The position numbers and the translations under genes are program-made. 64,000 nucleotides of DNA from contig JAMASS010000007.1 of the NCBI GenBank assembly GCA_024761205.1, positions 1-64,000 of the forward strand. The letters are read 5' to 3'. The notes under the pieces were generated by a model that had not been told where the DNA came from, did no database searches, and saw only the letters and a program-made list of their open reading frames with translations. Within the stretch, counting starts at the first letter, position 1; every line of letters begins with the position of its first letter. Shown here piece by piece: positions 1 to 64,000 of the stretch. The DNA is from Limisphaerales bacterium. GTDB lineage: Bacteria > Verrucomicrobiota > Verrucomicrobiia > Limisphaerales > AAA164-E04.

Positions 1-65
1 CCGAACAGCCCCAAGACCCCCGGCCCGACAAAAATCCGACGCCGCAGAATATCCGCCGGGCTCAT
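1..65 (-). CDS. Possible N-terminal fragment of a gene leaving the window
   Basis: An open frame begins with ATG at base 65 on the minus strand and runs off the left edge without a stop, giving about 21 residues that begin MSPADILRRRIFVG and continue into a hydrophobic stretch. It would be divergent from the downstream RbsD/FucU-like gene, which is a normal arrangement, but the fragment is far too short to identify and no clear Shine-Dalgarno sequence precedes it. It may be a chance frame. Confidence 0.25.
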   Translation of the reverse strand, partial: MSPADILRRRIFVGPGVLGLF

Positions 66-245
66 CCACTCGACTCTATCCCAAAACAATACAATCTCCT
101 TGGCCCTCTCTATCAGCCATGATTCCCTTAAAATTTAGCACATGGCACTTTGAGCTTGGAACTAATTCCCAGAGATTTGACTTGCCTGCAGTCTTTTCCG
201 ACAATGGTGCCTCACAGGTCCCAGAGCTGACATCACTCGCAAAAC

Positions 246-764
246 ATGCTGAAACACCAACTGATCCATCCCCAGATCAACGAAATCCTGGGGCGTGCGG
301 GCCACCACTCTATCATCCTGATCGCCGATGGGAACTATCCCGCATCCACCAAGAAGGGCCCCAACGCACAAGTGATTTCGTTGAACTTGTCTCCCGGCAT
401 CGTCACTTGTTCTCAAGTCTTCGAGGTGATTCTCTCGGCGATTCCCATCGACGCCGTCAACACAATGGGCATCCCGGCCGATGATCCTTACACTCAGGAA
501 GGCGTCCCTCCCGTATGGGAGGACTACCGCCGGATTCTCAAGGATGCCAGCGCTTCGCTCAAACTGGGCTGCCACTTGAATCAGGGACCATACCAGAGAG
601 GGTCTCAGGATGGTTTCTTGTTGGCAGTGACTGGATGGTATGATGGCGAGTTTCGTGATTTGACTAGGGTAGTTTGCGGCGAAAAAACCTTGAGATGGGA
701 TTTGGATCATGATCTTGTTGCCCACGAGGCCGTCTTACGTGCGAGTGGCATGCTCGTTGATTAG
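246..764 (+). CDS. RbsD/FucU family protein (sugar mutarotase-like)
   Basis: The 172-residue product begins MLKHQLIHPQINEILGRAGH and continues with IILIADGNYP, which matches the N-terminus of the RbsD/FucU family. These are cytoplasmic ring-forming proteins that interconvert the pyranose/furanose or alpha/beta forms of ribose and fucose. The His-rich GHH and the D in ADGNYP lie where the family has its catalytic His and Asp. The C-terminal third (FLLAVTGW...EFRDLTRVV) matches the closing family motif only loosely, and the protein is about 30 residues longer than usual, so the last part may be altered by mutation. It ends 16-22 bases before the ABC ATPase gene. No ribokinase or fucose genes are adjacent, so the sugar is unknown. 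Confidence 0.65.
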   Translation: MLKHQLIHPQINEILGRAGHHSIILIADGNYPASTKKGPNAQVISLNLSPGIVTCSQVFEVILSAIPIDAVNTMGIPADDPYTQEGVPPVWEDYRRILKDASASLKLGCHLNQGPYQRGSQDGFLLAVTGWYDGEFRDLTRVVCGEKTLRWDLDHDLVAHEAVLRASGMLVD

Positions 765-786
765 TCGCTTCGATCGAAGGTTGTGT

Positions 787-1395
787 GTGAAGGATGGTTT
801 AGCGGCTCGAAACTTCGGTTTTTTGGGATGGGGATTGTTGAATCTTGCGATTCCTCGTGGGCAATTCGTAGGATTGTCGGGAGTGTCCGGGAGCGGAAAG
901 TCGCTGTTGCTTCGGGCTCTGGCGGATCTTGTGGAGTCCAGCGGTGAGCTGTGTTTTGATGGGATGGCTTGTCATGCGATGTCAGCGCCGCAGTGGCGCC
1001 GGCTGGTGGGATTGCTGCCGGCGAGTCCCGTCTGGTGGGAAGACTCTGTGGGGTCCCATTTTCATGGTGACGTTGTGGGATGGCTTGATGCCTTGGGCTT
1101 TGGCGTTGAGGTATTGGGTTGGGATGTTGCTCGTTTGTCTTCCGGAGAGAAACAGCGTCTGGCTTTAGTTCGTTTGTTAGCTCGACGCCCTCAGGCTCTG
1201 TTGTTGGATGAGCCGACCGCAAGTTTGGATTCGGAGGCGTCTCGGCGAATGGAAGGGGTCGTAAGGGATTACGTCGAGCGTGAGAACTCAGCAGTGCTCT
1301 GGGTGAGTCATGACCCGGAGCAATTGGAACGGCTCTGTTCATGTCGCCTTGTGCTGTCGAATCGAACCTTAAGGGAGGAGGCTAGGGCTCTGTGA
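787..1395 (+). CDS. FetA/YbbL-like ABC transporter ATP-binding protein
   Basis: From a GTG start at 787 the product is about 202 residues and close to the size of FetA (YbbL), the ATPase of a two-gene metal exporter. It has a Walker A GVSGSGKS at residues 32-39, the ABC signature LSSGEKQRLALVR, Walker B ALLLDEPTASLD and the H-loop WVSHD. The frame is open upstream to 709, but that stretch overlaps the preceding gene and lacks ABC homology, so 787 (or TTG 781) is preferred. Its stop overlaps the GTG start of the permease gene, so the two are translationally coupled. In E. coli FetAB exports iron and raises oxidative-stress resistance; the substrate here is inferred only from that pairing. Confidence 0.85.
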   Translation: MKDGLAARNFGFLGWGLLNLAIPRGQFVGLSGVSGSGKSLLLRALADLVESSGELCFDGMACHAMSAPQWRRLVGLLPASPVWWEDSVGSHFHGDVVGWLDALGFGVEVLGWDVARLSSGEKQRLALVRLLARRPQALLLDEPTASLDSEASRRMEGVVRDYVERENSAVLWVSHDPEQLERLCSCRLVLSNRTLREEARAL

Positions 1396-2183
1396 GCACT
1401 CTGAGCCTTTTTGACTTAGCTGCGGCGGGCGGTTTGGTTGTTGTGTTGGGCTTGGTGGCGCTGTGGTGGCGATTGGGGATTGTGAGCGATCTGTTGGTTG
1501 CCTCGTTGAGGATGGTCGTTCAATTGTCGCTCATTGCCGTGGTGTTAAAGGTGTTGTTTGCCCGGCGTGATGCGGTGTGGGTTGGGCTGATGGCTTTCGT
1601 CATGGTTGGGGTTGCGGGGCGTGAAATTGTGGCGCGACAGAAGCGCGGTTTGTCGGGATGGTTTGCGTGGAGTATCGGGACAGGAAGCTTGTTTCTTTCT
1701 TCTTTTGCGGTCGGTGTTTTCGCATTGATGGCGTTGGTGCAGGCAGACCCTTGGTACCATCCTCAGTATGCGATTCCTTTGTTGGGTATGTTACTGGGGA
1801 ACACGATGAATGGCATTGCCCTGAGTATGGATCGGCTCACGAATGCGGTGTGGGTCCAGCGCGACGCCATCGAGCAGCAATTGATGTTGGGGGAAGACTA
1901 CCGGGCGGCGACGTCCGCCATCGTTCGCGATAGTCTTCGCGGCGGGTTGATTCCGATTATCAACGCCATGGCGGTCGCTGGAATCGTGAGTTTGCCGGGA
2001 ATGATGACGGGGCAAATTCTTTCGGGAGTGTCGCCTACGGTTGCAGTCCGCTATCAGATTTTGATCTGGTTCTTGATCGCAGCCGGCAGTGGTTTTGGCA
2101 TGGTACTGGCGTTGGCGTTGGCTTGTCGGCGTTTGTTTGATAAGCGGCAGCGACTGAGACTGGATCGTCTGCGTCGTGGGTGA
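1392..2183 (+). CDS. FetB/YbbM-like (UPF0014) ABC transporter permease
   Basis: The product has 263 residues, is highly hydrophobic with about seven membrane spans, and has the conserved UPF0014 core: GREIVARQK near residue 77, a central PLLGMLLGNTMNGIALSMDRL and the C-terminal half SLPGMMTGQILSGVSP. This is the membrane partner of the upstream ATPase, forming an inner-membrane exporter of the FetAB type. It starts with GTG at 1392, four bases into the end of the ATPase gene, preceded by a strong GGGAGGAGG ribosome-binding site at about 1374-1382. Length and motif order are normal, so the gene looks intact. Confidence 0.88.
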   Translation: MSTLSLFDLAAAGGLVVVLGLVALWWRLGIVSDLLVASLRMVVQLSLIAVVLKVLFARRDAVWVGLMAFVMVGVAGREIVARQKRGLSGWFAWSIGTGSLFLSSFAVGVFALMALVQADPWYHPQYAIPLLGMLLGNTMNGIALSMDRLTNAVWVQRDAIEQQLMLGEDYRAATSAIVRDSLRGGLIPIINAMAVAGIVSLPGMMTGQILSGVSPTVAVRYQILIWFLIAAGSGFGMVLALALACRRLFDKRQRLRLDRLRRG

Positions 2184-2217
2184 TTTGGGGCTATTCTCAA
2201 GCGTGGGGGGAGAGTGG

Positions 2218-3341
2218 TTGAAGTCGAATCTTTTTCTCTTGGGCTTGGTGGGAATGATCGCTTTGGCCGGGGGGCTAGCTTGGATTTCTCGCTAATAAAG
2301 GTTGTCCGAGGGCAGGGAGATGAGCGAAGCAATGGGGATTGTGCCCACGGCCATGCCCGTTGTGCCTCCTGCCGGCAAGCCTCTGCCGCGATCGAGAGGC
2401 GTTATTCCTCAGGGAGCCTAGCGCCCCAGCGAGGGAAGCTCGCCGCTAGCGGGGGCAATCGCCACCCGGGGCATTTTTTTCTTGGGCCCGGCTAGGCCAC
2501 AATTCGGCGCCGTCGCAGCGACTGTGCCCAAGCCCTGAGCCCGGCGGAGGCGCTCGGGGCGAAATCGCCTCAAGGAACAACCTCCGGACTTGCTGGCCAA
2601 CCGTACTAACCCACCGTGCCTCTTCCGCGGCTAGCGATGGCGGTCTTCGGTCTTGGCCGCCCGCTGGGTTCAGCGGCTCCTAAAAGATCGGTCGCCAAGG
2701 AACCCAACGGGCGCGGGCGAACCGGGATTCAAGCCGCCCGCCGTCGTCTCATCCTCGAGAAGCCCTTAAAATCTTGGTCGCCTCATGGCAGCCATCTCTA
2801 TTGGCGCGAAATTCGGGTTAATCCCGGAGTGGGTTTCACGGTTTTGTATAAGAGTGGAATTACCTCGGCTTTCCTCTGCTCTTCTTCTTCGTGATCGAGA
2901 CCTTGGGTTCGCTGTTGTGGTCGGAGATCCCTTCGGGTTTCTTTATCTCGCCGTCTTGCTCACCATTATTATATCAGCGGTGTTTTTTACTGCTGTGGTG
3001 AACGAAAATATTGGAGGATCGGTCGTCAACACTTCGGTTTCGATTTTTTTCATTATGTACCGCATCTTTTGCGACGGGGGCATCAACGTGTTAGCGGCGG
3101 GCTTGCTTGCGCTCGGATCCGGATTGGGCTGGTGGTCTAGTCGATGGTTGGGATTTGACGAGCCGCCGTGGATTGCCGCCTTCTTCTGCGGCTCACAGAA
3201 GAATCTGGCGACCGGAGTGCCGATGGTTAGTTCGATTTTCCAGTAGCGGAGTCGATGACAGGGGTTCCGGATATCAATATCATTGTTTTGCCCTTGATGT
3301 GCTATCACTTTCTCCGCTGGTGTTGGCGGCTATTTGCTTGA
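2218..3341 (+). pseudogene. Broken bile acid:sodium symporter-like (SBF/YfeH type) transporter
   Basis: Two separated pieces of one transporter are visible. The first (TTG 2218 to a stop at 2293-2295) reads LKSNLFLLGLVGMIALAGG, a typical SBF-like first membrane span. The second (about 2785-3246) contains several membrane spans and the diagnostic stretch PPWIAAFFCGSQKNLATGVP, followed after a frameshift by INIIVLPLMCYHF and a stop at 3341. The middle of the protein is replaced by a GC-rich segment without transporter homology. An intact protein would import organic anions with sodium. At least one stop, one frameshift and the insertion or replacement make it non-functional. Confidence 0.75.
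2305..2784. other. GC-rich non-coding segment inside the SBF pseudogene
   Basis: About 480 bases interrupt the transporter remnant. The segment is visibly richer in G and C than its surroundings and full of short inverted words such as CGGCGGAGGCGCTCGG and GCGGCTAGCG. No frame gives a recognisable protein. It could be an inserted mobile or structured element, or very degraded coding DNA. It is not RNase P RNA, tmRNA or SRP RNA as far as their conserved cores can be recognised by eye. Confidence 0.4.
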
Positions 3342-3401
3342 TTGGTTTGTCGGTCTTAGGTGAGGGGCTGCGTTTTGTTTTTGGAGTTCCTTTTCGAGTA
3401 G

Positions 3402-3749
3402 TTAGGCGGAACGTGGTTTGTTGAGGCGTTCCATGGCGGTTTCTAGTTGATTCTGAAACTCATAGCGGTAGGCAGGTGTAATAATGAAATGTTTGAAAAA
3501 GCCTGTTTTGCGGCGAATCACGAGAATTCGATGGCGAGGCCGCCAGGTGTTGGCCCAGTTTTCTGCCGAGCGTTTTCGTCGTTTCGAAATGGATTCGATG
3601 TCTGCGAGGCGGATTCGACGGATAGGAATCTCGAGCCAGGTCACGGTTAAATGGTTCCGGGTGATCTGGTAGTCGTAGAAGTGCCGGTGCCAAATGAAGA
3701 GGATGACGGCGATGACAAGGCCTATCCCGGTTGTTATTGCATGGCCCAT
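3402..3749 (-). CDS. Small membrane-anchored protein of unknown function
   Basis: From ATG 3749 the product has 115 residues: one N-terminal membrane span (ITTGIGLVIAVILFIW) followed by a basic, beta-rich domain (DYQITRNHLTVTWLEI, then RHRILVIRRKTG) that resembles bacterial PH-like domains which read out at the membrane surface. The start is chosen because ATG overlaps the stop of the upstream gene in a TAATG junction. The longer frame to 3836 lies inside the neighbour. I do not recognise a named family. It is probably co-expressed with the PepSY-like membrane gene before it. Confidence 0.6.
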   Translation of the reverse strand: MGHAITTGIGLVIAVILFIWHRHFYDYQITRNHLTVTWLEIPIRRIRLADIESISKRRKRSAENWANTWRPRHRILVIRRKTGFFKHFIITPAYRYEFQNQLETAMERLNKPRSA

Positions 3750-4144
3750 TAGAATTGGGATTCGGCGGATTGTCCCAGCCAGAGGAGGATGACTGGCACG
3801 ATAACCCCTAGGATGAGTGCGATCCAAATCGACCATTTCCGCTTGCTGGTTTTAAAGGCCAGGAAGATTCCCAGGAGAAGGGTCAGGATGAGGGCTGCCG
3901 ACATGATGGCGACCAAGTATTGAAATAGTTGAGGAGAGTAGGATTCGGCGGATTCTGAGGGGAACACTTGGTTGACGTGAATGGAAGTGAGCTTCTCGCG
4001 CCAGCCGCCTCCTTCGCCCAGATTTTTGTTTCGTTTGACGCTCATGGTTGTTTGGTACCATCCGGTACTGATAAACAAGAGAAGGAGCGGCGCAAAGAAG
4101 CAGCCTAGATAAAGGTGGAGCTTTCGAATTAATTTCATGAACAT
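3749..4144 (-). CDS. PepSY-associated TM-like small membrane protein
   Basis: The 131-residue product begins MFMKLIRKLHLYLGCFFAPL, the typical opening of PepSY-associated transmembrane proteins (basic residues, then HLYLG at the first membrane span). A polar loop of about 50 residues follows, then two further spans (LVAIMSAALILTLLLGIFLA and WIALILGVIVPVILLWLG). Only the first-helix motif is family-like and no PepSY domain is present, so it is a short relative. Small proteins of this type often accompany iron or redox membrane systems, but nothing here fixes the role. It overlaps the following gene by one base. Confidence 0.65.
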   Translation of the reverse strand: MFMKLIRKLHLYLGCFFAPLLLLFISTGWYQTTMSVKRNKNLGEGGGWREKLTSIHVNQVFPSESAESYSPQLFQYLVAIMSAALILTLLLGIFLAFKTSKRKWSIWIALILGVIVPVILLWLGQSAESQF

Positions 4145-4218
4145 GGTGAAAGATTAGGCACTGGCGACTTTTGAGGTTGCGAAGCTGCGTGAAGTGGGAT
4201 CTGGCGATACCGGAGGAA

Positions 4219-4830
4219 TCACTCCCGGGCCGGGATTTTGATGATTTGGCCTACTTTTAACTTTCGAGGATCCAGGCCGGGATTGGCTCGGAGGATGTCG
4301 TTGACGTAGATTTCGTGGCCCTCGTCTCGATATTTTTGAGCGATGGCAGAGATGGTGTAGCCGGGCTGCACTTCGATTTCATAGACGGGGCCTGTGAAAG
4401 GCTCAATCTCGGGTTTCCGTTTTTGGGGCGCTGGCGGCTGAGGGATGGGGCGGGTCGCTAGCTTTCTAAGCTCTTCGAGTATCCGCTTGTTGTCCGCAGT
4501 TCTTCGATCTTCGAGTTTTTGAAGCTCCTCGGTAAATTTTCTGCTGAGGGCTTCAAGTTGTGATTCCGTGGCGGTGTCTGCTTGTTTGTCGTTTAGTTGC
4601 TTAACAGCCGCGTTGATTTGTGATTCGAGTCTTTCGATCCGTTGTTGGAGGACTACATTGCTGGCTTGAAGATCCTCGACAATCGAATAGAGACGACGGT
4701 ACCGTTCTTCCGCTTGCTGCTGGGCGACGAATGCTGCGGCCTTCCCTGAGCGGCTTTGAACCGCAAAAGCCGGTAATTGTGAGATAAGAACCACGCCGAT
4801 GGCCACGGTTTTCAGCCAGTTTAGGTTCAT
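4219..4830 (-). CDS. Secreted coiled-coil protein with C-terminal LysM domain
   Basis: The 203-residue product has an N-terminal signal peptide (hydrophobic AIGVVLISQLPAFA), then a heptad-rich coiled coil from about residue 35 to 115 (LQQRIERLESQINAAVKQL). A Pro-rich linker (PIPQPPAPQKRKPEIEP) leads to a LysM domain at about 149-201 (IEVQPGYTISAIAQKY...LKVGQIIKIPA). LysM binds peptidoglycan glycan strands, so the protein should sit in the periplasm on the cell wall, with the coiled coil giving oligomerisation or spacing. It precedes the two small membrane genes on the same strand with a 74-base gap. The domain call is firm; the cellular role is not known. Confidence 0.8.
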   Translation of the reverse strand: MNLNWLKTVAIGVVLISQLPAFAVQSRSGKAAAFVAQQQAEERYRRLYSIVEDLQASNVVLQQRIERLESQINAAVKQLNDKQADTATESQLEALSRKFTEELQKLEDRRTADNKRILEELRKLATRPIPQPPAPQKRKPEIEPFTGPVYEIEVQPGYTISAIAQKYRDEGHEIYVNDILRANPGLDPRKLKVGQIIKIPARE

Positions 4831-5147
4831 GGTGTTACTATAGGCTTGGAGGTGTAGAGCATCAAGGTGAAATCGTCCTGCGGGATGGAATGTCCCGGAG
4901 ACAGGAGCCTGTTTATGGGAGGCGGATTTCGGTCAGGTACCAGTTTTGGCAAAAGCTCATCCTAATGTATTGATAGCGAAATATTGCGGAAATAGGACAT
5001 GGGATGTTTTTTGGCATGAGATCGCTTTCTATTTCCAGATGCGGCCTTTGCGGCTGTTGCGGTGATGTTTAGGTAGGGGGTTTAGATAGGCGGCGCCGGT
5101 CGCCCCCCAAAGGCAACAGTGATTTCCTTAAAACCATAAAACCAGAA
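4831..5147. other. Intergenic stretch
   Basis: No coding frame, tRNA or terminator is recognisable. It holds the upstream region of the LysM gene and the 3' end of the decayed gene that follows. Confidence 0.5.
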
Positions 5148-5880
5148 TTATTTGTCCGGTATTTGAATCGTGATCGCGTATTCGCTCTGGAGAAATGGTT
5201 TGAGGGCTGCCGTTCCGCTTCCGTACTCGGTTTTCAGTTGCGGCAAAAGAGTGGGGATGGATTTGATGGCGATGGATTCGGATTCACATGCCTGTTTGAT
5301 GCCTTCGGCAGTGGTGATTGGTTGGCTTAGTCCGTAAATCCTTGAAACGGACTTGAAGGAGCGGGATTCCCTTCTGAGGTCGGGCAAATCTCTGGCTTCG
5401 AGAATAAGAAAGTCAGGGCGTAAATGTCTTGAGTATATTATAGTGAACTGGGCCTGGTTGCCCCGGGGCAAGAATTCGGAAGGCTTCATCTCGCCACGTT
5501 GCCAAGGCGTGTTTGATGGTGTGCTCTTCTATGGGGAGATGAAGGGCCAATTGATCTGTAATCAGGGTAGGGAAACTCCCGCTGTCGTTGTCTCGAAGCT
5601 GGTTCGCGTTTGATGCAATAATCGGTCGTTTCACCCCATCCATAGTGTTTGAGCGATTGGGTGTCGATGCTGTCGGCGCCAGAGAGATTGGATCTGTACG
5701 CAATATCTGTCGCCGTCCAGGGAATGATGGTCTCGTCGTTCTGAGCCAACCGTTGCAACAACTCCTAGCACTTTCAATCTCGTGGTTGAGGCAAAATAGG
5801 ATTCGGTTGTCGCGCTTCGTTAAGACCAAATTGTCAGATTGCCGCCGTTGGTTGGTTGCGCAAAGGCATGCCAAATGAGT
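5148..5880 (-). pseudogene. Frameshifted gene of unknown function
   Basis: Three overlapping minus-strand frames each carry plausible protein-like sequence that hands over to the next: 5761-5486 (DETIIPWTATDIAYRSNLSG), 5600-5413 (SFPTLITDQLALHLPIEEHT) and 5489-5148 (IYSRHLRPDFLILEARDLP). Joined, they give a continuous chain of roughly 240 residues ending at a proper stop. This is the expected pattern for a gene broken by at least two frameshifts. I do not recognise the family. Confidence 0.45.
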
Positions 5881-6200
5881 TTGCTCCAGAATACGGACAA
5901 TTACTTGATTTCGAGCCTAAGAGATTGCGGCGAGTAGCCGCTGATAACTCTCTTTGCGAGCGCAACTCAAAGGGGGTGAGGCTATACAAGAGTCTCTTGT
6001 GCTAAAGCCGGGATTCCGTCCCGAGGTTGTGGGATGGCGGCTCGACAGGGCCTCGCCCCACCGTTGTGCAACATGGGCTTTCCCCATGTTGTTGTATTCG
6101 TTAGCCAATGTGCCAGCTGTAGCGTCGGCTGTCTCAGCCGATCAGTGTCACTGGCAAATCACGTGAGACAGCGCATACTATAGCGTCACTTGACTTCCCA
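5881..6200. other. Intergenic stretch with short hairpins
   Basis: No gene is supported. The segment contains small inverted words (CATGGG near CCCATG at about 6069-6092, and GGCTGTCTCAGCC at about 6127-6139) of the kind often seen in scattered intergenic repeats in Verrucomicrobiota. The promoter of the following gene should lie here, but no clear -35/-10 pair can be picked. Confidence 0.35.
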
Positions 6201-6236
6201 TTGCCTCGCTCTCCGATGCCCTCTACACTCACCGAG

Positions 6237-7757
6237 ATGTCGGGGAAAACCGGTGTAGTTTATTTGGTGGGAGCGGGTCCTGGGGATTCCGGCTTGCTGA
6301 CTATGCGCGGTGGCGAGTTGTTGGGACGGGCGGAAGTAGTGGTTTATGACGCCCTGGTCAATCCTGATCTGTTGCGCTTGGCGCCCAAGGATGCGGAGTT
6401 CATCTATGCCGGGAAACGAGCCAATACGCGCGCGATTCCTCAGGGTGAACTGAATCAGCTGTTGGTCGCCAAAGCGCAGGAGGGACGCACCGTTGTTCGG
6501 TTGAAGGGAGGCGATCCCTATGTCTTTGGGCGAGGCGGTGAGGAGGCGGAGGAGCTGCGTCTAGCGGATGTTTGCTTTGAGGTTGTACCGGGGATTACCT
6601 CGATTGTTGCTGCTACGAACTATGCGGGGATCCCAATCACTCACCGGGATTTTTGTTCGGGATTCACGGTGGTTACCGGTCATGAAGATCCAACGAAGGA
6701 CACTTCAAGCATCGATTGGGAGCATTTGGCGAAAATCTCCGGAACCAAAGTCGTTTTAATGGGTGTGGAACGCATCGGTGTCATCAGCGAACAATTGATC
6801 ACCCACGGGATGGATCCGGCAACGCCGGTCGGGATGGTTCGTTGGGGGACCACGGGGCGCCAGGAATCACTTACGGGCACACTGGAGACGATTGCTGAGC
6901 AAGTCGCGCAGAAGGGATTTAAGGCGCCGGCCGTGACGGTGATCGGCGGGGTGGTGGGCTTGCGTGAGAAATTAAACTGGTTTGAGGAACGTCCACTCTT
7001 CGCCCAGCGTGTGGTGGCGACTCGAACCCGGACTCAGGCCAGCCAATTGTCCCGGCGGTTGTTGGAGCTTGGCGCGGATGTGTTGGAAATTCCCACGATC
7101 AAGATCGGTCCGCCGAAGCGAAAGGAGGTTTTGGTGGAAGCGATTGCCGCACTGGGAGAATACGATTGGATGGTGTTCACTAGTCCCAATGGCGTGACGT
7201 CGTTCTTCGACTACTTTTTTCGGGCTTTCGACGACATACGAGCGTTGGGTAATCTGCGTATTGCTGCCGTGGGACCGGCCACAGCCGCCAAGCTTTCAGA
7301 GTTGCGTTTACGTGTGGACGCTATGCCCAGGAAGTATTTGACGGATGAAATAGCCGGCGCCATTCAAGAGTTTGAAAGCGTTGAGAATCTCAAAATTATG
7401 CTGGCGCGGGCTGAGGTCGCGAATCCGGAATTACCTAAGGAGTTGATATCTCTCGGAGCTATTGTTGATGACGTGCCGGTTTATGAGACGTTGATTGAAA
7501 CGGAAGATCATAATGGCGCCGCAGCCAGGCTGCTGGAGGAGGGGGCTGACTGGATTACGTTTACGAGCAGCTCGACTGTGCAGCACTTTCACGAGCGCTT
7601 TGATTTGCCAGCGCTTAAAGAGAAATATCCGAAACTCAGACTTGCTTCCATCGGGCCGGAGACAAGCAAGGCCCTAGCAGCGCTCCGGGAACCGCCGACG
7701 GTCGAGGCGACCGAGCACACCATCGACGGACTCGTCGAGGCGCTGCTTGGCCGTTAA
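6237..7757 (+). CDS. cobA-hemD: Fused uroporphyrinogen-III C-methyltransferase / uroporphyrinogen-III synthase
   Basis: The 506-residue protein (from ATG 6237) combines two tetrapyrrole enzymes. The N-terminal half is a SAM-dependent uroporphyrinogen-III methyltransferase: VGAGPGDSGLLTMRG, then VVYDALV, GGDPYVFGRGGEEAEEL and VPGITS. It makes precorrin-2 for siroheme or cobalamin. The C-terminal half (about residue 260 onward) is HemD-like (TRTRTQASQLSRRL, FTSPNGVTSFF, FTSSSTVQHF), which cyclises hydroxymethylbilane to uroporphyrinogen III. The frame is also open from ATG 6216 and TTG 6201. I prefer 6237 because homology starts just after it, although no ribosome-binding site decides the matter. 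The hemC gene usually found next to such fusions is absent. The stop codon overlaps that of the convergent gene. Confidence 0.93.
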   Translation: MSGKTGVVYLVGAGPGDSGLLTMRGGELLGRAEVVVYDALVNPDLLRLAPKDAEFIYAGKRANTRAIPQGELNQLLVAKAQEGRTVVRLKGGDPYVFGRGGEEAEELRLADVCFEVVPGITSIVAATNYAGIPITHRDFCSGFTVVTGHEDPTKDTSSIDWEHLAKISGTKVVLMGVERIGVISEQLITHGMDPATPVGMVRWGTTGRQESLTGTLETIAEQVAQKGFKAPAVTVIGGVVGLREKLNWFEERPLFAQRVVATRTRTQASQLSRRLLELGADVLEIPTIKIGPPKRKEVLVEAIAALGEYDWMVFTSPNGVTSFFDYFFRAFDDIRALGNLRIAAVGPATAAKLSELRLRVDAMPRKYLTDEIAGAIQEFESVENLKIMLARAEVANPELPKELISLGAIVDDVPVYETLIETEDHNGAAARLLEEGADWITFTSSSTVQHFHERFDLPALKEKYPKLRLASIGPETSKALAALREPPTVEATEHTIDGLVEALLGR

Positions 7758-8311
7758 GTGAGAATGTGGTTCAGCAGCGACTGGAATTCGAGTTGCTGAA
7801 TTTGTTGCAAAGCCGGGTAGTTTGGTGATTCCGGTCCGTCTCTTAGAGCGCGACTGCATGCGTCCACAAACGCGAAGGCGTCCCACTGACCGTTTTTGAT
7901 CAGCGGATCCACCAGGCTCGTTTGATGGTTGCTCTCAGCATATTCGTTTACAGATTTGGCAAGCGCCGGGAAGCTCGGATGATTGCCGACCAAGGTGAAC
8001 CAATATTTGGCGTTGCTGCTATCGGGTTCCCGTCGATGCATGATCCCGTGGAGAAAGCTCCCGTCGGCGGTTTTGATATCCTGTGAAATTTCATGAGAGC
8101 CCTCGAGGTTGTCGTGCCAGAGCAGGGCGGCGGACTGAAGAAGCGCGTGGGTTGATTCTGCGAGACGATGAGTTTCGGCGAAGGCCTCTACGATTGGAAG
8201 GAGTTCGTCGGACCTCTTCGTGCCTGGTCGGGCGTCTGGTTCTAGCCCTAACCCGGGAAGCGTATCGGTTTTGAGGGTATCAAGAAATGATTTGGTTATG
8301 GGAGACAGCAT
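7754..8311 (-). CDS. Conserved-looking protein of unknown function
   Basis: From ATG 8311 the product has 185 residues, is cytoplasmic and mostly alpha-helical, and has no signal peptide or membrane span. The sequence is well composed, with motifs such as LLWHDNLEGSHEISQDI and GSFLHGIMHRREPDSSNAKYWF rich in His, Asp and Arg. That pattern could form a metal or nucleotide site, but I do not recognise a family. The frame is open to an ATG at 8371, but that start abuts the parvulin stop and adds a low-complexity tail. It lies 60 bases downstream of the parvulin gene on the same strand and converges on cobA-hemD, sharing overlapping stop codons. Confidence 0.7.
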   Translation of the reverse strand: MLSPITKSFLDTLKTDTLPGLGLEPDARPGTKRSDELLPIVEAFAETHRLAESTHALLQSAALLWHDNLEGSHEISQDIKTADGSFLHGIMHRREPDSSNAKYWFTLVGNHPSFPALAKSVNEYAESNHQTSLVDPLIKNGQWDAFAFVDACSRALRDGPESPNYPALQQIQQLEFQSLLNHILT

Positions 8312-8371
8312 CGGTTGGTTTTGGTTGAGATGAGATCGTGTTCCGGAGCAGTAGGGTTTATGTGAGGGCAA

Positions 8372-9262
8372 TTAGGTTTGATGATTCGCTTCCTCGTCAT
8401 CGTTGGTCTCTTCCACGGTTGCGTTGCGTCTGAGTTCGGTGATGTAGGCCTTGATATCTTGGTTCTGCTGTCCATGCTGGAGATCTTCCAGTACCTTGTC
8501 TTTCATCTCTTCGAATGGTTGAGGTGTCGCCGGTTCTTTGTTGGTGACTTTAGCGATGTGAAATCCGTGATACGAGGCGAATACCGGGCTGATCTCACCG
8601 ACCTTCATTGAAAAGGTGACAAATTCAAATTCATCCATGAGTTCGCCGCGTTTGAACCAGTCCAGGTCCACTTCCTCCTCCGGTTTGTCGGAGAAGCGTT
8701 TGGCGACTGCGGCAAAATCGGCTCCGTCAACCAATTCTTGACGCACCTTACAGCATTCAGTGAAGAGGGCTTCCTTGTCTTCGGTCTGGCGAAGCGACTT
8801 ATAAATATGCATCGCTTTGACCCGTGCTTCGGTGGTATAGAGTTCGATGTTTTCATCGTAATGTTTGCGGATAGCATTGTCGGACGGCGGAGTTTTGGTT
8901 TCACAGATCTGCCGAACGAGTTTGTCTACCTTGCTATTGGCGGCCACTTGTTGTCGGACGAGATCCATCTGAGCAGGGCCCACGCCAGCTTGGGCAAAGA
9001 GTTGGGCCTCACCGCCGTAGTCCTTCTTGAGCTGCTCGACGGCCTGACTAATCTCTGCTTCACTGAGGTCAGGAATGCTGCTCTGGGCTTTTTGATTCAA
9101 CAAGACGCGGCCAATGATGTTTTCCTTCGCCTGTGCGAGGAATTCATCGTCGCGTTCGCAGCAGCTGACCTGGCTGCGTTGCTCGTGCCAGGACTTGATT
9201 TGGGAGAATTCTTGGTTGATCAACTCAGGATCGACCGGTTCTCCGTTCACGGTAAGGGTCAT
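8372..9262 (-). CDS. Cytoplasmic parvulin-type peptidyl-prolyl isomerase (PpiC/NifM-like)
   Basis: The product has 296 residues. An N-terminal helical domain (about 1-130) is followed by a parvulin domain (about 130-235) recognisable from ARVKAMHIYKSL, ADFAAVAKRFSDKP, WFKRGELMDEFE and SPVFASYHGFHIAKV. A charged C-terminal tail follows (EETNDDEEANHQT). Parvulins catalyse cis/trans isomerisation of prolyl bonds. Most PpiC/SurA relatives are exported, but this one has no signal peptide and begins MTLTVNGEPVDPEL, so it is predicted cytoplasmic. That resembles NifM, although no nitrogenase genes are nearby. It is followed by the 185-residue unknown gene, a possible partner. Confidence 0.85.
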   Translation of the reverse strand: MTLTVNGEPVDPELINQEFSQIKSWHEQRSQVSCCERDDEFLAQAKENIIGRVLLNQKAQSSIPDLSEAEISQAVEQLKKDYGGEAQLFAQAGVGPAQMDLVRQQVAANSKVDKLVRQICETKTPPSDNAIRKHYDENIELYTTEARVKAMHIYKSLRQTEDKEALFTECCKVRQELVDGADFAAVAKRFSDKPEEEVDLDWFKRGELMDEFEFVTFSMKVGEISPVFASYHGFHIAKVTNKEPATPQPFEEMKDKVLEDLQHGQQNQDIKAYITELRRNATVEETNDDEEANHQT

Positions 9263-9687
9263 GAATGAGAGCGTAGGGGCTCATTCCGCATCGTCAAGCG
9301 AGAGAAAACCCATCCGCCCCGCCGATACAACACCGCAACCCATAGGCAACCCCACCGATACCCATACGGTGAACGGCCTTTTTTGCTCCCCTCGCCGCCT
9401 GCTTTCCGACTCTGAAAAAATCGAACAAAATCGCAATTCGCCATTGACGCCGCCCCGTTTTCTGGCGGAGTTGCCCCGCTAATCAATATGCGATTCGTCC
9501 AAAGTCGGGTCGCTCGTTCCATACAACAGCCTGAATCCAGGTGTCGGGGAAGTTGCGCAACCTCCCCGACGCTCAGGCAAAACGGCGGGAACTCTTCGTG
9601 ATTCTATCGCGTATTGGTTAGCAATGGCCCGGCGTCGTTGCGTTCGGGTCATTGTCCGAAGTGAAAAACTGATACGACTCGAAAGTT
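9263..9687. other. Intergenic stretch
   Basis: No convincing gene. Frames on both strands are short and Pro/Arg-rich, which marks them as chance. The parvulin promoter should lie at the left end. Confidence 0.4.
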
Positions 9688-9801
9688 ATGAAGACAGTTG
9701 ATTCTCTTCTGCTGGCGTTGCTGAATGCCGGCCAACGAACCGCCCGGGCAATTCCCGCTCTGGGCAAATTCACCACCACCGGCCTCCTTGTCGGCGGGTA
9801 G
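9688..9801 (+). CDS. Possible 37-residue small protein
   Basis: ATG 9688 opens a short frame beginning MKTVDSLLLALLNAGQRTAR and ending GLLVGG before TAG. It has basic and hydrophobic segments like a small membrane-associated peptide. It ends about 40 bases before the secreted protein gene and could be a leader or a decayed remnant. There is no homology evidence. Confidence 0.25.
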   Translation: MKTVDSLLLALLNAGQRTARAIPALGKFTTTGLLVGG

Positions 9802-9840
9802 ACACTGAAAACCTACTCCCCGATTCGTTTTACACGGTTG

Positions 9841-10659
9841 ATGCCCCGGTCCATTCTACCGGTCTTTGGGAAAGCCTTGACCATTGGAATTATGACCGCC
9901 GGTTTGCTGACGCTTCAGGTGTTTGCTCAAAACTCCGGGACTGATCCTTTTTGTGCCGCAGCAAATCCTGAGAACTTCTGGCCTAATTACGGAGAGGTTG
10001 GCGATATTTTTGTCCCGCCTTGCGAAGATGGTGAAGATAGTGTTTTCGCTTGGAAAATCGTCGACAAATCGCCGAACCCATGGAACAGAACTGTATATTG
10101 CTTGGAGTGGTACTGGGCTGGGCTTATCCCATGTAATGAAGCCCCCATTTGGAGGACATACTACAACAAACTGGAACGCATTGACCTTCAGTTTCAGCAG
10201 TGCGTCGCACAGGGCGAAGGGCGTCACGCCGATGCGATGATTACGGCGGATGCCAATCGCAGGCTTTGTCTCTTGGCAGTCGTTGGCATTCCAGCCGGTT
10301 TTTACACAATCGATCTAATCTCTGATTGGGCCAGGGGTATCCTTGAGGGCACGATTCCCGTCGTACCGGTGGATCCATGCGAGCCCTATCATAATCCCGG
10401 AGAGGCGCACACGCCCACCTGTCCCCGAGAAGCGGATTATCACACGTTGGGTGTTGGCGGGCCATTGATAAAACCCCTACTTACAGCACTAACCGGAGCT
10501 GTTCTCTGTCACATTGCCTACGCTCGTGATAAAGCCTCGGCAGACAATACTCTGGCAAATGATCAATGGATATGCGAGAGCAACCGCCGAAAAGCTGGAA
10601 ATGATGCGGAGCGAGAGCGTGATAAAGATATTGCTGCCATTTTACCAGAGGGCCGTTAG
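9841..10659 (+). CDS. Cysteine-containing secreted or membrane protein, unknown
   Basis: The product has about 272 residues from ATG 9841 (a TTG lies immediately before). An N-terminal signal peptide or anchor (ALTIGIMTAGLLTLQVFAQ) is followed by a mature part with many scattered cysteines (DPFCAA, FVPPCEDG, VYCLEWYWAGLIPCNEAP, LQFQQCVAQ, VDPCEPYH, HTPTCPREA). This suggests a disulfide-bonded extracytoplasmic protein. A hydrophobic stretch near residue 210-225 (LIKPLLTALTGAVLCHIAYA) may be a second membrane span, and the C-terminus is charged. I do not recognise a family. It precedes another unplaced envelope gene by 53 bases, and the two may form one unit. Confidence 0.6.
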   Translation: MPRSILPVFGKALTIGIMTAGLLTLQVFAQNSGTDPFCAAANPENFWPNYGEVGDIFVPPCEDGEDSVFAWKIVDKSPNPWNRTVYCLEWYWAGLIPCNEAPIWRTYYNKLERIDLQFQQCVAQGEGRHADAMITADANRRLCLLAVVGIPAGFYTIDLISDWARGILEGTIPVVPVDPCEPYHNPGEAHTPTCPREADYHTLGVGGPLIKPLLTALTGAVLCHIAYARDKASADNTLANDQWICESNRRKAGNDAERERDKDIAAILPEGR

Positions 10660-10712
10660 AGAGTAACCCGGTGTTAGAAACCATTCGGATGTCGTTTATG
10701 TAGATTAAGGCC

Positions 10713-11555
10713 ATGAAACTATTAAACAAAGCGTTCTGGAAGGAGGACTGGCGAAAAGCCAAAGAGCGATTTAAGGAAGGTTTTTGGAACAGCAAAAAAG
10801 AAAAGCGGATTTTGTCGATTGTGTGGCTCGTGATGGCGGTTTCTTTTGCATACTATTTTTATACTGGCGAAAAGCGCCGAGAGGAAGCTAGACGAGAGAG
10901 TGAGGAACGGGCGAGGGCAAGCGAGGAGCGGAGGGAGAAGCAGGAAGCCGAGCGTAAGAGGCGAAAGAAGGATTCGGGGTTGATCGTTCCTGAGCATTTC
11001 CCTGAACCTTCCTCTAAAGCGGCAACGGCTATTGCGGAATCGGCGGCCACCGAGCCGGCGGAGAACGCCGTTGCCGAAGCAATGGCCGCCGCAGCGTCGG
11101 CGTCTCCGGTGGATGTGACCGCCTGGCGGGAGCAGATTTACAATACTGTTTTGTCGCAAACTACCGAGACGGAGCGCGCGGCGTGGCGAGACATGGAAGC
11201 CGAGGCCGCCGCTTATCGGGAAAGTCTGGACGAGGAAGGTTTAACGGCGTTGGAGGGTTTTGAGGAGGAATTGACCCAACACTTTCTGGCGGCCGCAATG
11301 CAGGGCAAAAGCGAGGAGGAGCAGGAAGCCATTCAGCGGGCGTGGGAAGGCGAGTCGGTGGTCAACGCTGTCTGGAAGCATTTTCTTGAAGTGCAGGCGG
11401 CAAGCCAAATGCGGGGCTACAACGAGGCGATGAGCAATAAAGCCCAGGCGGAAGCCAAGATTCAAGCCATTCAAGCCCAACTGGAGGCGATGGAACAGGA
11501 GCGGCGGGATGAGGCGGATTTGGAGGCGTTGCTCGGGGAAGCCTTTGCGGAGTAA
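10713..11555 (+). CDS. Membrane-anchored charged coiled-coil protein, unknown
   Basis: The 280-residue product has a basic cytoplasmic N-terminus (WRKAKERFKEGFWNSKKEKR), one membrane span at about residues 33-50 (ILSIVWLVMAVSFAYYFY), then a highly charged helix (RREEARRESEERARASEERR), an Ala-rich linker and two further Glu/Ala-rich helical segments ending in a predicted coiled coil (EAKIQAIQAQLEAMEQERRD). The arrangement looks like a membrane-tethered spacer or scaffold. Low complexity prevents family assignment. It follows the Cys-containing secreted protein gene and ends 86 bases before the peroxiredoxin start. Confidence 0.6.
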   Translation: MKLLNKAFWKEDWRKAKERFKEGFWNSKKEKRILSIVWLVMAVSFAYYFYTGEKRREEARRESEERARASEERREKQEAERKRRKKDSGLIVPEHFPEPSSKAATAIAESAATEPAENAVAEAMAAAASASPVDVTAWREQIYNTVLSQTTETERAAWRDMEAEAAAYRESLDEEGLTALEGFEEELTQHFLAAAMQGKSEEEQEAIQRAWEGESVVNAVWKHFLEVQAASQMRGYNEAMSNKAQAEAKIQAIQAQLEAMEQERRDEADLEALLGEAFAE

Positions 11556-11641
11556 GCGAAAATCGAAATTGACAGGGGGATTTGGGTCCGCATATAAGTG
11601 GTCTTCGTCCTAGAACTCCAATCATTGACAAACGAATAGAT

Positions 11642-12121
11642 ATGGCAATTGCAGTAGGAACCAGAGCACCCCAGTTTTCGCTGAAATCGAAGCGAGGGGA
11701 TGACGTGAAGGATGTATCACTGAGTGACAATATCGGTCAAAAGAACACCGTTCTGCTGTTCTTTCCTCTCGCCTTCACCGGTGTTTGCACTTCGGAATTG
11801 TGCGATGTGACCGCCGGGTTGAAGCAATATGAAGCTCTCAATGCCACGGTGATTGGGATCAGCGTGGATAGCCCGTTCGCACAGGAATCGTGGGCGGAGA
11901 AAGAGAACATCGGCATCACCTTGGCAAGCGATCTCAACAAAAAGACGGCGCAGGATTATGGCGTGTTGTTGGATGATCTGATGGGTTTCGGTGCTGTCAG
12001 TGCGCGGGCGGCCTTTGTGGTTGATAAGGAAGGGATTGTTCAGTACTCCGAGCAGACTCCGACACCGAAGGATTTACCAAATTTTAATGCCATCAAGTCG
12101 ACCCTGCAGAGGTTGCAGTAG
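11642..12121 (+). CDS. AhpE/BCP-like peroxiredoxin
   Basis: From ATG 11642 (MAIAVGTRAPQFSLKSKRG) the product is 159 residues, the usual length for this redoxin family. The peroxidatic site reads FPLAFTGVCTSELC, with the peroxidatic Cys at residue 49 in the P-x-x-x-T-x-x-C motif and a second Cys at 54. The Arg of SARAAFVVDKEG completes the active site. It reduces H2O2 or organic hydroperoxides in the cytoplasm with thiol donors. The frame is open to 11582, but those 20 residues lack homology. A short hairpin with a T-run follows the gene. Confidence 0.92.
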   Translation: MAIAVGTRAPQFSLKSKRGDDVKDVSLSDNIGQKNTVLLFFPLAFTGVCTSELCDVTAGLKQYEALNATVIGISVDSPFAQESWAEKENIGITLASDLNKKTAQDYGVLLDDLMGFGAVSARAAFVVDKEGIVQYSEQTPTPKDLPNFNAIKSTLQRLQ

Positions 12122-12167
12122 GCGCGATTCGTTTGGCAGTTTGCTTTAACTTGAAAGCGTATCTGTG

Positions 12168-12186
12168 AAGCGGGTTCGCTTTTTTT
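12168..12186 (+). terminator. Rho-independent terminator after the peroxiredoxin gene
   Basis: A five-pair stem AAGCG/CGCTT with loop GGTT is followed directly by a run of seven T, 47 bases downstream of the stop codon. The stem is short, so termination may be partial. Confidence 0.5.
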
Positions 12187-12521
12187 ACGAATCGCTGCTA
12201 GGGGGCGGCTGGAAAAGGCGTGAAATGGGGCTCTCAACCATTTATTAGCAATGCGAGATCGGCGTACTGCAGCTTTCAGAACCGCGTTGCCGCTGAATCC
12301 CGAACAAGGCAGCAGTCTGCCTTTTACAAAGCGGGACGGGTCTCCAAGCATTACCCCGGGAGCGCCGGAGACCCATCTCAATGGGCTCCTTTAGACTTGT
12401 GGGTAATGCTTAGTTGGGATGCCGAGGTCCATGAATCCCCACCACTTGAATCGACTTGATTAAACCCAACCCCCACGCGGATCATGGGCGGTTCTATGGC
12501 AGATTTTGACGAAGCAATCGC
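12187..12521. other. Intergenic stretch
   Basis: No gene is supported. Part of it (about 12283-12380: CGCGTTGCCGCTGAATCCCG, GGCAGCAGTCTGCCTTTTAC) resembles the scattered GC-rich intergenic repeats of Verrucomicrobiota, including an imperfect inverted GGCAGCAGTCTGCC. The dehydrogenase promoter should be at the right end. Confidence 0.35.
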
Positions 12522-13400
12522 ATGAGTGAAAAACCCATAATCGGATTCATTGGTATTGGTATAATGGGGCGGAGCATGGCAGGGCATCTTCTTGCTGCCG
12601 GGCATCCCGTTCATGTCTATAATCGGACCAAGGAGAAGGCGCAGGATCTTTTGAACAAGGGGGCCACTTGGCAGGACACGGTTGGGGATGTGGCTGCCAA
12701 TGCCGATGTGGTAATCACGATTGTAGGTTTCCCGCAAGATGTGGAGTCCGTGTATTTGAGCGACGATGGCATCCTGGCTCGGGCGAAATCTGGAGCCACG
12801 GTGATCGATATGACGACGTCGAGCCCGGATTTGGCCGTAAAGATCTACGAAGAAGCAAAAGCGAAAGGCATTGCGGCTATGGATGCGCCGGTTTCCGGGG
12901 GAGACATCGGTGCTTGCGAGGCACGTCTTTCGATTATGGTTGGCGGTGATGCCGATGCTTTTGAGAAGGTGAAGCCCATCTTCGAAATCATGGGCAAGAA
13001 CATTGTGCTGCAAGGGGGTGCGGGAGACGGTCAACACACGAAAATGTGCAATCAGGTGGCGATTGCTTCGGGTACGATGGTGATTTGTGAAGCTATGGCC
13101 TACGCCAAGAAATCGGGCTTGGATCCCGAAACTGTCTTGAAGAGTATCGAAAGTGGCGCAGCCGGGAGCTGGTTGCTCTCTAATCTCGCGCCGCGAATTC
13201 TGAAGGGAGATTTTGCGCCGGGCTTTTTTGTAAAATATCTTCTTAAAGACATACGCATTGCGATCGAGTCGGCCGAGAAGATGGGCTTGGATTTACCAGG
13301 GCTGGCGTTGGCGAAGCAGCTTTACGACAAGTTGGCGGCGGCGGGTGGCGAGAACGAAGGGACTCAAGCCCTATTCAAATTGTACCAGGAGCAACTTTAG
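12522..13400 (+). CDS. NAD(P)-dependent beta-hydroxyacid dehydrogenase (GarR/HIBADH-type)
   Basis: The 292-residue protein has the full length of the 3-hydroxyisobutyrate dehydrogenase / tartronate semialdehyde reductase family. The Rossmann motif GFIGIGIMGRSMAGHLL with NRT after the second strand suggests NADP or NAD binding. The substrate loop DAPVSGGDIGACEA and the catalytic Lys region GDGQHTKMCNQ are present, and the C-terminal helical domain is complete (SWLLSNLAPRILKGDF, KDIRIAIESAEKMGLDLP). It oxidises or reduces a small beta-hydroxyacid. The exact substrate cannot be read from sequence, and no glycerate or valine pathway genes are adjacent. Confidence 0.9.
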   Translation: MSEKPIIGFIGIGIMGRSMAGHLLAAGHPVHVYNRTKEKAQDLLNKGATWQDTVGDVAANADVVITIVGFPQDVESVYLSDDGILARAKSGATVIDMTTSSPDLAVKIYEEAKAKGIAAMDAPVSGGDIGACEARLSIMVGGDADAFEKVKPIFEIMGKNIVLQGGAGDGQHTKMCNQVAIASGTMVICEAMAYAKKSGLDPETVLKSIESGAAGSWLLSNLAPRILKGDFAPGFFVKYLLKDIRIAIESAEKMGLDLPGLALAKQLYDKLAAAGGENEGTQALFKLYQEQL

Positions 13401-13516
13401 ACGCCATTCCACCGATAATTTCCCGCTATCGGCAAAAACGATTTGCTGGCAAACACAAGGTGGACTATTTTTTACTTTAGTCGTGGTTTAGGCTCTAAAT
13501 TGGGTCTTTTTGCCGT

Positions 13517-14254
13517 ATGGAGCTCAATCGTCGTCAATTTGGTAGGATCCTCGGGCCGGCCGTGGGTGGTCTTGCCATGGACGGTTGGTCGGATGCCGTC
13601 ATCATTGCCACTGAGGGCAGCTATCTCGTGAAGAAGGGCGATACGCTTTCCCAGATCGCCAGAAAGTTTGGTTCTTCGGTTAAAGAGCTTCAACAACTGA
13701 ACGGGCTTTCGTCGCCGCACATGATTCGTGCGGGACAGCATCTTAAAGTTGCCAAGACCGCCGGCAGCGCTTCCAGCATTGCCCGAAAATTGCGCTGGCA
13801 GATCGGGCACAAGCATGTGGACCGGAAGCGGTGGAAGAAGATCATTGTGCATCACTCGGCGACCCGCAACGGCAATGCCGAAATCTTTCACCAAGCTCAC
13901 TTGCGCCGAAGGATGGAGAATGGTTTGGCCTATCATTTTGTGATTGGGAATGGCGCCAATGAGACTCGTAATGGTGAAATTGAGATTGGGGGACGTTGGA
14001 AAAAACAAATTCACGGCGGCCACATGCGAAGCCAACGCTTGAATGAGACTTCCATTGGGATCTGCCTGGTTGGGAATTTTCAAGTGACCAAACCAACGGC
14101 GAAGCAGCTGGATTCGCTGTACAACCTCACCCAGTTTCTGCAAAGCGAGCTCATTTTGGGGCATCCCAGGGTCTACGGACACAAAGACTTGGAGCACAAT
14201 CTTTGTCCCGGTCGGAATTTTCCGCTGAAGCAGTACCGAACTCGCTTCGCTTAA
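13517..14254 (+). CDS. LysM-containing N-acetylmuramoyl-L-alanine amidase (Amidase_2/PGRP type)
   Basis: The 245-residue protein starts with MELNRRQFGRILGPAVGG, a weak Tat-like signal. A LysM domain follows at about residues 34-78 (SYLVKKGDTLSQIARKFG, MIRAGQHLKV), then a type-2 amidase domain from about 113: IIVHHSATRNG supplies the first zinc His, AYHFVIGN and HGGHM the fold, and GHKDLEHNLCPG the later zinc ligands and the Cys-Pro-Gly end. It should cleave the amide between MurNAc and L-Ala in peptidoglycan in the periplasm, with LysM docking it on the wall. Both zinc-ligand regions are present, so activity is expected. Confidence 0.88.
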   Translation: MELNRRQFGRILGPAVGGLAMDGWSDAVIIATEGSYLVKKGDTLSQIARKFGSSVKELQQLNGLSSPHMIRAGQHLKVAKTAGSASSIARKLRWQIGHKHVDRKRWKKIIVHHSATRNGNAEIFHQAHLRRRMENGLAYHFVIGNGANETRNGEIEIGGRWKKQIHGGHMRSQRLNETSIGICLVGNFQVTKPTAKQLDSLYNLTQFLQSELILGHPRVYGHKDLEHNLCPGRNFPLKQYRTRFA

Positions 14255-14538
14255 GGTTGCCAAGTGGGAAAGTGGTGAAGGGTCACCGCTTGGGTTTGAG
14301 CGTGGCTTTTGAATTCCTTGGCTTGAGACATGCTTCATCCCAAGCTCCTCTCTCCTGCTTTATAATCGGCCTAACTGATTATAGGTGAACTTTACCCTCT
14401 GTAGAGGTAATGTTTCGACCACCAAGTTGCGACACCGCTGGGCTTGAGAGGCAGCCGTCCCGACCTTACTTACTTGAACTCAGGGGTGGATATCATATAG
14501 CTTGAATGCTTTCGTTTTGGAGAGGTGCGAAGAATAGA
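14255..14538. other. Intergenic region upstream of the YqiJ-flotillin operon
   Basis: No gene is supported. It should hold the promoter of the three-gene operon, but no promoter or operator can be assigned with confidence. Confidence 0.35.
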
Positions 14539-15171
14539 ATGCAAGAGTTTATTGCGGAAGCGCTGACATTGATCAACCTGCCGTTTACGGTGCTCTTCGG
14601 CTTTGTGTTCCTCTATTGGGGGCTGGTCGTTATTGGCGCGCTAGATATGGACGCCTTTGACTTTGACCTGAACTTTGATGCCGACGCGGATGCCGGAGGT
14701 GGGGGCCGATTTGCACAGGCGTTGGCGCACTTCTTTCATGTGGATGAAGGGCCCTTTATGGCGATCTTCAGCTTGCTCATCGTCTTCATGTGGATGGCCG
14801 CCATGCTTTTGAACTACTATTTCAATCCGAGTCATTCTTGGTTGATGGCCGGACTGCTGGCGATTCCCAATTTTGTGGTGAGTGTCACGGCCACAAAAGC
14901 CATTGTTTTGCCCGTGCATCGTTTGCTCCGACGATTCCATCGCCAGGAGGAATCCGCCGAAGTCCCTTTGTTGGGAATGATTTGCCGGGTCATCACTTCG
15001 CGGGTCGATCATGTATCCGGACAAGCTGAGATTGAGCGCGAAGGGATGCCCATCAAGATCAACGCACGGACGCTAGAGGAAGCTGATGTGTTGGAGAAGG
15101 GCAACTCCGCTGTGATTTTTTCAGAAGACAAAGAGAAAAACATATACTTCATCAAGAAACTAGAGGACTGA
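14539..15171 (+). CDS. YqiJ-like inner-membrane protein with NfeD-type OB domain
   Basis: From ATG 14539 (MQEFIAEALTLINLPFTVLF) the product has 210 residues: a first membrane span, an acidic Asp-rich loop (FDFDLNFDADADAGGGG), two further spans (FMAIFSLLIVFMWMAAMLLN and LLAIPNFVVSVTATKAIVL), and a soluble beta domain (PLLGMICRVITSRVDHVSGQ, AEIEREGMPIKINART) of the OB-fold type found in YqiJ/NfeD proteins. These are partners of SPFH proteins and help organise membrane microdomains. The start is chosen at the family N-terminus; an upstream ATG at 14506 adds 11 basic residues. It lies one base before the flotillin gene. Confidence 0.85.
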   Translation: MQEFIAEALTLINLPFTVLFGFVFLYWGLVVIGALDMDAFDFDLNFDADADAGGGGRFAQALAHFFHVDEGPFMAIFSLLIVFMWMAAMLLNYYFNPSHSWLMAGLLAIPNFVVSVTATKAIVLPVHRLLRRFHRQEESAEVPLLGMICRVITSRVDHVSGQAEIEREGMPIKINARTLEEADVLEKGNSAVIFSEDKEKNIYFIKKLED

Positions 15172-15172
15172 T

Positions 15173-17257
15173 ATGGATTCAATATTAGGATTCCCGCAGC
15201 TCGTGGGGGCGATAGGGTTAATCGCGCTTATGGTCATTGCCATAGGGTTCGTGATTCTGGTGGTCAAGTGCTACCGAAAGATTGAACAGGGCAAGGCCAT
15301 CGTCCGCAACGGCATCGGCGGGACCAGGGTCTCGTTCAGCGGGATTGTTGTCGTGCCGGTGATCCATCGCTTTGAGGAAATGGATATCTCCCTCAAACGA
15401 ATTGAGATTTATCGCCACGGGGAAGATGGCTTGGTATGTATGGATAACATCCGCGCCGACATCAAAGTGGCGTTCTTCGTTCGGGTCAACAAGACCTCGG
15501 ACGATGTGCTGCGAGTGGCGCAGTCCATTGGTTGTTCACGCGCTTCGGACCAGCAAGCCTTGGTGGAGCTTTTTGATGCGAAGTTTTCCGAAGCCTTGAA
15601 GACGGCAGGCAAACAGTTTGATTTTACCGATCTGTATAGTGAACGAGAGCGGTTCAAGGAGGAGATTCTTAAGGTGGTGGGAACGGATCTAAACGGGTTC
15701 GTGCTCGATGATGCGGCGATTGATTATCTGGAGCAAACGCCACTCTTGAAGCTCGATGAAAATAATATCCTCGATGCTGAAGGCATCAAGAAAATCACCA
15801 AACTAACGGCTGAACAGAAGATTCTGGCCAACGAAATTCAGCAGAACAAAGAGAAGACGATCACCAAAGAAAACGTCGAAGCCCGGGAAGCCATTTTAGA
15901 GATGGAACGGCAGCTGGCGGAAACCGAGGAACGCCAAAAGCGTGAGATCGCCAACATCAAGGCCCGCGAAGAAGCGGAGGCCAAGAAAGTCTCAGAGGAA
16001 GAACGATTGAAGGCCGAACAAGCCCGTATCGCTTCCGACCAAGAAATCGGGATCTCTGAGGAGAACAAGGACCGACAGATCATCGTGGCGCAGAAGAACA
16101 AAGAGCGCACCAAGGCGATTGAGACGGAACGGTTAGAGAAGGATCGTCTGTTGGAGGCTACCGAACGGGAACGGATCGTGACTTTGACTCAGATCGAGAA
16201 GGAGAAAACCATCGAATCCGAGAAGAAGAATATCCAGGAAGTGATTCGCGAACGGGTTGAGTTGGAAAAGACTGTTGTGGCAGAGCGAGAGCGAACCAAA
16301 GACGTCGAAGCCTTTGCGTCCGCAGACCGCGAAAAGAAAGTCGTGGTGACCCGGGCTGAGATGACGGCAGAAGAAGCCCTGGTGCGCGATATCAAAGCTG
16401 CCGAAGCCGCTAAGAAAGCAGCTGAGCTCAAAGCGGAAGAAGAGAAATATCAACAATTGGTGGCCGCACAGGCGGCGCGGGAAGTCAGTGATCTGAAAGC
16501 CGAGGAGATATTGGTCTTGGCCGATGCCGAAGAGAAAGCGGCCGAAAAGGAAGCCAACGCCGTGAAACTTCGTGCCGAGGCTAAGACGGCCGACATCGCC
16601 GCGCTGGGAATGGCCGAAGTGTCTGTCACACAGGCCCGCGCCGAGGCCATCCGACAGCAAGGCGAGGCGGAGGCCAATGTGATGCAACTGAAGTTCAGTG
16701 CCGAAGCTAAGGGGATCACCGAAAAGGCGGACGCCATGAAAGAGTTCGACAGTGTCGGACGCGAGCACGAAGAGTTCAAGTTGTGCTTGAATAAGGACAA
16801 GGAAATCGAGCTGGCCGAGATCAATGTTCAGAAGGGGATTGCCGAGGAACAGGCGAAGATCGTGGGCGAGGCATTGAAGAGCGCCCGCATCGATATCGTG
16901 GGTGGTGATGCCGCCTTCTTCGATAAGATTGTTTCATCAGTCGCCCAAGGCAAGGCGATCGACCGTGCTATGGAGAACAGCCGAGTCTTGACCGATGTCA
17001 AAGAGACTTTTTTCAACGGTGACTCGGAATACTTCAAATCGCAGTTCAAGGACTGGATTCAGCAATTTGGTCTCTCCAGCGACGATCTAAAGAACATGTC
17101 CATTTCCGCGATCCTGCTGCGAATGATGTCGGAGACGACGGATGGATCCGTGAAGGCCACTATGCAGCGGGCCTTGCAGTTGGCCGCTGACAAAGGGCTA
17201 GCCGAGAAAACAGCGGTCGAGGTCTTGGGCAAATTGTCTGCCAAGAAGAAGGCGTAG
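15173..17257 (+). CDS. Flotillin-family SPFH protein (YqiK-like)
   Basis: The 694-residue protein has an N-terminal membrane anchor (LIALMVIAIGFVILVVKCY), then an SPFH/Band-7 domain to about residue 200 (IVRNGIGGTRVSFSG, YRHGEDGLVCMDNIRADIKV, TDLYSERERFKEEILKVVG). A coiled-coil Glu/Ala/Lys-rich region of about 300 residues follows (KREIANIKAREEAEAKKVSE), typical of flotillins, and then a C-terminal region with QQGEAEANVMQLKFSAEAKG and a terminal helical domain. It should oligomerise at the inner membrane. The gene sits one base after the YqiJ-like gene and 32 bases before a giant ATPase gene, a neighbourhood I recall recurring in other bacteria. All parts look intact. Confidence 0.9.
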   Translation: MDSILGFPQLVGAIGLIALMVIAIGFVILVVKCYRKIEQGKAIVRNGIGGTRVSFSGIVVVPVIHRFEEMDISLKRIEIYRHGEDGLVCMDNIRADIKVAFFVRVNKTSDDVLRVAQSIGCSRASDQQALVELFDAKFSEALKTAGKQFDFTDLYSERERFKEEILKVVGTDLNGFVLDDAAIDYLEQTPLLKLDENNILDAEGIKKITKLTAEQKILANEIQQNKEKTITKENVEAREAILEMERQLAETEERQKREIANIKAREEAEAKKVSEEERLKAEQARIASDQEIGISEENKDRQIIVAQKNKERTKAIETERLEKDRLLEATERERIVTLTQIEKEKTIESEKKNIQEVIRERVELEKTVVAERERTKDVEAFASADREKKVVVTRAEMTAEEALVRDIKAAEAAKKAAELKAEEEKYQQLVAAQAAREVSDLKAEEILVLADAEEKAAEKEANAVKLRAEAKTADIAALGMAEVSVTQARAEAIRQQGEAEANVMQLKFSAEAKGITEKADAMKEFDSVGREHEEFKLCLNKDKEIELAEINVQKGIAEEQAKIVGEALKSARIDIVGGDAAFFDKIVSSVAQGKAIDRAMENSRVLTDVKETFFNGDSEYFKSQFKDWIQQFGLSSDDLKNMSISAILLRMMSETTDGSVKATMQRALQLAADKGLAEKTAVEVLGKLSAKKKA

Positions 17258-17289
17258 TCCGACAGCCGGGAATCTAGGAGAGACCTGTC

Positions 17290-20200
17290 ATGGCGGATCA
17301 GGATCCGGACACACCCAAGGAGATGGCCGAGGCCTCGAGCGAGATCGCGCTGGAAGGCGGGAGTTACGAGATCATTCGTTCCCGACTCAATGGCCAAGGC
17401 GAAGAATTATCGGCACGTTTGACGCGCCTGAACGAGCTGCGCCGTGAGGTCTTCGGTTCCGTTCCCACGGTCTTGCTGCGGGCCGAGCGCATCACCACCG
17501 ACCACAATTGCGTGCCTCGGGATATGGTGACGGTGGGGGAGAACCGATTCCTTTTCGGTTACAACGTTCACTTTGGCCTCAAGTCCGAGATCCAACTCTC
17601 GGATGTGTTTGCTGTCTATGAATACCGAGAAGACGGTTTCCACGCAGTGGAGACGGACTTCCTGGCAGGGGATCAGTTCGCGGACGATTTCAAGAGTCTC
17701 TACAAGTATTACAAGAACACGAAGTTCGTAAAATTCTCTTTCATCGGTCCCTATTTGTTCATGGTTTTTCGCGTCGGGCAACAAGTGTCCGACGTCAAGA
17801 CCTTCAAGTGGTTGCTTAAAGATAGCGGAATCAGCTACATCGGCAATCGGAGCGATCACGAATTTTCCTTCCCCAAACAATACGAATGCGACTGGGTGCG
17901 CACGCATCGCGATTTGCACCGGGACGGAGCTCATCCCCACATTTCGATTGAAGATCGCCTTTTTGTGTCGTGCGCTGACGGGATGTTCACGGCCAAAGTG
18001 GAGGACAATACCGAGAGCGGCAGAGGCATCTACTCCGAACCCGTCGATCATGAAGATCAGACGCTAGACGATGCGGAGATTTTCTATGCGAACATTGGGA
18101 CATTGATTCTGCTGAAGATCCGACCGTTTCAGGAGAAACGGTTTCGGTTCTTCGTCTTCAACGACAAATTGAAGACCTTGGAAAAGATTGACGCCTTGGA
18201 ACATTCCTGCGTTCGGTTACCGGAGGATCAGGGGATCATATTCTCCGACGGCTATTATCTTCAGCCGGGGATACTCAAGCGTTTCGACACGAACAAGACC
18301 GACATGCTGTTCGAGCGATTGGTGTCGTCGAACAATGGGGAAGATTACTTGTACGTCTTTTACAATCGGATGTCGGGCGACTATGTGATGATGTCGTACA
18401 ACTTGATTTCCAAGACAGTGGACAACCCGATTCTCTGCAACGGGTTCTCTCTGTTCGAAAATGGGGAGCTTGCGTACTTCAAATGTGAAGAGGAAGCACA
18501 GAAGCACCACCTCATCCAGATTTGGCAGACGCCGTACGTGGCTCCGGAGTACGAAAAACAGGCCAACAAGGAATCCTTCCTCTACAAAATCGGCAATCGG
18601 GATGTCGTGCGATGCATGGCGGAGTGTCAGGACATTCTTAACCTCATTCGCAAGGACGAGACTTATGGGGGTTTATATGTGGATATCGTGCGGGCGACCA
18701 GTGATATCGTGGATTCGTATTTTTGGATCGACAAAGAGGAGGCCTTCAATCTCCGCGAGTCGTTGGAACAAATCAAGGAAACCGCCATCCGGGCCATTGA
18801 CGAATTTGACAAGGTTCGGCGCATTCGGAGGGAGACTGAGAGCACTCTGGCGCAGGTGAGCGAGGCAACATCGGCATTGCTGCGAGGCATCGCCAAGAGT
18901 GACGTGGCGAGTATCGATGAGTTTGTGAACCACTTGGCAGCTTTGCGCAAAGCACGGGGCGAAGTAATCTCGTTGAAACAATTGCGGTACATCGATTTGC
19001 CGGCGGTTGAGGCCTTGGAAGAACGAGTGGCCAGCAAAAACGATGCGCTCTCGCAGCGTTGTGTGGAGTTCCTGCTAGAACCGAAGTCTCTCGATCCCTA
19101 CCGCCAGCGAATTGAAACACATATGGCCATGATACCGGAACTGATGAAGGTGGCCGAGGGAGGGGAACTGCAGGAGGCGGTTAAGCAGTCAGGTGAGGAG
19201 TTGGAGATGCTCATCGAGATCGTCAGCAATCTCAAGATTGAGGACGCGACGGAGACCACTCGGTTGATCGACCAGATCACCAACATCTATTCGACCCTGA
19301 ACCAGGTCAAAACCGCACTAAAGAACCGGATCAGCAGTCTGGCCTCCGTGGAAGGCGCAGCTCAGTTCCATGCCCAGTTGAAACTCCTGTCGCAGTCGGT
19401 AATCAATTACCTGGACATCTGTGACACCCCCGATCGCTGCGATGAGTATCTCAATAAGTTGACCGTCCAGATTGAGGAACTGGAGGGCCGATTCTCAGAC
19501 TTCGACGATTTTATCCTGCAGCTCTCAAACAAGCGGACTGAGGTCTACGAGGCCTTCGAGTCCAAGAAACTTCAACTGGTCGAAGCGCGAAACAAGAAAG
19601 CCAACGCGATGATGACTTCCGCCGAGCGGATCTTGAAAGTCATTCAGCATCGTTTGGAGAGCATGGCTGAGCTGGACGAGATCAACGGTTACATGGCGGC
19701 CGACATGATGATCGAGAAGATCCGCGATTTCATTCGGCAGCTCCACGAGCTGGATGACTCCGTCAAGGCGGAGGAATTGACTGGTCGATTGAAGGCGATC
19801 CAAGAAGATGCCGTCCGTCAGCTGCGGGACAAGAACGAGTTGTTCGTCGAAGGACAGAATCTGATTCGCTTCGGTGAGCACCAGTTCCCCGTCAATATTC
19901 AGCCTTTGGATCTGACGATGATTCACCGTGATGGGCACATGCAGCTGCATCTCACCGGGACGCGGTTTTTCCAACCAATTGACGATCCGGAATTTCTGGC
20001 CACGGAAGCGGTTTGGAATCAAGAGAGCCCGTCCGAAAATGAGTCCGTTTATCGGGCGGAGTATTTGGCGCATCGGATGTTAATGGACCTAGTGGAACGC
20101 AGAGCCGTGGTCAGCTATCTCGAAGCTGATGAGGATCAACGCCTCAGTGAGGTTCAAGCGTTTATGGGGCCACGCCATACCGAAGCCTATCAGAGGGGCG

Positions 20201-22695
20201 TTCACGATGTGGATGGAGAACGAATTTTGACCGCATTGGCGCATCGTTGGCGGAATCTCGGCTTGGCCCGTTTCCAACCAACGGCTCGAGCATGTGCCTG
20301 GCTCTACTGGCATCTCTTGGAAAACGAGGAGCAAAAGGGACTTTGGGAAGCTCAACTTCGGGGCTTTGGTGAGAGAAATCAGGCCTTCCCCGGGGATGAA
20401 ATGCGCGCGGAATACGTGACCGCTCTGCGCAGCGGCATTGAGTCCTTCTACGAGGGCAAGACTCTCTTCCCGAGCGAATCCCTTCCAGAAGCTGCGCTCT
20501 ATCTCTTTCATCAACTGTGCTCCAACGATCCCTTTGTCATAAGTCAGGAGGCAGCCGGACTGAGCAAAGCCTTCGAACAACACCTGGAAAGCCATCGACT
20601 CCGGGACGCCTTCCGCGGCATTCGTGAAGCCATGAAACCTGAGCCCGTGCGCGAATTTCAGCTCGTGCGGGATTGGGTGCGCGGGTTTGTCTTGCACAGC
20701 GGCCAACCGGAACAACGCCGATTCATCAACGAAGTGGTTATGGTTCAGTTCGTCGGGCAGTTTAACCCTCGCCAGGTCAGCTCCGAACAAGTGAGCGGCT
20801 CCCTTGAAGGACTACGAGGCTCTCACCGAAATATCGACGACGGACGATACGAATTGGACTATCTAGCATTTACAGAACGCTTGAACCAATTCGATTCCAT
20901 CGAAGTCTCACTCTATCACCGCTACCATGAGCGCAAACAGGCATTGATCAAAGATGCTCGAGAAACCATGCGCTTGGACGAATATAAGCCGAAGGTCCTT
21001 ACGTCTTTTGTACGCAATCAACTGATCGACCAAGTGTTTCTGCCGTTGATCGGGGACAACTTAGCCAAACAGATCGGCGTCGCTGGCGACAGCAAACGAA
21101 CCGATCTGATGGGGCTGCTGTTACTGATCAGCCCACCGGGCTACGGCAAGACCACTCTGATGGAGTACATTGCCAATCGACTCGGCATCACCTTCGTCAA
21201 GATCAACGGCCCCGCCTTGGGCCACCAGGTCACCTCCTTGGACCCGGCCGACGCCGTAAACGCAGCCGCCCGTGAGGAAGTCCAGCGGCTGAACTTCTCC
21301 CTGGAGCTGGGTGACAACATAATGATCTACGTCGACGACATTCAACATTGCCATCCGGAGTTTCTCCAAAAATTCATCTCCCTTTGTGATGGCCAGCGTC
21401 ATATCGAAGGCGTGTGGGAGGGTAAGTCCCGCACTTACGACCTGCGCGGCCGCAAGGTGGCGGTGGTGATGGCCGGCAATCCCTACACCGAGAGCGGCGA
21501 GAAATTCAAGATCCCGGACATGCTGGCCAACCGGGCGGACACTTACAACCTGGGCGACATCATCGGTTCGCACGAAGCCGCCTTCAAAGCCTCGTACCTC
21601 GAAAACGCCCTGACCTCGAATCCTGTCTTGGCCCAGCTGAACAACAAGAGCCGCCGAGACATCCAAATTTTCATCAAGATTGCCGAAACCGGTTCTCGAG
21701 AAGGCATGGGATTCGAAGCCGACTACTCCGTCGAAGACATCAATGAAATCCTGAACGTGCTCACCAAACTCGTTCGGATCCGCGATACCGTCCTTGCAGT
21801 GAATCAAGAATACATCCGATCTGCCGGGCAACAAGATGCCTACCGGACTGAACCACCCTTCAAGCTCCAAGGTTCGTATCGCAACATGAATCGCCTGGCC
21901 GAAAAGACCCTACCAATCATGAACGACCAAGAGGTCCAGGATCTCATCATCGACCACTACGAGAACGAATCCCAAACCCTAACCTCTGGAGCCGAAGCCA
22001 ACCTCCTAAAATTTCGCGAAATCAACGGCTGGTTATCCGAGGCCGACCAAGCCCGTTGGGAAGAGATCAAAAAAGTCTTCTGCCGCAACCAAATCATGGG
22101 CCAAGGCGATCCATCGGATCCAGTCGGCCGAGTTGTGTCCCAACTCACGGTTTTCGGGGAAGGCCTCCAAGATATCCGCAAAACCTTAGAAGAACGCTTT
22201 AAGTCGCTGAACACCAAGCCGCTGCTAGACCTAAAGCCTCTGGCAGAAAGCCTGAAAACGATCTCTCAAGCCATCGGTGAGCGAGGGACACCGGGCGAAG
22301 CATCGACACCAGTCCAACAGGGAGAGGCCAGTGACGTGTCACCTGTAATCACTGAATTTGGTCGCACGCTAGAAGGCATCCGAAACGCCTTGGCAAAAGA
22401 TTTACCCCAAGCAGTCGCCTCCGTGGCCTCTGAGGTGTCAGTCGGTCAACTGCAAACAGAACTGACCAACCTGAAGGAAGACCTTTCAATCGTCCGTGAG
22501 ATCCTAAAACGATACGAAGCTGAAAAGAGTCAAAAACCCGGCAAACCCGAGCCCGGCAACGTCAAAGAAGACGTCGACCTGAGCGGCGTTACTATCACGC
22601 GACGCACGTTGAACCAAATCTACAAACTCATCGAAAAAGACGAGAAACACCTCGAGTTCATCAAAGCCAACAAGAGGGCGACTGGAAAAGAGTAA
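17290..22695 (+). CDS. Giant AAA ATPase of the 'DNA repair ATPase' annotation family, flotillin-associated
   Basis: The 1801-residue soluble protein has a ribosome-binding site AGGAG at 17276-17280. The N-terminal ~400 residues form a beta-rich, propeller-like region (GENRFLFGYNVHFGL, FVKFSFIGPYLFMVFRVG, DYLYVFYNRMSGDYVMMSYN). Long helical or coiled-coil segments follow at about 450-870, and then a unique region. An AAA domain lies at about 1260-1480, with Walker A ISPPGYGKTTLMEYIANRLG near 1280, Walker B NIMIYVDDIQHCHPEF near 1343 and sensor VVMAGNPYTESGEKFKIPDM. The C-terminal ~300 residues are helical (LAESLKTISQAIGERGTPGE, LKEDLSIVREILKRYEAEK). Homologues are often labelled DNA repair ATPase without evidence I know of. 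Linkage to YqiJ and flotillin argues for a membrane-associated remodelling role. The frame is unbroken over 5.4 kb in a genome full of pseudogenes, which implies selection. Confidence 0.88.
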   Translation: MADQDPDTPKEMAEASSEIALEGGSYEIIRSRLNGQGEELSARLTRLNELRREVFGSVPTVLLRAERITTDHNCVPRDMVTVGENRFLFGYNVHFGLKSEIQLSDVFAVYEYREDGFHAVETDFLAGDQFADDFKSLYKYYKNTKFVKFSFIGPYLFMVFRVGQQVSDVKTFKWLLKDSGISYIGNRSDHEFSFPKQYECDWVRTHRDLHRDGAHPHISIEDRLFVSCADGMFTAKVEDNTESGRGIYSEPVDHEDQTLDDAEIFYANIGTLILLKIRPFQEKRFRFFVFNDKLKTLEKIDALEHSCVRLPEDQGIIFSDGYYLQPGILKRFDTNKTDMLFERLVSSNNGEDYLYVFYNRMSGDYVMMSYNLISKTVDNPILCNGFSLFENGELAYFKCEEEAQKHHLIQIWQTPYVAPEYEKQANKESFLYKIGNRDVVRCMAECQDILNLIRKDETYGGLYVDIVRATSDIVDSYFWIDKEEAFNLRESLEQIKETAIRAIDEFDKVRRIRRETESTLAQVSEATSALLRGIAKSDVASIDEFVNHLAALRKARGEVISLKQLRYIDLPAVEALEERVASKNDALSQRCVEFLLEPKSLDPYRQRIETHMAMIPELMKVAEGGELQEAVKQSGEELEMLIEIVSNLKIEDATETTRLIDQITNIYSTLNQVKTALKNRISSLASVEGAAQFHAQLKLLSQSVINYLDICDTPDRCDEYLNKLTVQIEELEGRFSDFDDFILQLSNKRTEVYEAFESKKLQLVEARNKKANAMMTSAERILKVIQHRLESMAELDEINGYMAADMMIEKIRDFIRQLHELDDSVKAEELTGRLKAIQEDAVRQLRDKNELFVEGQNLIRFGEHQFPVNIQPLDLTMIHRDGHMQLHLTGTRFFQPIDDPEFLATEAVWNQESPSENESVYRAEYLAHRMLMDLVERRAVVSYLEADEDQRLSEVQAFMGPRHTEAYQRGVHDVDGERILTALAHRWRNLGLARFQPTARACAWLYWHLLENEEQKGLWEAQLRGFGERNQAFPGDEMRAEYVTALRSGIESFYEGKTLFPSESLPEAALYLFHQLCSNDPFVISQEAAGLSKAFEQHLESHRLRDAFRGIREAMKPEPVREFQLVRDWVRGFVLHSGQPEQRRFINEVVMVQFVGQFNPRQVSSEQVSGSLEGLRGSHRNIDDGRYELDYLAFTERLNQFDSIEVSLYHRYHERKQALIKDARETMRLDEYKPKVLTSFVRNQLIDQVFLPLIGDNLAKQIGVAGDSKRTDLMGLLLLISPPGYGKTTLMEYIANRLGITFVKINGPALGHQVTSLDPADAVNAAAREEVQRLNFSLELGDNIMIYVDDIQHCHPEFLQKFISLCDGQRHIEGVWEGKSRTYDLRGRKVAVVMAGNPYTESGEKFKIPDMLANRADTYNLGDIIGSHEAAFKASYLENALTSNPVLAQLNNKSRRDIQIFIKIAETGSREGMGFEADYSVEDINEILNVLTKLVRIRDTVLAVNQEYIRSAGQQDAYRTEPPFKLQGSYRNMNRLAEKTLPIMNDQEVQDLIIDHYENESQTLTSGAEANLLKFREINGWLSEADQARWEEIKKVFCRNQIMGQGDPSDPVGRVVSQLTVFGEGLQDIRKTLEERFKSLNTKPLLDLKPLAESLKTISQAIGERGTPGEASTPVQQGEASDVSPVITEFGRTLEGIRNALAKDLPQAVASVASEVSVGQLQTELTNLKEDLSIVREILKRYEAEKSQKPGKPEPGNVKEDVDLSGVTITRRTLNQIYKLIEKDEKHLEFIKANKRATGKE

Positions 22696-23619
22696 CGTAG
22701 AATCCTGGATTTGGTTTGAACAGGAGGCAACGGAGGGAAAGGAGATCGGATTGAAACGCTCCGTTTCTTCCTGTGCGGAATTCTTGTCCCCAAGTCAGAT
22801 TTGGTATGACAGGAGTTGTCACGGACACTACGAGCATGGTCCGCATTTTCAAAACTTGGCACCTGACACCTCCAACTTAAAAACTTCTAGGACCGGTGCT
22901 CAAAACAAATGTCAAACGGATAAAAACCAGCAAAGCGTCGGTCGGATTGCTTGACAAGCGATATCCACTCGTGACCTCCAGGCGATGGAAAAAGGGCCGA
23001 AGTGCTGGACCGAAACGGTCCGCCACCTCCCGCAAGGGATCGGGCGATGTCGTCCAGGAACCCGGTGGCGGCATTTTCGGCCCTGGGTTGAATTTCGAAG
23101 CACCACCGCCACAGAGAGGCAACCCAAAGCAAAAAACAGAATCTAGCACAGCTTAAGTTTCCGGAAAATTATCTGGGCAGATGCTCTAGGTAAGTAGAAG
23201 CTCTTTTAAACAGTCCGGGTTGCGGATCAATTTCTTAAAAGTTTTCGCCCTCAAGTAGCGCTATCCATCCACCATGCACATGTCCAACCAGATCCGCGCA
23301 ATTGACGCTGATCAACTCGCGAGGTGCTTTGTCTTTGCGTTCGGACAGTAACCTGCGGAATGCCTTGGCAATACAACCTTTCAGCTTCCTGGAGGGCCTA
23401 ACAATGAAGCTTTTGAAAGTGGCCAATCGTCAATTTGTTGCCGCCCTCCATTGGTATTACATTCAGTTCTCCTCGTAATGCTTCATTAGTGTGGCAACAT
23501 AGCATAGTGATGGGGGTAAGACAGAATTCACAGGATTGTTCTCATCCTGTCTTAATTCATTCAGAGATTTCAGATACTTTACCTGGCAACCTCTTGCGGG
23601 ATTCGATTAGGTTTTTTGG
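22696..23619. other. Long intergenic region with possible decayed remnants
   Basis: No intact gene. Just after the ATPase stop there is a purine-rich run of near-repeats (GGAGGCAACGGAGGGAAAGG at about 22722-22741) that resembles the leader seen before GxxExxY-type genes in related bacteria, but no such gene follows. A minus-strand frame at 23235-23426 (KSFIVRPSRKLKGCIAKAFR) looks faintly protein-like and may be a relic. The rest shows nothing recognisable. Confidence 0.35.
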
Positions 23620-24339
23620 GTGCAGCGATGGTGCCAATGGCAGTTGGAACCCCTTTTTCGTTTTGCCATGGGGGCGTTCCTTATTTATGGGGCGAGTGGT
23701 TTGGCCGGCTTGTTGATTCTCAGGCTTTTCGGACCCGACGGGACAGATTTTCTGGTGATGATCGTCTACACCGTCGTTTTCCATGGTGGTGTTGCCTTTT
23801 TGGTGTTTTTGTTTCTTCGAGAGCAGGGATTGAGTTGGCGCGAAGGGTTTGGGATTCAATTCGGTCAATTTCGATCGTTGGTGGTACCGGTGATTGTGAT
23901 CACTCTCGCCTGCTTATTGTGCGCTAAAGTTTTGGGAGAAGTGTCGGCTTTTGTCATCAAGGCTTGGACCGGCGAGGAGCCGGCGATTCAGGTGACTGTG
24001 CGGCTTCTGCTGGAGTCGAAATCGGCTTTTCGATTGCTGTATTTGGCCTTGGTCGCGGTCATCTTGGCCCCGATTGTGGAAGAGCTTCTTTTTCGCGGAA
24101 TTCTTTATACGGCTTTGCATCAGTATCGGGGGCGAATCGTCGGGGTGTGGGGGAGTTCGATCTTGTTTGGAGTGAGTCATTTGAATTGGTTGACCCTGTT
24201 TCCATTGATTGTGATGGCGGTTCTTTTGACGCTTCTGTACGAGCGAACACGAAATCTTTTAGCGCCCATGATGGCACATTCTCTGTTTAACTTGGCGAAC
24301 TTTGTTCTGCTGATGAATCAGGAAGTGGATGGCTGGTAA
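23620..24339 (+). CDS. CPBP-family intramembrane metalloprotease (Abi/Rce1-like)
   Basis: The 239-residue polytopic membrane protein has the glutamate-rich CPBP motif VEELLFRGILYTALHQYRGR at about residues 153-172, followed by SSILFGVSHLNWL (the conserved His) and a third motif with MMAHSLFNLANF. These residues coordinate the catalytic water/metal in Rce1-type glutamate intramembrane proteases. Bacterial members process membrane substrates or mature and protect against bacteriocins. The start is GTG 23620; ATG 23668 inside the first hydrophobic segment is possible, as the first 16 residues are not obviously family-like. It is followed by an HNH nuclease gene on the same strand. Confidence 0.85.
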   Translation: MQRWCQWQLEPLFRFAMGAFLIYGASGLAGLLILRLFGPDGTDFLVMIVYTVVFHGGVAFLVFLFLREQGLSWREGFGIQFGQFRSLVVPVIVITLACLLCAKVLGEVSAFVIKAWTGEEPAIQVTVRLLLESKSAFRLLYLALVAVILAPIVEELLFRGILYTALHQYRGRIVGVWGSSILFGVSHLNWLTLFPLIVMAVLLTLLYERTRNLLAPMMAHSLFNLANFVLLMNQEVDGW

Positions 24340-24422
24340 CTAACTGATAGACTTCGCGGTTGGGACGCCAGCCGAAACTGACAAACGACAACGCCGGACA
24401 GTAGAAAGGAAAACGAGATAAA

Positions 24423-24881
24423 ATGAAAGTAACAAAATGGCCACAGGAGAGACAGAGCCTGTATTTTAACCAGAAGGGGAGATGCTCACATTGCAGGAAC
24501 CCATTCGAGCCCGATCAACTTCAAATTGACCACATCTTTCCGAAATCAAAGGGCGGTGGATATTATATTACAAACCTCCAACTTTTATGCGCCGGATGTA
24601 ACCTCGAGAAAGCCGGTAAGCTGGACGCCGTGGCACGGGCAAAGCATAGAAAAGACTTCAGCATCGACGAACAAAGAGAGCTAATCAAACAATGGGACGA
24701 CAAGAAAAAAGAAGAGGAATGGGAGGGCAAGAGCTACAATGGAGTGAAAATCTGTCCACAACTTGTGGAGGTTGTTGAATCGATGTTTGACTATTTGGTC
24801 ACAAGAAAAGGGGGGCGACCCGATATGATTTCTGCTATTCTGACTGATTGGATACGGGTAATCGAGAGACGAAGCGAGTAA
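24423..24881 (+). CDS. HNH endonuclease domain protein
   Basis: The 152-residue product has a compact HNH domain: zinc-knuckle Cys at residues 21 and 24 (GRCSHCRNPF), the DH of QIDHIFPKSKGGG at 35-36, Asn 50 in YITNLQLLC, and the second zinc pair C55/C58 in LLCAGCNLEKAGK. The remaining 90 residues are charged and helical, with a conserved-looking end (FDYLVTRKGGRPDMISAIL) that could bind nucleic acid or a partner. It is preceded by GAAAGGAAA at a loose spacing. It stands alone between a membrane protease and thiL, without a methyltransferase or phage genes, so its target (defence, repair or mobile-element origin) is unknown. It appears intact. Confidence 0.85.
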   Translation: MKVTKWPQERQSLYFNQKGRCSHCRNPFEPDQLQIDHIFPKSKGGGYYITNLQLLCAGCNLEKAGKLDAVARAKHRKDFSIDEQRELIKQWDDKKKEEEWEGKSYNGVKICPQLVEVVESMFDYLVTRKGGRPDMISAILTDWIRVIERRSE

Positions 24882-24914
24882 CGACTGCTAACCGCCCCAA
24901 CGCGAAAGAAAGGG

Positions 24915-25850
24915 ATGGGTGAGCGGGAAATTGTGGAAGCCTTGGCGCGGACTTTGCCCTCCAATGAAAACACTGTTATTGGAGCGGGCGATGATTGCGC
25001 CTCTGTGAGATTGCCTAAGGAGGGGCGGACTTTGTTGCTGAAGACGGACGCCGTGGTCGAAGGCGTGCACTTTAGCAGCGAGGATCCGCCGCAGTTGGTC
25101 GGGAGGAAAGCTCTGGCGCGCTGTTTGAGCGATATTGCGGCTATGGGTGGCGCACCGGACAGCGCGCTCATTACGCTTGGGGTGCCGGCGGATAGGGACC
25201 ATTCGTTTCTGATGAAGCTCTATGAGGGATTGAATGCCTTGGCAGTAAAGTATGATGTGGCGATTGTGGGGGGAGAAACCACTCGGTGTCCCGGTGGGTT
25301 ATTCATCTCGGTTGCGTTGACCGGTTATGCTGGTCCCGAGGGCGGCATCCAACGTGCGGGGTCTTTAGTTGGGGATGCGATCTTTGTCTCGGGCCAGCTC
25401 GGTGGTTCTTTAAGCGGACAGCACCTCGAGTTTGAACCGCGGGTCAATGAATCGCGTTGGTTGGTGGAGCATTTCATGCCTCATGCCATGATTGATGTGA
25501 GCGATGGTTTGGGCATGGACTTGGGACACTTGTTGCGGGCCGGCGGCGTCGGCGCTTTGGTTGACGAGTCTTTCATTCCGGTGAGCCGGGCGGCGAAGAT
25601 CCGGGCTCGCGACAAGGTTTCAGATAAAAGTCCTCTGCTGGCAGCTCTAACTGATGGGGAGGATTTTGAGTTGCTTTTTACAGTGGCATCAAGCGATGCG
25701 GTGGCTGTGAAGGATGGTTGGCAGGCAGAGTTTCCCGACCTTCCATTGAGTTTGATCGGCCAGATCGAATCCGATTCCGGGCTTCGATTGAAGGGGAGGA
25801 ACGGGATTCGTTCGATTGATGGAATCTATGGTTACGATCACTTCGAATAG
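24915..25850 (+). CDS. thiL: Thiamine-monophosphate kinase
   Basis: The 311-residue protein has the ThiL signature sites: GAGDDCASVRLP at 23-34, KTDAVVEGVHF, the metal/nucleotide loop CLSDIAAMGGAPDSALITLG, GGETTRCPGGLFISV and IDVSDGLGMDLGHLL near residue 191, then TDGEDFELLFT. It phosphorylates thiamine phosphate to thiamine diphosphate with ATP in the cytoplasm. It begins a four-gene cluster (thiL, tsaE, tsaB, alr) with overlapping or closely spaced genes. The start at 24915 follows AAAGAAAGGG. No TPP riboswitch consensus is visible upstream. Confidence 0.95.
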   Translation: MGEREIVEALARTLPSNENTVIGAGDDCASVRLPKEGRTLLLKTDAVVEGVHFSSEDPPQLVGRKALARCLSDIAAMGGAPDSALITLGVPADRDHSFLMKLYEGLNALAVKYDVAIVGGETTRCPGGLFISVALTGYAGPEGGIQRAGSLVGDAIFVSGQLGGSLSGQHLEFEPRVNESRWLVEHFMPHAMIDVSDGLGMDLGHLLRAGGVGALVDESFIPVSRAAKIRARDKVSDKSPLLAALTDGEDFELLFTVASSDAVAVKDGWQAEFPDLPLSLIGQIESDSGLRLKGRNGIRSIDGIYGYDHFE

Positions 25851-26283
25851 TGCTGCAGACACGGCTCGAGTGGGTGAGTGCTGGGGGCAATCGGCCACAG
25901 CGGGATGGTTGATCGGTTTCTCCGGGGATTTGGGCGCAGGAAAGACTCAGCTCGTAAAGGGGTTCGCTAGGGGGTTGGGGGTTACGACGACCGTTTCATC
26001 GCCGACGTTCGTGTTAATTCACGAGCACGAGGGCGGCCGCCTTCCATTGTGGCACATCGATCTATATCGACTGAGGGATCGGGATGAGATTATCGATGCT
26101 GGTATTGGTGATTATTTCGAGGAGCAAGGGGGGGTTGTGGTTGTCGAGTGGATTGACCGATGGTTTGGTGAGATGGATCGCTTGAGTTTTTCGAGAAAGG
26201 TCGCTGGCAAACTTCGGCTCGTGCGCATTGGAGTGATTGCTGAGAATGAGCGCCGTATTTCTTATGAAGATATTGGCGATTGA
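25828..26283 (+). CDS. tsaE: tRNA t6A biosynthesis ATPase TsaE
   Basis: From ATG 25828 (MVTITSNSAADTARVGECWG) the product has 151 residues, the normal TsaE length. It carries Walker A GDLGAGKTQLVKGFARGLG, the switch SSPTFVLIHEHEGG, the conserved HIDLYRLRDRDEIIDAGIGDYF, and VVVVEWIDRW. TsaE binds the TsaB-TsaD complex and powers threonylcarbamoyl transfer to A37 of ANN-decoding tRNAs. The start lies 23 bases inside the thiL 3' end, and its own end overlaps tsaB, so the three genes are translationally coupled. Confidence 0.93.
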   Translation: MVTITSNSAADTARVGECWGQSATAGWLIGFSGDLGAGKTQLVKGFARGLGVTTTVSSPTFVLIHEHEGGRLPLWHIDLYRLRDRDEIIDAGIGDYFEEQGGVVVVEWIDRWFGEMDRLSFSRKVAGKLRLVRIGVIAENERRISYEDIGD

Positions 26284-26974
26284 TAGTTCGTCTCGAGTTC
26301 GGTCGGTGGCGTTCTGTTGTTGGGATGTGGGGCGACCTTTCGAAGTGGTTGTTCAGGCGAGCAGCGCTTCGCAGCGAGGCGGACGGTTGGCCTCCTTGAT
26401 TGAGGAGGTGCTCGAGGTAGCGGGACAGGAGCGATCTGTGGTCGAGAGGATTGTTGTGGGCGTGGGTCCCGGCTCAGCTGCGGGAATCCGTTCCACACTG
26501 GCTTTTGCCCTCGGTTGGAGTGCCGCCCGGGGGACTGAAGTGACGGGGATTTCAAGTATTTGGGCCTTAGCGGCTCGGGTGAGAAAGGAGCGATTGGCGG
26601 GGCGGGTGATGACGCTAGTTCAAGGGCCTAGCGGAAGAGTCTACACAGCTGCCTTTCAGGTTGCCGCTGAGGGGGTTTCTGAAGTCAATTCACTGAAACT
26701 AGTCTCGCAGGGGCAGCTAAGGGATGCTGTTGGTGGTTGGGATTACCTTGTCGGTCCAGAGGTTTTGGACATTTTGGATACTGCGAGTGGGGATCCGCAG
26801 CCGAGCTTTCTAGGGGCACTTCCCCCACAATTGGCTCTCACTCCGACAGCGGGTGCCCTTGGGTGGTTGGTGAGTGAAGGTTACGATCATCTTGACCAGC
26901 CGTTGGAGCCGTTGAGTTTGGCCTCGCCTGGTTTCGTCAAAGCGTCGCCACCGAGGTCGGTCCCGGAACGGTGA
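26264..26974 (+). CDS. tsaB: tRNA threonylcarbamoyladenosine protein TsaB
   Basis: From ATG 26264 (MKILAIDSSSRVRSVAFCCW) the product has 236 residues. The ASKHA-type N-terminal strand with IDSSS and the region VVGVGPGSAAGIRSTLAFA identify TsaB, the scaffold that pairs with TsaD in t6A synthesis. The C-terminal half is more divergent, as is normal. The internal ATG is chosen because family homology begins there. The frame from 26237 would add nine residues inside tsaE. The gene overlaps tsaE by 20 bases and is followed 28 bases later by alr. TsaD is not in the window. Confidence 0.9.
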   Translation: MKILAIDSSSRVRSVAFCCWDVGRPFEVVVQASSASQRGGRLASLIEEVLEVAGQERSVVERIVVGVGPGSAAGIRSTLAFALGWSAARGTEVTGISSIWALAARVRKERLAGRVMTLVQGPSGRVYTAAFQVAAEGVSEVNSLKLVSQGQLRDAVGGWDYLVGPEVLDILDTASGDPQPSFLGALPPQLALTPTAGALGWLVSEGYDHLDQPLEPLSLASPGFVKASPPRSVPER

Positions 26975-27002
26975 GCGAGAAGCGGTGGCTTGTTCCTAGG
27001 AA

Positions 27003-28154
27003 ATGAAGGTTGGTTCGAAGCATCGGGTCTGGGCGGAGATTGATCTGGAGGCGCTCGCTAACAATCTGCGATGGATTCGGTACGGAATGGGTGATGCCTT
27101 TGACGTGATAACCGTGGTCAAGGCCGATGCCTATGGGCATGGATTGCCTCAGATTGCCGGCTGTTTGATGCAGAGTGGGACTCATGCTTTGGGGGTTGCT
27201 AATTTAGATGAGGCTTCGGCCGTTCGTTCAGTCGGCAGCGGCTGGCCTATCCTGATGCTAGGTGCGTGCTTCGGAAAGGCAGAGTTCGAGGAATTGTGTC
27301 ATGACGATGTGATCGCGACGATCTCAAGCTCCAGCGAGGCAGACGAGCTTTCTGCTGTTGCCTGTAAGCGGGAAAAGGACGTCTTGGTTCATCTCAAGGT
27401 GGATACCGGAATGAGCCGATTAGGGGTGGCGCCTGAACGAAGCCTCTCATTGGCGCGGCAGATCGTGGAGTTACCGAGGCTGGAGCTCGAGGGGGTTTTC
27501 ACCCATCTTTCTGTGAGTGAAGACGAAGATGAATTTACCCATGAACAGCTCGGGCGATTTCGGCGTTGTATTTCACACTTGCGGGAGAATGGGCTGACCT
27601 TAAGAAAGGTCCATGTTATGAATAGTGGCGGGATCGCTTATGGGCCGGCACCCGTTGGAAACATGGTTCGACCGGGGCTGTTGGTTTATGGCATCGTGCC
27701 GCCTGGCCGGCGAAAGCCGGTGATTGATTGGCTAGGGCGCCTAAAGCCGGCGCTAAGTCTGAAGACGAGGGTGGGACTGGTGAAGAAAATCGGAACGGGA
27801 ACTTCTGTCAGCTATGGCCGAGTTTTTGTGAGTCCTGAGACTCGCAAAGTGGCGACGATTTGCGCTGGCTATGGAGATGGTATTTTACGATCAGGGAGCG
27901 GTTGCCTCGAGGTATTGATCAGGGGGCAGAGGTGTCGTGTTTTAGGAAATATCACTATGGATCAAACTATAGTTGATGTAAGCCGAGTTACTGACGCGCA
28001 GCGTGGCGATGAGGTTGTGATTATCGGTGAACAAGGTGGATCATTGATTACTGCATTAGAAGCCGCTGCCGCGTGTGAAACGATTCCGTGGGAGATATTA
28101 ACATCGATTACCCAGAGAGTTCCCCGGATTTACCAAGGGATGGCGGTTGCCTAA
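27003..28154 (+). CDS. alr: Alanine racemase
   Basis: The 383-residue PLP enzyme interconverts L- and D-alanine for peptidoglycan. The PLP lysine is K40 in VVKADAYGHG. Other family landmarks are VDTGMSRLGV, the MNSGGIAYG region, VRPGLLVYGIVP, the catalytic Tyr in SVSYGRVF, AGYGDGILR and MDQTIVDVSRV. It starts at ATG 27003 after AGGAA and closes the thiL-tsaE-tsaB-alr cluster. Directly after it, gene decay begins and lasts for about 12.8 kb. Confidence 0.95.
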   Translation: MKVGSKHRVWAEIDLEALANNLRWIRYGMGDAFDVITVVKADAYGHGLPQIAGCLMQSGTHALGVANLDEASAVRSVGSGWPILMLGACFGKAEFEELCHDDVIATISSSSEADELSAVACKREKDVLVHLKVDTGMSRLGVAPERSLSLARQIVELPRLELEGVFTHLSVSEDEDEFTHEQLGRFRRCISHLRENGLTLRKVHVMNSGGIAYGPAPVGNMVRPGLLVYGIVPPGRRKPVIDWLGRLKPALSLKTRVGLVKKIGTGTSVSYGRVFVSPETRKVATICAGYGDGILRSGSGCLEVLIRGQRCRVLGNITMDQTIVDVSRVTDAQRGDEVVIIGEQGGSLITALEAAAACETIPWEILTSITQRVPRIYQGMAVA

Positions 28155-28540
28155 ACATCGGGTTATTGGCTGTCCGCTATGAGGATCGCTAGCCGGCAAA
28201 CCGAAAGTGCGAACGAGTGTGAAAATACTTCCGCTGAGGTGCTGGGATCCGATCTGTATCTCGCAAAAAACCACTCCTTACCGGCGCGCTGTTGTATGAT
28301 TCAAGGCAAATCGTGACACGCTTGTCGCTTGTAATTTTGTCCCGCCTTTACGAGGCGTCTGCTCAATGAGCAAGTCGGCGTTTCGCTATCGGGTGAAACA
28401 AGATATCAATACCATCGGAGTCTGATTCAACGGGGGCGCCTGCGAGGCCTGGGAGAAGCTACTCAGTCCGCATTCCTCTTGCGAGAGAACGCCACGAATC
28501 AGTTTCCAACGCAAGCGGATTGCGTGCGCCCCTCGGGAGC
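28155..28540. other. Decayed DNA upstream of an IS1595-like remnant
   Basis: No intact gene. The right half probably held the zinc-ribbon N-terminus of the transposase that follows, but the frames are too damaged to show it. No inverted repeat end could be fixed by eye. Confidence 0.35.
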
Positions 28541-28546
28541 AGCCCG

Positions 28547-29170
28547 GTGGGGGAGGGGCTTTCATCACAGTCAATCCGCCGTTGCATCAGTGGTTTTTGG
28601 CCGTCTCGCTCATCTTGAGCGGCAAGAAGGGCTTGCAGTTAGCCCGATTTGAAGGTGAATAAAAACGCCGCCGGGCGTCTCTCGATGCAGATACACCAAG
28701 CGATGCACCCCAAACGGATCATCGGCGGTTGCGTTCCGGGACCGTGGAGATGGATGAGACCTATCTCGGCGACAAGCCCAAGGAAAGGCCACCACCACCG
28801 GGGCGGCCGAACGAACGGGGAGAGGGTGCCGCTGATAAAACACCGGTGATCGGCCGGCGGCCGAGGACAAGCTCAAGGGAAGGCTTCTCCGTGCTGTTGG
28901 GCGTGAATGAGTGGACAAGGCCCATTTGATGACCGATGAATACAAGGTGGTAAAGCGGCCTGCGCCGTGATGGGAGGTTACACCAACGGCATCGTTTGTG
29001 AACGCCTTGCGCCCGGCGTGCGGAAGGAATTGCGAGAGAAGAATCTGAGTTCAAGTAAGCGGCCGGCGCAGGCACAAACATCATCCATGCTTCACACCGG
29101 AGACGTGGAGCATCTCAAGCTCAAGGAAGGGTTTATCGGCGTCATTGCCCGGATGAGAGCCGCTGGCTAA
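28547..29170 (+). pseudogene. IS1595/ISXO2-type transposase remnant (copy 1)
   Basis: Several frames together spell an IS1595-family transposase. HQWFLAVSLILSGKKGLQLA at about 28583-28640 matches the family's segment before the helix-turn-helix. The catalytic-core opening VEMDETYLGDKPKERPPPPG follows at about 28745, then KTPVIG. The later His/Asn motif and the C-terminus are unreadable, apart from a tail around 28967-29170. Frameshifts and stops separate the pieces, so it is dead. The intact element would encode a DDE-type transposase with short inverted repeats, which I could not locate. Confidence 0.7.
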
Positions 29171-29497
29171 CTGAGAACAGTTTCCGCCACCCTCTTGGGC
29201 GGCCCTATCCTAAACCAACGGAAACACCCCGTCCGTCTTTCCCTGACCTTGAAGATTGTTCTCGTCCGCTGACGCTTATGAACAACCAAAATAGCCAACA
29301 CCTTAACCTATAAAATCCCGTTATGATAAAGATTTTCGTCCAGATGAACCGCCACATCCGACGTGTTATAAAGCGTCTTCTCGCTTTCGTATTGGGCGGT
29401 GTTTCCTCGGAGAGGGATGTCCCTTGAGGATTGGCATAAACGCCACTAAAGTGTCCCTCAGTTCTCTGATTTCCTCAAAGGCATAGGAATTATTCGG
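29171..29497. other. Intergenic/decayed stretch
   Basis: Nothing recognisable on either strand. Confidence 0.4.
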
Positions 29498-29840
29498 CTA
29501 GAAATCAAAGATGTATAAACTGGCATCGCTGTTTGGAGCGGTCAGCCGTGGCAAATGAGCCAACGCTTTGGCACCGTCGATATTCGATCAATTCCGACCA
29601 TGCCCATGTACGGCGGGTGAGCCCGATAGTTCTCTGTGTTCATGAAATAGACTTGGGCATCCCTCGTCCCCAACTTTTCGATGATGAATTTAACGAACTC
29701 AAGATTAGCGAGATAGGCATCCCGCATGGCATCGAGCCCCTGATAGGAAAGCCTTTCGAAAGTCTCTCGATCGGGAATCCTCGCCACTCCCAGACTGAAC
29801 TTGAGATCTTCTGGTTCAATGTGCTCTCCCGTTGCCTCCC
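29498..29840 (-). pseudogene. C-terminal remnant of an unidentified protein
   Basis: A minus-strand frame reads RIPDRETFERLSYQGLDAM, then DAYLANLEFVKFIIEKLGT, VYFMNTENYRAHPPYMGMVG and, after a frameshift, ALAHLPRLTAPNSDASLYIF with a proper stop at 29498. The composition is clearly protein-like and the end looks authentic, but the upstream part is broken. It lies just downstream of the decayed epimerase on the same strand, so both probably belonged to one sugar-related gene cluster. I cannot name the family. Confidence 0.5.
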
Positions 29841-30049
29841 CTCAAAAGCCACCGTGTCCTCCTTCGCATTGGCCTAGCAAAGAATCATCGAGAATCAAAA
29901 AAAGCAGACAGCGGCTCATCAAATTCGACCTTTATCTGCCGCTCGGCGGTAACATTGAGTCAATTGTTCGGGCACCAACGTCCAGATAGGTCTGCCATGC
30001 GCAAATCAAAGCTCTTGGCCCAAAAACTAATGCTGAGTGGCCGAGCGAC

Positions 30050-30890
30050 CACCCAAAGGCTTCAACACAGATGAAAGAAACTCTTTCACATATTTCCTTT
30101 CAGCGGAACGGATATCCTCCCGTCCCGATGTAAGTAACCAAACCACTCACCATATTCTAATCGACAAGAGTGACCGAACCCTCCATACACAAACCAAGTT
30201 GAACCTCCGTGCGGCCCGCTTCTTGCCCGTCAATCAGCAGGCTATTGAGTTGCGATCATGGCCTCGTTATGAGGCCATCAAAACTTCATATCATGCCAGT
30301 AATCCTCACCGGTTTTCCATCGACATCACGGAAGTAGAACAGACCGCCTTATTCCGCATCCTAACCACAGTCCCATATCCGATCCGACATGCGCACGCCT
30401 AGCTGAATCATCTCGGCGTCCTCCGAAGGCGACCTTCCTTTATATAAATCACGAGGCTTCAATAGCGTGGCTGAGATTTAGTAACCGCCCATCAAAGTGA
30501 TCGATGATTTCGCCATCACTGCCTACCGACTTCATTACAACCTGCCAACCCTCCTTCACAAAGAGCAAGCGAATCTCATTGATACAGCGGCCGACCCAAT
30601 TCTCAAACACCACATCCTCGCCCAGATTCTTCCGAAGCTCCTGAGCGGATACCAAGGCGATCAGGTAGGTCCCAGCCCAATCATCGGTCGGGTATCTATA
30701 TATTTTGGGGACATCAAACTTAGGGTCCAATGCCACCGAGTAAACGATTTAAAAAGAAGGGAATTATATACATAGTTTGGCGTGCCGTCTTGAATTTACT
30801 GCTACTTCGGACATGGCATGAGCAGAGTCCACCGGCGTAAAGCACCGGGAAAAGGGATGCCGCCGACAGTGTCACAGTCATCGAGCTGAT
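30050..30890 (-). pseudogene. Decayed N-acylglucosamine 2-epimerase (AGE family)
   Basis: The longest piece (30736-30449) ends with VGSDGEIIDHFDGRLLNLSH and AIEAS, matching the AGE motif where NPGH is normal; here it has become NLSH. Further fragments follow downstream in other frames: FYFRDVDGKPV, WPHNEA and EWFGYLHRDGRISVPLKGN, in the order expected for the family. Upstream, a shifted frame gives an arginine-rich stretch like the usual LRKRRY. AGE enzymes epimerise N-acetylglucosamine/N-acetylmannosamine or related sugars. Multiple stops and frameshifts make it a clear pseudogene of a cytoplasmic sugar enzyme. Confidence 0.8.
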
Positions 30891-30984
30891 GAATATGTCC
30901 ACCCACTTGAGACAGCGGCCGCCAAGTGTGTTTGAAGCACAAGTATAGGCCAAAAGACCGCCTGTTTCATGCTCCATCGCCTGC

Positions 30985-31460
30985 GTCAAGCTTAGGCCGT
31001 GCGAAGGCAAGGACGCCCCGTTCTCCGACCCGGGCTGAGGCGGATGAAACTTACTTCAGCGGGAAACATGCCAACATGAGCAACGCTCGCCGAAGGCTGC
31101 TTAAGGGCGCCGGATGCGGGCACCGTGAGTAAAAGCGGGAGGGGGGCGGCATGAAAGTTTTGCACTCGGTTAGGAACCCGGAACCGCCAAGGGCGGGCGC
31201 CGTGGGCAAGAGGGCGGCGGGGTGCACGGACGAGGCAGCGGCTTATGCAGGATTCGCCCATGAGGAGATCAATCACTCTGAATACGTGTGCGGCACGGTG
31301 CACCCGAACGGCGTGGAATTCTTCTGGCTCATGCTGAAACGGGCGGGTCGAGACGTTCATCTGCGGGCCTTGCCGAGGTTGGCGTCATCGTCTTCGTTGA
31401 TGAGGCGAGGGATCACCAACGCATCCTCAGAGGAATGCGCCGAGAGCGGTTATCCTTGAG
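30985..31460 (+). pseudogene. IS1595/ISXO2-type transposase remnant (copy 2)
   Basis: Fragments in family order are visible: TRAEADETYFSGKHANMSNA at about 31029-31088, then after a gap CTDEAAAYAGFAHEEINHSE and YVCGTVHPNGVEFFWLMLKR at about 31226-31343. These match the DDE core, the TDE...Y...H segment and the HTNxIESFWSxLKR motif of IS1595 elements. Asn is kept but the usual HTN is HPN. Stops and frameshifts interrupt it, so it is inactive. Copy 1 preserves a different part of the family protein. Confidence 0.75.
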
Positions 31461-31925
31461 AAATTCCTCGCCGCCGGGCTTCAGCCTTGGACGTTGTCCT
31501 TCGGGTTTCATCGGCTGCCGGCTCGGGGCTTGGTCTGGAGTGCATGAGACAAAGCGGCCATCCTTGATGGGACCTTGCATCAATCATGCTGTGTGCGCAC
31601 TTAAACCCGGGCGTGCCGGAAGAACTGCGCTGCCGCAATCCTAGTGATGCCGGACACTGTGAATCAGCCCGTGGATCCGCTCGCAGTCCTCCACGGAAGA
31701 ATTGCGCTGCCGCAATCTAGTGATGCCGGAGATTGGTCGCCCGAGATTGAAGGGGCATTTTGACCTTCCGCCGGCGGCATTGATGCGAGCAGCCATCCGA
31801 TTTTGGGGACCTTTCTTTCCGGCGTCGGCTTGATCGGGCCTTGCCAGAGCTCTAATGGAACGATCCCGCTTGCTGTTGGACGATTACCCCGCCCCCCGAG
31901 GCGCCAGCGAGAGACCGAGTGGACA
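31461..31925. other. Decayed stretch containing the direct repeat pair
   Basis: Apart from the repeat pair there is no recognisable gene. Short frames on both strands are of low quality. Confidence 0.35.
31619..31730. repeat. Direct repeat pair of about 35 bp
   Basis: The unit GAAGAACTGCGCTGCCGCAA followed by TCCTAGTGATGCCGGA (31619-31654) recurs at 31696-31730 with one substitution and one missing base. The 77-base period and the position just after a transposase relic suggest a duplicated end or a short tandem array remnant. Confidence 0.75.
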
Positions 31926-31929
31926 ATGC

Positions 31930-33180
31930 CCTCTATCCTGCAAAGATTTTTGCCGCTAAATCAAGTGTATAATCCGCAAAAAGTTAAGCGCGCCATCTGG
32001 TCCCATGACCACCATCTTTGCTCAGGACTCTGCCAATCAACGAATGGAGGGACCGGAGGACTCCTTGGGGCTTTGGCCTGGTTTTGATGAGAACCTAACC
32101 CAGTGGAAGTATCGGTTGGTTGGATTCTATCCTGGGTGGCGGATGGATATGGAATGGTTTCGCCACAACTGTGCGTTCAACACGCTCTGGGTGCCGGGCC
32201 CTGTGTTTTCTATTCGTGAGACGAGAGTGTGGATTTGAGCTGGTACCGGGGAGGTGCCTGTCAACTCACCAGATTTTTAGCCAGATCGAATGGCTGAACC
32301 ATCCGAAAACTGGCTCGATACTCTATGAAGAGACTCAGAATTTACCGAACCTTTGTCGTAGTGATGTCGCTTTGCTCGCCTGGCGGTGTGAATACAGACG
32401 TGGCAATCACCGATAATCTGGTGGGCCCCTGAGGTTTGATCAAACATTGGAGGACGCTTCCGGCCGGGGCAATCACGGGAGTGCTATGGGAGATGTTGCT
32501 TTTGTCGGTGGCGTTGTGGGCTCTCACGGTGTTTTGGTTTCGTCGAACAAGGATAGCTCTTCATTTGACTTTGTGACTTTGGGTGCGCTTCAACGATTGG
32601 GAAGGCGATCCGCCATTGATTTCCGACAAGGATTGTCAGTGAACCTGCGGAATTCAAGTCGACGCCTCATTACCGCCGGTGATTCAGTCTTGACTGTTGG
32701 CGCAGACGAGAGTGGTCGGTGGCGAGGTCCGTCTGACGGGCGATGCGATCGGTGTGGCTCCCCCGCTAATAACGTTTCAGTGGTTGAAGGATGAGAGCCT
32801 CATCAGTGGCGCGCCCGAAGGTGAATTTGAAATTGGTTTGGCTCGGGAGTCGGACACTGGCAGCTATTCAGTCCGAGTGACCGCCGGTAAGGGGTTGTCG
32901 ATAACCAGCGAAATCGCTTTGGTTGAGATTGCGGGTAACATTCAACAAGATTTGGTGGTTCACCTGACTTTGGATGAGAGTGTCATCGACAGTGGGGCCT
33001 TGCGGTTTTCATAGACGGCTTCCGAGTCCAACTATATCACCCTAGGTCGCCCCGGCGATTTGAATCTCTCTGTTGACGCCGATTTTTCTCTTTCGTTCTA
33101 GGTGAAGTTTAGCGAATGGGCCTTGGATCCGGTCTTGATTGCCAACAAGAAAGCCCGTATAGGTCCCGTGACGGGTTGAT
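31930..33180 (+). pseudogene. Decayed secreted protein with Ig-like and LamG domains
   Basis: Pieces in several frames indicate one large extracytoplasmic protein. About 32005-32237 gives NLTQWKYRLVGFYPGWRMDM with MEWFRHNCAFNTLW. About 32460-32570 gives a LamG-like start (GVLVSSNKDSSSFDFVTLG). An Ig-like domain at about 32697-32940 has PPLITFQWLKDESLISG and SDTGSYSVRVTAG. A second LamG follows (QQDLVVHLTLDESVIDSG, then YITLGRPGDLNLSVDADFSL) with an in-frame stop near 33100. Such proteins bind or process polysaccharides at the surface in PVC bacteria. Many stops and frameshifts rule out function. Confidence 0.65.
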
Positions 33181-33318
33181 CTTTAGGTTGTTGGGTGGTT
33201 TTTTTTGATGTTTGGTGTTGCTGGGTTTGTTTTGGGAGCAGTCAACTGAAGGCCGATTGGTTAATGTGTTATCGGGTGTAATTCTCTTGGCTGTCGGCGG
33301 TGCTGGTTTGGTTTTAGG

Positions 33319-33960
33319 GTGATGGCAGGGGACGGAATCAAAAGGTTAGTCGGTGGAGATCCGATAGCTCGCATCGACCCTTTCGCGGTCTCAAGCAGAG
33401 AAAGCGCTGAATCGTTTAGCTTGTGGTGCGCGGTATTCTTGGCGGCGTTGAAACTCTCGAAATGGAGGTGCCGCTGGATGGAGAGCGTTTACCTTCCTTG
33501 CCGTCAGGCATTGTTGGGTAGGGAGAATAGCGGAAGGGGTGGTTTCATCTTGGGTTATTCGAAGCAGGTGCAACGCGTGGTCGAGCCGATGACTGAGGCA
33601 TCACCACCTTTGGAGAAGCTGTGGTTCAGCTACGATCTGAGCGATGATGAAACGTTGGAGATCGCTAGAAGGGCGTTGGTGGAGTAGCTGGCTCAATCAA
33701 ATGATTTCATGGCAGGGTGATTCTTCCGAGCTCGTGGTGGAAGAGCTGTTCATGTATCCCTATTGGCCCAATACACCAGGGGGAAGCGAAAGAAGATCTC
33801 GCTGGAAATGATCGATGGTTTGACGGGGGGGTTGGCGAAAATTCTGGTTCGGCATGGATTCCTTGAGCCGTTAAAAGCGGGCTTTGATTCGTGACGATCC
33901 CTACCGTTTTTGTTCTTTGCCCTATGATTTTCATGCCGCTCCCTGCTAGCGTTGAACGCC
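33319..33960 (+). pseudogene. Unidentified decayed gene
   Basis: A 122-codon frame at 33319-33687 ends with PPLEKLWFSYDLSDDETLEI, and shifted frames continue with KRKKISLEMIDGLTGGLAKI and LVRHGFLEPLKAGFD. This looks like the C-terminal part of a real protein broken by frameshifts. No family is recognised. Confidence 0.35.
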
Positions 33961-34114
33961 CCGATTAGCCGAGCCGTCCCACGCTAGCCGCGGACAGAGG
34001 AAACTAGGACTTCATTGGGCGTGCTATGGCTCAAGGGGGGGGGTGCCGCGAATTGTTGAGCTCCACCCCTGCGGGCTCAATTCGCATCTTGAGCGATCCA
34101 GTCGCGCAGCTATG

Positions 34115-34516
34115 GAAACTCCCTACGGGTAATTATTCCGCTTAACCAATGGTGGCATCTCCATATTTTTGATTCGCCCCGAAGGGTAGAGCAATAGCGG
34201 GCTCTCGTTCAGTTGTCCGGCGACAATTGCTGGTGATCCACTTTTCACCCCTTTGCATGAGCGTGGCCCGGCTGGTCGAGTGAAATCTCGCTTTAGGCCT
34301 TTTCCTTCTGCGGCACCGAACACAGGACTGCTTGAGAAGCGGTTTGATGTTGCGGTCGCTTCGATTCGTTGCCTTCACAAGGCTTGTCTGCGGAGCCGAA
34401 TCGGAGATCGCTTGAGGGGTGGCGAGGAGCATGTCCATCGTCGCCCGCGACGCCCCTGCAATCGATATCCACTGATTGCGTCCGTGAGGGAATCGACTAT
34501 CGAAAAGCGGGTTCAT
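34115..34516 (-). pseudogene. Decayed Planctomycete-type cytochrome C (PSCyt1-like) domain
   Basis: Two minus-strand frames together give the domain: IKPLLKQSCVRC at the heme site, then SGSPAIVAGQLNESPLLLYP and IKNMEMPPL. The family pattern is a CxxCH heme site followed by a Gly-rich loop, an ...SPLL... segment and MPP with the second heme ligand. Here CxxCH has become CVRCR, so covalent heme binding should fail even without the frameshift. It lies downstream of the ankyrin-region pseudogene on the same strand and may have belonged to the same protein. Confidence 0.65.
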
Positions 34517-34619
34517 CGGCCCGGCCCGACGCTGAACAAACCAAGAGCCGTCGTCAAATTCGGTCTATAGCAAGTATTGGAGACCTTGTTGGCAGGCCCG
34601 GTGAGCGGTCGAAATCTCT

Positions 34620-35563
34620 CCATCTAGTCGGAGGCCACCAAGCGTCTGACCCGTTGCTCAAGCGTTGCTGGGTAGGCCGGGGAGCTGTGGCTAGCCACCG
34701 GTTTTGTTCTGTAGGCCAAGATCGTTGCGGTGATGGCTTGCTGTTCAATTTGAGGTTTCCCCGGTCCACTTGAGGTTGAGGAGGCGGGAAACGTGTGCTC
34801 CTGAAGCGTCACCGTCTTGGCGTCCCGAAGCCACTGCCCAACCGAACAGCCGTTCCGTGAAGATAAACCGATTCTCCATCTGATGCGACGGTAGTCCGAG
34901 TAGCTCACCAAGTGAATCAGGGCATTGGTTCCCAGCCCGGTTGGGAACAAGGGATCGATACCTTGTTCGAGGAGTAGTGAGGCAACGTCGAGCTGGTCGG
35001 CAAGTGAAGTTCGATGGAGCGCATGGCCAGAAAAGGCATCCTTAAGATTGGGACCCGCTCCGTATTCCAATAAAAGCGCCACCATGTCTCGCCTGCTCTG
35101 TTCGGAGCGATGGAGAGGAATTGGCGAAGGTAGCAGCCGAGGGAGGACTCGCTTGCGGAATTTCTTGCCAATGGAACCAGGATTGGTTGAGGCTGGTCGG
35201 CGAACCATCAACCCGCCGAGGAAAATACCATTGAGCAGCCAGTGAAGTTGTTGGTGGGTCAAGCGAATCTGAGTGAGGATGATAAACCAACCCAAACCGG
35301 CACTCCAGCGGAGACACCGAAAGACAGCGGTCTGAAGGTAGTCTGCCAAGAGAACCGTAAGCCCGGACCAGAGCATGGACCACACCGGGAGCACAAGTCG
35401 TAGGGTTATCAGATCTGCGTGATTGGGCCCAAAGCCGAATCAGCAGGCTATCCGTAATGATGAGAGCGCCACTTTGAATGGCGGTCGGTTTAACCAGTTC
35501 GCTAAAATCATAAAGCGCGGGGGCACTGGCGAACGGAATGATGACTGCTATCGCAGTCATCAT
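34620..35563 (-). pseudogene. Decayed ankyrin-repeat membrane protein
   Basis: The clearest part reads ALLLEYGAGPNLKDAFSGHA and DQLDVASLLLEQGIDPLFPT with TNALIHLVSYSD, consecutive ankyrin repeats at about 34880-35090. Upstream in another frame a hydrophobic region (VLPVWSMLWSGLTVLLADYL, WSAGLGWFIILTQIRL) suggests two or three membrane spans. Ankyrin repeats mediate protein binding. Frame changes between the two regions and in the tail show it is broken. With the adjoining cytochrome domain it may have formed one heme- and ankyrin-containing membrane protein. Confidence 0.6.
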
Positions 35564-35904
35564 TCCACGAAACGGCTTCGGCCGTGATTTTGGCGACTAA
35601 CGATGCAAGGATGTCGGTCGCAGATGATTCCCTGGTTGTAGCCGCTGATGTAAGTCGTGGCAGATTTCATGTCGTTGCGTTATTGTAAAAGTGAGCGGTT
35701 ATCCTTGCTGCTACCGATCAGTTTTGACCCGGCGGTTTAGAACTGGACCGCGCGATGTCGCTTCCCGAAAATGGTGGTGTACGGACCGCTTTCGCTATAC
35801 ATATCCGCTCGCGTGTTTGCGGGGCTAAGACAGTTGTTTTTGCGGTGTCTGCCTCGGCAAGTACGAGAGACTGGTGGAAGGATGTTGTTAGAGCGGGGCG
35901 CTAG

Positions 35905-36990
35905 TTGGTCCCTTGGCATCTCTTCTTCTGCTTCGCTGCGGGCCTCGTTGCCCAGCAATCCGACCTCGCATTCACCAAATATCAGCGGTGGTCAACGAAC
36001 GACGGTCTGCCCCAAAGCAGCATTCAGACGCTTCACCAGTCCCAGGATGGGTATCTTTGGATTGGAACCGAGGATGGGGCGGTTCGGTATGATGGATTTC
36101 AGTTTGTCAATCTGAGCGATCATGCCGATGCCGCATTGCTGCATGAGAAGGAGATCATTGGCATGGAAGAATCGGCGGAGGGTTGCTTTTTCACCCTTGC
36201 CTAGAGCGCAGTGGTCATTTTCAAAAATGGACATTTCTCCAAGCTTGATTTGCTGAGCGAGTTGGAGGGGGGGAGGACTTAAGGGCATTTTGTCCAGCCA
36301 GCAAAAGGTGGCTTCTACATCGCTGATGATTGGCGGCTGTACCATGTAAAAAAGGCTTCGTTGCCTCTCGAATGATCCGTCAAGACGGAGTTCCGTCAGC
36401 GCGGCGATCTTTTGGAGAAGGCAGAGGGCTTGATGCTTTATGCGACGCGACATACACCGGTCTTTATTGGGTTGATCCGGAGAAGCGAAGCTTGAACTTG
36501 CTTTACTCGGTTGAGAACGGGCCTAGATCAAACTTTGCCTCCAATCTTTTCGAAACCAGAACGGTCGGTTGTAAATTTCCGAGGTCAAGAATAAGTAGTG
36601 GGGGACATAACAATATTCAGAGGGGTGAGGATGTGCTTCATATGTTGACAGCAAGATCTCCGGAATCGATTTGCTGCCTTTGGTGGAGTCTGGCCAGTTG
36701 AGTTGCTTTCTGATTGATCGTGAGGGCTATCGCTGGATTGGGACACGTTGCAATGGATTTTTCCGGTTTGGTCCGCGGTTGAAGCACATCTATACCGCGG
36801 CGGATGGCTTGGGGAGCGGCTTTGTTCGATCGGTTTGTGTCGGAAAAGGGGGGCGTTTGTGATGGAGTTTGACGGCCCATTTTGAGGAGTATGCGTATCT
36901 ATGGAACGGGTACAACGCGACGATTAACTCGGTGTTAGAATTGAGGAGAGGTGAATTCTGGCTCGGAATGGAAAAGGGTGTGTTCAAACA
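35905..36990 (+). pseudogene. Decayed two-component regulator propeller (Reg_prop) sensor
   Basis: The start (LFFCFAAGLVAQQSDLAFT) resembles a signal peptide. It runs into a first propeller blade, WSTNDGLPQSSIQTLHQSQD then GYLWIGTEDGAVRYDGFQFV. A stop ends this frame at 36204. Further blades occur in other frames: REGYRWIGTRCNGFFRFGP at about 36720-36780 and YTAADGLGSGFVRSVCVG. These are the repeated periplasmic sensor blades of hybrid two-component regulators. Kinase and receiver domains are not seen, so the gene is both frameshifted and truncated. Confidence 0.7.
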
Positions 36991-37019
36991 GTGTGAGTCG
37001 GGTTTTCAACGAATCGATC

Positions 37020-40000
37020 TTCTCCGGACAACGGGGGATTGGCTTGCTCGACTTCACCGTCAATTTCCGGTGGGGAACGGAAGCAGGAATCACAACGGTG
37101 ATGGTGTAGTTGATGAACGCGATGTGACGGCGCTCTTGAAATTTATCTTCGATCCGAATGCGCAGCCGAATCCCGCTGATGGCGCATTAGTGCGGCAGAA
37201 TGGCAGCAGCGTCTTTATTTCGACTGCGGAATCGACTGGCGGTCCCTTGACAGATGGAGAGCTGGGCGATGGTGATGGCGATATCGAGGTGCAATCAAGA
37301 TTCAGAATGTGCTGGAAGGCTTCGTGGAATTACCGGTGCCATCGCAAGTCGACGGAAGTCTCACTGTCATTATGCTGCGCGAGTCGCGATTGGAGCCGTG
37401 CCCCTCGAGAATGGACCTCAATTCGTGCCGGTAGGCACGGCTCGAGGGCAGGAGGATAAACCGGTTGACGTTTCAATGTCAGCGGCTGTCATGAATCCGC
37501 CAGCGGAAGCAGGCAAGCATGAGATTCCGCTGGTAATTGTTAATCCACTTTTCAGTCCCTTTAAGAACCGTACGGGGAGTGCTCAAGTGGATATCATCGT
37601 TAGCGGTTCGGATCAGCCGGCTGCAAAGAAAACGATACAACTTGATGTGCCCCTGTCCTCCTACTGCCAATGACGACGATGGCATGGTATCAGCCAACGC
37701 GACGGACAATATCTTGGACGTCTTAGTGACGACTTCATTGAACCGGACCAGAATGAGACCCTCTCAATTAGCGAGATCAAAACGCCAACGGCAAACGGCA
37801 GTCTGCTGTTTCGCCAGAGGGTATTTCGCCAGGCGGTGAACTGGCTTTATACGCCAAATCCAGGGTTCGAATGCACGGATCGTTTGGAATACTTCATCAA
37901 GGACTCCGGTGGGTTGACCGATGTCGTGGCCATCGATGTCCGGGTGTCCAGCATTGTTGAGGTGCCGGATGGAATCTGTGTGTGGGGCAGCCTTGCGAGT
38001 ACTTCTGAGAATTCCTCCGGGCATACCGTTCAACGCAGCTGATTTCTTGCGGCTCGGTGAGAACTTAGTTCTGAGCAACAAGGGCATTGGGAATCTGGAA
38101 AGCATTGGGAATACGACTCCAGTCAAGAATCTCAATCTCAGCGGAAACAATATCCGCAACTTTTTTCAATTGGAACCGTTGCCTGTCCTCACCGATTTCA
38201 ACGCGGCGAATAATCTTGCGGCCATCAAATCCGGCACTGCGAATGATCGCGTTCTCAACACATTGGCTGACTGGGGCGTAAATGTTGTTCGCGGGAAACA
38301 GTGCTAAGTGATCCCGTTTGATCCGATCACGGATTCATTCACTTACGATGCAAAGCCTCGGTTTCACGTGATAGGCGGGCCGCCGGACAATCCGATTGTC
38401 CTTACGTCCCCAGATGACATTGGAATGTCACCGCCCAGTGCCGGGTTTTTTTGATGGAGGCGGAGGGAAACTTTACTGTCATTGCGAATCAAGCAGGTAA
38501 TGATAGCGACTTTGCCGCAGAGCCTGTTGTTCGATTTGCGTTAGTCAAGTGAATGGGTGTAGGTCGTTTTGTTTGATGCTTTGCCGAAAAATCGGGTTTG
38601 CGGCGATTGCCGATCGGAATTTGGATAATCCACCGTTTGACGTCTTGGTCGAGGGTGGTGATTCGGGTGAACCGGTGGCCGTGGCTAGACATCATTTCTA
38701 TTGACGGTCGTACCATGACGTGCTCCGGCATGGTCTGGCGGGTGTTCAGGCATCGCAGGCGGGTAATGCGAACTTTGATCCGGCTGAGACGGTGCTTCGC
38801 GAATTCTTTGTCAATAGCTTGTCCACAATCTCAGGATTGACGGATCAAATGATGGATGAAGGCGGCTCGATCGGTCCGCTGTTGCTGCGGATTGAGGATC
38901 TCGAAAGTCCATAACACGCTAACAATTGCTACCTCCATTGTCAGGGAGGCGCTAGCTGATTCGGGGGTGAGGCTCGAAGGGACCGGAGGTGATCTAATCT
39001 TGCCAATAGTCCCGCCTAAGAATGCTTTCGGCGCCGCTGGGGTGAGGGTGTCCGTTTATAGATGAAAACAGAGGGCCGGTTTCGGAAGCGTTTCAAGTCA
39101 ATGTGAATTCAATCAACGATCCGCCAATGGTCGAAGTTGTTTTGGATAATTTATCTCTGTTTACATTCCTATTCCGTAACGCTGACGGTCAATGACGGCG
39201 ATAGCGGAAGTGCGGCGGCAACAATTGAAAACAAGACGGTGGTGGATGGTTATGTCGCCCCGGAAGTGTTGTATTTAGCGGCTTGGGCGACAAAGGGACA
39301 CAGGGGAGACTGTGTGCACAACAGACGCTTCGGGGGGCAACCTTGCTGCTCCCGCCGACGGATTCAGCGGCATAATCATTGCCTTGGGAGGAATCCGACA
39401 TTGCCACCGGCATTCCACTGAAGGGCCGCTCGAAGGTTCCCGTCAGCGCAGTGAGCACCGTGATGGCAGAATTGGTTGAGTGCGGGCAAACGGTGTCACA
39501 AGCAGAGATTGCGGTTAAAGCTGCGTTTGGTGTTCCGGGGCCGGTGGATTTATTAAACACCAATCCAATCTCGGGAACGCAGGGTGGGGATGCGACGGTT
39601 GGCGGAGTGCTTGAAGCTGTGGTCCAGGTTCAAAACTTGATTGTTCAGGCTAGCTCGGTGGTGATGGGCGCTTCGGCCCTTCATAAACATAAACGCCTCC
39701 CAACAAACCGTCTCCATCTGCGCTTTCCAAAAATGATTTTTCGGCAAACAAAGCGGCGAGGGCACTGTAGATACTGATCAGTCAACGGTGGTGGAGGCAA
39801 TCATCAAGGAATCAGGAGCCATTGTGAATTCTAGTGTCCCACGGAGCGGCCGGGGTTATTGCGGAGGCAAACCTGGGTGCCGCCAAAACAATTGCTTCGG
39901 AGGCTGATCAAGGCTTTGAGATCTCTGGTGGAGGTGGCGCAGATTCAGAAGGTGGCGTTTGTGGAAACCGCCACAGGGCTGGAAAATGCCAGTGCGGAAC

Positions 40001-40720
40001 TAGAGGTGATCGAGGGAATCGTGTTGAACGTTGCCGGTGAAAACTTGCAGAGCCAGATTGGCGCCCCGTGGAGGTCAACTTACCCGCGGGGAACGATTCG
40101 CCAACCATCTTCGCGATCTCTGATCGAGTGATTGTGGGAGATTCTTTGTTGGCTGGAGTGACTTTTGAAATCGGCGATACGGAGTCGGATGTCGGCCGGT
40201 TGACGAAGTCGGTGACATCGTCGAATCCGGGCGCTGGTAAGGGACGAAGATGCCGTCTTGCAAGGCGAGGGAGCGAGTCGATTTCTGGAGTTTATGCTGC
40301 TTGTGGATGCCGTTAGCAAGACGGAGATCAAGGTGGGGGTGGATGGCGGGATGCTGGGGAGTTCGTGTCGTTTTTGTGTGGTGGTGCAGCCGGTCAATGA
40401 TGCACCACGATTGTCGGGGATCACGGATATCGTGGTCGATGGAGGAGAGATCTCGATGACTAGCTTCAATGTAACTGTGCGGTCGGAGCTGCCGTCCGGT
40501 GGTGTTGGTGCTTGAGCGTGAAGAGAGTGGGCTGATGATCCGATGGGATACGAACGGGGAGTTGCAATCGGCTTCGAGTGTGGTGGCTCTTTGTTCTAGT
40601 GGTGGGCACGGTGAGTTTGTTTCGGATGGAATTTTCGGCTGAGGAGATGCGCTATTTCCGGGTGGTGAATGAAATCTCACGCGGAGATGCGGAGTTTTTC
40701 TTGAGGTGAGGGGAGAGTCC
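37020..40720 (+). pseudogene. Decayed large surface protein with dockerin-like, cadherin-like and LRR segments
   Basis: A chain of fragments in all three frames suggests one or more very large exported proteins. A dockerin-like calcium motif HNGDGVVDERDVTALLKFIF (about 37093-37150) is followed by tandem cadherin/VCBS-like repeats (TANDDDGMVSANATDNILDV, then LYTPNPGFECTDRLEYFIKD), an LRR stretch (NLNLSGNNIRNFFQLEPLP), and later repeats (TVMAELVECGQTVSQAEIAV, EINVD-like NDAPRLSGITDIVVDGGE). Such proteins act in adhesion or polymer binding. Dozens of stops and frameshifts are spread over 3.7 kb. It may represent more than one original gene. Confidence 0.6.
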
Positions 40721-40956
40721 TCGCGAGTCGGGTGCTCGCTGACTTTTGGTTTCACGCTAGGTTCTGACGAGTGAATGGAGAGGCACACGAAGGCATGAGG
40801 AGAAGAATGGGGGAGAAGAGATTTAATTAAACTACAGAATACTCGAAATGCCAGAACATTGAGGCTGGCAACTTCCTTTATTCTGTGACGCTGATGTTGG
40901 TAGGAATGAACAATGGCTTAGTCCGGCTTAGGAGTCGGTTCAGTGGATTGAGAGAT

Positions 40957-42366
40957 TTAGTGGAGGGTTTGTTGGAGTTGGGTTCTGAAGGCGCGTTCTG
41001 CGTTTTCTTGTTTTTTGTATGATTGGTCTGTGGCGATGGCTTTGATGAATTGGGCGCAGGCTGTGCGCTGTTCCTTGGACCAGTGCTTGGTAAATCCTTG
41101 TTCGGTGTCTTCGAGTTTGATGGGTGAGGATCCCTCAACGACGGGGACAGGGCGAGCATGTGCCCAGTTGGAGACATGCTGGAAGTAGAGCAGGGCGCGG
41201 TCTAGCAGGATGAAAGGAAACTGTGGGTTGGTGTTTGGGCCAACTGTGATTCTGGTGCCGCCAAGTTTCTGTTTTTTAATCCGAGTCCGAGCGAGGTCTT
41301 CACCCTTGAGCCAGGCGGCGGTCGCTCCCGCAAGTGCTCCGGAGAGAGTGAAGATGCCAAAGGAGAGTCCAGCGGCCATCAAGTCTAATTTGACCCCGAG
41401 CCCACCACCCAAGAGCACTGCGGTGGAAATAATTTGTTTCTTGGACAATCCGAGCACTTGCCAAGTGCGGGACGTGAACAGATCGTCATGGAGGATGGAT
41501 TGTGGAGGAATGTCGAGGTTGAAAATGCTGTGTTTGAAGAGATGTCGGATCTGTTGGTGGGCGTTGCGTTCCATTTCATGCAAGGCTTTTCGGTATTTTT
41601 TTTGAAGAGCGTCGCGAGTGACGGCCTCTTCGTCCGGCTTAAAGACAGACTTCGATTCGGTATGAGTGATCGCCTGGCGAACGATGTGACAAAAAATGCC
41701 GGAGACTTGCCGGATACGATTAGCCCAGTCCTCTTCAAAAGCACTAATGGCTGTGGCGAGTGCGGCTTCCCAGTCTTGGTTCATGCTCTTGAGACTTTCC
41801 AATAGGGCGATGCGTTCGGAGTAGGTCGCTTGATGGGCGTTGAAGAGTCGGATGGAGTTGAATGATTTTGAGCAGGCGCTCTTCCATTGGGCAATGTAGG
41901 CTTCCCCGGTATCTTTGGGGTTGATTACTGCCATGCGCGGATTTCCGGTGAGGCGCAGGATTTCCATTTCCATGCGGTCGGTGCTGCTGATGGGGCGGCT
42001 CCCGTCAATGACGTAAATCACCCCGCACTCTTGCGCCAGCGGTGTCAGGAGTTCGCGGTCATGGGCTAGACCGGGTTCGTTGTGATGGGCTTCGAGAAAT
42101 TTTGCTGCCAGGCCGGTGGTGGTGGCTTCCCGCGCGCGAAACCACTCAAGGATCTGTCGGGGATGCTGAAATCCGGGCGTGTCGATGAATTGAATGATGG
42201 CGCGGTCGTCAATGCGGACGGAGTATTCCCGGTTGACGGTGGTTTCCCCCGGAGTGGGGCTAATCCGAACCGAATCGTCCTCTGTCAAAGTAGCGACTAC
42301 GGAGGATTTCCCTTCGTTCGGGTGTCCGACGACAGCGTAGATGGGCAATGGATTACTCGTTGTCAT
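40957..42366 (-). CDS. DUF3482-type membrane-associated GTPase
   Basis: The 469-residue protein has an N-terminal GTPase domain: G1 GHPNEGKSS at residues 14-22, a Thr in the switch region (PGETTVNRE), G3 DTPG at 62-65, and, instead of canonical NKxD, VINPKD, as usual for this family. The middle is helical, with a hydrophobic hairpin (GGGLGVKLDLMAAGLSFGIF, LSGALAGATAAWLKG) typical of DUF3482. It overlaps the upstream DUF2868 gene by 14 bases and is translationally coupled to it. The pair recurs in many bacteria, but its function is not established to my knowledge; membrane remodelling or stress is inferred from the GTPase architecture. The reading frame is intact between decayed regions. Confidence 0.88.
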   Translation of the reverse strand: MTTSNPLPIYAVVGHPNEGKSSVVATLTEDDSVRISPTPGETTVNREYSVRIDDRAIIQFIDTPGFQHPRQILEWFRAREATTTGLAAKFLEAHHNEPGLAHDRELLTPLAQECGVIYVIDGSRPISSTDRMEMEILRLTGNPRMAVINPKDTGEAYIAQWKSACSKSFNSIRLFNAHQATYSERIALLESLKSMNQDWEAALATAISAFEEDWANRIRQVSGIFCHIVRQAITHTESKSVFKPDEEAVTRDALQKKYRKALHEMERNAHQQIRHLFKHSIFNLDIPPQSILHDDLFTSRTWQVLGLSKKQIISTAVLLGGGLGVKLDLMAAGLSFGIFTLSGALAGATAAWLKGEDLARTRIKKQKLGGTRITVGPNTNPQFPFILLDRALLYFQHVSNWAHARPVPVVEGSSPIKLEDTEQGFTKHWSKEQRTACAQFIKAIATDQSYKKQENAERAFRTQLQQTLH

Positions 42367-43963
42367 CGGTGAGGGAAAGAGGGGCGACCGCTATGTTTCC
42401 GTCGCTCAGGGCAGCGAGGGATTGCTCCCAGATGCGGTGGTTGGTTTGACTGGCGACTCCCACTTGTCCGGCATCTTCCGGACGGCCTACTAGCAATATC
42501 ATCAGTTTTCCACTCGCGCCCTGTGAAGCTCTCAATTGTTTCAGCCAGTTGAGAGATTCCCGGATAGGGGGTTGAAAAGCCTCTTGGAGGACAACCAGAC
42601 GAGCATAGGTTTCCTCTGTTTGCAGGGCTTTGAGGGCGTTCCGGAAATCTGACCACGATTCCGTTTCGTCGGGGAGTTTGAGCCATTTGCTGATCGTCCA
42701 ATTGATTTGGCGATGGATCGATCCGGCGACGACCCGATGGTTGATTCGTTTCGACAATTCCGGCTCGATGATCAGGTAGGCGGTTTGGTGATCTGAGGAG
42801 GGCGCCATTGGAGCGGGCGCTCCAGACGGCCGCTCGCTAACGGGCGACGGGTTGGTGTCGGCGTGCGTTTCCGGAGTGAGAGTGGTGTCGAGTTGCCTTC
42901 GGTTCATGTTTTCCCATAGACGATCGCAGGTGAGGGAGTTGAAGCGGAGTTTTTTCAGTTGCCAGCGAACGATTATCCAAGTGGCTAGCCAAAGCAAGAG
43001 TCTCGGCAGTAACCCATAGGTGAGGAGTGAGCAGACGAGGAAGGGCCACCAGGAGACAAGGTTGGTGGTGACCAAGGTGCGAATGCCATCCTTGAGATAG
43101 ATTCGGCTTCCTTCAATTTGCGAGACTGTTGGTGCTCCTTCCGGGTAAAACCAAGCCCAGGGGCGGGCAATGATGCCTGTTACTTGATGGACTCTGGCCG
43201 GCGAAAGGTTCAGGGAGGATTGCCAACCAAAGGCGCGGTCGCTCACGGTCACTAGGAGGAGCGTGGTCGAGATGGCAGCAATATTGAACCATACGCTAAA
43301 AGTTTGGGCGAGTCCGGTAATGATGCCGACGATCATCGGTTGATAACGCGACTGCTTTTTGCCGAGGGATCCAAGAAATGCAGCGAGCTGCAGCCGGGTT
43401 TCACCGGTGCAATGGCTGAGCGCTCCCTTTTGAATCCAGGCGGATGTCCGGTTTAAAGTGAATTGAATCAGTGGTGTGACGATCCCTGTTTCCAAACTGA
43501 GGAATCCGAATCGGCGCAGGAGTAGCGCTTCTGTGGCGATGAGCAACAACAACAGTTGGCCGCCGAGAAGAAAGAAGAGAAAGGTGGCCACGTTGATCGG
43601 CTGTGTGCCGTCATAGTGAAGAAGGCTCGCGCTAGCCAGCACGCCGCTCAGGAGGCCGGCGACGATGAGGGCACCGGCGAGGACTCGCTTGCTGTGGCAG
43701 AAGATCGTTCCAGGCCAGAGTGTGGATGCAGGTGCGTGGCGGCGTTGCGCTTCCAGCCAATACCGAAAAGCGGTTTCTCGATGAGACGAATCCAGATATT
43801 GTCCTTCAAGACCACTCTCTACCAGGAAGGTTAGAAAGATCTGTCGGTGATCTGCAGGAGAGGTGCCGTCAGCCTTAAAGGCCGTCTCAACTGCATAGTC
43901 GAAGTCGATGGCATCTTCCAGCCGCCACGATTCCGAAACATTGAGGGGCTTTGCGTAAGCCAT
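42353..43963 (-). CDS. DUF2868 multi-spanning membrane protein, partner of the GTPase
   Basis: The 536-residue protein has a soluble N-terminus starting MAYAKPLNVSESWRLEDAID. Membrane spans lie at about residues 88-110, 118-145, 208-240 and 298-330 (for example VATFLFFLLGGQLLLLLIAT), with family-like stretches LGSLGKKQSRYQPMIVG and SVWFNIAAISTTLLLVTVSD between them. A cytoplasmic C-terminal domain of about 190 residues (AYLIIEPELSKRINHRVVAG, LMILLVGRPEDAGQV) resembles an inactive nucleotide-binding fold. It is the standard upstream partner of the DUF3482 GTPase and presumably anchors it. The stop lies inside the GTPase start region. Confidence 0.87.
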   Translation of the reverse strand: MAYAKPLNVSESWRLEDAIDFDYAVETAFKADGTSPADHRQIFLTFLVESGLEGQYLDSSHRETAFRYWLEAQRRHAPASTLWPGTIFCHSKRVLAGALIVAGLLSGVLASASLLHYDGTQPINVATFLFFLLGGQLLLLLIATEALLLRRFGFLSLETGIVTPLIQFTLNRTSAWIQKGALSHCTGETRLQLAAFLGSLGKKQSRYQPMIVGIITGLAQTFSVWFNIAAISTTLLLVTVSDRAFGWQSSLNLSPARVHQVTGIIARPWAWFYPEGAPTVSQIEGSRIYLKDGIRTLVTTNLVSWWPFLVCSLLTYGLLPRLLLWLATWIIVRWQLKKLRFNSLTCDRLWENMNRRQLDTTLTPETHADTNPSPVSERPSGAPAPMAPSSDHQTAYLIIEPELSKRINHRVVAGSIHRQINWTISKWLKLPDETESWSDFRNALKALQTEETYARLVVLQEAFQPPIRESLNWLKQLRASQGASGKLMILLVGRPEDAGQVGVASQTNHRIWEQSLAALSDGNIAVAPLSLTDDNE

Positions 43964-43984
43964 TGTGATGGCACTGGACGTTGA

Positions 43985-44023
43985 ACAAATAAAAACGCGA
44001 AGGCGATTAATTGCCTTCGCGTT
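43985..44023 (-). terminator. Rho-independent terminator downstream of the glutaredoxin gene
   Basis: A perfect 11-pair stem AACGCGAAGGC/GCCTTCGCGTT (43994-44004 and 44013-44023) with an eight-base loop is followed on the minus strand by TTTTTATTT. It lies 27 bases past the glutaredoxin stop and separates that gene from the DUF2868-DUF3482 pair. Confidence 0.9.
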
Positions 44024-44049
44024 GGATCAATGCGTTCGTTAAAGCTGTC

Positions 44050-44400
44050 TCAAGACCGGAAATTGACGGACTGTTCTTCATGTACTTCGTCGGGGCAAGG
44101 CGCATTGGTGGGGGCGTCAGCTTCCTTGCCGGAAGGCGTAACCAGCTTGTTGGCGAGGAGGTAAGCCTCGACCTCTTCACCGCTCACGTCCGCCAGCATC
44201 ACACCATTGACTTGTACACAGGGACTAAGCATCTGACCGCTCTTTTCGATCATTTCCTGACGTTGGGCGGGGTCATTGATGATGTCGCGATCTTCGAATT
44301 CAAGGGAATATTTCCGCATTATGGCGCGCACTCCTTCACTCCACCCGCAGTAAGGCTTTAAGTAAGCAACAACTTCTAAAGGTTGATTTGTATCACTCAT
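44050..44400 (-). CDS. Glutaredoxin-like protein with CGWS active site
   Basis: From ATG 44400 (MSDTNQPLEVVAYLKPYC) the product has 116 residues. The thioredoxin-fold strand runs into the active site PYCGWSEGV, a monothiol-type CxxS at 18-21. The cis-Pro region LSPCVQVNGVMLADVSGEE and a final helix follow. The C-terminal tail of about 25 residues (EADAPTNAPCPDEVHEEQS) is acidic and has an extra Cys. Glutaredoxins reduce mixed disulfides or handle Fe-S clusters. The CGWS variant (not CGFS or CPYC) leaves its biochemical class open. An ATG at 44415 would add five residues. A strong terminator follows. Confidence 0.85.
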   Translation of the reverse strand: MSDTNQPLEVVAYLKPYCGWSEGVRAIMRKYSLEFEDRDIINDPAQRQEMIEKSGQMLSPCVQVNGVMLADVSGEEVEAYLLANKLVTPSGKEADAPTNAPCPDEVHEEQSVNFRS

Positions 44401-44608
44401 ACTGAAAATCTCCATGCCGCCGACGGGCGGTCACACAACGATTATTAAATTCTGCCGCATTTCTCGGAGAAATCAATGGTGAAATTTGGAGAAATGAAAT
44501 AGGGTTAACGGGACTTAAGTCCCCTTTCACTTCCAACAAAAGTGGTGGCGAGCTCAACGAGGAGAGCAAAATTGAGGAAGGTTGCCGCAAGTTCACTTAT
44601 GTTTAGAG

Positions 44609-45404
44609 CCGAGGCATCTCAGTCTGTCCTTCATCCTCCGAGAGTTCATACAAGTAAATATAATCCTTCCGTGGACTCCAATCGACATGCCCATGGCAAT
44701 GCCCCGAGTTGAGGCCGTTCGCGCCGTGATTGTCCGCCTTGCCTAGGTAGCAGAGTCTGCTGATAATTCCTTGATCCAGCATCAGCCGCACTCGGGATAG
44801 CCCGCAATTTATCCCTTAATCCAAAGCTATCATGCTGCTGCTGATTAGGTGTGGATGTTGTGCAAATCCTTGCGAGCGCCATTGATGCGCTTCATTCGCC
44901 CATAAAAGGGGATCTCCGTCCACATATCGACATCCGCGCCGAAAAAACCGAAGTTTTGGTAACTCGACCCGTGTGCTCGCTCCCTTTCGTGCAACAAATC
45001 GCGCAAATTCGCATACCCTTCCACATCTGAAAACGGGTGCCGATCACACGCTTCGCTCACGACATTCTTCGTGCTGGGAGACAAACATATAGACAGCGTT
45101 CCTCCACATATCCGCTCGCCAGTCAGCTCAGGTTCTGATATTCAAAATCCGATTTGCCCGATAAACTGTTTTGCGAGTCACCATGCGCATAAGCCAAAGC
45201 TGCCATCGTCAGTTGCCGCATATTGGTCATGCATGAGAGCCGCCGGCCCCGTTCCTTTGCCAACGACAAGGCCGGTGGCAGAAGCCCCGTCAAAACACCG
45301 ATGATGCCAATCACCACCACTAGCTCGATCAGAGTGAATCCAGGGACTCCATCTCGCGCCAGACGGTATTGATTCCGGGAGCTATTCATCTCAATCTTTC
45401 TCAT
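44609..45404 (-). pseudogene. Decayed prepilin-like protein (DUF1559-like)
   Basis: The N-terminus (45404-45123) has the class III/pseudopilin signal PGFTLIELVVVIGIIGVLTG with Glu at position 5 after the cleavage site, followed by ERGRRLSCMTNMRQLTMAAL. Later frames continue with HPFSDVEGYANLRDLLHERE, FFGADVDMWTEIPFYGRMKR and, near the end, CHGHVDWSPRKDYIYLYEL, resembling the conserved DGHV ending of these proteins. Frame changes near 45120, 44845 and 44700 break it. Such proteins are numerous exported pilin-like components in PVC bacteria. Confidence 0.75.
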
Positions 45405-45414
45405 CGGACAGAAC

Positions 45415-46110
45415 CGCTGCTTTTTTCCATTTACCTAAATGCTTCCTCCCCCATGTATCGCAATGGCGTTCCAAACAATGCCCCTCCAGGTCGTCGCACA
45501 ACATTTGGCACCGTATCTCATGGCCTCCTCTTCAGTCAGCACTACCCCCTGCTTCTCCGTCAGAACGATCCCGTGTGTTGCCAACTTGCACACATGGTCT
45601 GTCGCCTATCTCTTAAAAATCCAAAATCCACCCTCTGCCAACTAATGTGGATTGGCACGCCGCCAGTTCGATAAATCGAATACAGACGGCTATCCGCGGG
45701 TTCGTCCTGCGTTCTCGCAGCAGCCGCACAAATGGCATATGCAAAAGAGCTCCTTCAAACGTCCGCAGCAGATTTCCCGGAACCCTCCGAAACGCGGCTG
45801 CGCATCCAGCCAAATCACGCAATCAAACTCAAACGCTTTCACTCCGGCAGACAGGTGAACCAAGAATCGTCAATCTTCCGTCGCCTCCACAGCAGGCGCT
45901 GCAAAACATACCGCCTCTGCCACGGGGTGCTCACTGAACACTCGAAACTGTCTAAACACTCCAACCGCTCTGGCCGATGCGATACAACGCTCCATACCCG
46001 CCGCTTGCTCATTTCCCAAACAAACGCTCCAATAGCAACAGTTCACCGCCTCGCTTACTCTACACGCTCACCCCTTCTTATCCAAAGCTTGCGGTGCACC
46101 TCGCGATTGC
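45415..46110 (-). pseudogene. Probable decayed glycosyltransferase
   Basis: Merging minus-strand frames gives a chain with IASARAVGVFRQFRVFSEHP, then HLSAGVKAFEFDCVIWLDAQ, NLLRTFEGALLHMPFVRLLR and, nearer the end, MLCDDLEGH and CDTWGR. The segment FEFDCVIWLDA resembles the strand and DxD-like position of GT-A fold glycosyltransferases. At least four frame changes and several stops interrupt it. The identification rests on this one motif and overall pattern. Confidence 0.4.
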
Positions 46111-46139
46111 ACAAGTGATCCCTTGCGTAAGAGGTGCAC

Positions 46140-46480
46140 TGCGCACTCATCCACCGCCGCAAATCATAGTCCCAATACAACCCTTGAGCCGTTTCTTGAT
46201 ACTCGCCAAACAAACCGCACAAATAGCCACATTTCTTGTCCGGTACCAGATTCCCAAAATGACATCCCCTGGAGCCAGCGGAACCGCCCCGGTCAACATT
46301 GCTTCCACAACCACTCCTCCCCACGATTCGCAAAAAATGGTCCAAAGCCCTACACAAACAAATCCAACGATTGCAAAAACCAAAATGCCGGCATCGCTTC
46401 CGTCGCCAGCAACCGCCACTCCGGACCAAATCGATGCCATGAGCACTTCTTTTTAGTTTATCGCTCCAAGCCATCACTTG
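46140..46480 (-). pseudogene. Membrane-protein fragment, unidentified
   Basis: A minus-strand frame of about 100 codons (46446-46147) holds two hydrophobic stretches, DAGILVFAIVGFVCVGLWTI and VVVEAMLTGAVPLAPGDVIL, ending without a recognisable family. It may be a small membrane gene or the front of a broken one. A second frame across the same bases looks like a shifted continuation. Confidence 0.35.
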
Positions 46481-46713
46481 ATATCACGTCTACGGAACGC
46501 CCAACGCCTCATAAAAAACTGGAAAATCCGCTAGAAATTTTATGGGATCCGAGCACGACAAGCGAACTAACGCGATCTCTTCATTCCACCGTTCCCCGCA
46601 AGAAAACTAATCCGACTGCGCATAGTTTTCTATGATGGCTTCCGTCACTCCCTAATAGTATAGTGGACAAAACGCCAGGGCTTAATACTCCGACAGGAAC
46701 ACCAACCTTTGCG

Positions 46714-47406
46714 CTACGGCTTCCTCCGCTCTTTTAAAAGTCCACATCGTTCGAGAAAAAACTTCAGCCCTCGCTCGTTGATTTGTTGCGCGCAGCCACT
46801 GGCAAAGATATCTAGCTCGCAAATCATCAGCGCGATGCCGTTTATCCGATTAAACAGCTTTGACTCTAGTTCGATGCCAATTCCAGTTTCTTTGATCGCT
46901 TCCCAAATGTTTCGATCTTTCAAATGCGGCTTATGCCGCAACACTAAGCAAATCTCGAAGTCATCCGCCGCCGCCGCAAATCCCAGATTTTCGTTGCTCC
47001 TCCTCTCACCTTTCCCCAGCGGACCGAAAAGGAACAACTTTTTCACCCCTCAGCTCCTTTGAGTTCCGAAATCACTACCCGCACATGCACACCCAAGCCG
47101 CCGATCAACAGCCCATTTCGTATCAGCGAGAACCAGGACTTTCCCCCCTCTGCTGGTCGCAACCCATTGCTCGCCGCCACCGCAATTTCCTTCTACAAAC
47201 ATATAAATATAGCCTAAGTAAAATGTGAACACTGCCAATACCCTCATCATCGCCACACACAGCAGGTCCTTGCTGTGCGAGAAAATCAAAAACAAATCTA
47301 GCAGCGGTTCACCCGTTAGCGTCAACACACCAAGATAACTCATCATTTCCGCATCTCCCCGAATGAAAAAGGGCACCAATCTCACCGATTCCTCAAGCCG
47401 GATCAT
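46714..47406 (-). pseudogene. Two adjoining frames of unknown function, possibly one broken gene
   Basis: The frame 47406-47050 (118 codons) is hydrophobic in its middle (VAMMRVLAVFTFYLGYIYMF). The next frame, 47046-46714 (110 codons), starts MKKLFLFGPLGKGERRSNEN, which has a faint likeness to the nucleotidyltransferase opening LFGSxARG but lacks its DxD. The frames meet within four bases, as after a frameshift or as two tiny coupled genes. The second has good composition and could be intact. No firm family. Confidence 0.35.
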
Positions 47407-47699
47407 TTAACCCTTAAGACTCCTTCAGAACCATTGTCTAAAATCAATTTCCCTAGTCGGTCAATTTTGGATTGAGTGGCCGCCCATCCGCGTTCTTTGT
47501 CACTCAGTTGCCGGGTGATATTGTCATGGCCTTCCTTATCAATCTATTAGCTCACTGCCGAATAAAAATTTGATTTTGCTGAGCATTCCTGCATTCAGAC
47601 GAAAGGTTTTCATTTATCATATCCATAATCATGGTGCAATCTATTGAGAAATTGCAATAGGGAAGAGATATTTAAAGATGATTCTGCTATGAATCTCAC

Positions 47700-48290
47700 G
47701 GAACTTGAGAGTCGTTACTGGCCGACTTTGATTTTTCTCTCTGCAGGATTTATCTGGAGGGCTTCTTGGTTCAAAAAAATCATTGACTCATCGTCTCGAT
47801 CCTTTGCTAGATCGCACAAAACACCGTGTTTTAGTTTTTGGCGCAAGCGTCTAGCTAGTTTGTAAAGGCTATTAACGGATTGTCCCGTCTGTTTACTTAA
47901 ATTGATGACATCGCCCAGTCGACCCCAAGACGAGATTGTGATGACCAGAAGGAAGCTTCTGCAGCAGCGTTCCAAGAGTTCGAGTTTTCGGTTTTTTTGA
48001 GAGAATCTACATCTTTCTTTGAAAAATCCGCTGTTTGATCCAACAACCGGAACAGATACGGTTCGGTCAGTAGTGCTTCTGATATTTCCCTTCCAAAGAT
48101 GGTTTTTATGGGTTTGCGGCGAAGTTGCACCTTTTAATCCAGAGCCTGCATCACTTGTTGACGCCCCCCTTCGCTCAGGGGCAGGAATCCTTTTCCCAGC
48201 ATCCTCAAGTTTACCAAAGTTTTCGCACGGCGATATAAACTCACTGCATAATGTCATTCGCGTCCGTCAGTCATACGCCACCTGAAGATT
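47700..48290 (-). pseudogene. Decayed sigma-factor-like gene
   Basis: The end of the longest frame (48257-47715) reads LGDVINLSKQTGQSVNSLYK, then LARRLRQKLKHGVLCDLAK, a helix-turn-helix segment like the region-4 tail of the short sigma factors of Verrucomicrobiota. A second frame (48130-47897) carries GREISEALLTEPYLFRLLDQ upstream. The two appear to be halves of one gene joined by a frameshift. It would have encoded a cytoplasmic transcription regulator. The assignment is by pattern only. Confidence 0.45.
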
Positions 48291-49195
48291 AGAGATAGCG
48301 CATACGATCGGAGGGTAGGGTAATAACGTCAAAGAAGCTTCTCACAAATTCAGACTCTTGAGAGCTCTTTGCGGCATCATTCGGATTATTCATTTAGTGT
48401 CTTTCCTACCCAAGAAGGATCATTCCGTTCTCTGATATATGGATAATTCCCAATAACGCGACTGTTCATCAGATTAGAGGAGAGATCTGGTGGGGGAAAT
48501 CAAGACTATTGTGACATGAATTAGGGTTAGAAAATTGGATTTTATCATTTAGATAGGACCTTTATTCCGTGTAAATAGTTTTCTGATGTGAATTGTCTTC
48601 TCTGTTAGAAGTAGTTTTTCTAAATCTTAATTCTTTTAGCTTATAGTTTCAGTGGAAAGGCATTGGTTTGATCTTCTGGAGACCTCTTCTCTTGCTGATT
48701 ATGTAGCCGCGACATAATTTGAGCCAGCAGCTGGTCTTCGGCTTTTGTCCAGAGTGCTCACTCACTATTATAGCAAGTCATCTGTTCGTGCGGGGCGTGT
48801 GGTGCGGATCGGGGAAAGAACATGTTTTGAAAGAGGGACGGATGGCAGGGATGATTGACTTATGTTAAACAGCACTGCAGGATGCAAATCTGCCTTGAAG
48901 TTCAGTAGTTGGGCTCGAAAAGCGGGAGAACCTCATTCGAGTATGCATAGATTTTTTTGGATGTCTGCGTCAAAGGAAACGTCTGGGATTGCATAGAAAT
49001 ACCGGACTCAATCGATGCCGTCCATCACGTTCTCCAACTGACTGGGTATTGTAATGCGGTCAACGATAGAGAGTGAATAAGTGCAATTTTTTCGCAATTA
49101 GGATTTAGAGGCTTTAATGAGTTGGAATGAAATTGCTGTTGTGGGGATGAATTTGATTAAGGCCATGGAAAAATTTTCCCGATCAAGCGCTCCGC
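48291..49195. other. AT-rich non-coding stretch
   Basis: About 900 bases, visibly richer in A and T than the rest of the window, with frequent stops in all frames and no recognisable gene, RNA or repeat. It is most likely very old decayed sequence. Confidence 0.5.
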
Positions 49196-49510
49196 ATTAG
49201 CCACTTGGAGTGCACTTGGTGGGGCGATGCCTCCCCAATGTCCGCTTTGTCAAAGCAAACAGGGGGCTTGCAAGTGGGCGTTGCAAAAGATTGGGCGGTG
49301 AAATTGCCATGCCGGCCGCAGCAACTTCAACGTGTTTTCGAGGAGGATCTTTCAAAAGACAAAACCCCATTGCCAAAATGGTTTGCCGCCATCGCCCTGC
49401 TGCTCAACGCCAAGAAAAGCCGGTCAAATTTCTTAAGTCTCTAAATCCTAATTGCGAAATGATTTTTGGCAAATGGTATAAAGCCCGGGGAAAGCGGGTC
49501 TGGAGTGGCA
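49196..49510 (+). pseudogene. IS1595/ISXO2-type transposase remnant (copy 3, N-terminal part)
   Basis: The frame 49205-49444 includes LECTWWGD followed by FEEDLSKDKTPLPKWFAAIA and LLLNAKKSRSNFLSL. The family has a zinc-ribbon region, then a conserved 'F..S...L.KW..A..L...KKG' segment, matched here by TPLPKWFAAIALLLNAKK. The zinc Cys are mostly lost (W in place of C) and the catalytic core is absent. This is the third fragment of this transposase family in the window. Confidence 0.6.
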
Positions 49511-49729
49511 AGGGGCGCGTCGGGGGCTAGGGCGCCGCTTCAAGCCATGAACCAGTGAGCAGAGGGGGGGCTCATCCGCCGCCAGAAGGCAGCGGCCGGG
49601 TCAATCGCCCCAAATTCGGAGCCAAAGAGCCCTCAACTCACTCCGTTGCCTGATTGCCGACCAGACCCAAGGCTTCGGCAAACGCCGATCGGCTCTCTTG
49701 CCACCCTGTTAACCTAGGTCGGCGACCAA

Positions 49730-50487
49730 CTTTTTGAAAAACCCTGCTTGAGTTGTTGTCTGATTCAGATATTTGGGGGATAAGCCATCCGTGCTCTCGC
49801 AAAATTCTTTGATCCTCGCATCCCGACCGTCTTGATAGGCTTAAACCCCAAACTAAAGACTGCCGAGCAGCAAAATGTCTTTGGCACCCTCACAAACCGC
49901 ACTGCTTACGCCTAGATGCTACTGTCTGCCATCGCTGAGGAAAAAGTTCCCGCCTGCGACCTCAACGCTCTGCTTGTCCGCCAACTCCGGAATCTCAACG
50001 ACCCGCAAGCCAATCGCCATATGGAACAAGTTCGGGGCATTTTTCAGGAACCCGGGCGAGACAACCTGGCGAAGATGGCGAAGTAGCACGACATTGCTCA
50101 AGCGACAAATGCCTCACCCTTAAACGCCTCTCGTGGCCGAGTAATCTATTCCCTTACCGGCCAACAATGCCACCGATTGTTCGACGCCGGCGGCAGTGTC
50201 GGTCCCGATAAAGAGTTCGGCCCGTGGAAATCTCGATTACCTGCTCCAAATATCATCACCCCCAACGCAGTGTGGTCTCGAATGACTATCGAACTTCGAC
50301 CATGTACACGACCGATGACTGGGCAATCACTGAAATCATTCATTCTCCCGAAGAGCGACATCCAAAACGTCCAGACAAGCCCGATGCTGAAAGGCCTTCT
50401 GTTCAACCTTACCAATCAAAAAATCCGCGATCTTTTCCACTATCTAAAACCAGACGCTCAAGTCCCTATTGAAGCCAATCAAAACTA
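49730..50487 (+). pseudogene. Decayed C-terminus of a PVC heme-binding (TIGR02603) protein
   Basis: Fragments spell the end of the large PVC-specific dehydrogenase/heme-binding proteins: RIPTVLIGLNPKLKTAEQQ and IAEEKVPACDLNALLVRQLR (helical repeat region), then GRVIYSLTGQQCHRLFDAGG with SVGPD, SNDYRTSTMYTTDD, and FILPKSDIQNVQTSPMLKGL ending KIRDLFHYLKPD. The heme motif CxxCH has lost its first Cys (GQQCH). At least three frameshifts are needed to connect the pieces. An intact protein would be a periplasmic c-type cytochrome-linked enzyme. Confidence 0.8.
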
Positions 50488-50656
50488 GCTATCATCCGGG
50501 TGAAAACCACAGGTCGTAGCCGGTGAATTCTGTCAAAAACTACGGTTTCTCATCGAAATTCACACGTTCTTTTCAACTGTTGACTGAATTCCGATCGATC
50601 CCGTAATCTCCGCATCGCTGGTGAAGTAAGTGGCTCGAAGTCCGGCTCCAGCAATC

Positions 50657-50860
50657 ATGATGACTGAAGCATATTGCTCTGAATGCTGTGAGCGACGCGA
50701 AATGGTCGACGCCGTTGACGATGTAATGAAAAACGGCCGTCGAACCGTTAAAGGGAAGTGCCCGACCTGTGGGGCTCCCGTTTTTAAAGTTGTCCGCTCA
50801 GAAACGACCTCCACACGCGAACAGTCGACGAGACTCTTAGCCAATGTAACGACCAATTAA
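50657..50860 (+). CDS. DUF5679 small zinc-ribbon protein
   Basis: The 67-residue product (ATG 50657, or 50660) begins MMTEAYCSECCERREMVDAV and continues with KNGRRTVKGKCPTCGAPVFK, giving CxxC...CxxC spacing for one structural zinc. This matches the DUF5679 pattern (YC..C..KR.M....NGR...G.CP.CG). The frame is also open from GTG 50630, but homology starts at the ATG pair. Function is unknown; such proteins may bind nucleic acid or protein. It looks intact, at the edge between decayed and functional DNA. Confidence 0.8.
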   Translation: MMTEAYCSECCERREMVDAVDDVMKNGRRTVKGKCPTCGAPVFKVVRSETTSTREQSTRLLANVTTN

Positions 50861-51012
50861 TTTCCTGCTGGGATATCAGTTCAAAGGGAATTAGCTGACT
50901 TTGCCAACGAGAGGCAGAAAACTCTCAGTCTGGCGTAGAACCCCTAATTTATAGCCTCATCCAGGCTCGAGATCACCCGATGATGCCCCTTTGGATCGCA
51001 AAAATGGGAGGA

Positions 51013-51426
51013 CTAGCTATTGGTCTCCCAGAGTTCGGGTTTGGCTTTGAGTTCAGCTAGGAGTCCGGTGTCAGCCGGCGGAAACGAGTAATCACTGAGC
51101 GTCATCGCTGTGACCCATTCCAGGGCCTGACACTCGATCGGTGTCGGAACACCGGAACGAAGTGTGCATTGGTAGAAGTGAATGTGAACGGTTTTCTCTG
51201 GGTAATTGTGCTCAATCGCAGCCAATAGAGGGCCAATAGCAACCTCAATGCCGAGCTCCTCTTGCAACTCGCGATGGAGGCAGTCCTGAAAACTCTCTTC
51301 GGCTTCGAGTTTCCCGCCGGGAAACTCCCAGAGGCCCCCTAGATGTTTATCGGCGGGTCTTTGGGTGATGAGCAAGCGTCCAGCATCAAACACGAGCGCC
51401 GCTACGACCTGAATCGGCACAAGCAC
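51013..51426 (-). CDS. mutT: MutT-type Nudix hydrolase
   Basis: The 137-residue protein has a complete Nudix box, from G38 to I60 (GKLEAEESFQDCLHRELQEE with LGI), in the order G-x5-E-x7-R-E-x-x-E-E-x-G-I. The front part VVAALVFDAGRLLITQRPAD and HLGGLWEFPGG, and the later EHNYPEKTVHIHFYQC, are typical of MutT. It would hydrolyse 8-oxo-dGTP to the monophosphate, keeping oxidised guanine out of DNA. It lies 24 bases after the TPR membrane gene on the same strand. Confidence 0.92.
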   Translation of the reverse strand: MLVPIQVVAALVFDAGRLLITQRPADKHLGGLWEFPGGKLEAEESFQDCLHRELQEELGIEVAIGPLLAAIEHNYPEKTVHIHFYQCTLRSGVPTPIECQALEWVTAMTLSDYSFPPADTGLLAELKAKPELWETNS

Positions 51427-51450
51427 AGGAACTCCATGCAGTGAACGTTA

Positions 51451-52320
51451 CTATCCCTCCGGCTCGGGTTCAGTCGTCGACTCCACAGCTGGCACCTCCC
51501 CCGCAGTGGCGTCCTCCGCAGCAGACTCATCTGGAAGAACCGTGGTTTCCGTGCTCACTCCTTCGCTTGGTGCAGGCTCAAATTCGTCTGAGCCTGTCGT
51601 TTCCACTGCTCTAATCCCATCGTCATCAGTCGGCCTAACGGGCTCAGGTTCCGGTTTTGGACGGAGTTCGGGATGTTCTTTGAAGATTTTCTCCCGCCGC
51701 AAAAGTGCTCGAGTACTATAGGTGGAAGGAATCCCGGGCCGGTTCAATTCATCGTACAAGGCAACGGCTTCTCTAGGTTCGTCTTGGGCTTCGTGAATCC
51801 CGGCAGTCGCCAGCTTCGCTTGCGCCGCCGTTGATGTGTTGGGGAAACGGTTCAGTATCGCTTGATAGGCCACCTTCGCCTCTGAGTAATTTGCAGCAGC
51901 GTCATAAGAGGCTGCCACACCATAGAGAGCCGTAGCAATAAACTCGCTGTCACCGTAAAGGGTTCCGAACCGCTCAAATTGCTCCCGAGCTTGATTGAAC
52001 CGCCCGGCAACAAAATGAGCCTGAGCGGCTAGCAGTAAGGCTCGCTCGCCAGCGGTGGTATTCGGATGCGCCTCCAAGACGCTCAAATATTCCTCAGCGG
52101 TTGGCTCCGCCACATCGCCGCCCTGTCCTTCTCGTGCTTGCAGTTCATACAAAGCAGTCCCGGCGGCCTGCTCCGCTTGATCAGCCTTCCAATTCGACAC
52201 ATAGACAACCCCGCCAAAAACGACAGCTGCGACTCCGCCTAAAATCAGTTTCTGCATGTGGGTCTCCAACCACGTCAAAAACTCAATCAAGCTAAGCGAT
52301 CCCGCACTCTCTTTACTCAT
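51451..52320 (-). CDS. Membrane-anchored TPR protein (YfgM-like)
   Basis: The 289-residue protein has a short cytoplasmic N-terminus, one membrane span at about residues 24-42 (KLILGGVAAVVFGGVVYVS), then periplasmic TPR-like helices (AQAHFVAGRFNQAREQFERF, ALYGVAASYDAAANYSEAKV, NTSTAAQAKLATAGIHEAQD). A long Pro/Glu/Thr-rich tail of about 80 residues follows and is probably disordered. The layout is that of YfgM-type proteins that assist outer-membrane or secreted protein handling. It is followed by mutT on the same strand. Confidence 0.8.
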   Translation of the reverse strand: MSKESAGSLSLIEFLTWLETHMQKLILGGVAAVVFGGVVYVSNWKADQAEQAAGTALYELQAREGQGGDVAEPTAEEYLSVLEAHPNTTAGERALLLAAQAHFVAGRFNQAREQFERFGTLYGDSEFIATALYGVAASYDAAANYSEAKVAYQAILNRFPNTSTAAQAKLATAGIHEAQDEPREAVALYDELNRPGIPSTYSTRALLRREKIFKEHPELRPKPEPEPVRPTDDDGIRAVETTGSDEFEPAPSEGVSTETTVLPDESAAEDATAGEVPAVESTTEPEPEG

Positions 52321-52557
52321 AAATAAGAGGGAAATTGTGCCGATTGCCTCAAAAAAGGCAAGCTAGGAATCCAGACCGGTTGGTGAATGGTGCGTGATTG
52401 GAAAAGGGGCGCATGAGCAGCTCTGGAAGCTTGGAGCAGGGAAAGCGATGCAGCATGAGAGTACGGTGATTTTTCACCGCTTTGCCCTTTCAGTGCGAAT
52501 GGATATGCACCGTGATTACACCTCTTCACTCGCACCCTTGAAGAACGCCGCAAAACC

Positions 52558-53121
52558 TCACTTAGCGGAAGCGACCATTGTTTTAAAGTCACTTTCCGCC
52601 GCAGAAACCACCGCCTTGGGTCCCGTAAACTTAATAAACACAAAACCCTGCTCTGCCTCAACAATCGCTCCTAACAAAGCAAAGTTGCGTTTCGGAATCT
52701 TCCGCCCCACTGGAGGACCGCTTAGGTAGGTGCCCTCCGCATGCACGAAAGAGATAGGGGTGTCGCCCACCTTGGAGGTTTCCGTTCGTGCGTTTAGCTG
52801 CGCTTTTGGCTCTTGGAACTGTCGGAACCATCGATCGATATTGGCCTGCGTCCCCCCGGCATTTCCCGGCCCAAAGTGAAAAAAGACCACCTCTCCCTTT
52901 TCTCCGCCTTCCTTGCCGGGAACGCTGAGCTGCGCCTTTCTCATCAATGACCGCGGCTGAACCCAGCCCCAAGCATCCGGTCGGACAAAGGTAAATTCAC
53001 TGACTTTAAACGTTTTCTTTCCGCCACCCTGAGCGGTGGCTCTCTCGACTGTGCCGACCGATGCCAAGATACCCAAAACAACGATCCCGTTCCGCAAACA
53101 TGATTTCATGCCTGGCAGCAT
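52558..53121 (-). CDS. Secreted protein of unknown function
   Basis: The 187-residue product has an N-terminal signal peptide (GIVVLGILASVGTVERATAQ) and a compact mature domain: KVSEFTFVRPDAWGWVQPRS, EVVFFHFGPGNAGGTQANID, RWFRQFQEPK and TPISFVHAEGTYLSGPPVGR. The pattern (W-x-W-V, FGPGNAGG) looks like a conserved periplasmic domain, and I believe similar proteins occur in Verrucomicrobiota, but I cannot name a function. An alternative start is ATG 53109. The gene is divergent from hisD, with 100 bases between them that should hold both promoters. Confidence 0.7.
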   Translation of the reverse strand: MLPGMKSCLRNGIVVLGILASVGTVERATAQGGGKKTFKVSEFTFVRPDAWGWVQPRSLMRKAQLSVPGKEGGEKGEVVFFHFGPGNAGGTQANIDRWFRQFQEPKAQLNARTETSKVGDTPISFVHAEGTYLSGPPVGRKIPKRNFALLGAIVEAEQGFVFIKFTGPKAVVSAAESDFKTMVASAK

Positions 53122-53221
53122 AAGAAAACTCCCGCTACGGATTCAAGGCATTCCCAACACATCCATTTCCCGCAGTTGAAATTTGCTTTTTCAAAATGCG
53201 GTGAAATAAGCTTGCCGACAG

Positions 53222-54511
53222 ATGAAGGTCTATTCTTACAAAGATAAGGCTTACAAAACGAAAGTGGCCGAGATGCTGCGCTCGTCAAGCTTGTTTGATC
53301 AAACCATTCTCGACCGGACGACGGCGATTGTCGACAGCGTCAGAAACCAAGGGGACCGCGCCCTGATCCGGCTGACAAAGAAATTCGACGGTGCTTCCCT
53401 CACACCCGAGACGCTTCGTGTCTCGGACACAGAGATCGTCGCCGCTCAAAGAATCCCGTTGAAGATCAAAAAAGCAGTCAGAGCGGCAGCCAATAACATT
53501 CGTGCCTTCAGCAAGGTCTCCAAAAGAAAGAATTGGCAAATGAGGAATTCCCACCACGCCATCGTTGGGGAGAAGTTTGATCCATTCCAACGAGTCGGCC
53601 TTTACATCCCCGGGGGCACCGCGCCTCTCATTTCTACCGCCCTCATGACAATCACTCTCGCCAAAGTCGCCGGTTGTCCGGAGATAGCTGTCTGCACCCC
53701 GTGCGATGCAGAGGGAGCGGTCAACCAAGACCTGCTCTTTACCCTGAAACAAGCCGGCGCGACCGAAATCTACCGCCTCGGCGGTGCACAAGCCATTGCA
53801 GCGTTGGCACTGGGTACACAATCAATCCCCTCGGTCAACAAGATATTTGGCCCGGGAAACGCCTATGTGGTCGCCGCCAAATGCGCGCTCTTCGGTCGTG
53901 TTGCCATTGATCTCCTCCCGGGTCCCAGCGAGGCTTTGATCATCGCCGATGACTCTGCCAATCCCGATTGGATCGCCGCCGATCTCATGGCGCAAGCAGA
54001 ACACGGCTCCGGACACGAGCGCGTGGTTTTGCTCACTCCCTCAAACCGGCTCCTCAAGCGCACATTGAAATCGATCGATCGACAACTCCCGGAGCGAGCG
54101 CGTGCTCAGTACATTAAAAAAGCCCTTTCCCGAGGCGGTTGGTGTTTGCACGTAAAGGACCTTGCCGCCGCCATCGAAATCACCAACCGATTTGCCCCCG
54201 AACATTGCGAAATCATGACCCAGTGCAATCGCAACCTCGAACGTCAGATCACGACCGCTGGCGCCCTCTTCCTAGGTGGCTACTCACCAACAGTCCTGGG
54301 AGACTACGTCGCCGGCCCAAGCCATGTGCTCCCGACCGGCGGCGCCGGGCGGAGTTTTGCCGGATTGACAGTCGACCAATTCCAACGACGAACTAGTATC
54401 GTCCAATACAAGCCGGCATCGTTGAAAAAGGCCCTAGCCGATGTTGAAACCTTTGCCGCCATGGAAGGATTGGACGCTCACGGCCGCTCCGCCTCAATAC
54501 GGATCGGCTAA
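53222..54511 (+). CDS. hisD: Histidinol dehydrogenase
   Basis: The 429-residue enzyme is full length. It oxidises histidinol twice with NAD to histidine, using one zinc. Landmarks are RVGLYIPGGTAPLISTALMT, the NAD site GGAQAIAALALGTQ with KIFGPGNAYVVAAK, the zinc Gln/His in AQAEHGSGHERVVLLT, the catalytic FAPEHCEIM, and VAGPSHVLPTGGAGRSFAGL. The start at 53222 lies without a clear ribosome-binding site, as for many genes here. It is followed by hisC about 68 bases later, a frequent his pairing. Confidence 0.96.
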   Translation: MKVYSYKDKAYKTKVAEMLRSSSLFDQTILDRTTAIVDSVRNQGDRALIRLTKKFDGASLTPETLRVSDTEIVAAQRIPLKIKKAVRAAANNIRAFSKVSKRKNWQMRNSHHAIVGEKFDPFQRVGLYIPGGTAPLISTALMTITLAKVAGCPEIAVCTPCDAEGAVNQDLLFTLKQAGATEIYRLGGAQAIAALALGTQSIPSVNKIFGPGNAYVVAAKCALFGRVAIDLLPGPSEALIIADDSANPDWIAADLMAQAEHGSGHERVVLLTPSNRLLKRTLKSIDRQLPERARAQYIKKALSRGGWCLHVKDLAAAIEITNRFAPEHCEIMTQCNRNLERQITTAGALFLGGYSPTVLGDYVAGPSHVLPTGGAGRSFAGLTVDQFQRRTSIVQYKPASLKKALADVETFAAMEGLDAHGRSASIRIG

Positions 54512-54578
54512 CCCGTGTTGCTGTACCAATCAATCCCTCAACGAATTGCAGAGACACCGCATATACCCCAGCACCTCG

Positions 54579-55685
54579 GTGATCCGACCTCACCTTCACT
54601 CCATGGAGGCCTACACACCGGGAGAGCAGCCCGATGATCCCAACCTCATCAAGCTGAACACCAATGAGAATCCCTACGAGCCGGCTCCCCGTGTCCTCAA
54701 GGCGGTCCGAGAAGCCGTCGGCGAACGATTGCGGCTCTACCCACACCCGACTGCTGATCCCCTCCGACGGAAACTGGCCGCCTTGCACGGCTGCTCGCTG
54801 GACCAGATCATTGTCGGGAATGGAATGGACGAGCTCCTTGCCCTGGCCACCCGCGCGTTTGTCGAGCCCGAGATTCACAGCACAACCAGGCGGTCTGGCC
54901 GTCAGATCATCCAATACTTCACGCCCAGCTACTCACTCTATCCCGTTCTTGCCGCCATTCACGGAGCGCGCGTGAACGAGGTCCCGCTCAACACAGACTT
55001 TAGCATCCCCCGCCAGGCTCTGATCAAAACGGCTGGTTGGAAATCCGAAGTCGCATTGACCTATATCACCACCCCAAATGCACCCGGGGGACAAATCTAC
55101 CGCAATGAAGACCTGCGCCGTCTGTGCAAGAACACCAAAGGCGTCATCATTCTGGACGAAGCCTATGCGGATTTTGCGCCCTGGAACACCATGCCCCTAG
55201 TCAAAGAGTTCCACCATGTTATTGTTGCCCGCACCTTCTCGAAGGCCTATTCGCTGTGCTGCCAGCGAATCGGCTACTTTGTGGGTCCGGAGCCGTTGAT
55301 CACCGCACTTCACAAAATCTGCGATAGCTACAACGTCAACGGACTAGGCCAAGTGGCCGCCGCCGCAACCCTCGATGAACTGCCATACTACCGCGAAAAT
55401 ATCCAAAGAATCATTCAGGAGCGGGACAGACTTACTGCCTGCCTCAGACAGTACAAATTTAATGTGCTTCCGAGTGCCACCAATTTCATTCTCGCTGCGC
55501 CTCCCGTGGGTTCAGGCATCACAGAGTCCTGGTTTGAGCATCTCCATGAGCGGGGCATTCTCGTGCGTTGGTTCCCGCACTCTGCGATCCGACGCTTTCT
55601 CCGAATTACCATCGGCAGACCCAAGCAAAATCGAATCCTGGGCACCACCGTTGGCGAACTCCTGAAATCCGGCCCCTTGCCCTGA
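54579..55685 (+). CDS. hisC: Histidinol-phosphate aminotransferase
   Basis: From GTG 54579 (VIRPHLHSMEAYTPGEQ) the product has about 368 residues. PLP-fold landmarks are KLNTNENPYEPAP, VGNGMDELLALA, YFTPSYSLYP, TTPNAPGG, ILDEAYADFA, the PLP Lys at about residue 222 in VARTFSKAYSL, and RIGYFVG. It transfers an amino group from glutamate to imidazole-acetol phosphate. The frame is open far upstream into hisD, but homology begins at the chosen GTG; ATG 54603 is the alternative. A slightly unusual insertion, EIHSTTRRSGRQIIQ, precedes the PSY motif. Confidence 0.94.
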   Translation: MIRPHLHSMEAYTPGEQPDDPNLIKLNTNENPYEPAPRVLKAVREAVGERLRLYPHPTADPLRRKLAALHGCSLDQIIVGNGMDELLALATRAFVEPEIHSTTRRSGRQIIQYFTPSYSLYPVLAAIHGARVNEVPLNTDFSIPRQALIKTAGWKSEVALTYITTPNAPGGQIYRNEDLRRLCKNTKGVIILDEAYADFAPWNTMPLVKEFHHVIVARTFSKAYSLCCQRIGYFVGPEPLITALHKICDSYNVNGLGQVAAAATLDELPYYRENIQRIIQERDRLTACLRQYKFNVLPSATNFILAAPPVGSGITESWFEHLHERGILVRWFPHSAIRRFLRITIGRPKQNRILGTTVGELLKSGPLP

Positions 55686-55731
55686 GGCGGAAAGCATTGA
55701 TCTTCTCCGAATCTTCGCTAGCGTCCGCCTG

Positions 55732-56343
55732 ATGGTTCCCGACTCACACTCATCGACCGATCACTTATGGACGGAGTACAGCGAGGTGTTTAAAGACCTG
55801 GACGATCTCACCCTAGGACGCTGGATGGCACAGACGCTGGGTCAATTGCGCGGCCGGGTGTGGCGTCTCTCGCACCCGCTCCTGGGCACCTATTGGCTCG
55901 CATCGCAGACGGCCAACAAACGCGAGATCTGGCAGAAGAGATTCATTGCCATGCCCCACGGATATCATGCGGCAGACTGCTGTTCGGCCCCCATTTTTCC
56001 TCTCTTTAGCCGAGACGTCGCGGACTCAGGATTGATCTGTGAGCACTGCGGCGAATCAGCGGTGGCCTTTGCCGATTTGCCTGAGGAATCGAAAAATGCT
56101 TTCGAGGGTTGGTCCAAACAATATCACGAAGTCCACCAAGTGGCACACTGGAGCGAGAAGCAAAAGGAACAAGCCCAGGATTACCAACAAAAGTTCGAAA
56201 CCGCCGCCAAGACCGCCGAACAGCTCCTCAACACCGCCGCCACTGAGCTTCTCCCCCCGCTGCTCGATCATTTCCCGACCATCCTTTGGGAAGACCAAGA
56301 CGAATGTCTCGATGTTCAACCAGAAGATATTGGTCCCAACTAA
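55732..56343 (+). CDS. Zinc-binding-type protein of unknown function
   Basis: The 203-residue soluble protein has a central cysteine cluster: ADCCSAPIFPLF, then after about 20 residues ICEHCGESAVAF, fitting a zinc ribbon. The N-terminus is helical with WRLSHPLLGTYWLASQTAN. The C-terminus is a long helix (KQKEQAQDYQQKFETAAKTA) followed by an acidic tail. It lies 46 bases after hisC on the same strand and may be co-transcribed, although no histidine-pathway role is suggested. The reading frame is intact, but I do not recognise the family. Confidence 0.65.
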   Translation: MVPDSHSSTDHLWTEYSEVFKDLDDLTLGRWMAQTLGQLRGRVWRLSHPLLGTYWLASQTANKREIWQKRFIAMPHGYHAADCCSAPIFPLFSRDVADSGLICEHCGESAVAFADLPEESKNAFEGWSKQYHEVHQVAHWSEKQKEQAQDYQQKFETAAKTAEQLLNTAATELLPPLLDHFPTILWEDQDECLDVQPEDIGPN

Positions 56344-56514
56344 ATCTACCACCTCACCGAACCGTCTAGTGTCATAATCAAGCCGAAGGAAGGCAACGGC
56401 TCCCCAGCGAGACCCCACCGCAGACAATGGCCAGATACCTTCACATTGTCGCTCCCGCTGAGCCTTCAGACCTTTAGACTTCTAATCGTTCTGATTGTCA
56501 TCCACCCAAGCTCT

Positions 56515-56960
56515 TACTGGCGAACGAAATCCCTCCCCATATCGTCTTCATTATGGCCGACGACATGAGCCTACGGTGACGCTGGCTGCTACGAACAACA
56601 GAAAGAGATTCAAACTCCGAATATCGACCGGCTCGCCAGTGAGGGCATGCGGTTCACACAATGCTATGCCGAGTCAACCACATGCGCCCCCTCCCGCAGC
56701 GTTCTCATGACCGGCCTCCATGTGGGACACACACGCATCCGCGGGAATTTCAGCGTTGGCGGCATTCGCGGACTCGGCGGAGGTAATGAATGCATCCCGC
56801 CCGCTTGAGACTGAAGACCTGACGGTTACTCCACAGGGATCTTCCTTCGGCAAATGAGGACTCAGCAAACCCAACACAACCGGCACACCAAACCGACAAG
56901 GATTTGACACCTAGTTCGGCTACCTGAACAGGGGGGCACCGAAGAGTACACCACCGGCTA
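56515..56960 (+). pseudogene. Decayed sulfatase (N-terminal part)
   Basis: The opening [10 protein letters not shown] at about 56540 is the metal-binding start of type I sulfatases. A frameshift later it reads [20 protein letters not shown] and [20 protein letters not shown], containing the formylglycine motif C-x-P-S-R, then [18 protein letters not shown]. Further shifted fragments (TGIFLRQ, TPTQPAHQ-like) fade out near 56960. The family removes sulfate from polysaccharides. The start, the Cys motif and the downstream frames cannot be joined without several corrections, and the C-terminal half is missing. Confidence 0.8.
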
Positions 56961-57079
56961 CATCCACAGTGCGGCCAGTACTTCGGACAAAGGCACTGGC
57001 ATGTGCTCGCCTTGAGCTTATGCGATCTCCGTCGGCGAGGATGAATCCATCGCCTCCACCGGACCAACACGAACGGTAG

Positions 57080-57910
57080 GAAGGCTCCCGGCATCCGCGC
57101 ACATCTGCATAATATCATTGAACAACCTTATCGCGGGTTGAACGTGGACGTCTCAACTCATCCTGGCGATGTCATCATCGTGTTCACACCTGACGACACT
57201 CACCTCAAAATCACCATGGCAGCTATCCGGCACGATTGCCACACCCCTAGTTGCGAAACCGTTGGTAAAGACCGTTGAAGAGCACCGCCAACTCATCGCC
57301 GCAGCGAAAGAATACAATATCCCCGTGGACATGGAGATTCACAAACGTTGAGGTCCGATCTACACCACAACGCGCGAGATCAAATCTGAAACCCAGGCGC
57401 CTTTAGTTACTTACTCCAGCTACATGAGCCAGCCCAAGACACAACCCAAGATCTTTCGCCACTGGGCCGGTAAAGTGACACTAGCTACTATCTCAACACC
57501 CACCCCATCGACTTCAATATCTGGTCCGTTTCGATTCAGGCACGCCCGGTCAGCGTTTCCTCGACCTTCTCTCAGGGAGTGGCCAAATCTATGGGGATCG
57601 ACACCGAAGACATAGCACCGTTTCAACCCAATGGGAGCATCAATTGACTGGAAATTTTGCCTTCACCCACTACACAGCGCCTTAGATCACTCTCCAAAAC
57701 GACATTCATTCTCAGCAACGTTTCCACCACGTGAATACTGGGGGCAAAATCCAAATCAATCAGGGACACCGGGGCTAATGGTCTGCCCAAAACTCGACCG
57801 GACTCCGATTGGTCAATCCCCTCTTCATAAAATGTGGCCCGGCGCCGACAGCCATTTCTCGGGTCAATCCGGCTACAGTTACTGAAACATTCAGCAATCC
57901 ATCGAGGCTA
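57080..57910 (+). pseudogene. Decayed Gfo/Idh/MocA-family oxidoreductase
   Basis: Fragments in three frames give VIIVFTPDDTHLKITMAAIR (end of the NAD-binding domain), LVKTVEEHRQLIAAAKEYN and IPVDMEIHKR, where the family has KP...E and a catalytic-region His. Then follow YSSYMSQPK, FRHWAGK, and in other frames HPIDFNIWSV-like and FSGQSGYSY. These follow the order of a sugar dehydrogenase of this family. The N-terminal nucleotide-binding GxGxxG motif is not seen. It follows the sulfatase remnant directly, consistent with a lost carbohydrate cluster. Confidence 0.7.
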
Positions 57911-58199
57911 CAATCTCCGTTCGACAGAACGATTCCAATCCATCCGACTGGCACAATCGGCTCGCATCCGCTCAAGAGACGCCATGAATCACCGCCATTC
58001 ATTAAAGCAGGCCGACGCAGCCCTGCTCAACAGAATCGCCAAGTCAAGATTGTCTATAACGATCAAGGGCAACTCACCGGATTTTTCCTAGGGCCAGTGG
58101 CTATCCAAACCGATTCGATTGAATCATCCATCCACCTTTCCCCTTCTCTGATCGAGTCGTTTCCACAACACACCGAAGCCACCGAGTATGATTAAATGC

Positions 58200-58560
58200 G
58201 GTAAGTCCCGATCACCGAGAGGAAGACGAATGGAGGTTCAAGGCACAGGGGACACTTTCAGGAGCTAGGAACCAGACAATGGCTCCAACCATGCCTTGAA
58301 AAGTAAGCCCGCCCAAATGGGCCAAAGAACCGGATTTGCAGCGCGCGCGGGAGCGCTGGGAACTTCGGTCCGCGATGCCAGAGACATGGCGTCGGCCGCA
58401 AAACGGGCGGCCCAGGGAAAACCCGCTTTGCGAAGCGGAGCATGAAAAATTGAGCCCGACAGGGCCGTCCTGCCACACGCTGCACCCCGCAACTAGAGAA
58501 CCCCGAACTCCAGCGTCGGCCGGCGCGAGGATATCCCCCTCACCCCGATGAGCTGGAACA
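58200..58560. other. GC-rich non-coding segment
   Basis: A visibly GC-rich block between decayed genes, with many short inverted words (GCGCGCGC, CCGGCGCG) and no convincing protein in any frame. It is comparable in character to the segment at 2305-2784, and the two share loosely similar words such as GGCCGCCCG (on opposite strands), but homology is not established by eye. Confidence 0.35.
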
Positions 58561-58746
58561 TAAAGGGTGGGGAGCCCCGCCAAGCCCCTGTAATCAGCAA
58601 TATCCGAGTGAAAACCGTGCCATCCATCGCGCGCGCCACAAGACTGGCAAGCCCCGTGCTCAAACATCTGGAAAGGGGCGGCCGAGGCAGTCTATTTCGC
58701 CACCTTGCCGCTGGGGACACCAAGAAAGAACGAACTATTAACCCCA

Positions 58747-59075
58747 ATGCAGATCAAAGACGAGCAACACGGCGATATTTTGCTTTTACGCCTTAATGGA
58801 CGACTCGACGCCGCAACTTCCGAAGCCATTCAAACAACCACCTTAGATTGGATCGAAAAGGGGAGTATTCGACTCGTTTTTTAATCTCAGCCACTTGTGA
58901 GTATATCAGTAGTGCGGAGCCTCGGGTGCTTTTATTGACTCACAAAAAGCTTGGGCAAACAGATGGCCGAATGACACTTTTGGGTTTGAAAGAATATACT
59001 CGAAATTTTCGAGATCGCCATCCACAGGCCTATCCTACCATCACAGACACCCAAGAAAGAGGCCTCCCTAGCTGA
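58747..59075 (+). pseudogene. Decayed STAS-domain protein (anti-sigma factor antagonist type)
   Basis: ATG 58747 opens MQIKDEQHGDILLLRLNGRL then DAATSEAIQ, a clear STAS N-terminus, ending at a stop near 58884. The next frame continues with CEYISSAEPRVLLLTHKKLG and QTDGRMTLLGLKEY, where the conserved Ser-Ser of ISSAGLR is kept but GL has become EP. One frameshift separates the two halves. The intact protein would be a partner-switch regulator. Confidence 0.75.
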
Positions 59076-59352
59076 ACTCGGCGGCTCATGAGACCCTCCC
59101 CACTTAGGCGTCAGGCCGATTGTCAATGACCAGCATAAGGCAGTTGCGGTCATGAAACTACTCATGACAAACGTGCTTAACAAGATGCCGCAGAATCCAC
59201 AATCCAACATCTTCGCTCCCGGTCGATTTTGAAAGGCTTAGAAGGTCGCTAACCTACTGTTCGATATTCTCAGCGCCCATCCCGGTTGCAAACTCCAGTT
59301 CAATCACACCTTTGGACTCCTACGCCACTGCAAAAATCAGGAGAACCTTCGG

Positions 59353-59963
59353 TCAAGTGGCTTCCTTCTCAACCAAGTAAATCAATGCCTCTTCTCCCAC
59401 TAGCGACAAACGATCCCGGGCCGATCGTTCACAGCCGGATACCCTGGCCAATTGATCCAAGAATCGCTGAAGATACAGAAGGGATTCAGTGGTCGGTGAA
59501 AGCTCAACTCGCCTCCGTGAACGGCTCTTTAGGGCGACCACGCCGGTTAAAGCTAGGGCGATCAAACGCCCAGTCCGGTCTCGGCCACAAGGCCAAGGGC
59601 AGATCAATCCAAGCCCACTCCTGCACTCGCCTCAGATCCACAATGCCACAAACATCACACCAACCAGCAGCACCCACAAATGAAGGCTCCCCATACTGCG
59701 CAAGAAGTCATCGCCACCGACTCCCCACTCGCTTTCAGGACAATGCTCGCCAAAATCAAAATCACCACCTGAAATCCCAACACTGCCGATACCAGATGCG
59801 GCGGCGACTTATCCACACCCGCAGTGCAAATCATTCGACTCACTCGGCAGCGTTCTTTTTGGAGTCCGCCACAACGTCGCAGGATCGTCCACGAATTCAC
59901 CCGCAAGCACAAACGTGGAAACAAACAAAGCGAACCGACTTTCTTGCTTGACCAATCAGCCAT
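59353..59963 (-). pseudogene. Possible decayed RsbW-like ATPase and adjoining membrane segment
   Basis: A minus-strand frame at about 59530-59353 reads LYLQRFLDQLARVSG and RDRLSLVGEEALIYLVEKEA, resembling the N-box of HATPase anti-sigma kinases (L..EEAL.N). Upstream on the same strand (59963-59655) a hydrophobic segment, VVILILASIVLKASGESVAM, suggests a membrane part. Together with the STAS remnant it hints at a lost partner-switching module, but the STAS lies on the other strand and the pieces are short. Confidence 0.35.
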
Positions 59964-60447
59964 GGAAGAGCCCCACCCTGAAAGACTGTGGGGCCAATTT
60001 AGTCAACCGAACACCGCTCACACGCTGCTTTACGGAGGAGGAGCGATTCCCCGCACCGAGCCAAACATTGCAGAGACAATGTTACGGTGAATACAGCAAG
60101 AAACAGCTCCTACATTAAACCGGCACTGCCGGTTTATCAGCGCCGGATAAACGTCTACTACGGGACATCTACGAACGACCGTGGGGTCAAATCGATAGCC
60201 GAATCAGCCGCTAAATCACCTATTTCTGATCATTTCATTCGGCTTGGCTTGGCCTGACCACGAATTCGGCAAATCGGCTGGGGTGTATGGCAACCGTTAC
60301 CTTAAGATATCGCGCCAATCGGAACACTCAACGCGAACACATGGTCGTCTTCGCGCTAGGGACAGGGCTCACGAAATTGAATTTAACGTCCTGGCATCCA
60401 CCACGTTAGCCGACGTCAGTCGCTCAGCAGTTTTCGCTGTCTGCGCA
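59964..60447. other. Decayed stretch
   Basis: Short frames only, none with recognisable homology on either strand. Confidence 0.4.
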
Positions 60448-61133
60448 TTAATTGCCGCATTGGCGGCGCCTCCAAAACAAAGCAATGTATAAAGTTTTGG
60501 CAACGCCGCATCTAGGCCGACCGATTGCTACAACTTCCACTCTCACATCGTTGACGCTGCTACTAGTCCCCAGCTCGATGACCTCTCCCTTGCTGGGGAT
60601 AACAATGTCTCCAAACGTCCAAAGATCACTCAACTCAAAGTTGTTCGGGACAGCTCGACTCGTAGCTTTCCCGCCGGTTCGCTCGGCCAGAGGGCGCCTA
60701 TCCATTCCGCGATCATTTGCCGGATTGCAGCTCCTTCGAAAATCGACCCTCCAAATTCGGTTTCCAGTAGTTGCCGTGACATCGCTCACAGCAAGGTTTT
60801 GCACCTTCCACGATGCTGCTGGTTCGGCTGCTTCATAAATTTCAAATTCCGCTTGGGTTGAACGAAGATATTTCCAATAGCTCCTCGATTCTGGATGCAA
60901 AAATCCAGCGACAAAATCAGTGAACCTCACACCTCCAGATTTCCGGATTCCACTGTTACTAGAATAGCTTGGGGACTCCACACCGAGTAGCTGCTGCCCA
61001 CCGGATTCGGAATCATAAACGCAGCATACTGAACGTAGCTCGACGCCTTATAAAATGAATCCACAACGAATTGATGGCTCTCGTCTCGGAACATCTTTAG
61101 CTTCCAGTCCTTTTCCAAGAAGACCACGTTCAC
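60448..61133 (-). pseudogene. Decayed protein of unknown function
   Basis: Two minus-strand frames appear to join: 61133-60927 (NVVFLEKDWKLKMFRDESHQ, VQYAAFMIPNPVGSSYSVWS) and 60981-60448 (VRFTDFVAGFLHPESRSYWK, NNFELSDLWTFGDIVIPSKG). The composition is protein-like and the order is consistent with one gene carrying a frameshift near 60950. No family is recognised. Confidence 0.4.
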
Positions 61134-61154
61134 TTTTAAATTCTTCGTTCACCC

Positions 61155-61485
61155 CTAGAGCCTATCACGTCTCGCGGCCTGCCGGACCTTGCGGTCACTA
61201 GGAACCGATGAGACCAACTCCCCGCGAGGCCCGTGGTCCCTTGTCTCCTTTGGGACCAAATTTTTTGATTTGATGATTAGGGAGTCTTTCAGTCCCTCTG
61301 GCCCGGGTGGGCTTTGGACCGCGGTAACCTTGAGGCCAATCTTCTCGCGGGTATGATAATAGAACCATCCACTCCTTTCGGTCCCCAAGGCAGTGGGCGT
61401 TTGGACCTTCGCGGAACAGAGTGATGAGAAGAAAGAGAAAGCCCAGCCAAAGGGTGACAAAGTCTCCCGCAAGATCCGAGCGCAC
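61155..61485 (-). pseudogene. Decayed collagen-like (Gly-X-Y) repeat protein
   Basis: Spread over the minus-strand frames are runs of Gly-X-Y type: GYRGPK, SPPGPEGLKD, FGPKGDKGPRASRG and TRDHGPRGEL. These alternate between frames, as expected when frameshifts cut a collagen-like repeat. A hydrophobic start (FVTLWLGFLFLLITLF) lies upstream near 61455. Bacterial collagen-like proteins are surface-exposed. The reading is tentative because the repeats are few. Confidence 0.4.
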
Positions 61486-61689
61486 CTTTGTTGTAATGCG
61501 GTCAGTCCAACATGCTGGGGTTCGCTTTTATCGGAGTCTTGCACAGCAATTCTGGCTTTGTGCATTCTGCCGCATAAAAGCCAAGACTTTACGAAAAAAG
61601 TTTCAAGCTGCCTCGACCCGGAAGTTGTTATCAATGCATTATGCACAGGACTGAATTAAGCTATATCTACATCAAGGAACCTTTTCAAT

Positions 61690-63300
61690 GACAGTCTTTC
61701 ACAGTACAGGCAAATCAGCCAAGTTGGTCTAGAACCGGACGCATGAAGCGGCTGACCGCCCGCCAGAAATCATCCTTAACCAGGAGCAAGCACTGAATAG
61801 ACCGACCGTCACATTACCTCAGGGATTGAACCAATGGCATCGTTTCGAAATTCGTCGTGGCGTGCAACCGCTTTCAAACTGATCCAAAACAATAAGTGTC
61901 TTTTCCCCTGTCTGCACCGAATTCATCGCGCCGAAGGCTGCCCAAGTAACTCCGGAAGGTTGGATGAGTTTGGTGTGTCCAGATAGCGTTTACGAAGCCG
62001 ACTCGCCAACTGGACATTTACGTCGTTTTGTGAAACCTCAAGATAGATTGAGAGGATCGATGAGTTGAGGTAGAGAAGCAGGCCCGCTTTGACTAGTAAC
62101 GATTTTTCGCAACCTAGCGGTCCAATAGATCATTCCCACGCGCAGGGCATCCCGATTCTGACTTTCCAAAAACGGACGCTTTCAGAAAGCCGATGCCAGT
62201 CTCTTGGGGTCTGGCAAAAGTTGAAGAAAAAACTCCGCTTCTTCCTCATCAAAAGATTGCAGCCCTCTAGAAACCGCGATGACGCGAGAATTCTTGGCCT
62301 GCTCGGTTTAGTGAAGAAAATGCTGAAGATCATCGGTGGACACCTTGGCGCTTTCATACTTATCCTCAAGCAAGCGAGCTATATCCCTGAGACAGATCCG
62401 TTCGGGCTCCCCCGAACGGCAGGAAGGTTTCCAGGGATAACACGGTTAAGAATCTTGCATCGGGCACCATGAAAATGGCCGCTGCCGAGTCAGGAGTTCA
62501 TATAGAACAGCTCCTAGGCTAAAAATGTCAGAACGTGATTCCACCAAATAATCTTCACCCCTTACTTGTTCCAGACTCATGTACGCGGGCGTTCCGACAA
62601 CAGTGAAGTTTTTGACAAAATATCCCTCCAGCGTGCAATGCTAAAATTGATGATTTGTGGATACTCCTTTTTTGTCGATGAGGGTGTTTGTCGGCTTGAT
62701 CCAGCAATCTAGTTGGAGACCACGTAGCACCCTTCATTGGCTCTACCCCAATCGTACACAGATAACATACCGGGGTGATCATCCAGCGCCACCGGCATAC
62801 GGGCTTCTTTCTCGAATGAAGCGCCCGGAGTAATAATTACCCAAGCGAGACACTTTGACGGCGACAGCTTGCGCGAGTCGTTCATCGTAACCTAATAGCC
62901 CTCAGCTACCCCTGTGCCCCAGGTCTTGTCGATTCGGCATCTGCCACCTATTCGTTTGGGAGGGGGTTCCGCATCGGAATCAAAAGCATCGCCATTGGGA
63001 TCGTGTTCCAATTTTTCGGTGTCTTCACTGCCTGAAGGGCTCAACACACTACTCTTATTGATTGACGGGAGCGAGGTTGGATCCTTGCAGACTGATTCCT
63101 GAAACATCCCGCACATTCGTTTCCTATTTCTAGTTTGTGACGCCGGGAGACACTTCCCGTTACCATGCGCAGGGTGCCGACATAGGATTGCGGCTTGAAA
63201 AATCTGGATTCTCCGAACAATAACAAAGCAAGTAACTGCCAGACCGAACCCTGGAATTCCAACGTCTGTCTTCTCTTCGCCTAGAACGAATGAGTGCAAG
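61690..63300 (-). pseudogene. Decayed Ser/Thr protein kinase fused to a STAND-like NTPase
   Basis: Reading down the minus strand: a zinc-ribbon-like start (CLPASQTRNRKRMCG, EIGNECAGCF), then the kinase Gly-loop region PPKRIGGRCRIDKTWGTG, YDERLAQAVAVKVSRLG (VAIK lysine), [38 protein letters not shown] and [20 protein letters not shown]. Next comes an NTPase linker like FDEEEAEFFLQLLPDPKRLA, then SLLVKAGLLLYLNSSILSIY and GEKTLIVLDQFES (Walker B-like). The Walker A is destroyed. This matches the kinase-NTPase signalling proteins of Verrucomicrobiota. Many frameshifts and a lost DFG make it dead. Confidence 0.8.
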
Positions 63301-64000
63301 GTCAGGGAGCGCAGGGCAGGCTCTGAAGGGCGTTAGCGAAAACTCGGTTTCATTTATTTTTGGACTAAAATGCTACGTTCTATAGGCAGCGGATTGGAAA
63401 CCAGCATCTGCGGAAATCACCGGTAAAAGACCTAGTATAGACCGAACGTCAGCGGTCTGTCATTGCAGGAAATCCCTCAGTCGCGGGAAGCATTTGATCA
63501 CAAACTGCCCTGTAGTGTAGCTGAATCAAATATGAGTGGACCATTTTGCTCTTAAGTGCCGATACGGAAAACGTGCTCGCTCCTAGCGCTCCTCCTATCT
63601 CAACTTGTTCAGAAACACCCATGATTTTGCAGACGATTGATTTTCTACGCCCAGTTGCGGAAGAATATTGCTCACTTACTTTGATCGTTTTTCTGTGACA
63701 TTCAGTTCCTTCGTGATATGCTTACTTATTCTCCCTCTCCCCAAAACGACCTCACGCATAACTTATATTCTCTGCATGACAATTCAAACAGACTTCATGC
63801 GCCACACAGAAAACAATGGCTTTATTTTCGACAAAAGCACCAAGTCCTTTCTTTTGGAGGGCGTGTTGCGGTTGCAACCACAGAGTCAACCTTCGTTCCT
63901 CCCGATTTTGATCGTCGAGGATTAAAATTCCGTAACCCTTAACAAAATATAAAGATGATCCCAAGATGCCGCTTTCTCGGTGCCTTCTCTGATTGTCGTA
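63301..64000. other. Decayed stretch to the window end
   Basis: No gene can be supported. A minus-strand frame at 63964-63752 (GYGILILDDQNREERRLTLW) looks faintly like a regulator or sigma-factor start but has no confirming motif. Confidence 0.4.

What the first reader, a model, noticed from the sequence alone, without database searches (positions are those of the whole stretch)
14539..22695. YqiJ-flotillin-giant AAA ATPase operon: candidate membrane-microdomain machine
Three adjacent genes encode an NfeD/YqiJ-type membrane protein, a flotillin-type SPFH scaffold and an 1801-residue protein with a beta-rich N-terminus, long coiled coils and one AAA module (Walker A and B both intact). Gene spacing of 1 and 32 bases implies a single mechanism. 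All 8 kb is open while nearby DNA decays, so it is under selection. The usual 'DNA repair ATPase' label does not fit the membrane partners; a membrane-remodelling or quality-control machine powered by the ATPase is a testable alternative.
Basis: partly seen in the sequence, partly recalled or inferred. Interest (0 to 1): 0.62.

Follow-up and report, generated by a model that had tools for sequence, protein, structure and literature searches.

The report
Flotillin-linked AAA+ ATPase membrane-stress operon
Three adjacent genes make a membrane anchor, a flotillin-type scaffold and a giant ATP-driven protein that are inherited together across many bacterial phyla; the operon was already described in 2024 as a likely partner of the phage-shock membrane-stress system, but this copy sits in a genome where no phage-shock protein PspA could be found.

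Summary
The three genes are real, intact and spaced as stated. They are a known arrangement: Ravi et al. 2024 (PMC11237479) describe YqiJ/YuaF, band-7/flotillin and an AAA+ ATPase with coiled coil and beta-propeller, with or without CesT/Tir-PspA. The window holds the short, PspA-less version. I tested the link. In 289 genomes of the window's phylum a close homologue of this flotillin occurs in 26 of 27 ATPase-positive genomes and 0 of 262 negatives; in a second phylum sample, 8 of 8 and 0 of 288. It persists on other contigs where it is not next to the ATPase. No DNA-repair gene recurs as a neighbour, so the label 'DNA repair ATPase' (DUF3686) has no contextual support. PspA is enriched (18/27 against 21/262) but dispensable: none was found in this 95%-complete genome. 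Predicted structure gives a beta-propeller N-terminus, helical middle and an AAA+ domain closest to MoxR-type ATPases (CbbQ, NorQ; Z 16-17). The Walker B catalytic glutamate is aspartate in all 110 homologues. Best mechanism: a soluble AAA+ remodeller docked on a flotillin/NfeD-like membrane platform.

The parts
14539..15171 (+). YqiJ/YuaF-like protein, 210 aa: three hydrophobic segments, then an NfeD/OB-type C-terminal domain (inferred from the aligned family)
   Evidence: YqiJ_N E=0.04 for this member; 7 of 28 family members match YqiJ_N, best 9e-8; one matches NfeD; weak profile match to YuaF 2k14, E=0.03
15173..17257 (+). Flotillin-type SPFH scaffold, 694 aa: N-terminal membrane segment (about residues 10-35), SPFH region, long coiled coil, conserved C-terminal region
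   Evidence: (Band_7 matched by 6 of 32 family members, best 2.8e-13; not by this member)
17290..22695 (+). DUF3686-family giant AAA+ ATPase, 1801 aa, no transmembrane segment
   Evidence: (PF12458 7e-176; PF25472 8e-25; AAA 1.7e-9)
17458..18534 (+). ATPase residues 57-415: predicted WD40-like beta-propeller
   Evidence: AlphaFold2 mean pLDDT 85; VIA-align Z up to 9.9 to the DCAF1 WD40 domain, 202-223 residues, rmsd 4.7-7.2
18577..19839 (+). ATPase residues about 430-850: long helices / coiled coil, including DUF7902 (600-682)
20965..22032 (+). ATPase residues 1226-1581: single AAA+ module, closest in fold to MoxR-type CbbQ/NorQ
   Evidence: mean pLDDT 86.5; 6l1q_A Z 17.1, 251 residues, rmsd 3.6; NorQ Z 16.4-16.5
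21130..21156 (+). Walker A, SPPGYGKTT (1281-1289); the last T is P in one of 110 homologues, otherwise invariant
21325..21339 (+). Walker B ending in D1349-D1350 (Asp at the catalytic Glu position), invariant in 110 homologues
22207..22692 (+). Poorly conserved C-terminal tail of the ATPase (about residues 1640-1801)

Best explanation
The operon encodes an envelope-stress machine of the kind described by Ravi et al. 2024. The YqiJ-like protein and the flotillin form an oligomeric scaffold on the cytoplasmic face of the membrane (inferred from their families). The soluble ATPase is recruited to it, probably through its beta-propeller and coiled coils (inferred), and its MoxR-like AAA+ ring uses ATP to remodel or activate membrane-bound protein assemblies (inferred from fold and genomic context). 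PspA, when present, is a partner or client; in this genome the core seems to work without it. Shown here: gene content, gene order, near-obligatory co-occurrence of ATPase and flotillin, domain folds by prediction, invariant AAA+ motifs, absence of a detectable PspA. Not shown: physical interaction, ATPase activity, substrate, phenotype.
For: Close flotillin in 26/27 ATPase-positive and 0/262 negative genomes of the phylum (Fisher p 4e-36), 8/8 against 0/288 in a second phylum, and in 29/29 ATPase-positive genomes reached from genome contigs. In four phylum-sample genomes (G015, G086, G129, G285) the flotillin is on another contig than the ATPase, and it is present in the genomes of L089, L098 and L105, whose held ATPase locus lacks it, so the link is more than map proximity. 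The flotillin is upstream on the same strand in 71 of 80 and 21 of 26 loci; several of the misses are short contigs. PspA is 8-fold enriched with the ATPase and is the commonest further neighbour, with a CesT-like small gene in some. Pairwise distances of flotillin and ATPase correlate (r 0.84; phylogeny not controlled). L032 shares only these three genes with the window, no flanking gene. Published description: PMC11237479. An SPFH-PspA membrane link is shown experimentally in B. subtilis: PMC8581546.
Against: No experiment on any DUF3686 protein was found. The substrate is unknown. No complex was predicted. Co-occurrence p-values ignore shared ancestry (positives fall in 16 genera in the own phylum). 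The E-value gap used to call the flotillin 'close' (below 1e-150 against above 1e-65) was set after seeing the data, although it is wide. ATPase activity with Asp in Walker B is assumed.
Confidence: 0.72

Rival explanations
1. The ATPase is a DNA-repair enzyme, as the Pfam/NCBI label says, and its neighbours are incidental.
For: Family name 'ATPase involved in DNA repair'; weak RuvB-like sequence and fold similarity of the AAA domain.
Against: No recurrent repair gene within about 10 kb in 110 loci; dedicated flotillin in nearly every genome that has the ATPase; the fold is closer to MoxR-type AAA+; a RuvB-like P-loop is general for AAA+.
Confidence: 0.06
2. The operon is strictly a PspA accessory: ATPase and flotillin exist to recycle or position PspA polymers, as Vps4 does for ESCRT-III.
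For: PspA enriched in ATPase-positive genomes, odds ratio 23; PspA at -3/-4 in many loci; ESCRT analogy in PMC11237479.
Against: No PspA by PF04012 in 9 of 27 ATPase-positive genomes of the phylum, nor in 7 of 29 reached from genome contigs; a lineage-specific PspA profile also finds none in ten of them including the window's. The best fold matches of the AAA domain are MoxR-type, with none of the Vps4 kind among the rows shown.
Confidence: 0.17
3. An anti-phage or other conflict system: a patchy, transferable operon on plasmids and chromosomes.
For: Patchy presence (9% and 3% of genomes), plasmid copies, three-gene unit in different flanks.
Against: No PADLOC match; none in phage records or viral contigs; no recurrent defence neighbours; patchiness is also common for stress systems.
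Confidence: 0.05

Closest known systems
PSP-associated band-7/flotillin, YqiJ/YuaF, AAA+ operon (Ravi et al. 2024, PMC11237479)
   Same: [quoted passage not shown] AAA+ with N-terminal beta-propeller and coiled coil; 3TM YqiJ/YuaF protein
   Different: No CesT/Tir-PspA pair next to it and no PspA detected in the genome; this is their 'abbreviated' form. They suggested PspA encoded elsewhere, which is not found here
E. coli YqiJ-YqiK / B. subtilis YuaF-FloT
   Same: NfeD-like membrane protein upstream of a flotillin
   Different: The window's flotillin is a distinct subfamily: matches in ATPase-free genomes of the two phylum samples are only 29-37% identical over the N-terminal two thirds; no DUF3686 in any of the 14 control genomes, which include E. 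coli and B. subtilis
RavA-ViaA (MoxR AAA+ acting at the inner membrane, PMC9489729)
   Same: MoxR-like AAA+ fold; works at the inner membrane
   Different: No vWA partner seen; the scaffold is a flotillin; Walker B has Asp-Asp; fused beta-propeller and coiled coils
B. subtilis YdjI-YdjG/H-PspA (PMC8581546)
   Same: SPFH protein plus integral membrane proteins forming an envelope-stress platform
   Different: No giant ATPase; PspA is central there

Membership tests
Ravi et al. YqiJ-flotillin-AAA+ operon | TM + SPFH + coiled coil + flotillin-type protein | tested here: met
   (Band_7 detected in relatives, not in this member by Pfam)
Ravi et al. YqiJ-flotillin-AAA+ operon | AAA+ ATPase with N-terminal beta-propeller and coiled coil | tested here: met
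Ravi et al. YqiJ-flotillin-AAA+ operon | 3TM YqiJ/YuaF-like protein in the same operon | tested here: met
Ravi et al. operon, full version | CesT/Tir-PspA dyad (absent from the abbreviated version they also describe, which is where this copy is filed) | tested here: not met
   no PspA in a 95.1%-complete genome
MoxR AAA+ family | MoxR-type AAA+ fold (CbbQ/NorQ-like) | tested here: met
   Z 17.1/16.5; Pfam AAA_5 27.0 bits over its cut-off of 22
MoxR AAA+ family | Walker B Asp-Glu | tested here: not met
   Asp-Asp in 110 of 110. It is therefore described as MoxR-like, not filed as a MoxR member
MoxR AAA+ family | vWA-domain partner gene | tested here: inconclusive
   no recurrent neighbour family beyond PspA/CesT/HTH stood out, but neighbours were clustered, not scanned for vWA
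DNA-repair ATPase (database label) | association with repair genes | tested here: not met
DNA-repair ATPase (database label) | DNA binding or repair activity | not testable with these tools
   needs experiment

The most novel reading that the evidence does not exclude
ATPase and flotillin form an obligate core machine that works independently of PspA: a flotillin-anchored, MoxR-like AAA+ remodeller with its own clients, a bacterial membrane-remodelling class separate from ESCRT-III/PspA, to which PspA was added in some lineages.
Probability: 0.3. Interest if true: 0.55.

Novelty: new member of a known kind. Interest (0 to 1): 0.33.

Why it matters
The operon spans at least Verrucomicrobia, Planctomycetes, Bacteroidota, Firmicutes, Desulfobacterota, Actinobacteria, Deinococcus and Proteobacteria, yet the ATPase carries a misleading 'DNA repair' label. 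Showing that it goes with one specific flotillin but not always with PspA narrows the question to a single testable interaction, and asks what a bacterial flotillin does when coupled to an ATPase.

Tried and rejected
NCBIfam and PHROGs gave only generic AAA or coiled-coil matches. PADLOC, viral contigs, phage records: nothing. PDB sequence search of the ATPase gave only generic P-loop matches to VCP/RuvB. Promoter and terminator scans were uninformative. Vps4-like and other AAA+ kinds were not excluded by a dedicated test; they are simply not among the best fold matches.

Full report
What is there. The window carries three + strand genes: 14539-15171 (210 aa), 15173-17257 (694 aa) and 17290-22695 (1801 aa), with gaps of 1 and 32 bases. 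The first is a three-segment membrane protein of the YqiJ/YuaF kind: the window's copy is below Pfam's cut-off, but 7 of 28 relatives match YqiJ_N and the family profile weakly finds YuaF in the PDB. The second is a flotillin-type SPFH protein: 6 of 32 relatives match Band_7, best 2.8e-13. The third is a DUF3686 protein (7e-176) with DUF7902 and one AAA module; it has no membrane segment.

Is it selected? Long reading frames cover 77-99% of 8-28 kb, against 4-28% of 28-40 and 44-52 kb, where pseudogene-like pieces occur. Against the nearest relative (L032, an uncultured Verrucomicrobia genome bin) first and second codon positions are far more conserved than third positions in all three genes, the flotillin most of all (87% amino acid identity, dN 0.08); dS is saturated. 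L032 shares only these three genes with the window, none of its flanks, so the unit is kept as a block.

Does the ATPase go with the membrane genes? In 110 loci, mostly from genomes of many phyla plus four plasmids, the flotillin and YqiJ-like genes lie just upstream on the same strand wherever enough sequence is held, with few exceptions. In 289 genomes of the window's phylum 27 have the ATPase; 26 of these have a close homologue of this flotillin (51-61% identity, plus the window's own), and none of the other 262 does; weaker, 29-30% identical flotillins occur in a few. In a second phylum sample around Carboxylicivirga (Bacteroidota), 8 of 296 have the ATPase and all 8, and no others, have the close flotillin. 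All 29 ATPase-positive genomes reached from genome contigs have it too (one of these, G316, appears to be the same genome as G086 of the phylum sample). In G015, G086, G129 and G285 the flotillin is on a different contig from the ATPase, and it is present in the genomes behind L089, L098 and L105, whose held ATPase locus lacks it. For G086, G285 and L098 more than 8 kb upstream of the ATPase is held without a flotillin, so these are real separations. G192 is the one genome without it (91% complete; its congener G285 has it). Fisher p-values are 4e-36 and 8e-16, without correction for shared ancestry. Distances of the two proteins correlate, r 0.84.

Repair or membrane? Clustering all neighbours, the clearest recurrent families beyond the three are PspA, a CesT-like small protein and an HTH regulator; no repair family recurs. 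Plasmid pQBR103, a Hymenobacter plasmid and other plasmids show the same core, the ATPase often annotated 'DNA repair ATPase'. The label therefore has no support from context.

PspA. PF04012 is found in 18 of 27 ATPase-positive genomes and 21 of 262 others. One of the 18 (G188) is only a 52-residue partial match, and a lineage-specific profile finds nothing there. It is not found in the window's genome, and the lineage-specific profile also fails in ten ATPase-positive genomes including this one, while finding the two genomes from which part of it was built and missing the more distant PspA of G093 that the Pfam model does find. Seven of 29 genomes from genome contigs, including the nearest relative, also have no Pfam match. 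So PspA is a frequent but apparently dispensable companion. The window's genome is 95.1% complete, so a missing contig remains possible for it alone, less so for all ten; a very divergent PspA is not excluded.

Fold and mechanism. The N-terminal 700 residues are predicted with mean pLDDT 85: a helix, a beta-propeller (57-415; Z 9.9 to the DCAF1 WD40 domain) and long helices. Residues 860-1640 (pLDDT 86.5) hold a helical region and one AAA+ module, closest to the MoxR-type proteins CbbQ2 (Z 17.1, 251 residues, rmsd 3.6) and NorQ (Z 16.5). Walker A, sensor 1 (N1397), the putative arginine finger (R1415) and sensor 2 (R1531) are essentially invariant in 110 sequences; Walker B ends in Asp-Asp, never Asp-Glu. 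The assignment of arginine finger and sensor 2 is mine from the position in the AAA+ fold. MoxR proteins characterised so far activate or remodel protein complexes (general knowledge), and RavA-ViaA acts at the inner membrane (PMC9489729). From this I infer an ATP-driven remodeller of membrane-bound complexes, held at the membrane by the flotillin/NfeD-like platform. The interaction, activity and client are not shown.

What is known. Ravi et al. 2024 (PMC11237479) describe exactly this set, including the beta-propeller and coiled coil of the ATPase, the full form with CesT/Tir-PspA and abbreviated forms without it, and propose a role in membrane dynamics. The finding is therefore a new member of a described kind. 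What I add is the quantified, near-obligatory ATPase-flotillin link, the apparent independence from PspA in this and related genomes, the MoxR-like fold, and the invariant Asp-Asp Walker B. I found no paper joining MoxR and flotillin in this sense, and none that names DUF3686; subscription journals are mostly not held.

Noticed in passing
28000-40000 and 44000-52000: Long stretches without intact reading frames but with fragments of gene families (Reg_prop, Ig-like), suggesting pseudogenes next to intact genes.
   Followed up: partly
40957-43963 (- strand): Adjacent DUF3482/GTPase (469 aa) and DUF2868 (536 aa) genes, another intact pair of poorly characterised proteins.
   Followed up: no
L118, L125-L128, L132, L134, L136, L137: ATPase genes (most with flotillin and YqiJ beside them) from genomes of the same phylum in which no convincing PspA match was found.
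   Followed up: partly
flotillins of G086, G212, G294-G297, G303, G305, G307: Matched by the window's flotillin in two pieces that overlap around query residues 440-525, indicating length changes in the coiled coil between lineages.
   Followed up: no
L105 and L134: Two loci with identical flanking genes where the ATPase is detached from the flotillin; they look like the same genome held twice.
   Followed up: partly
L036, L066, L113: Genes that look mobile or unrelated (a transposase-like and a nucleotidyltransferase-like ORF among them, judged by eye) inserted between flotillin and ATPase in a few loci, without loss of either gene.
   Followed up: no
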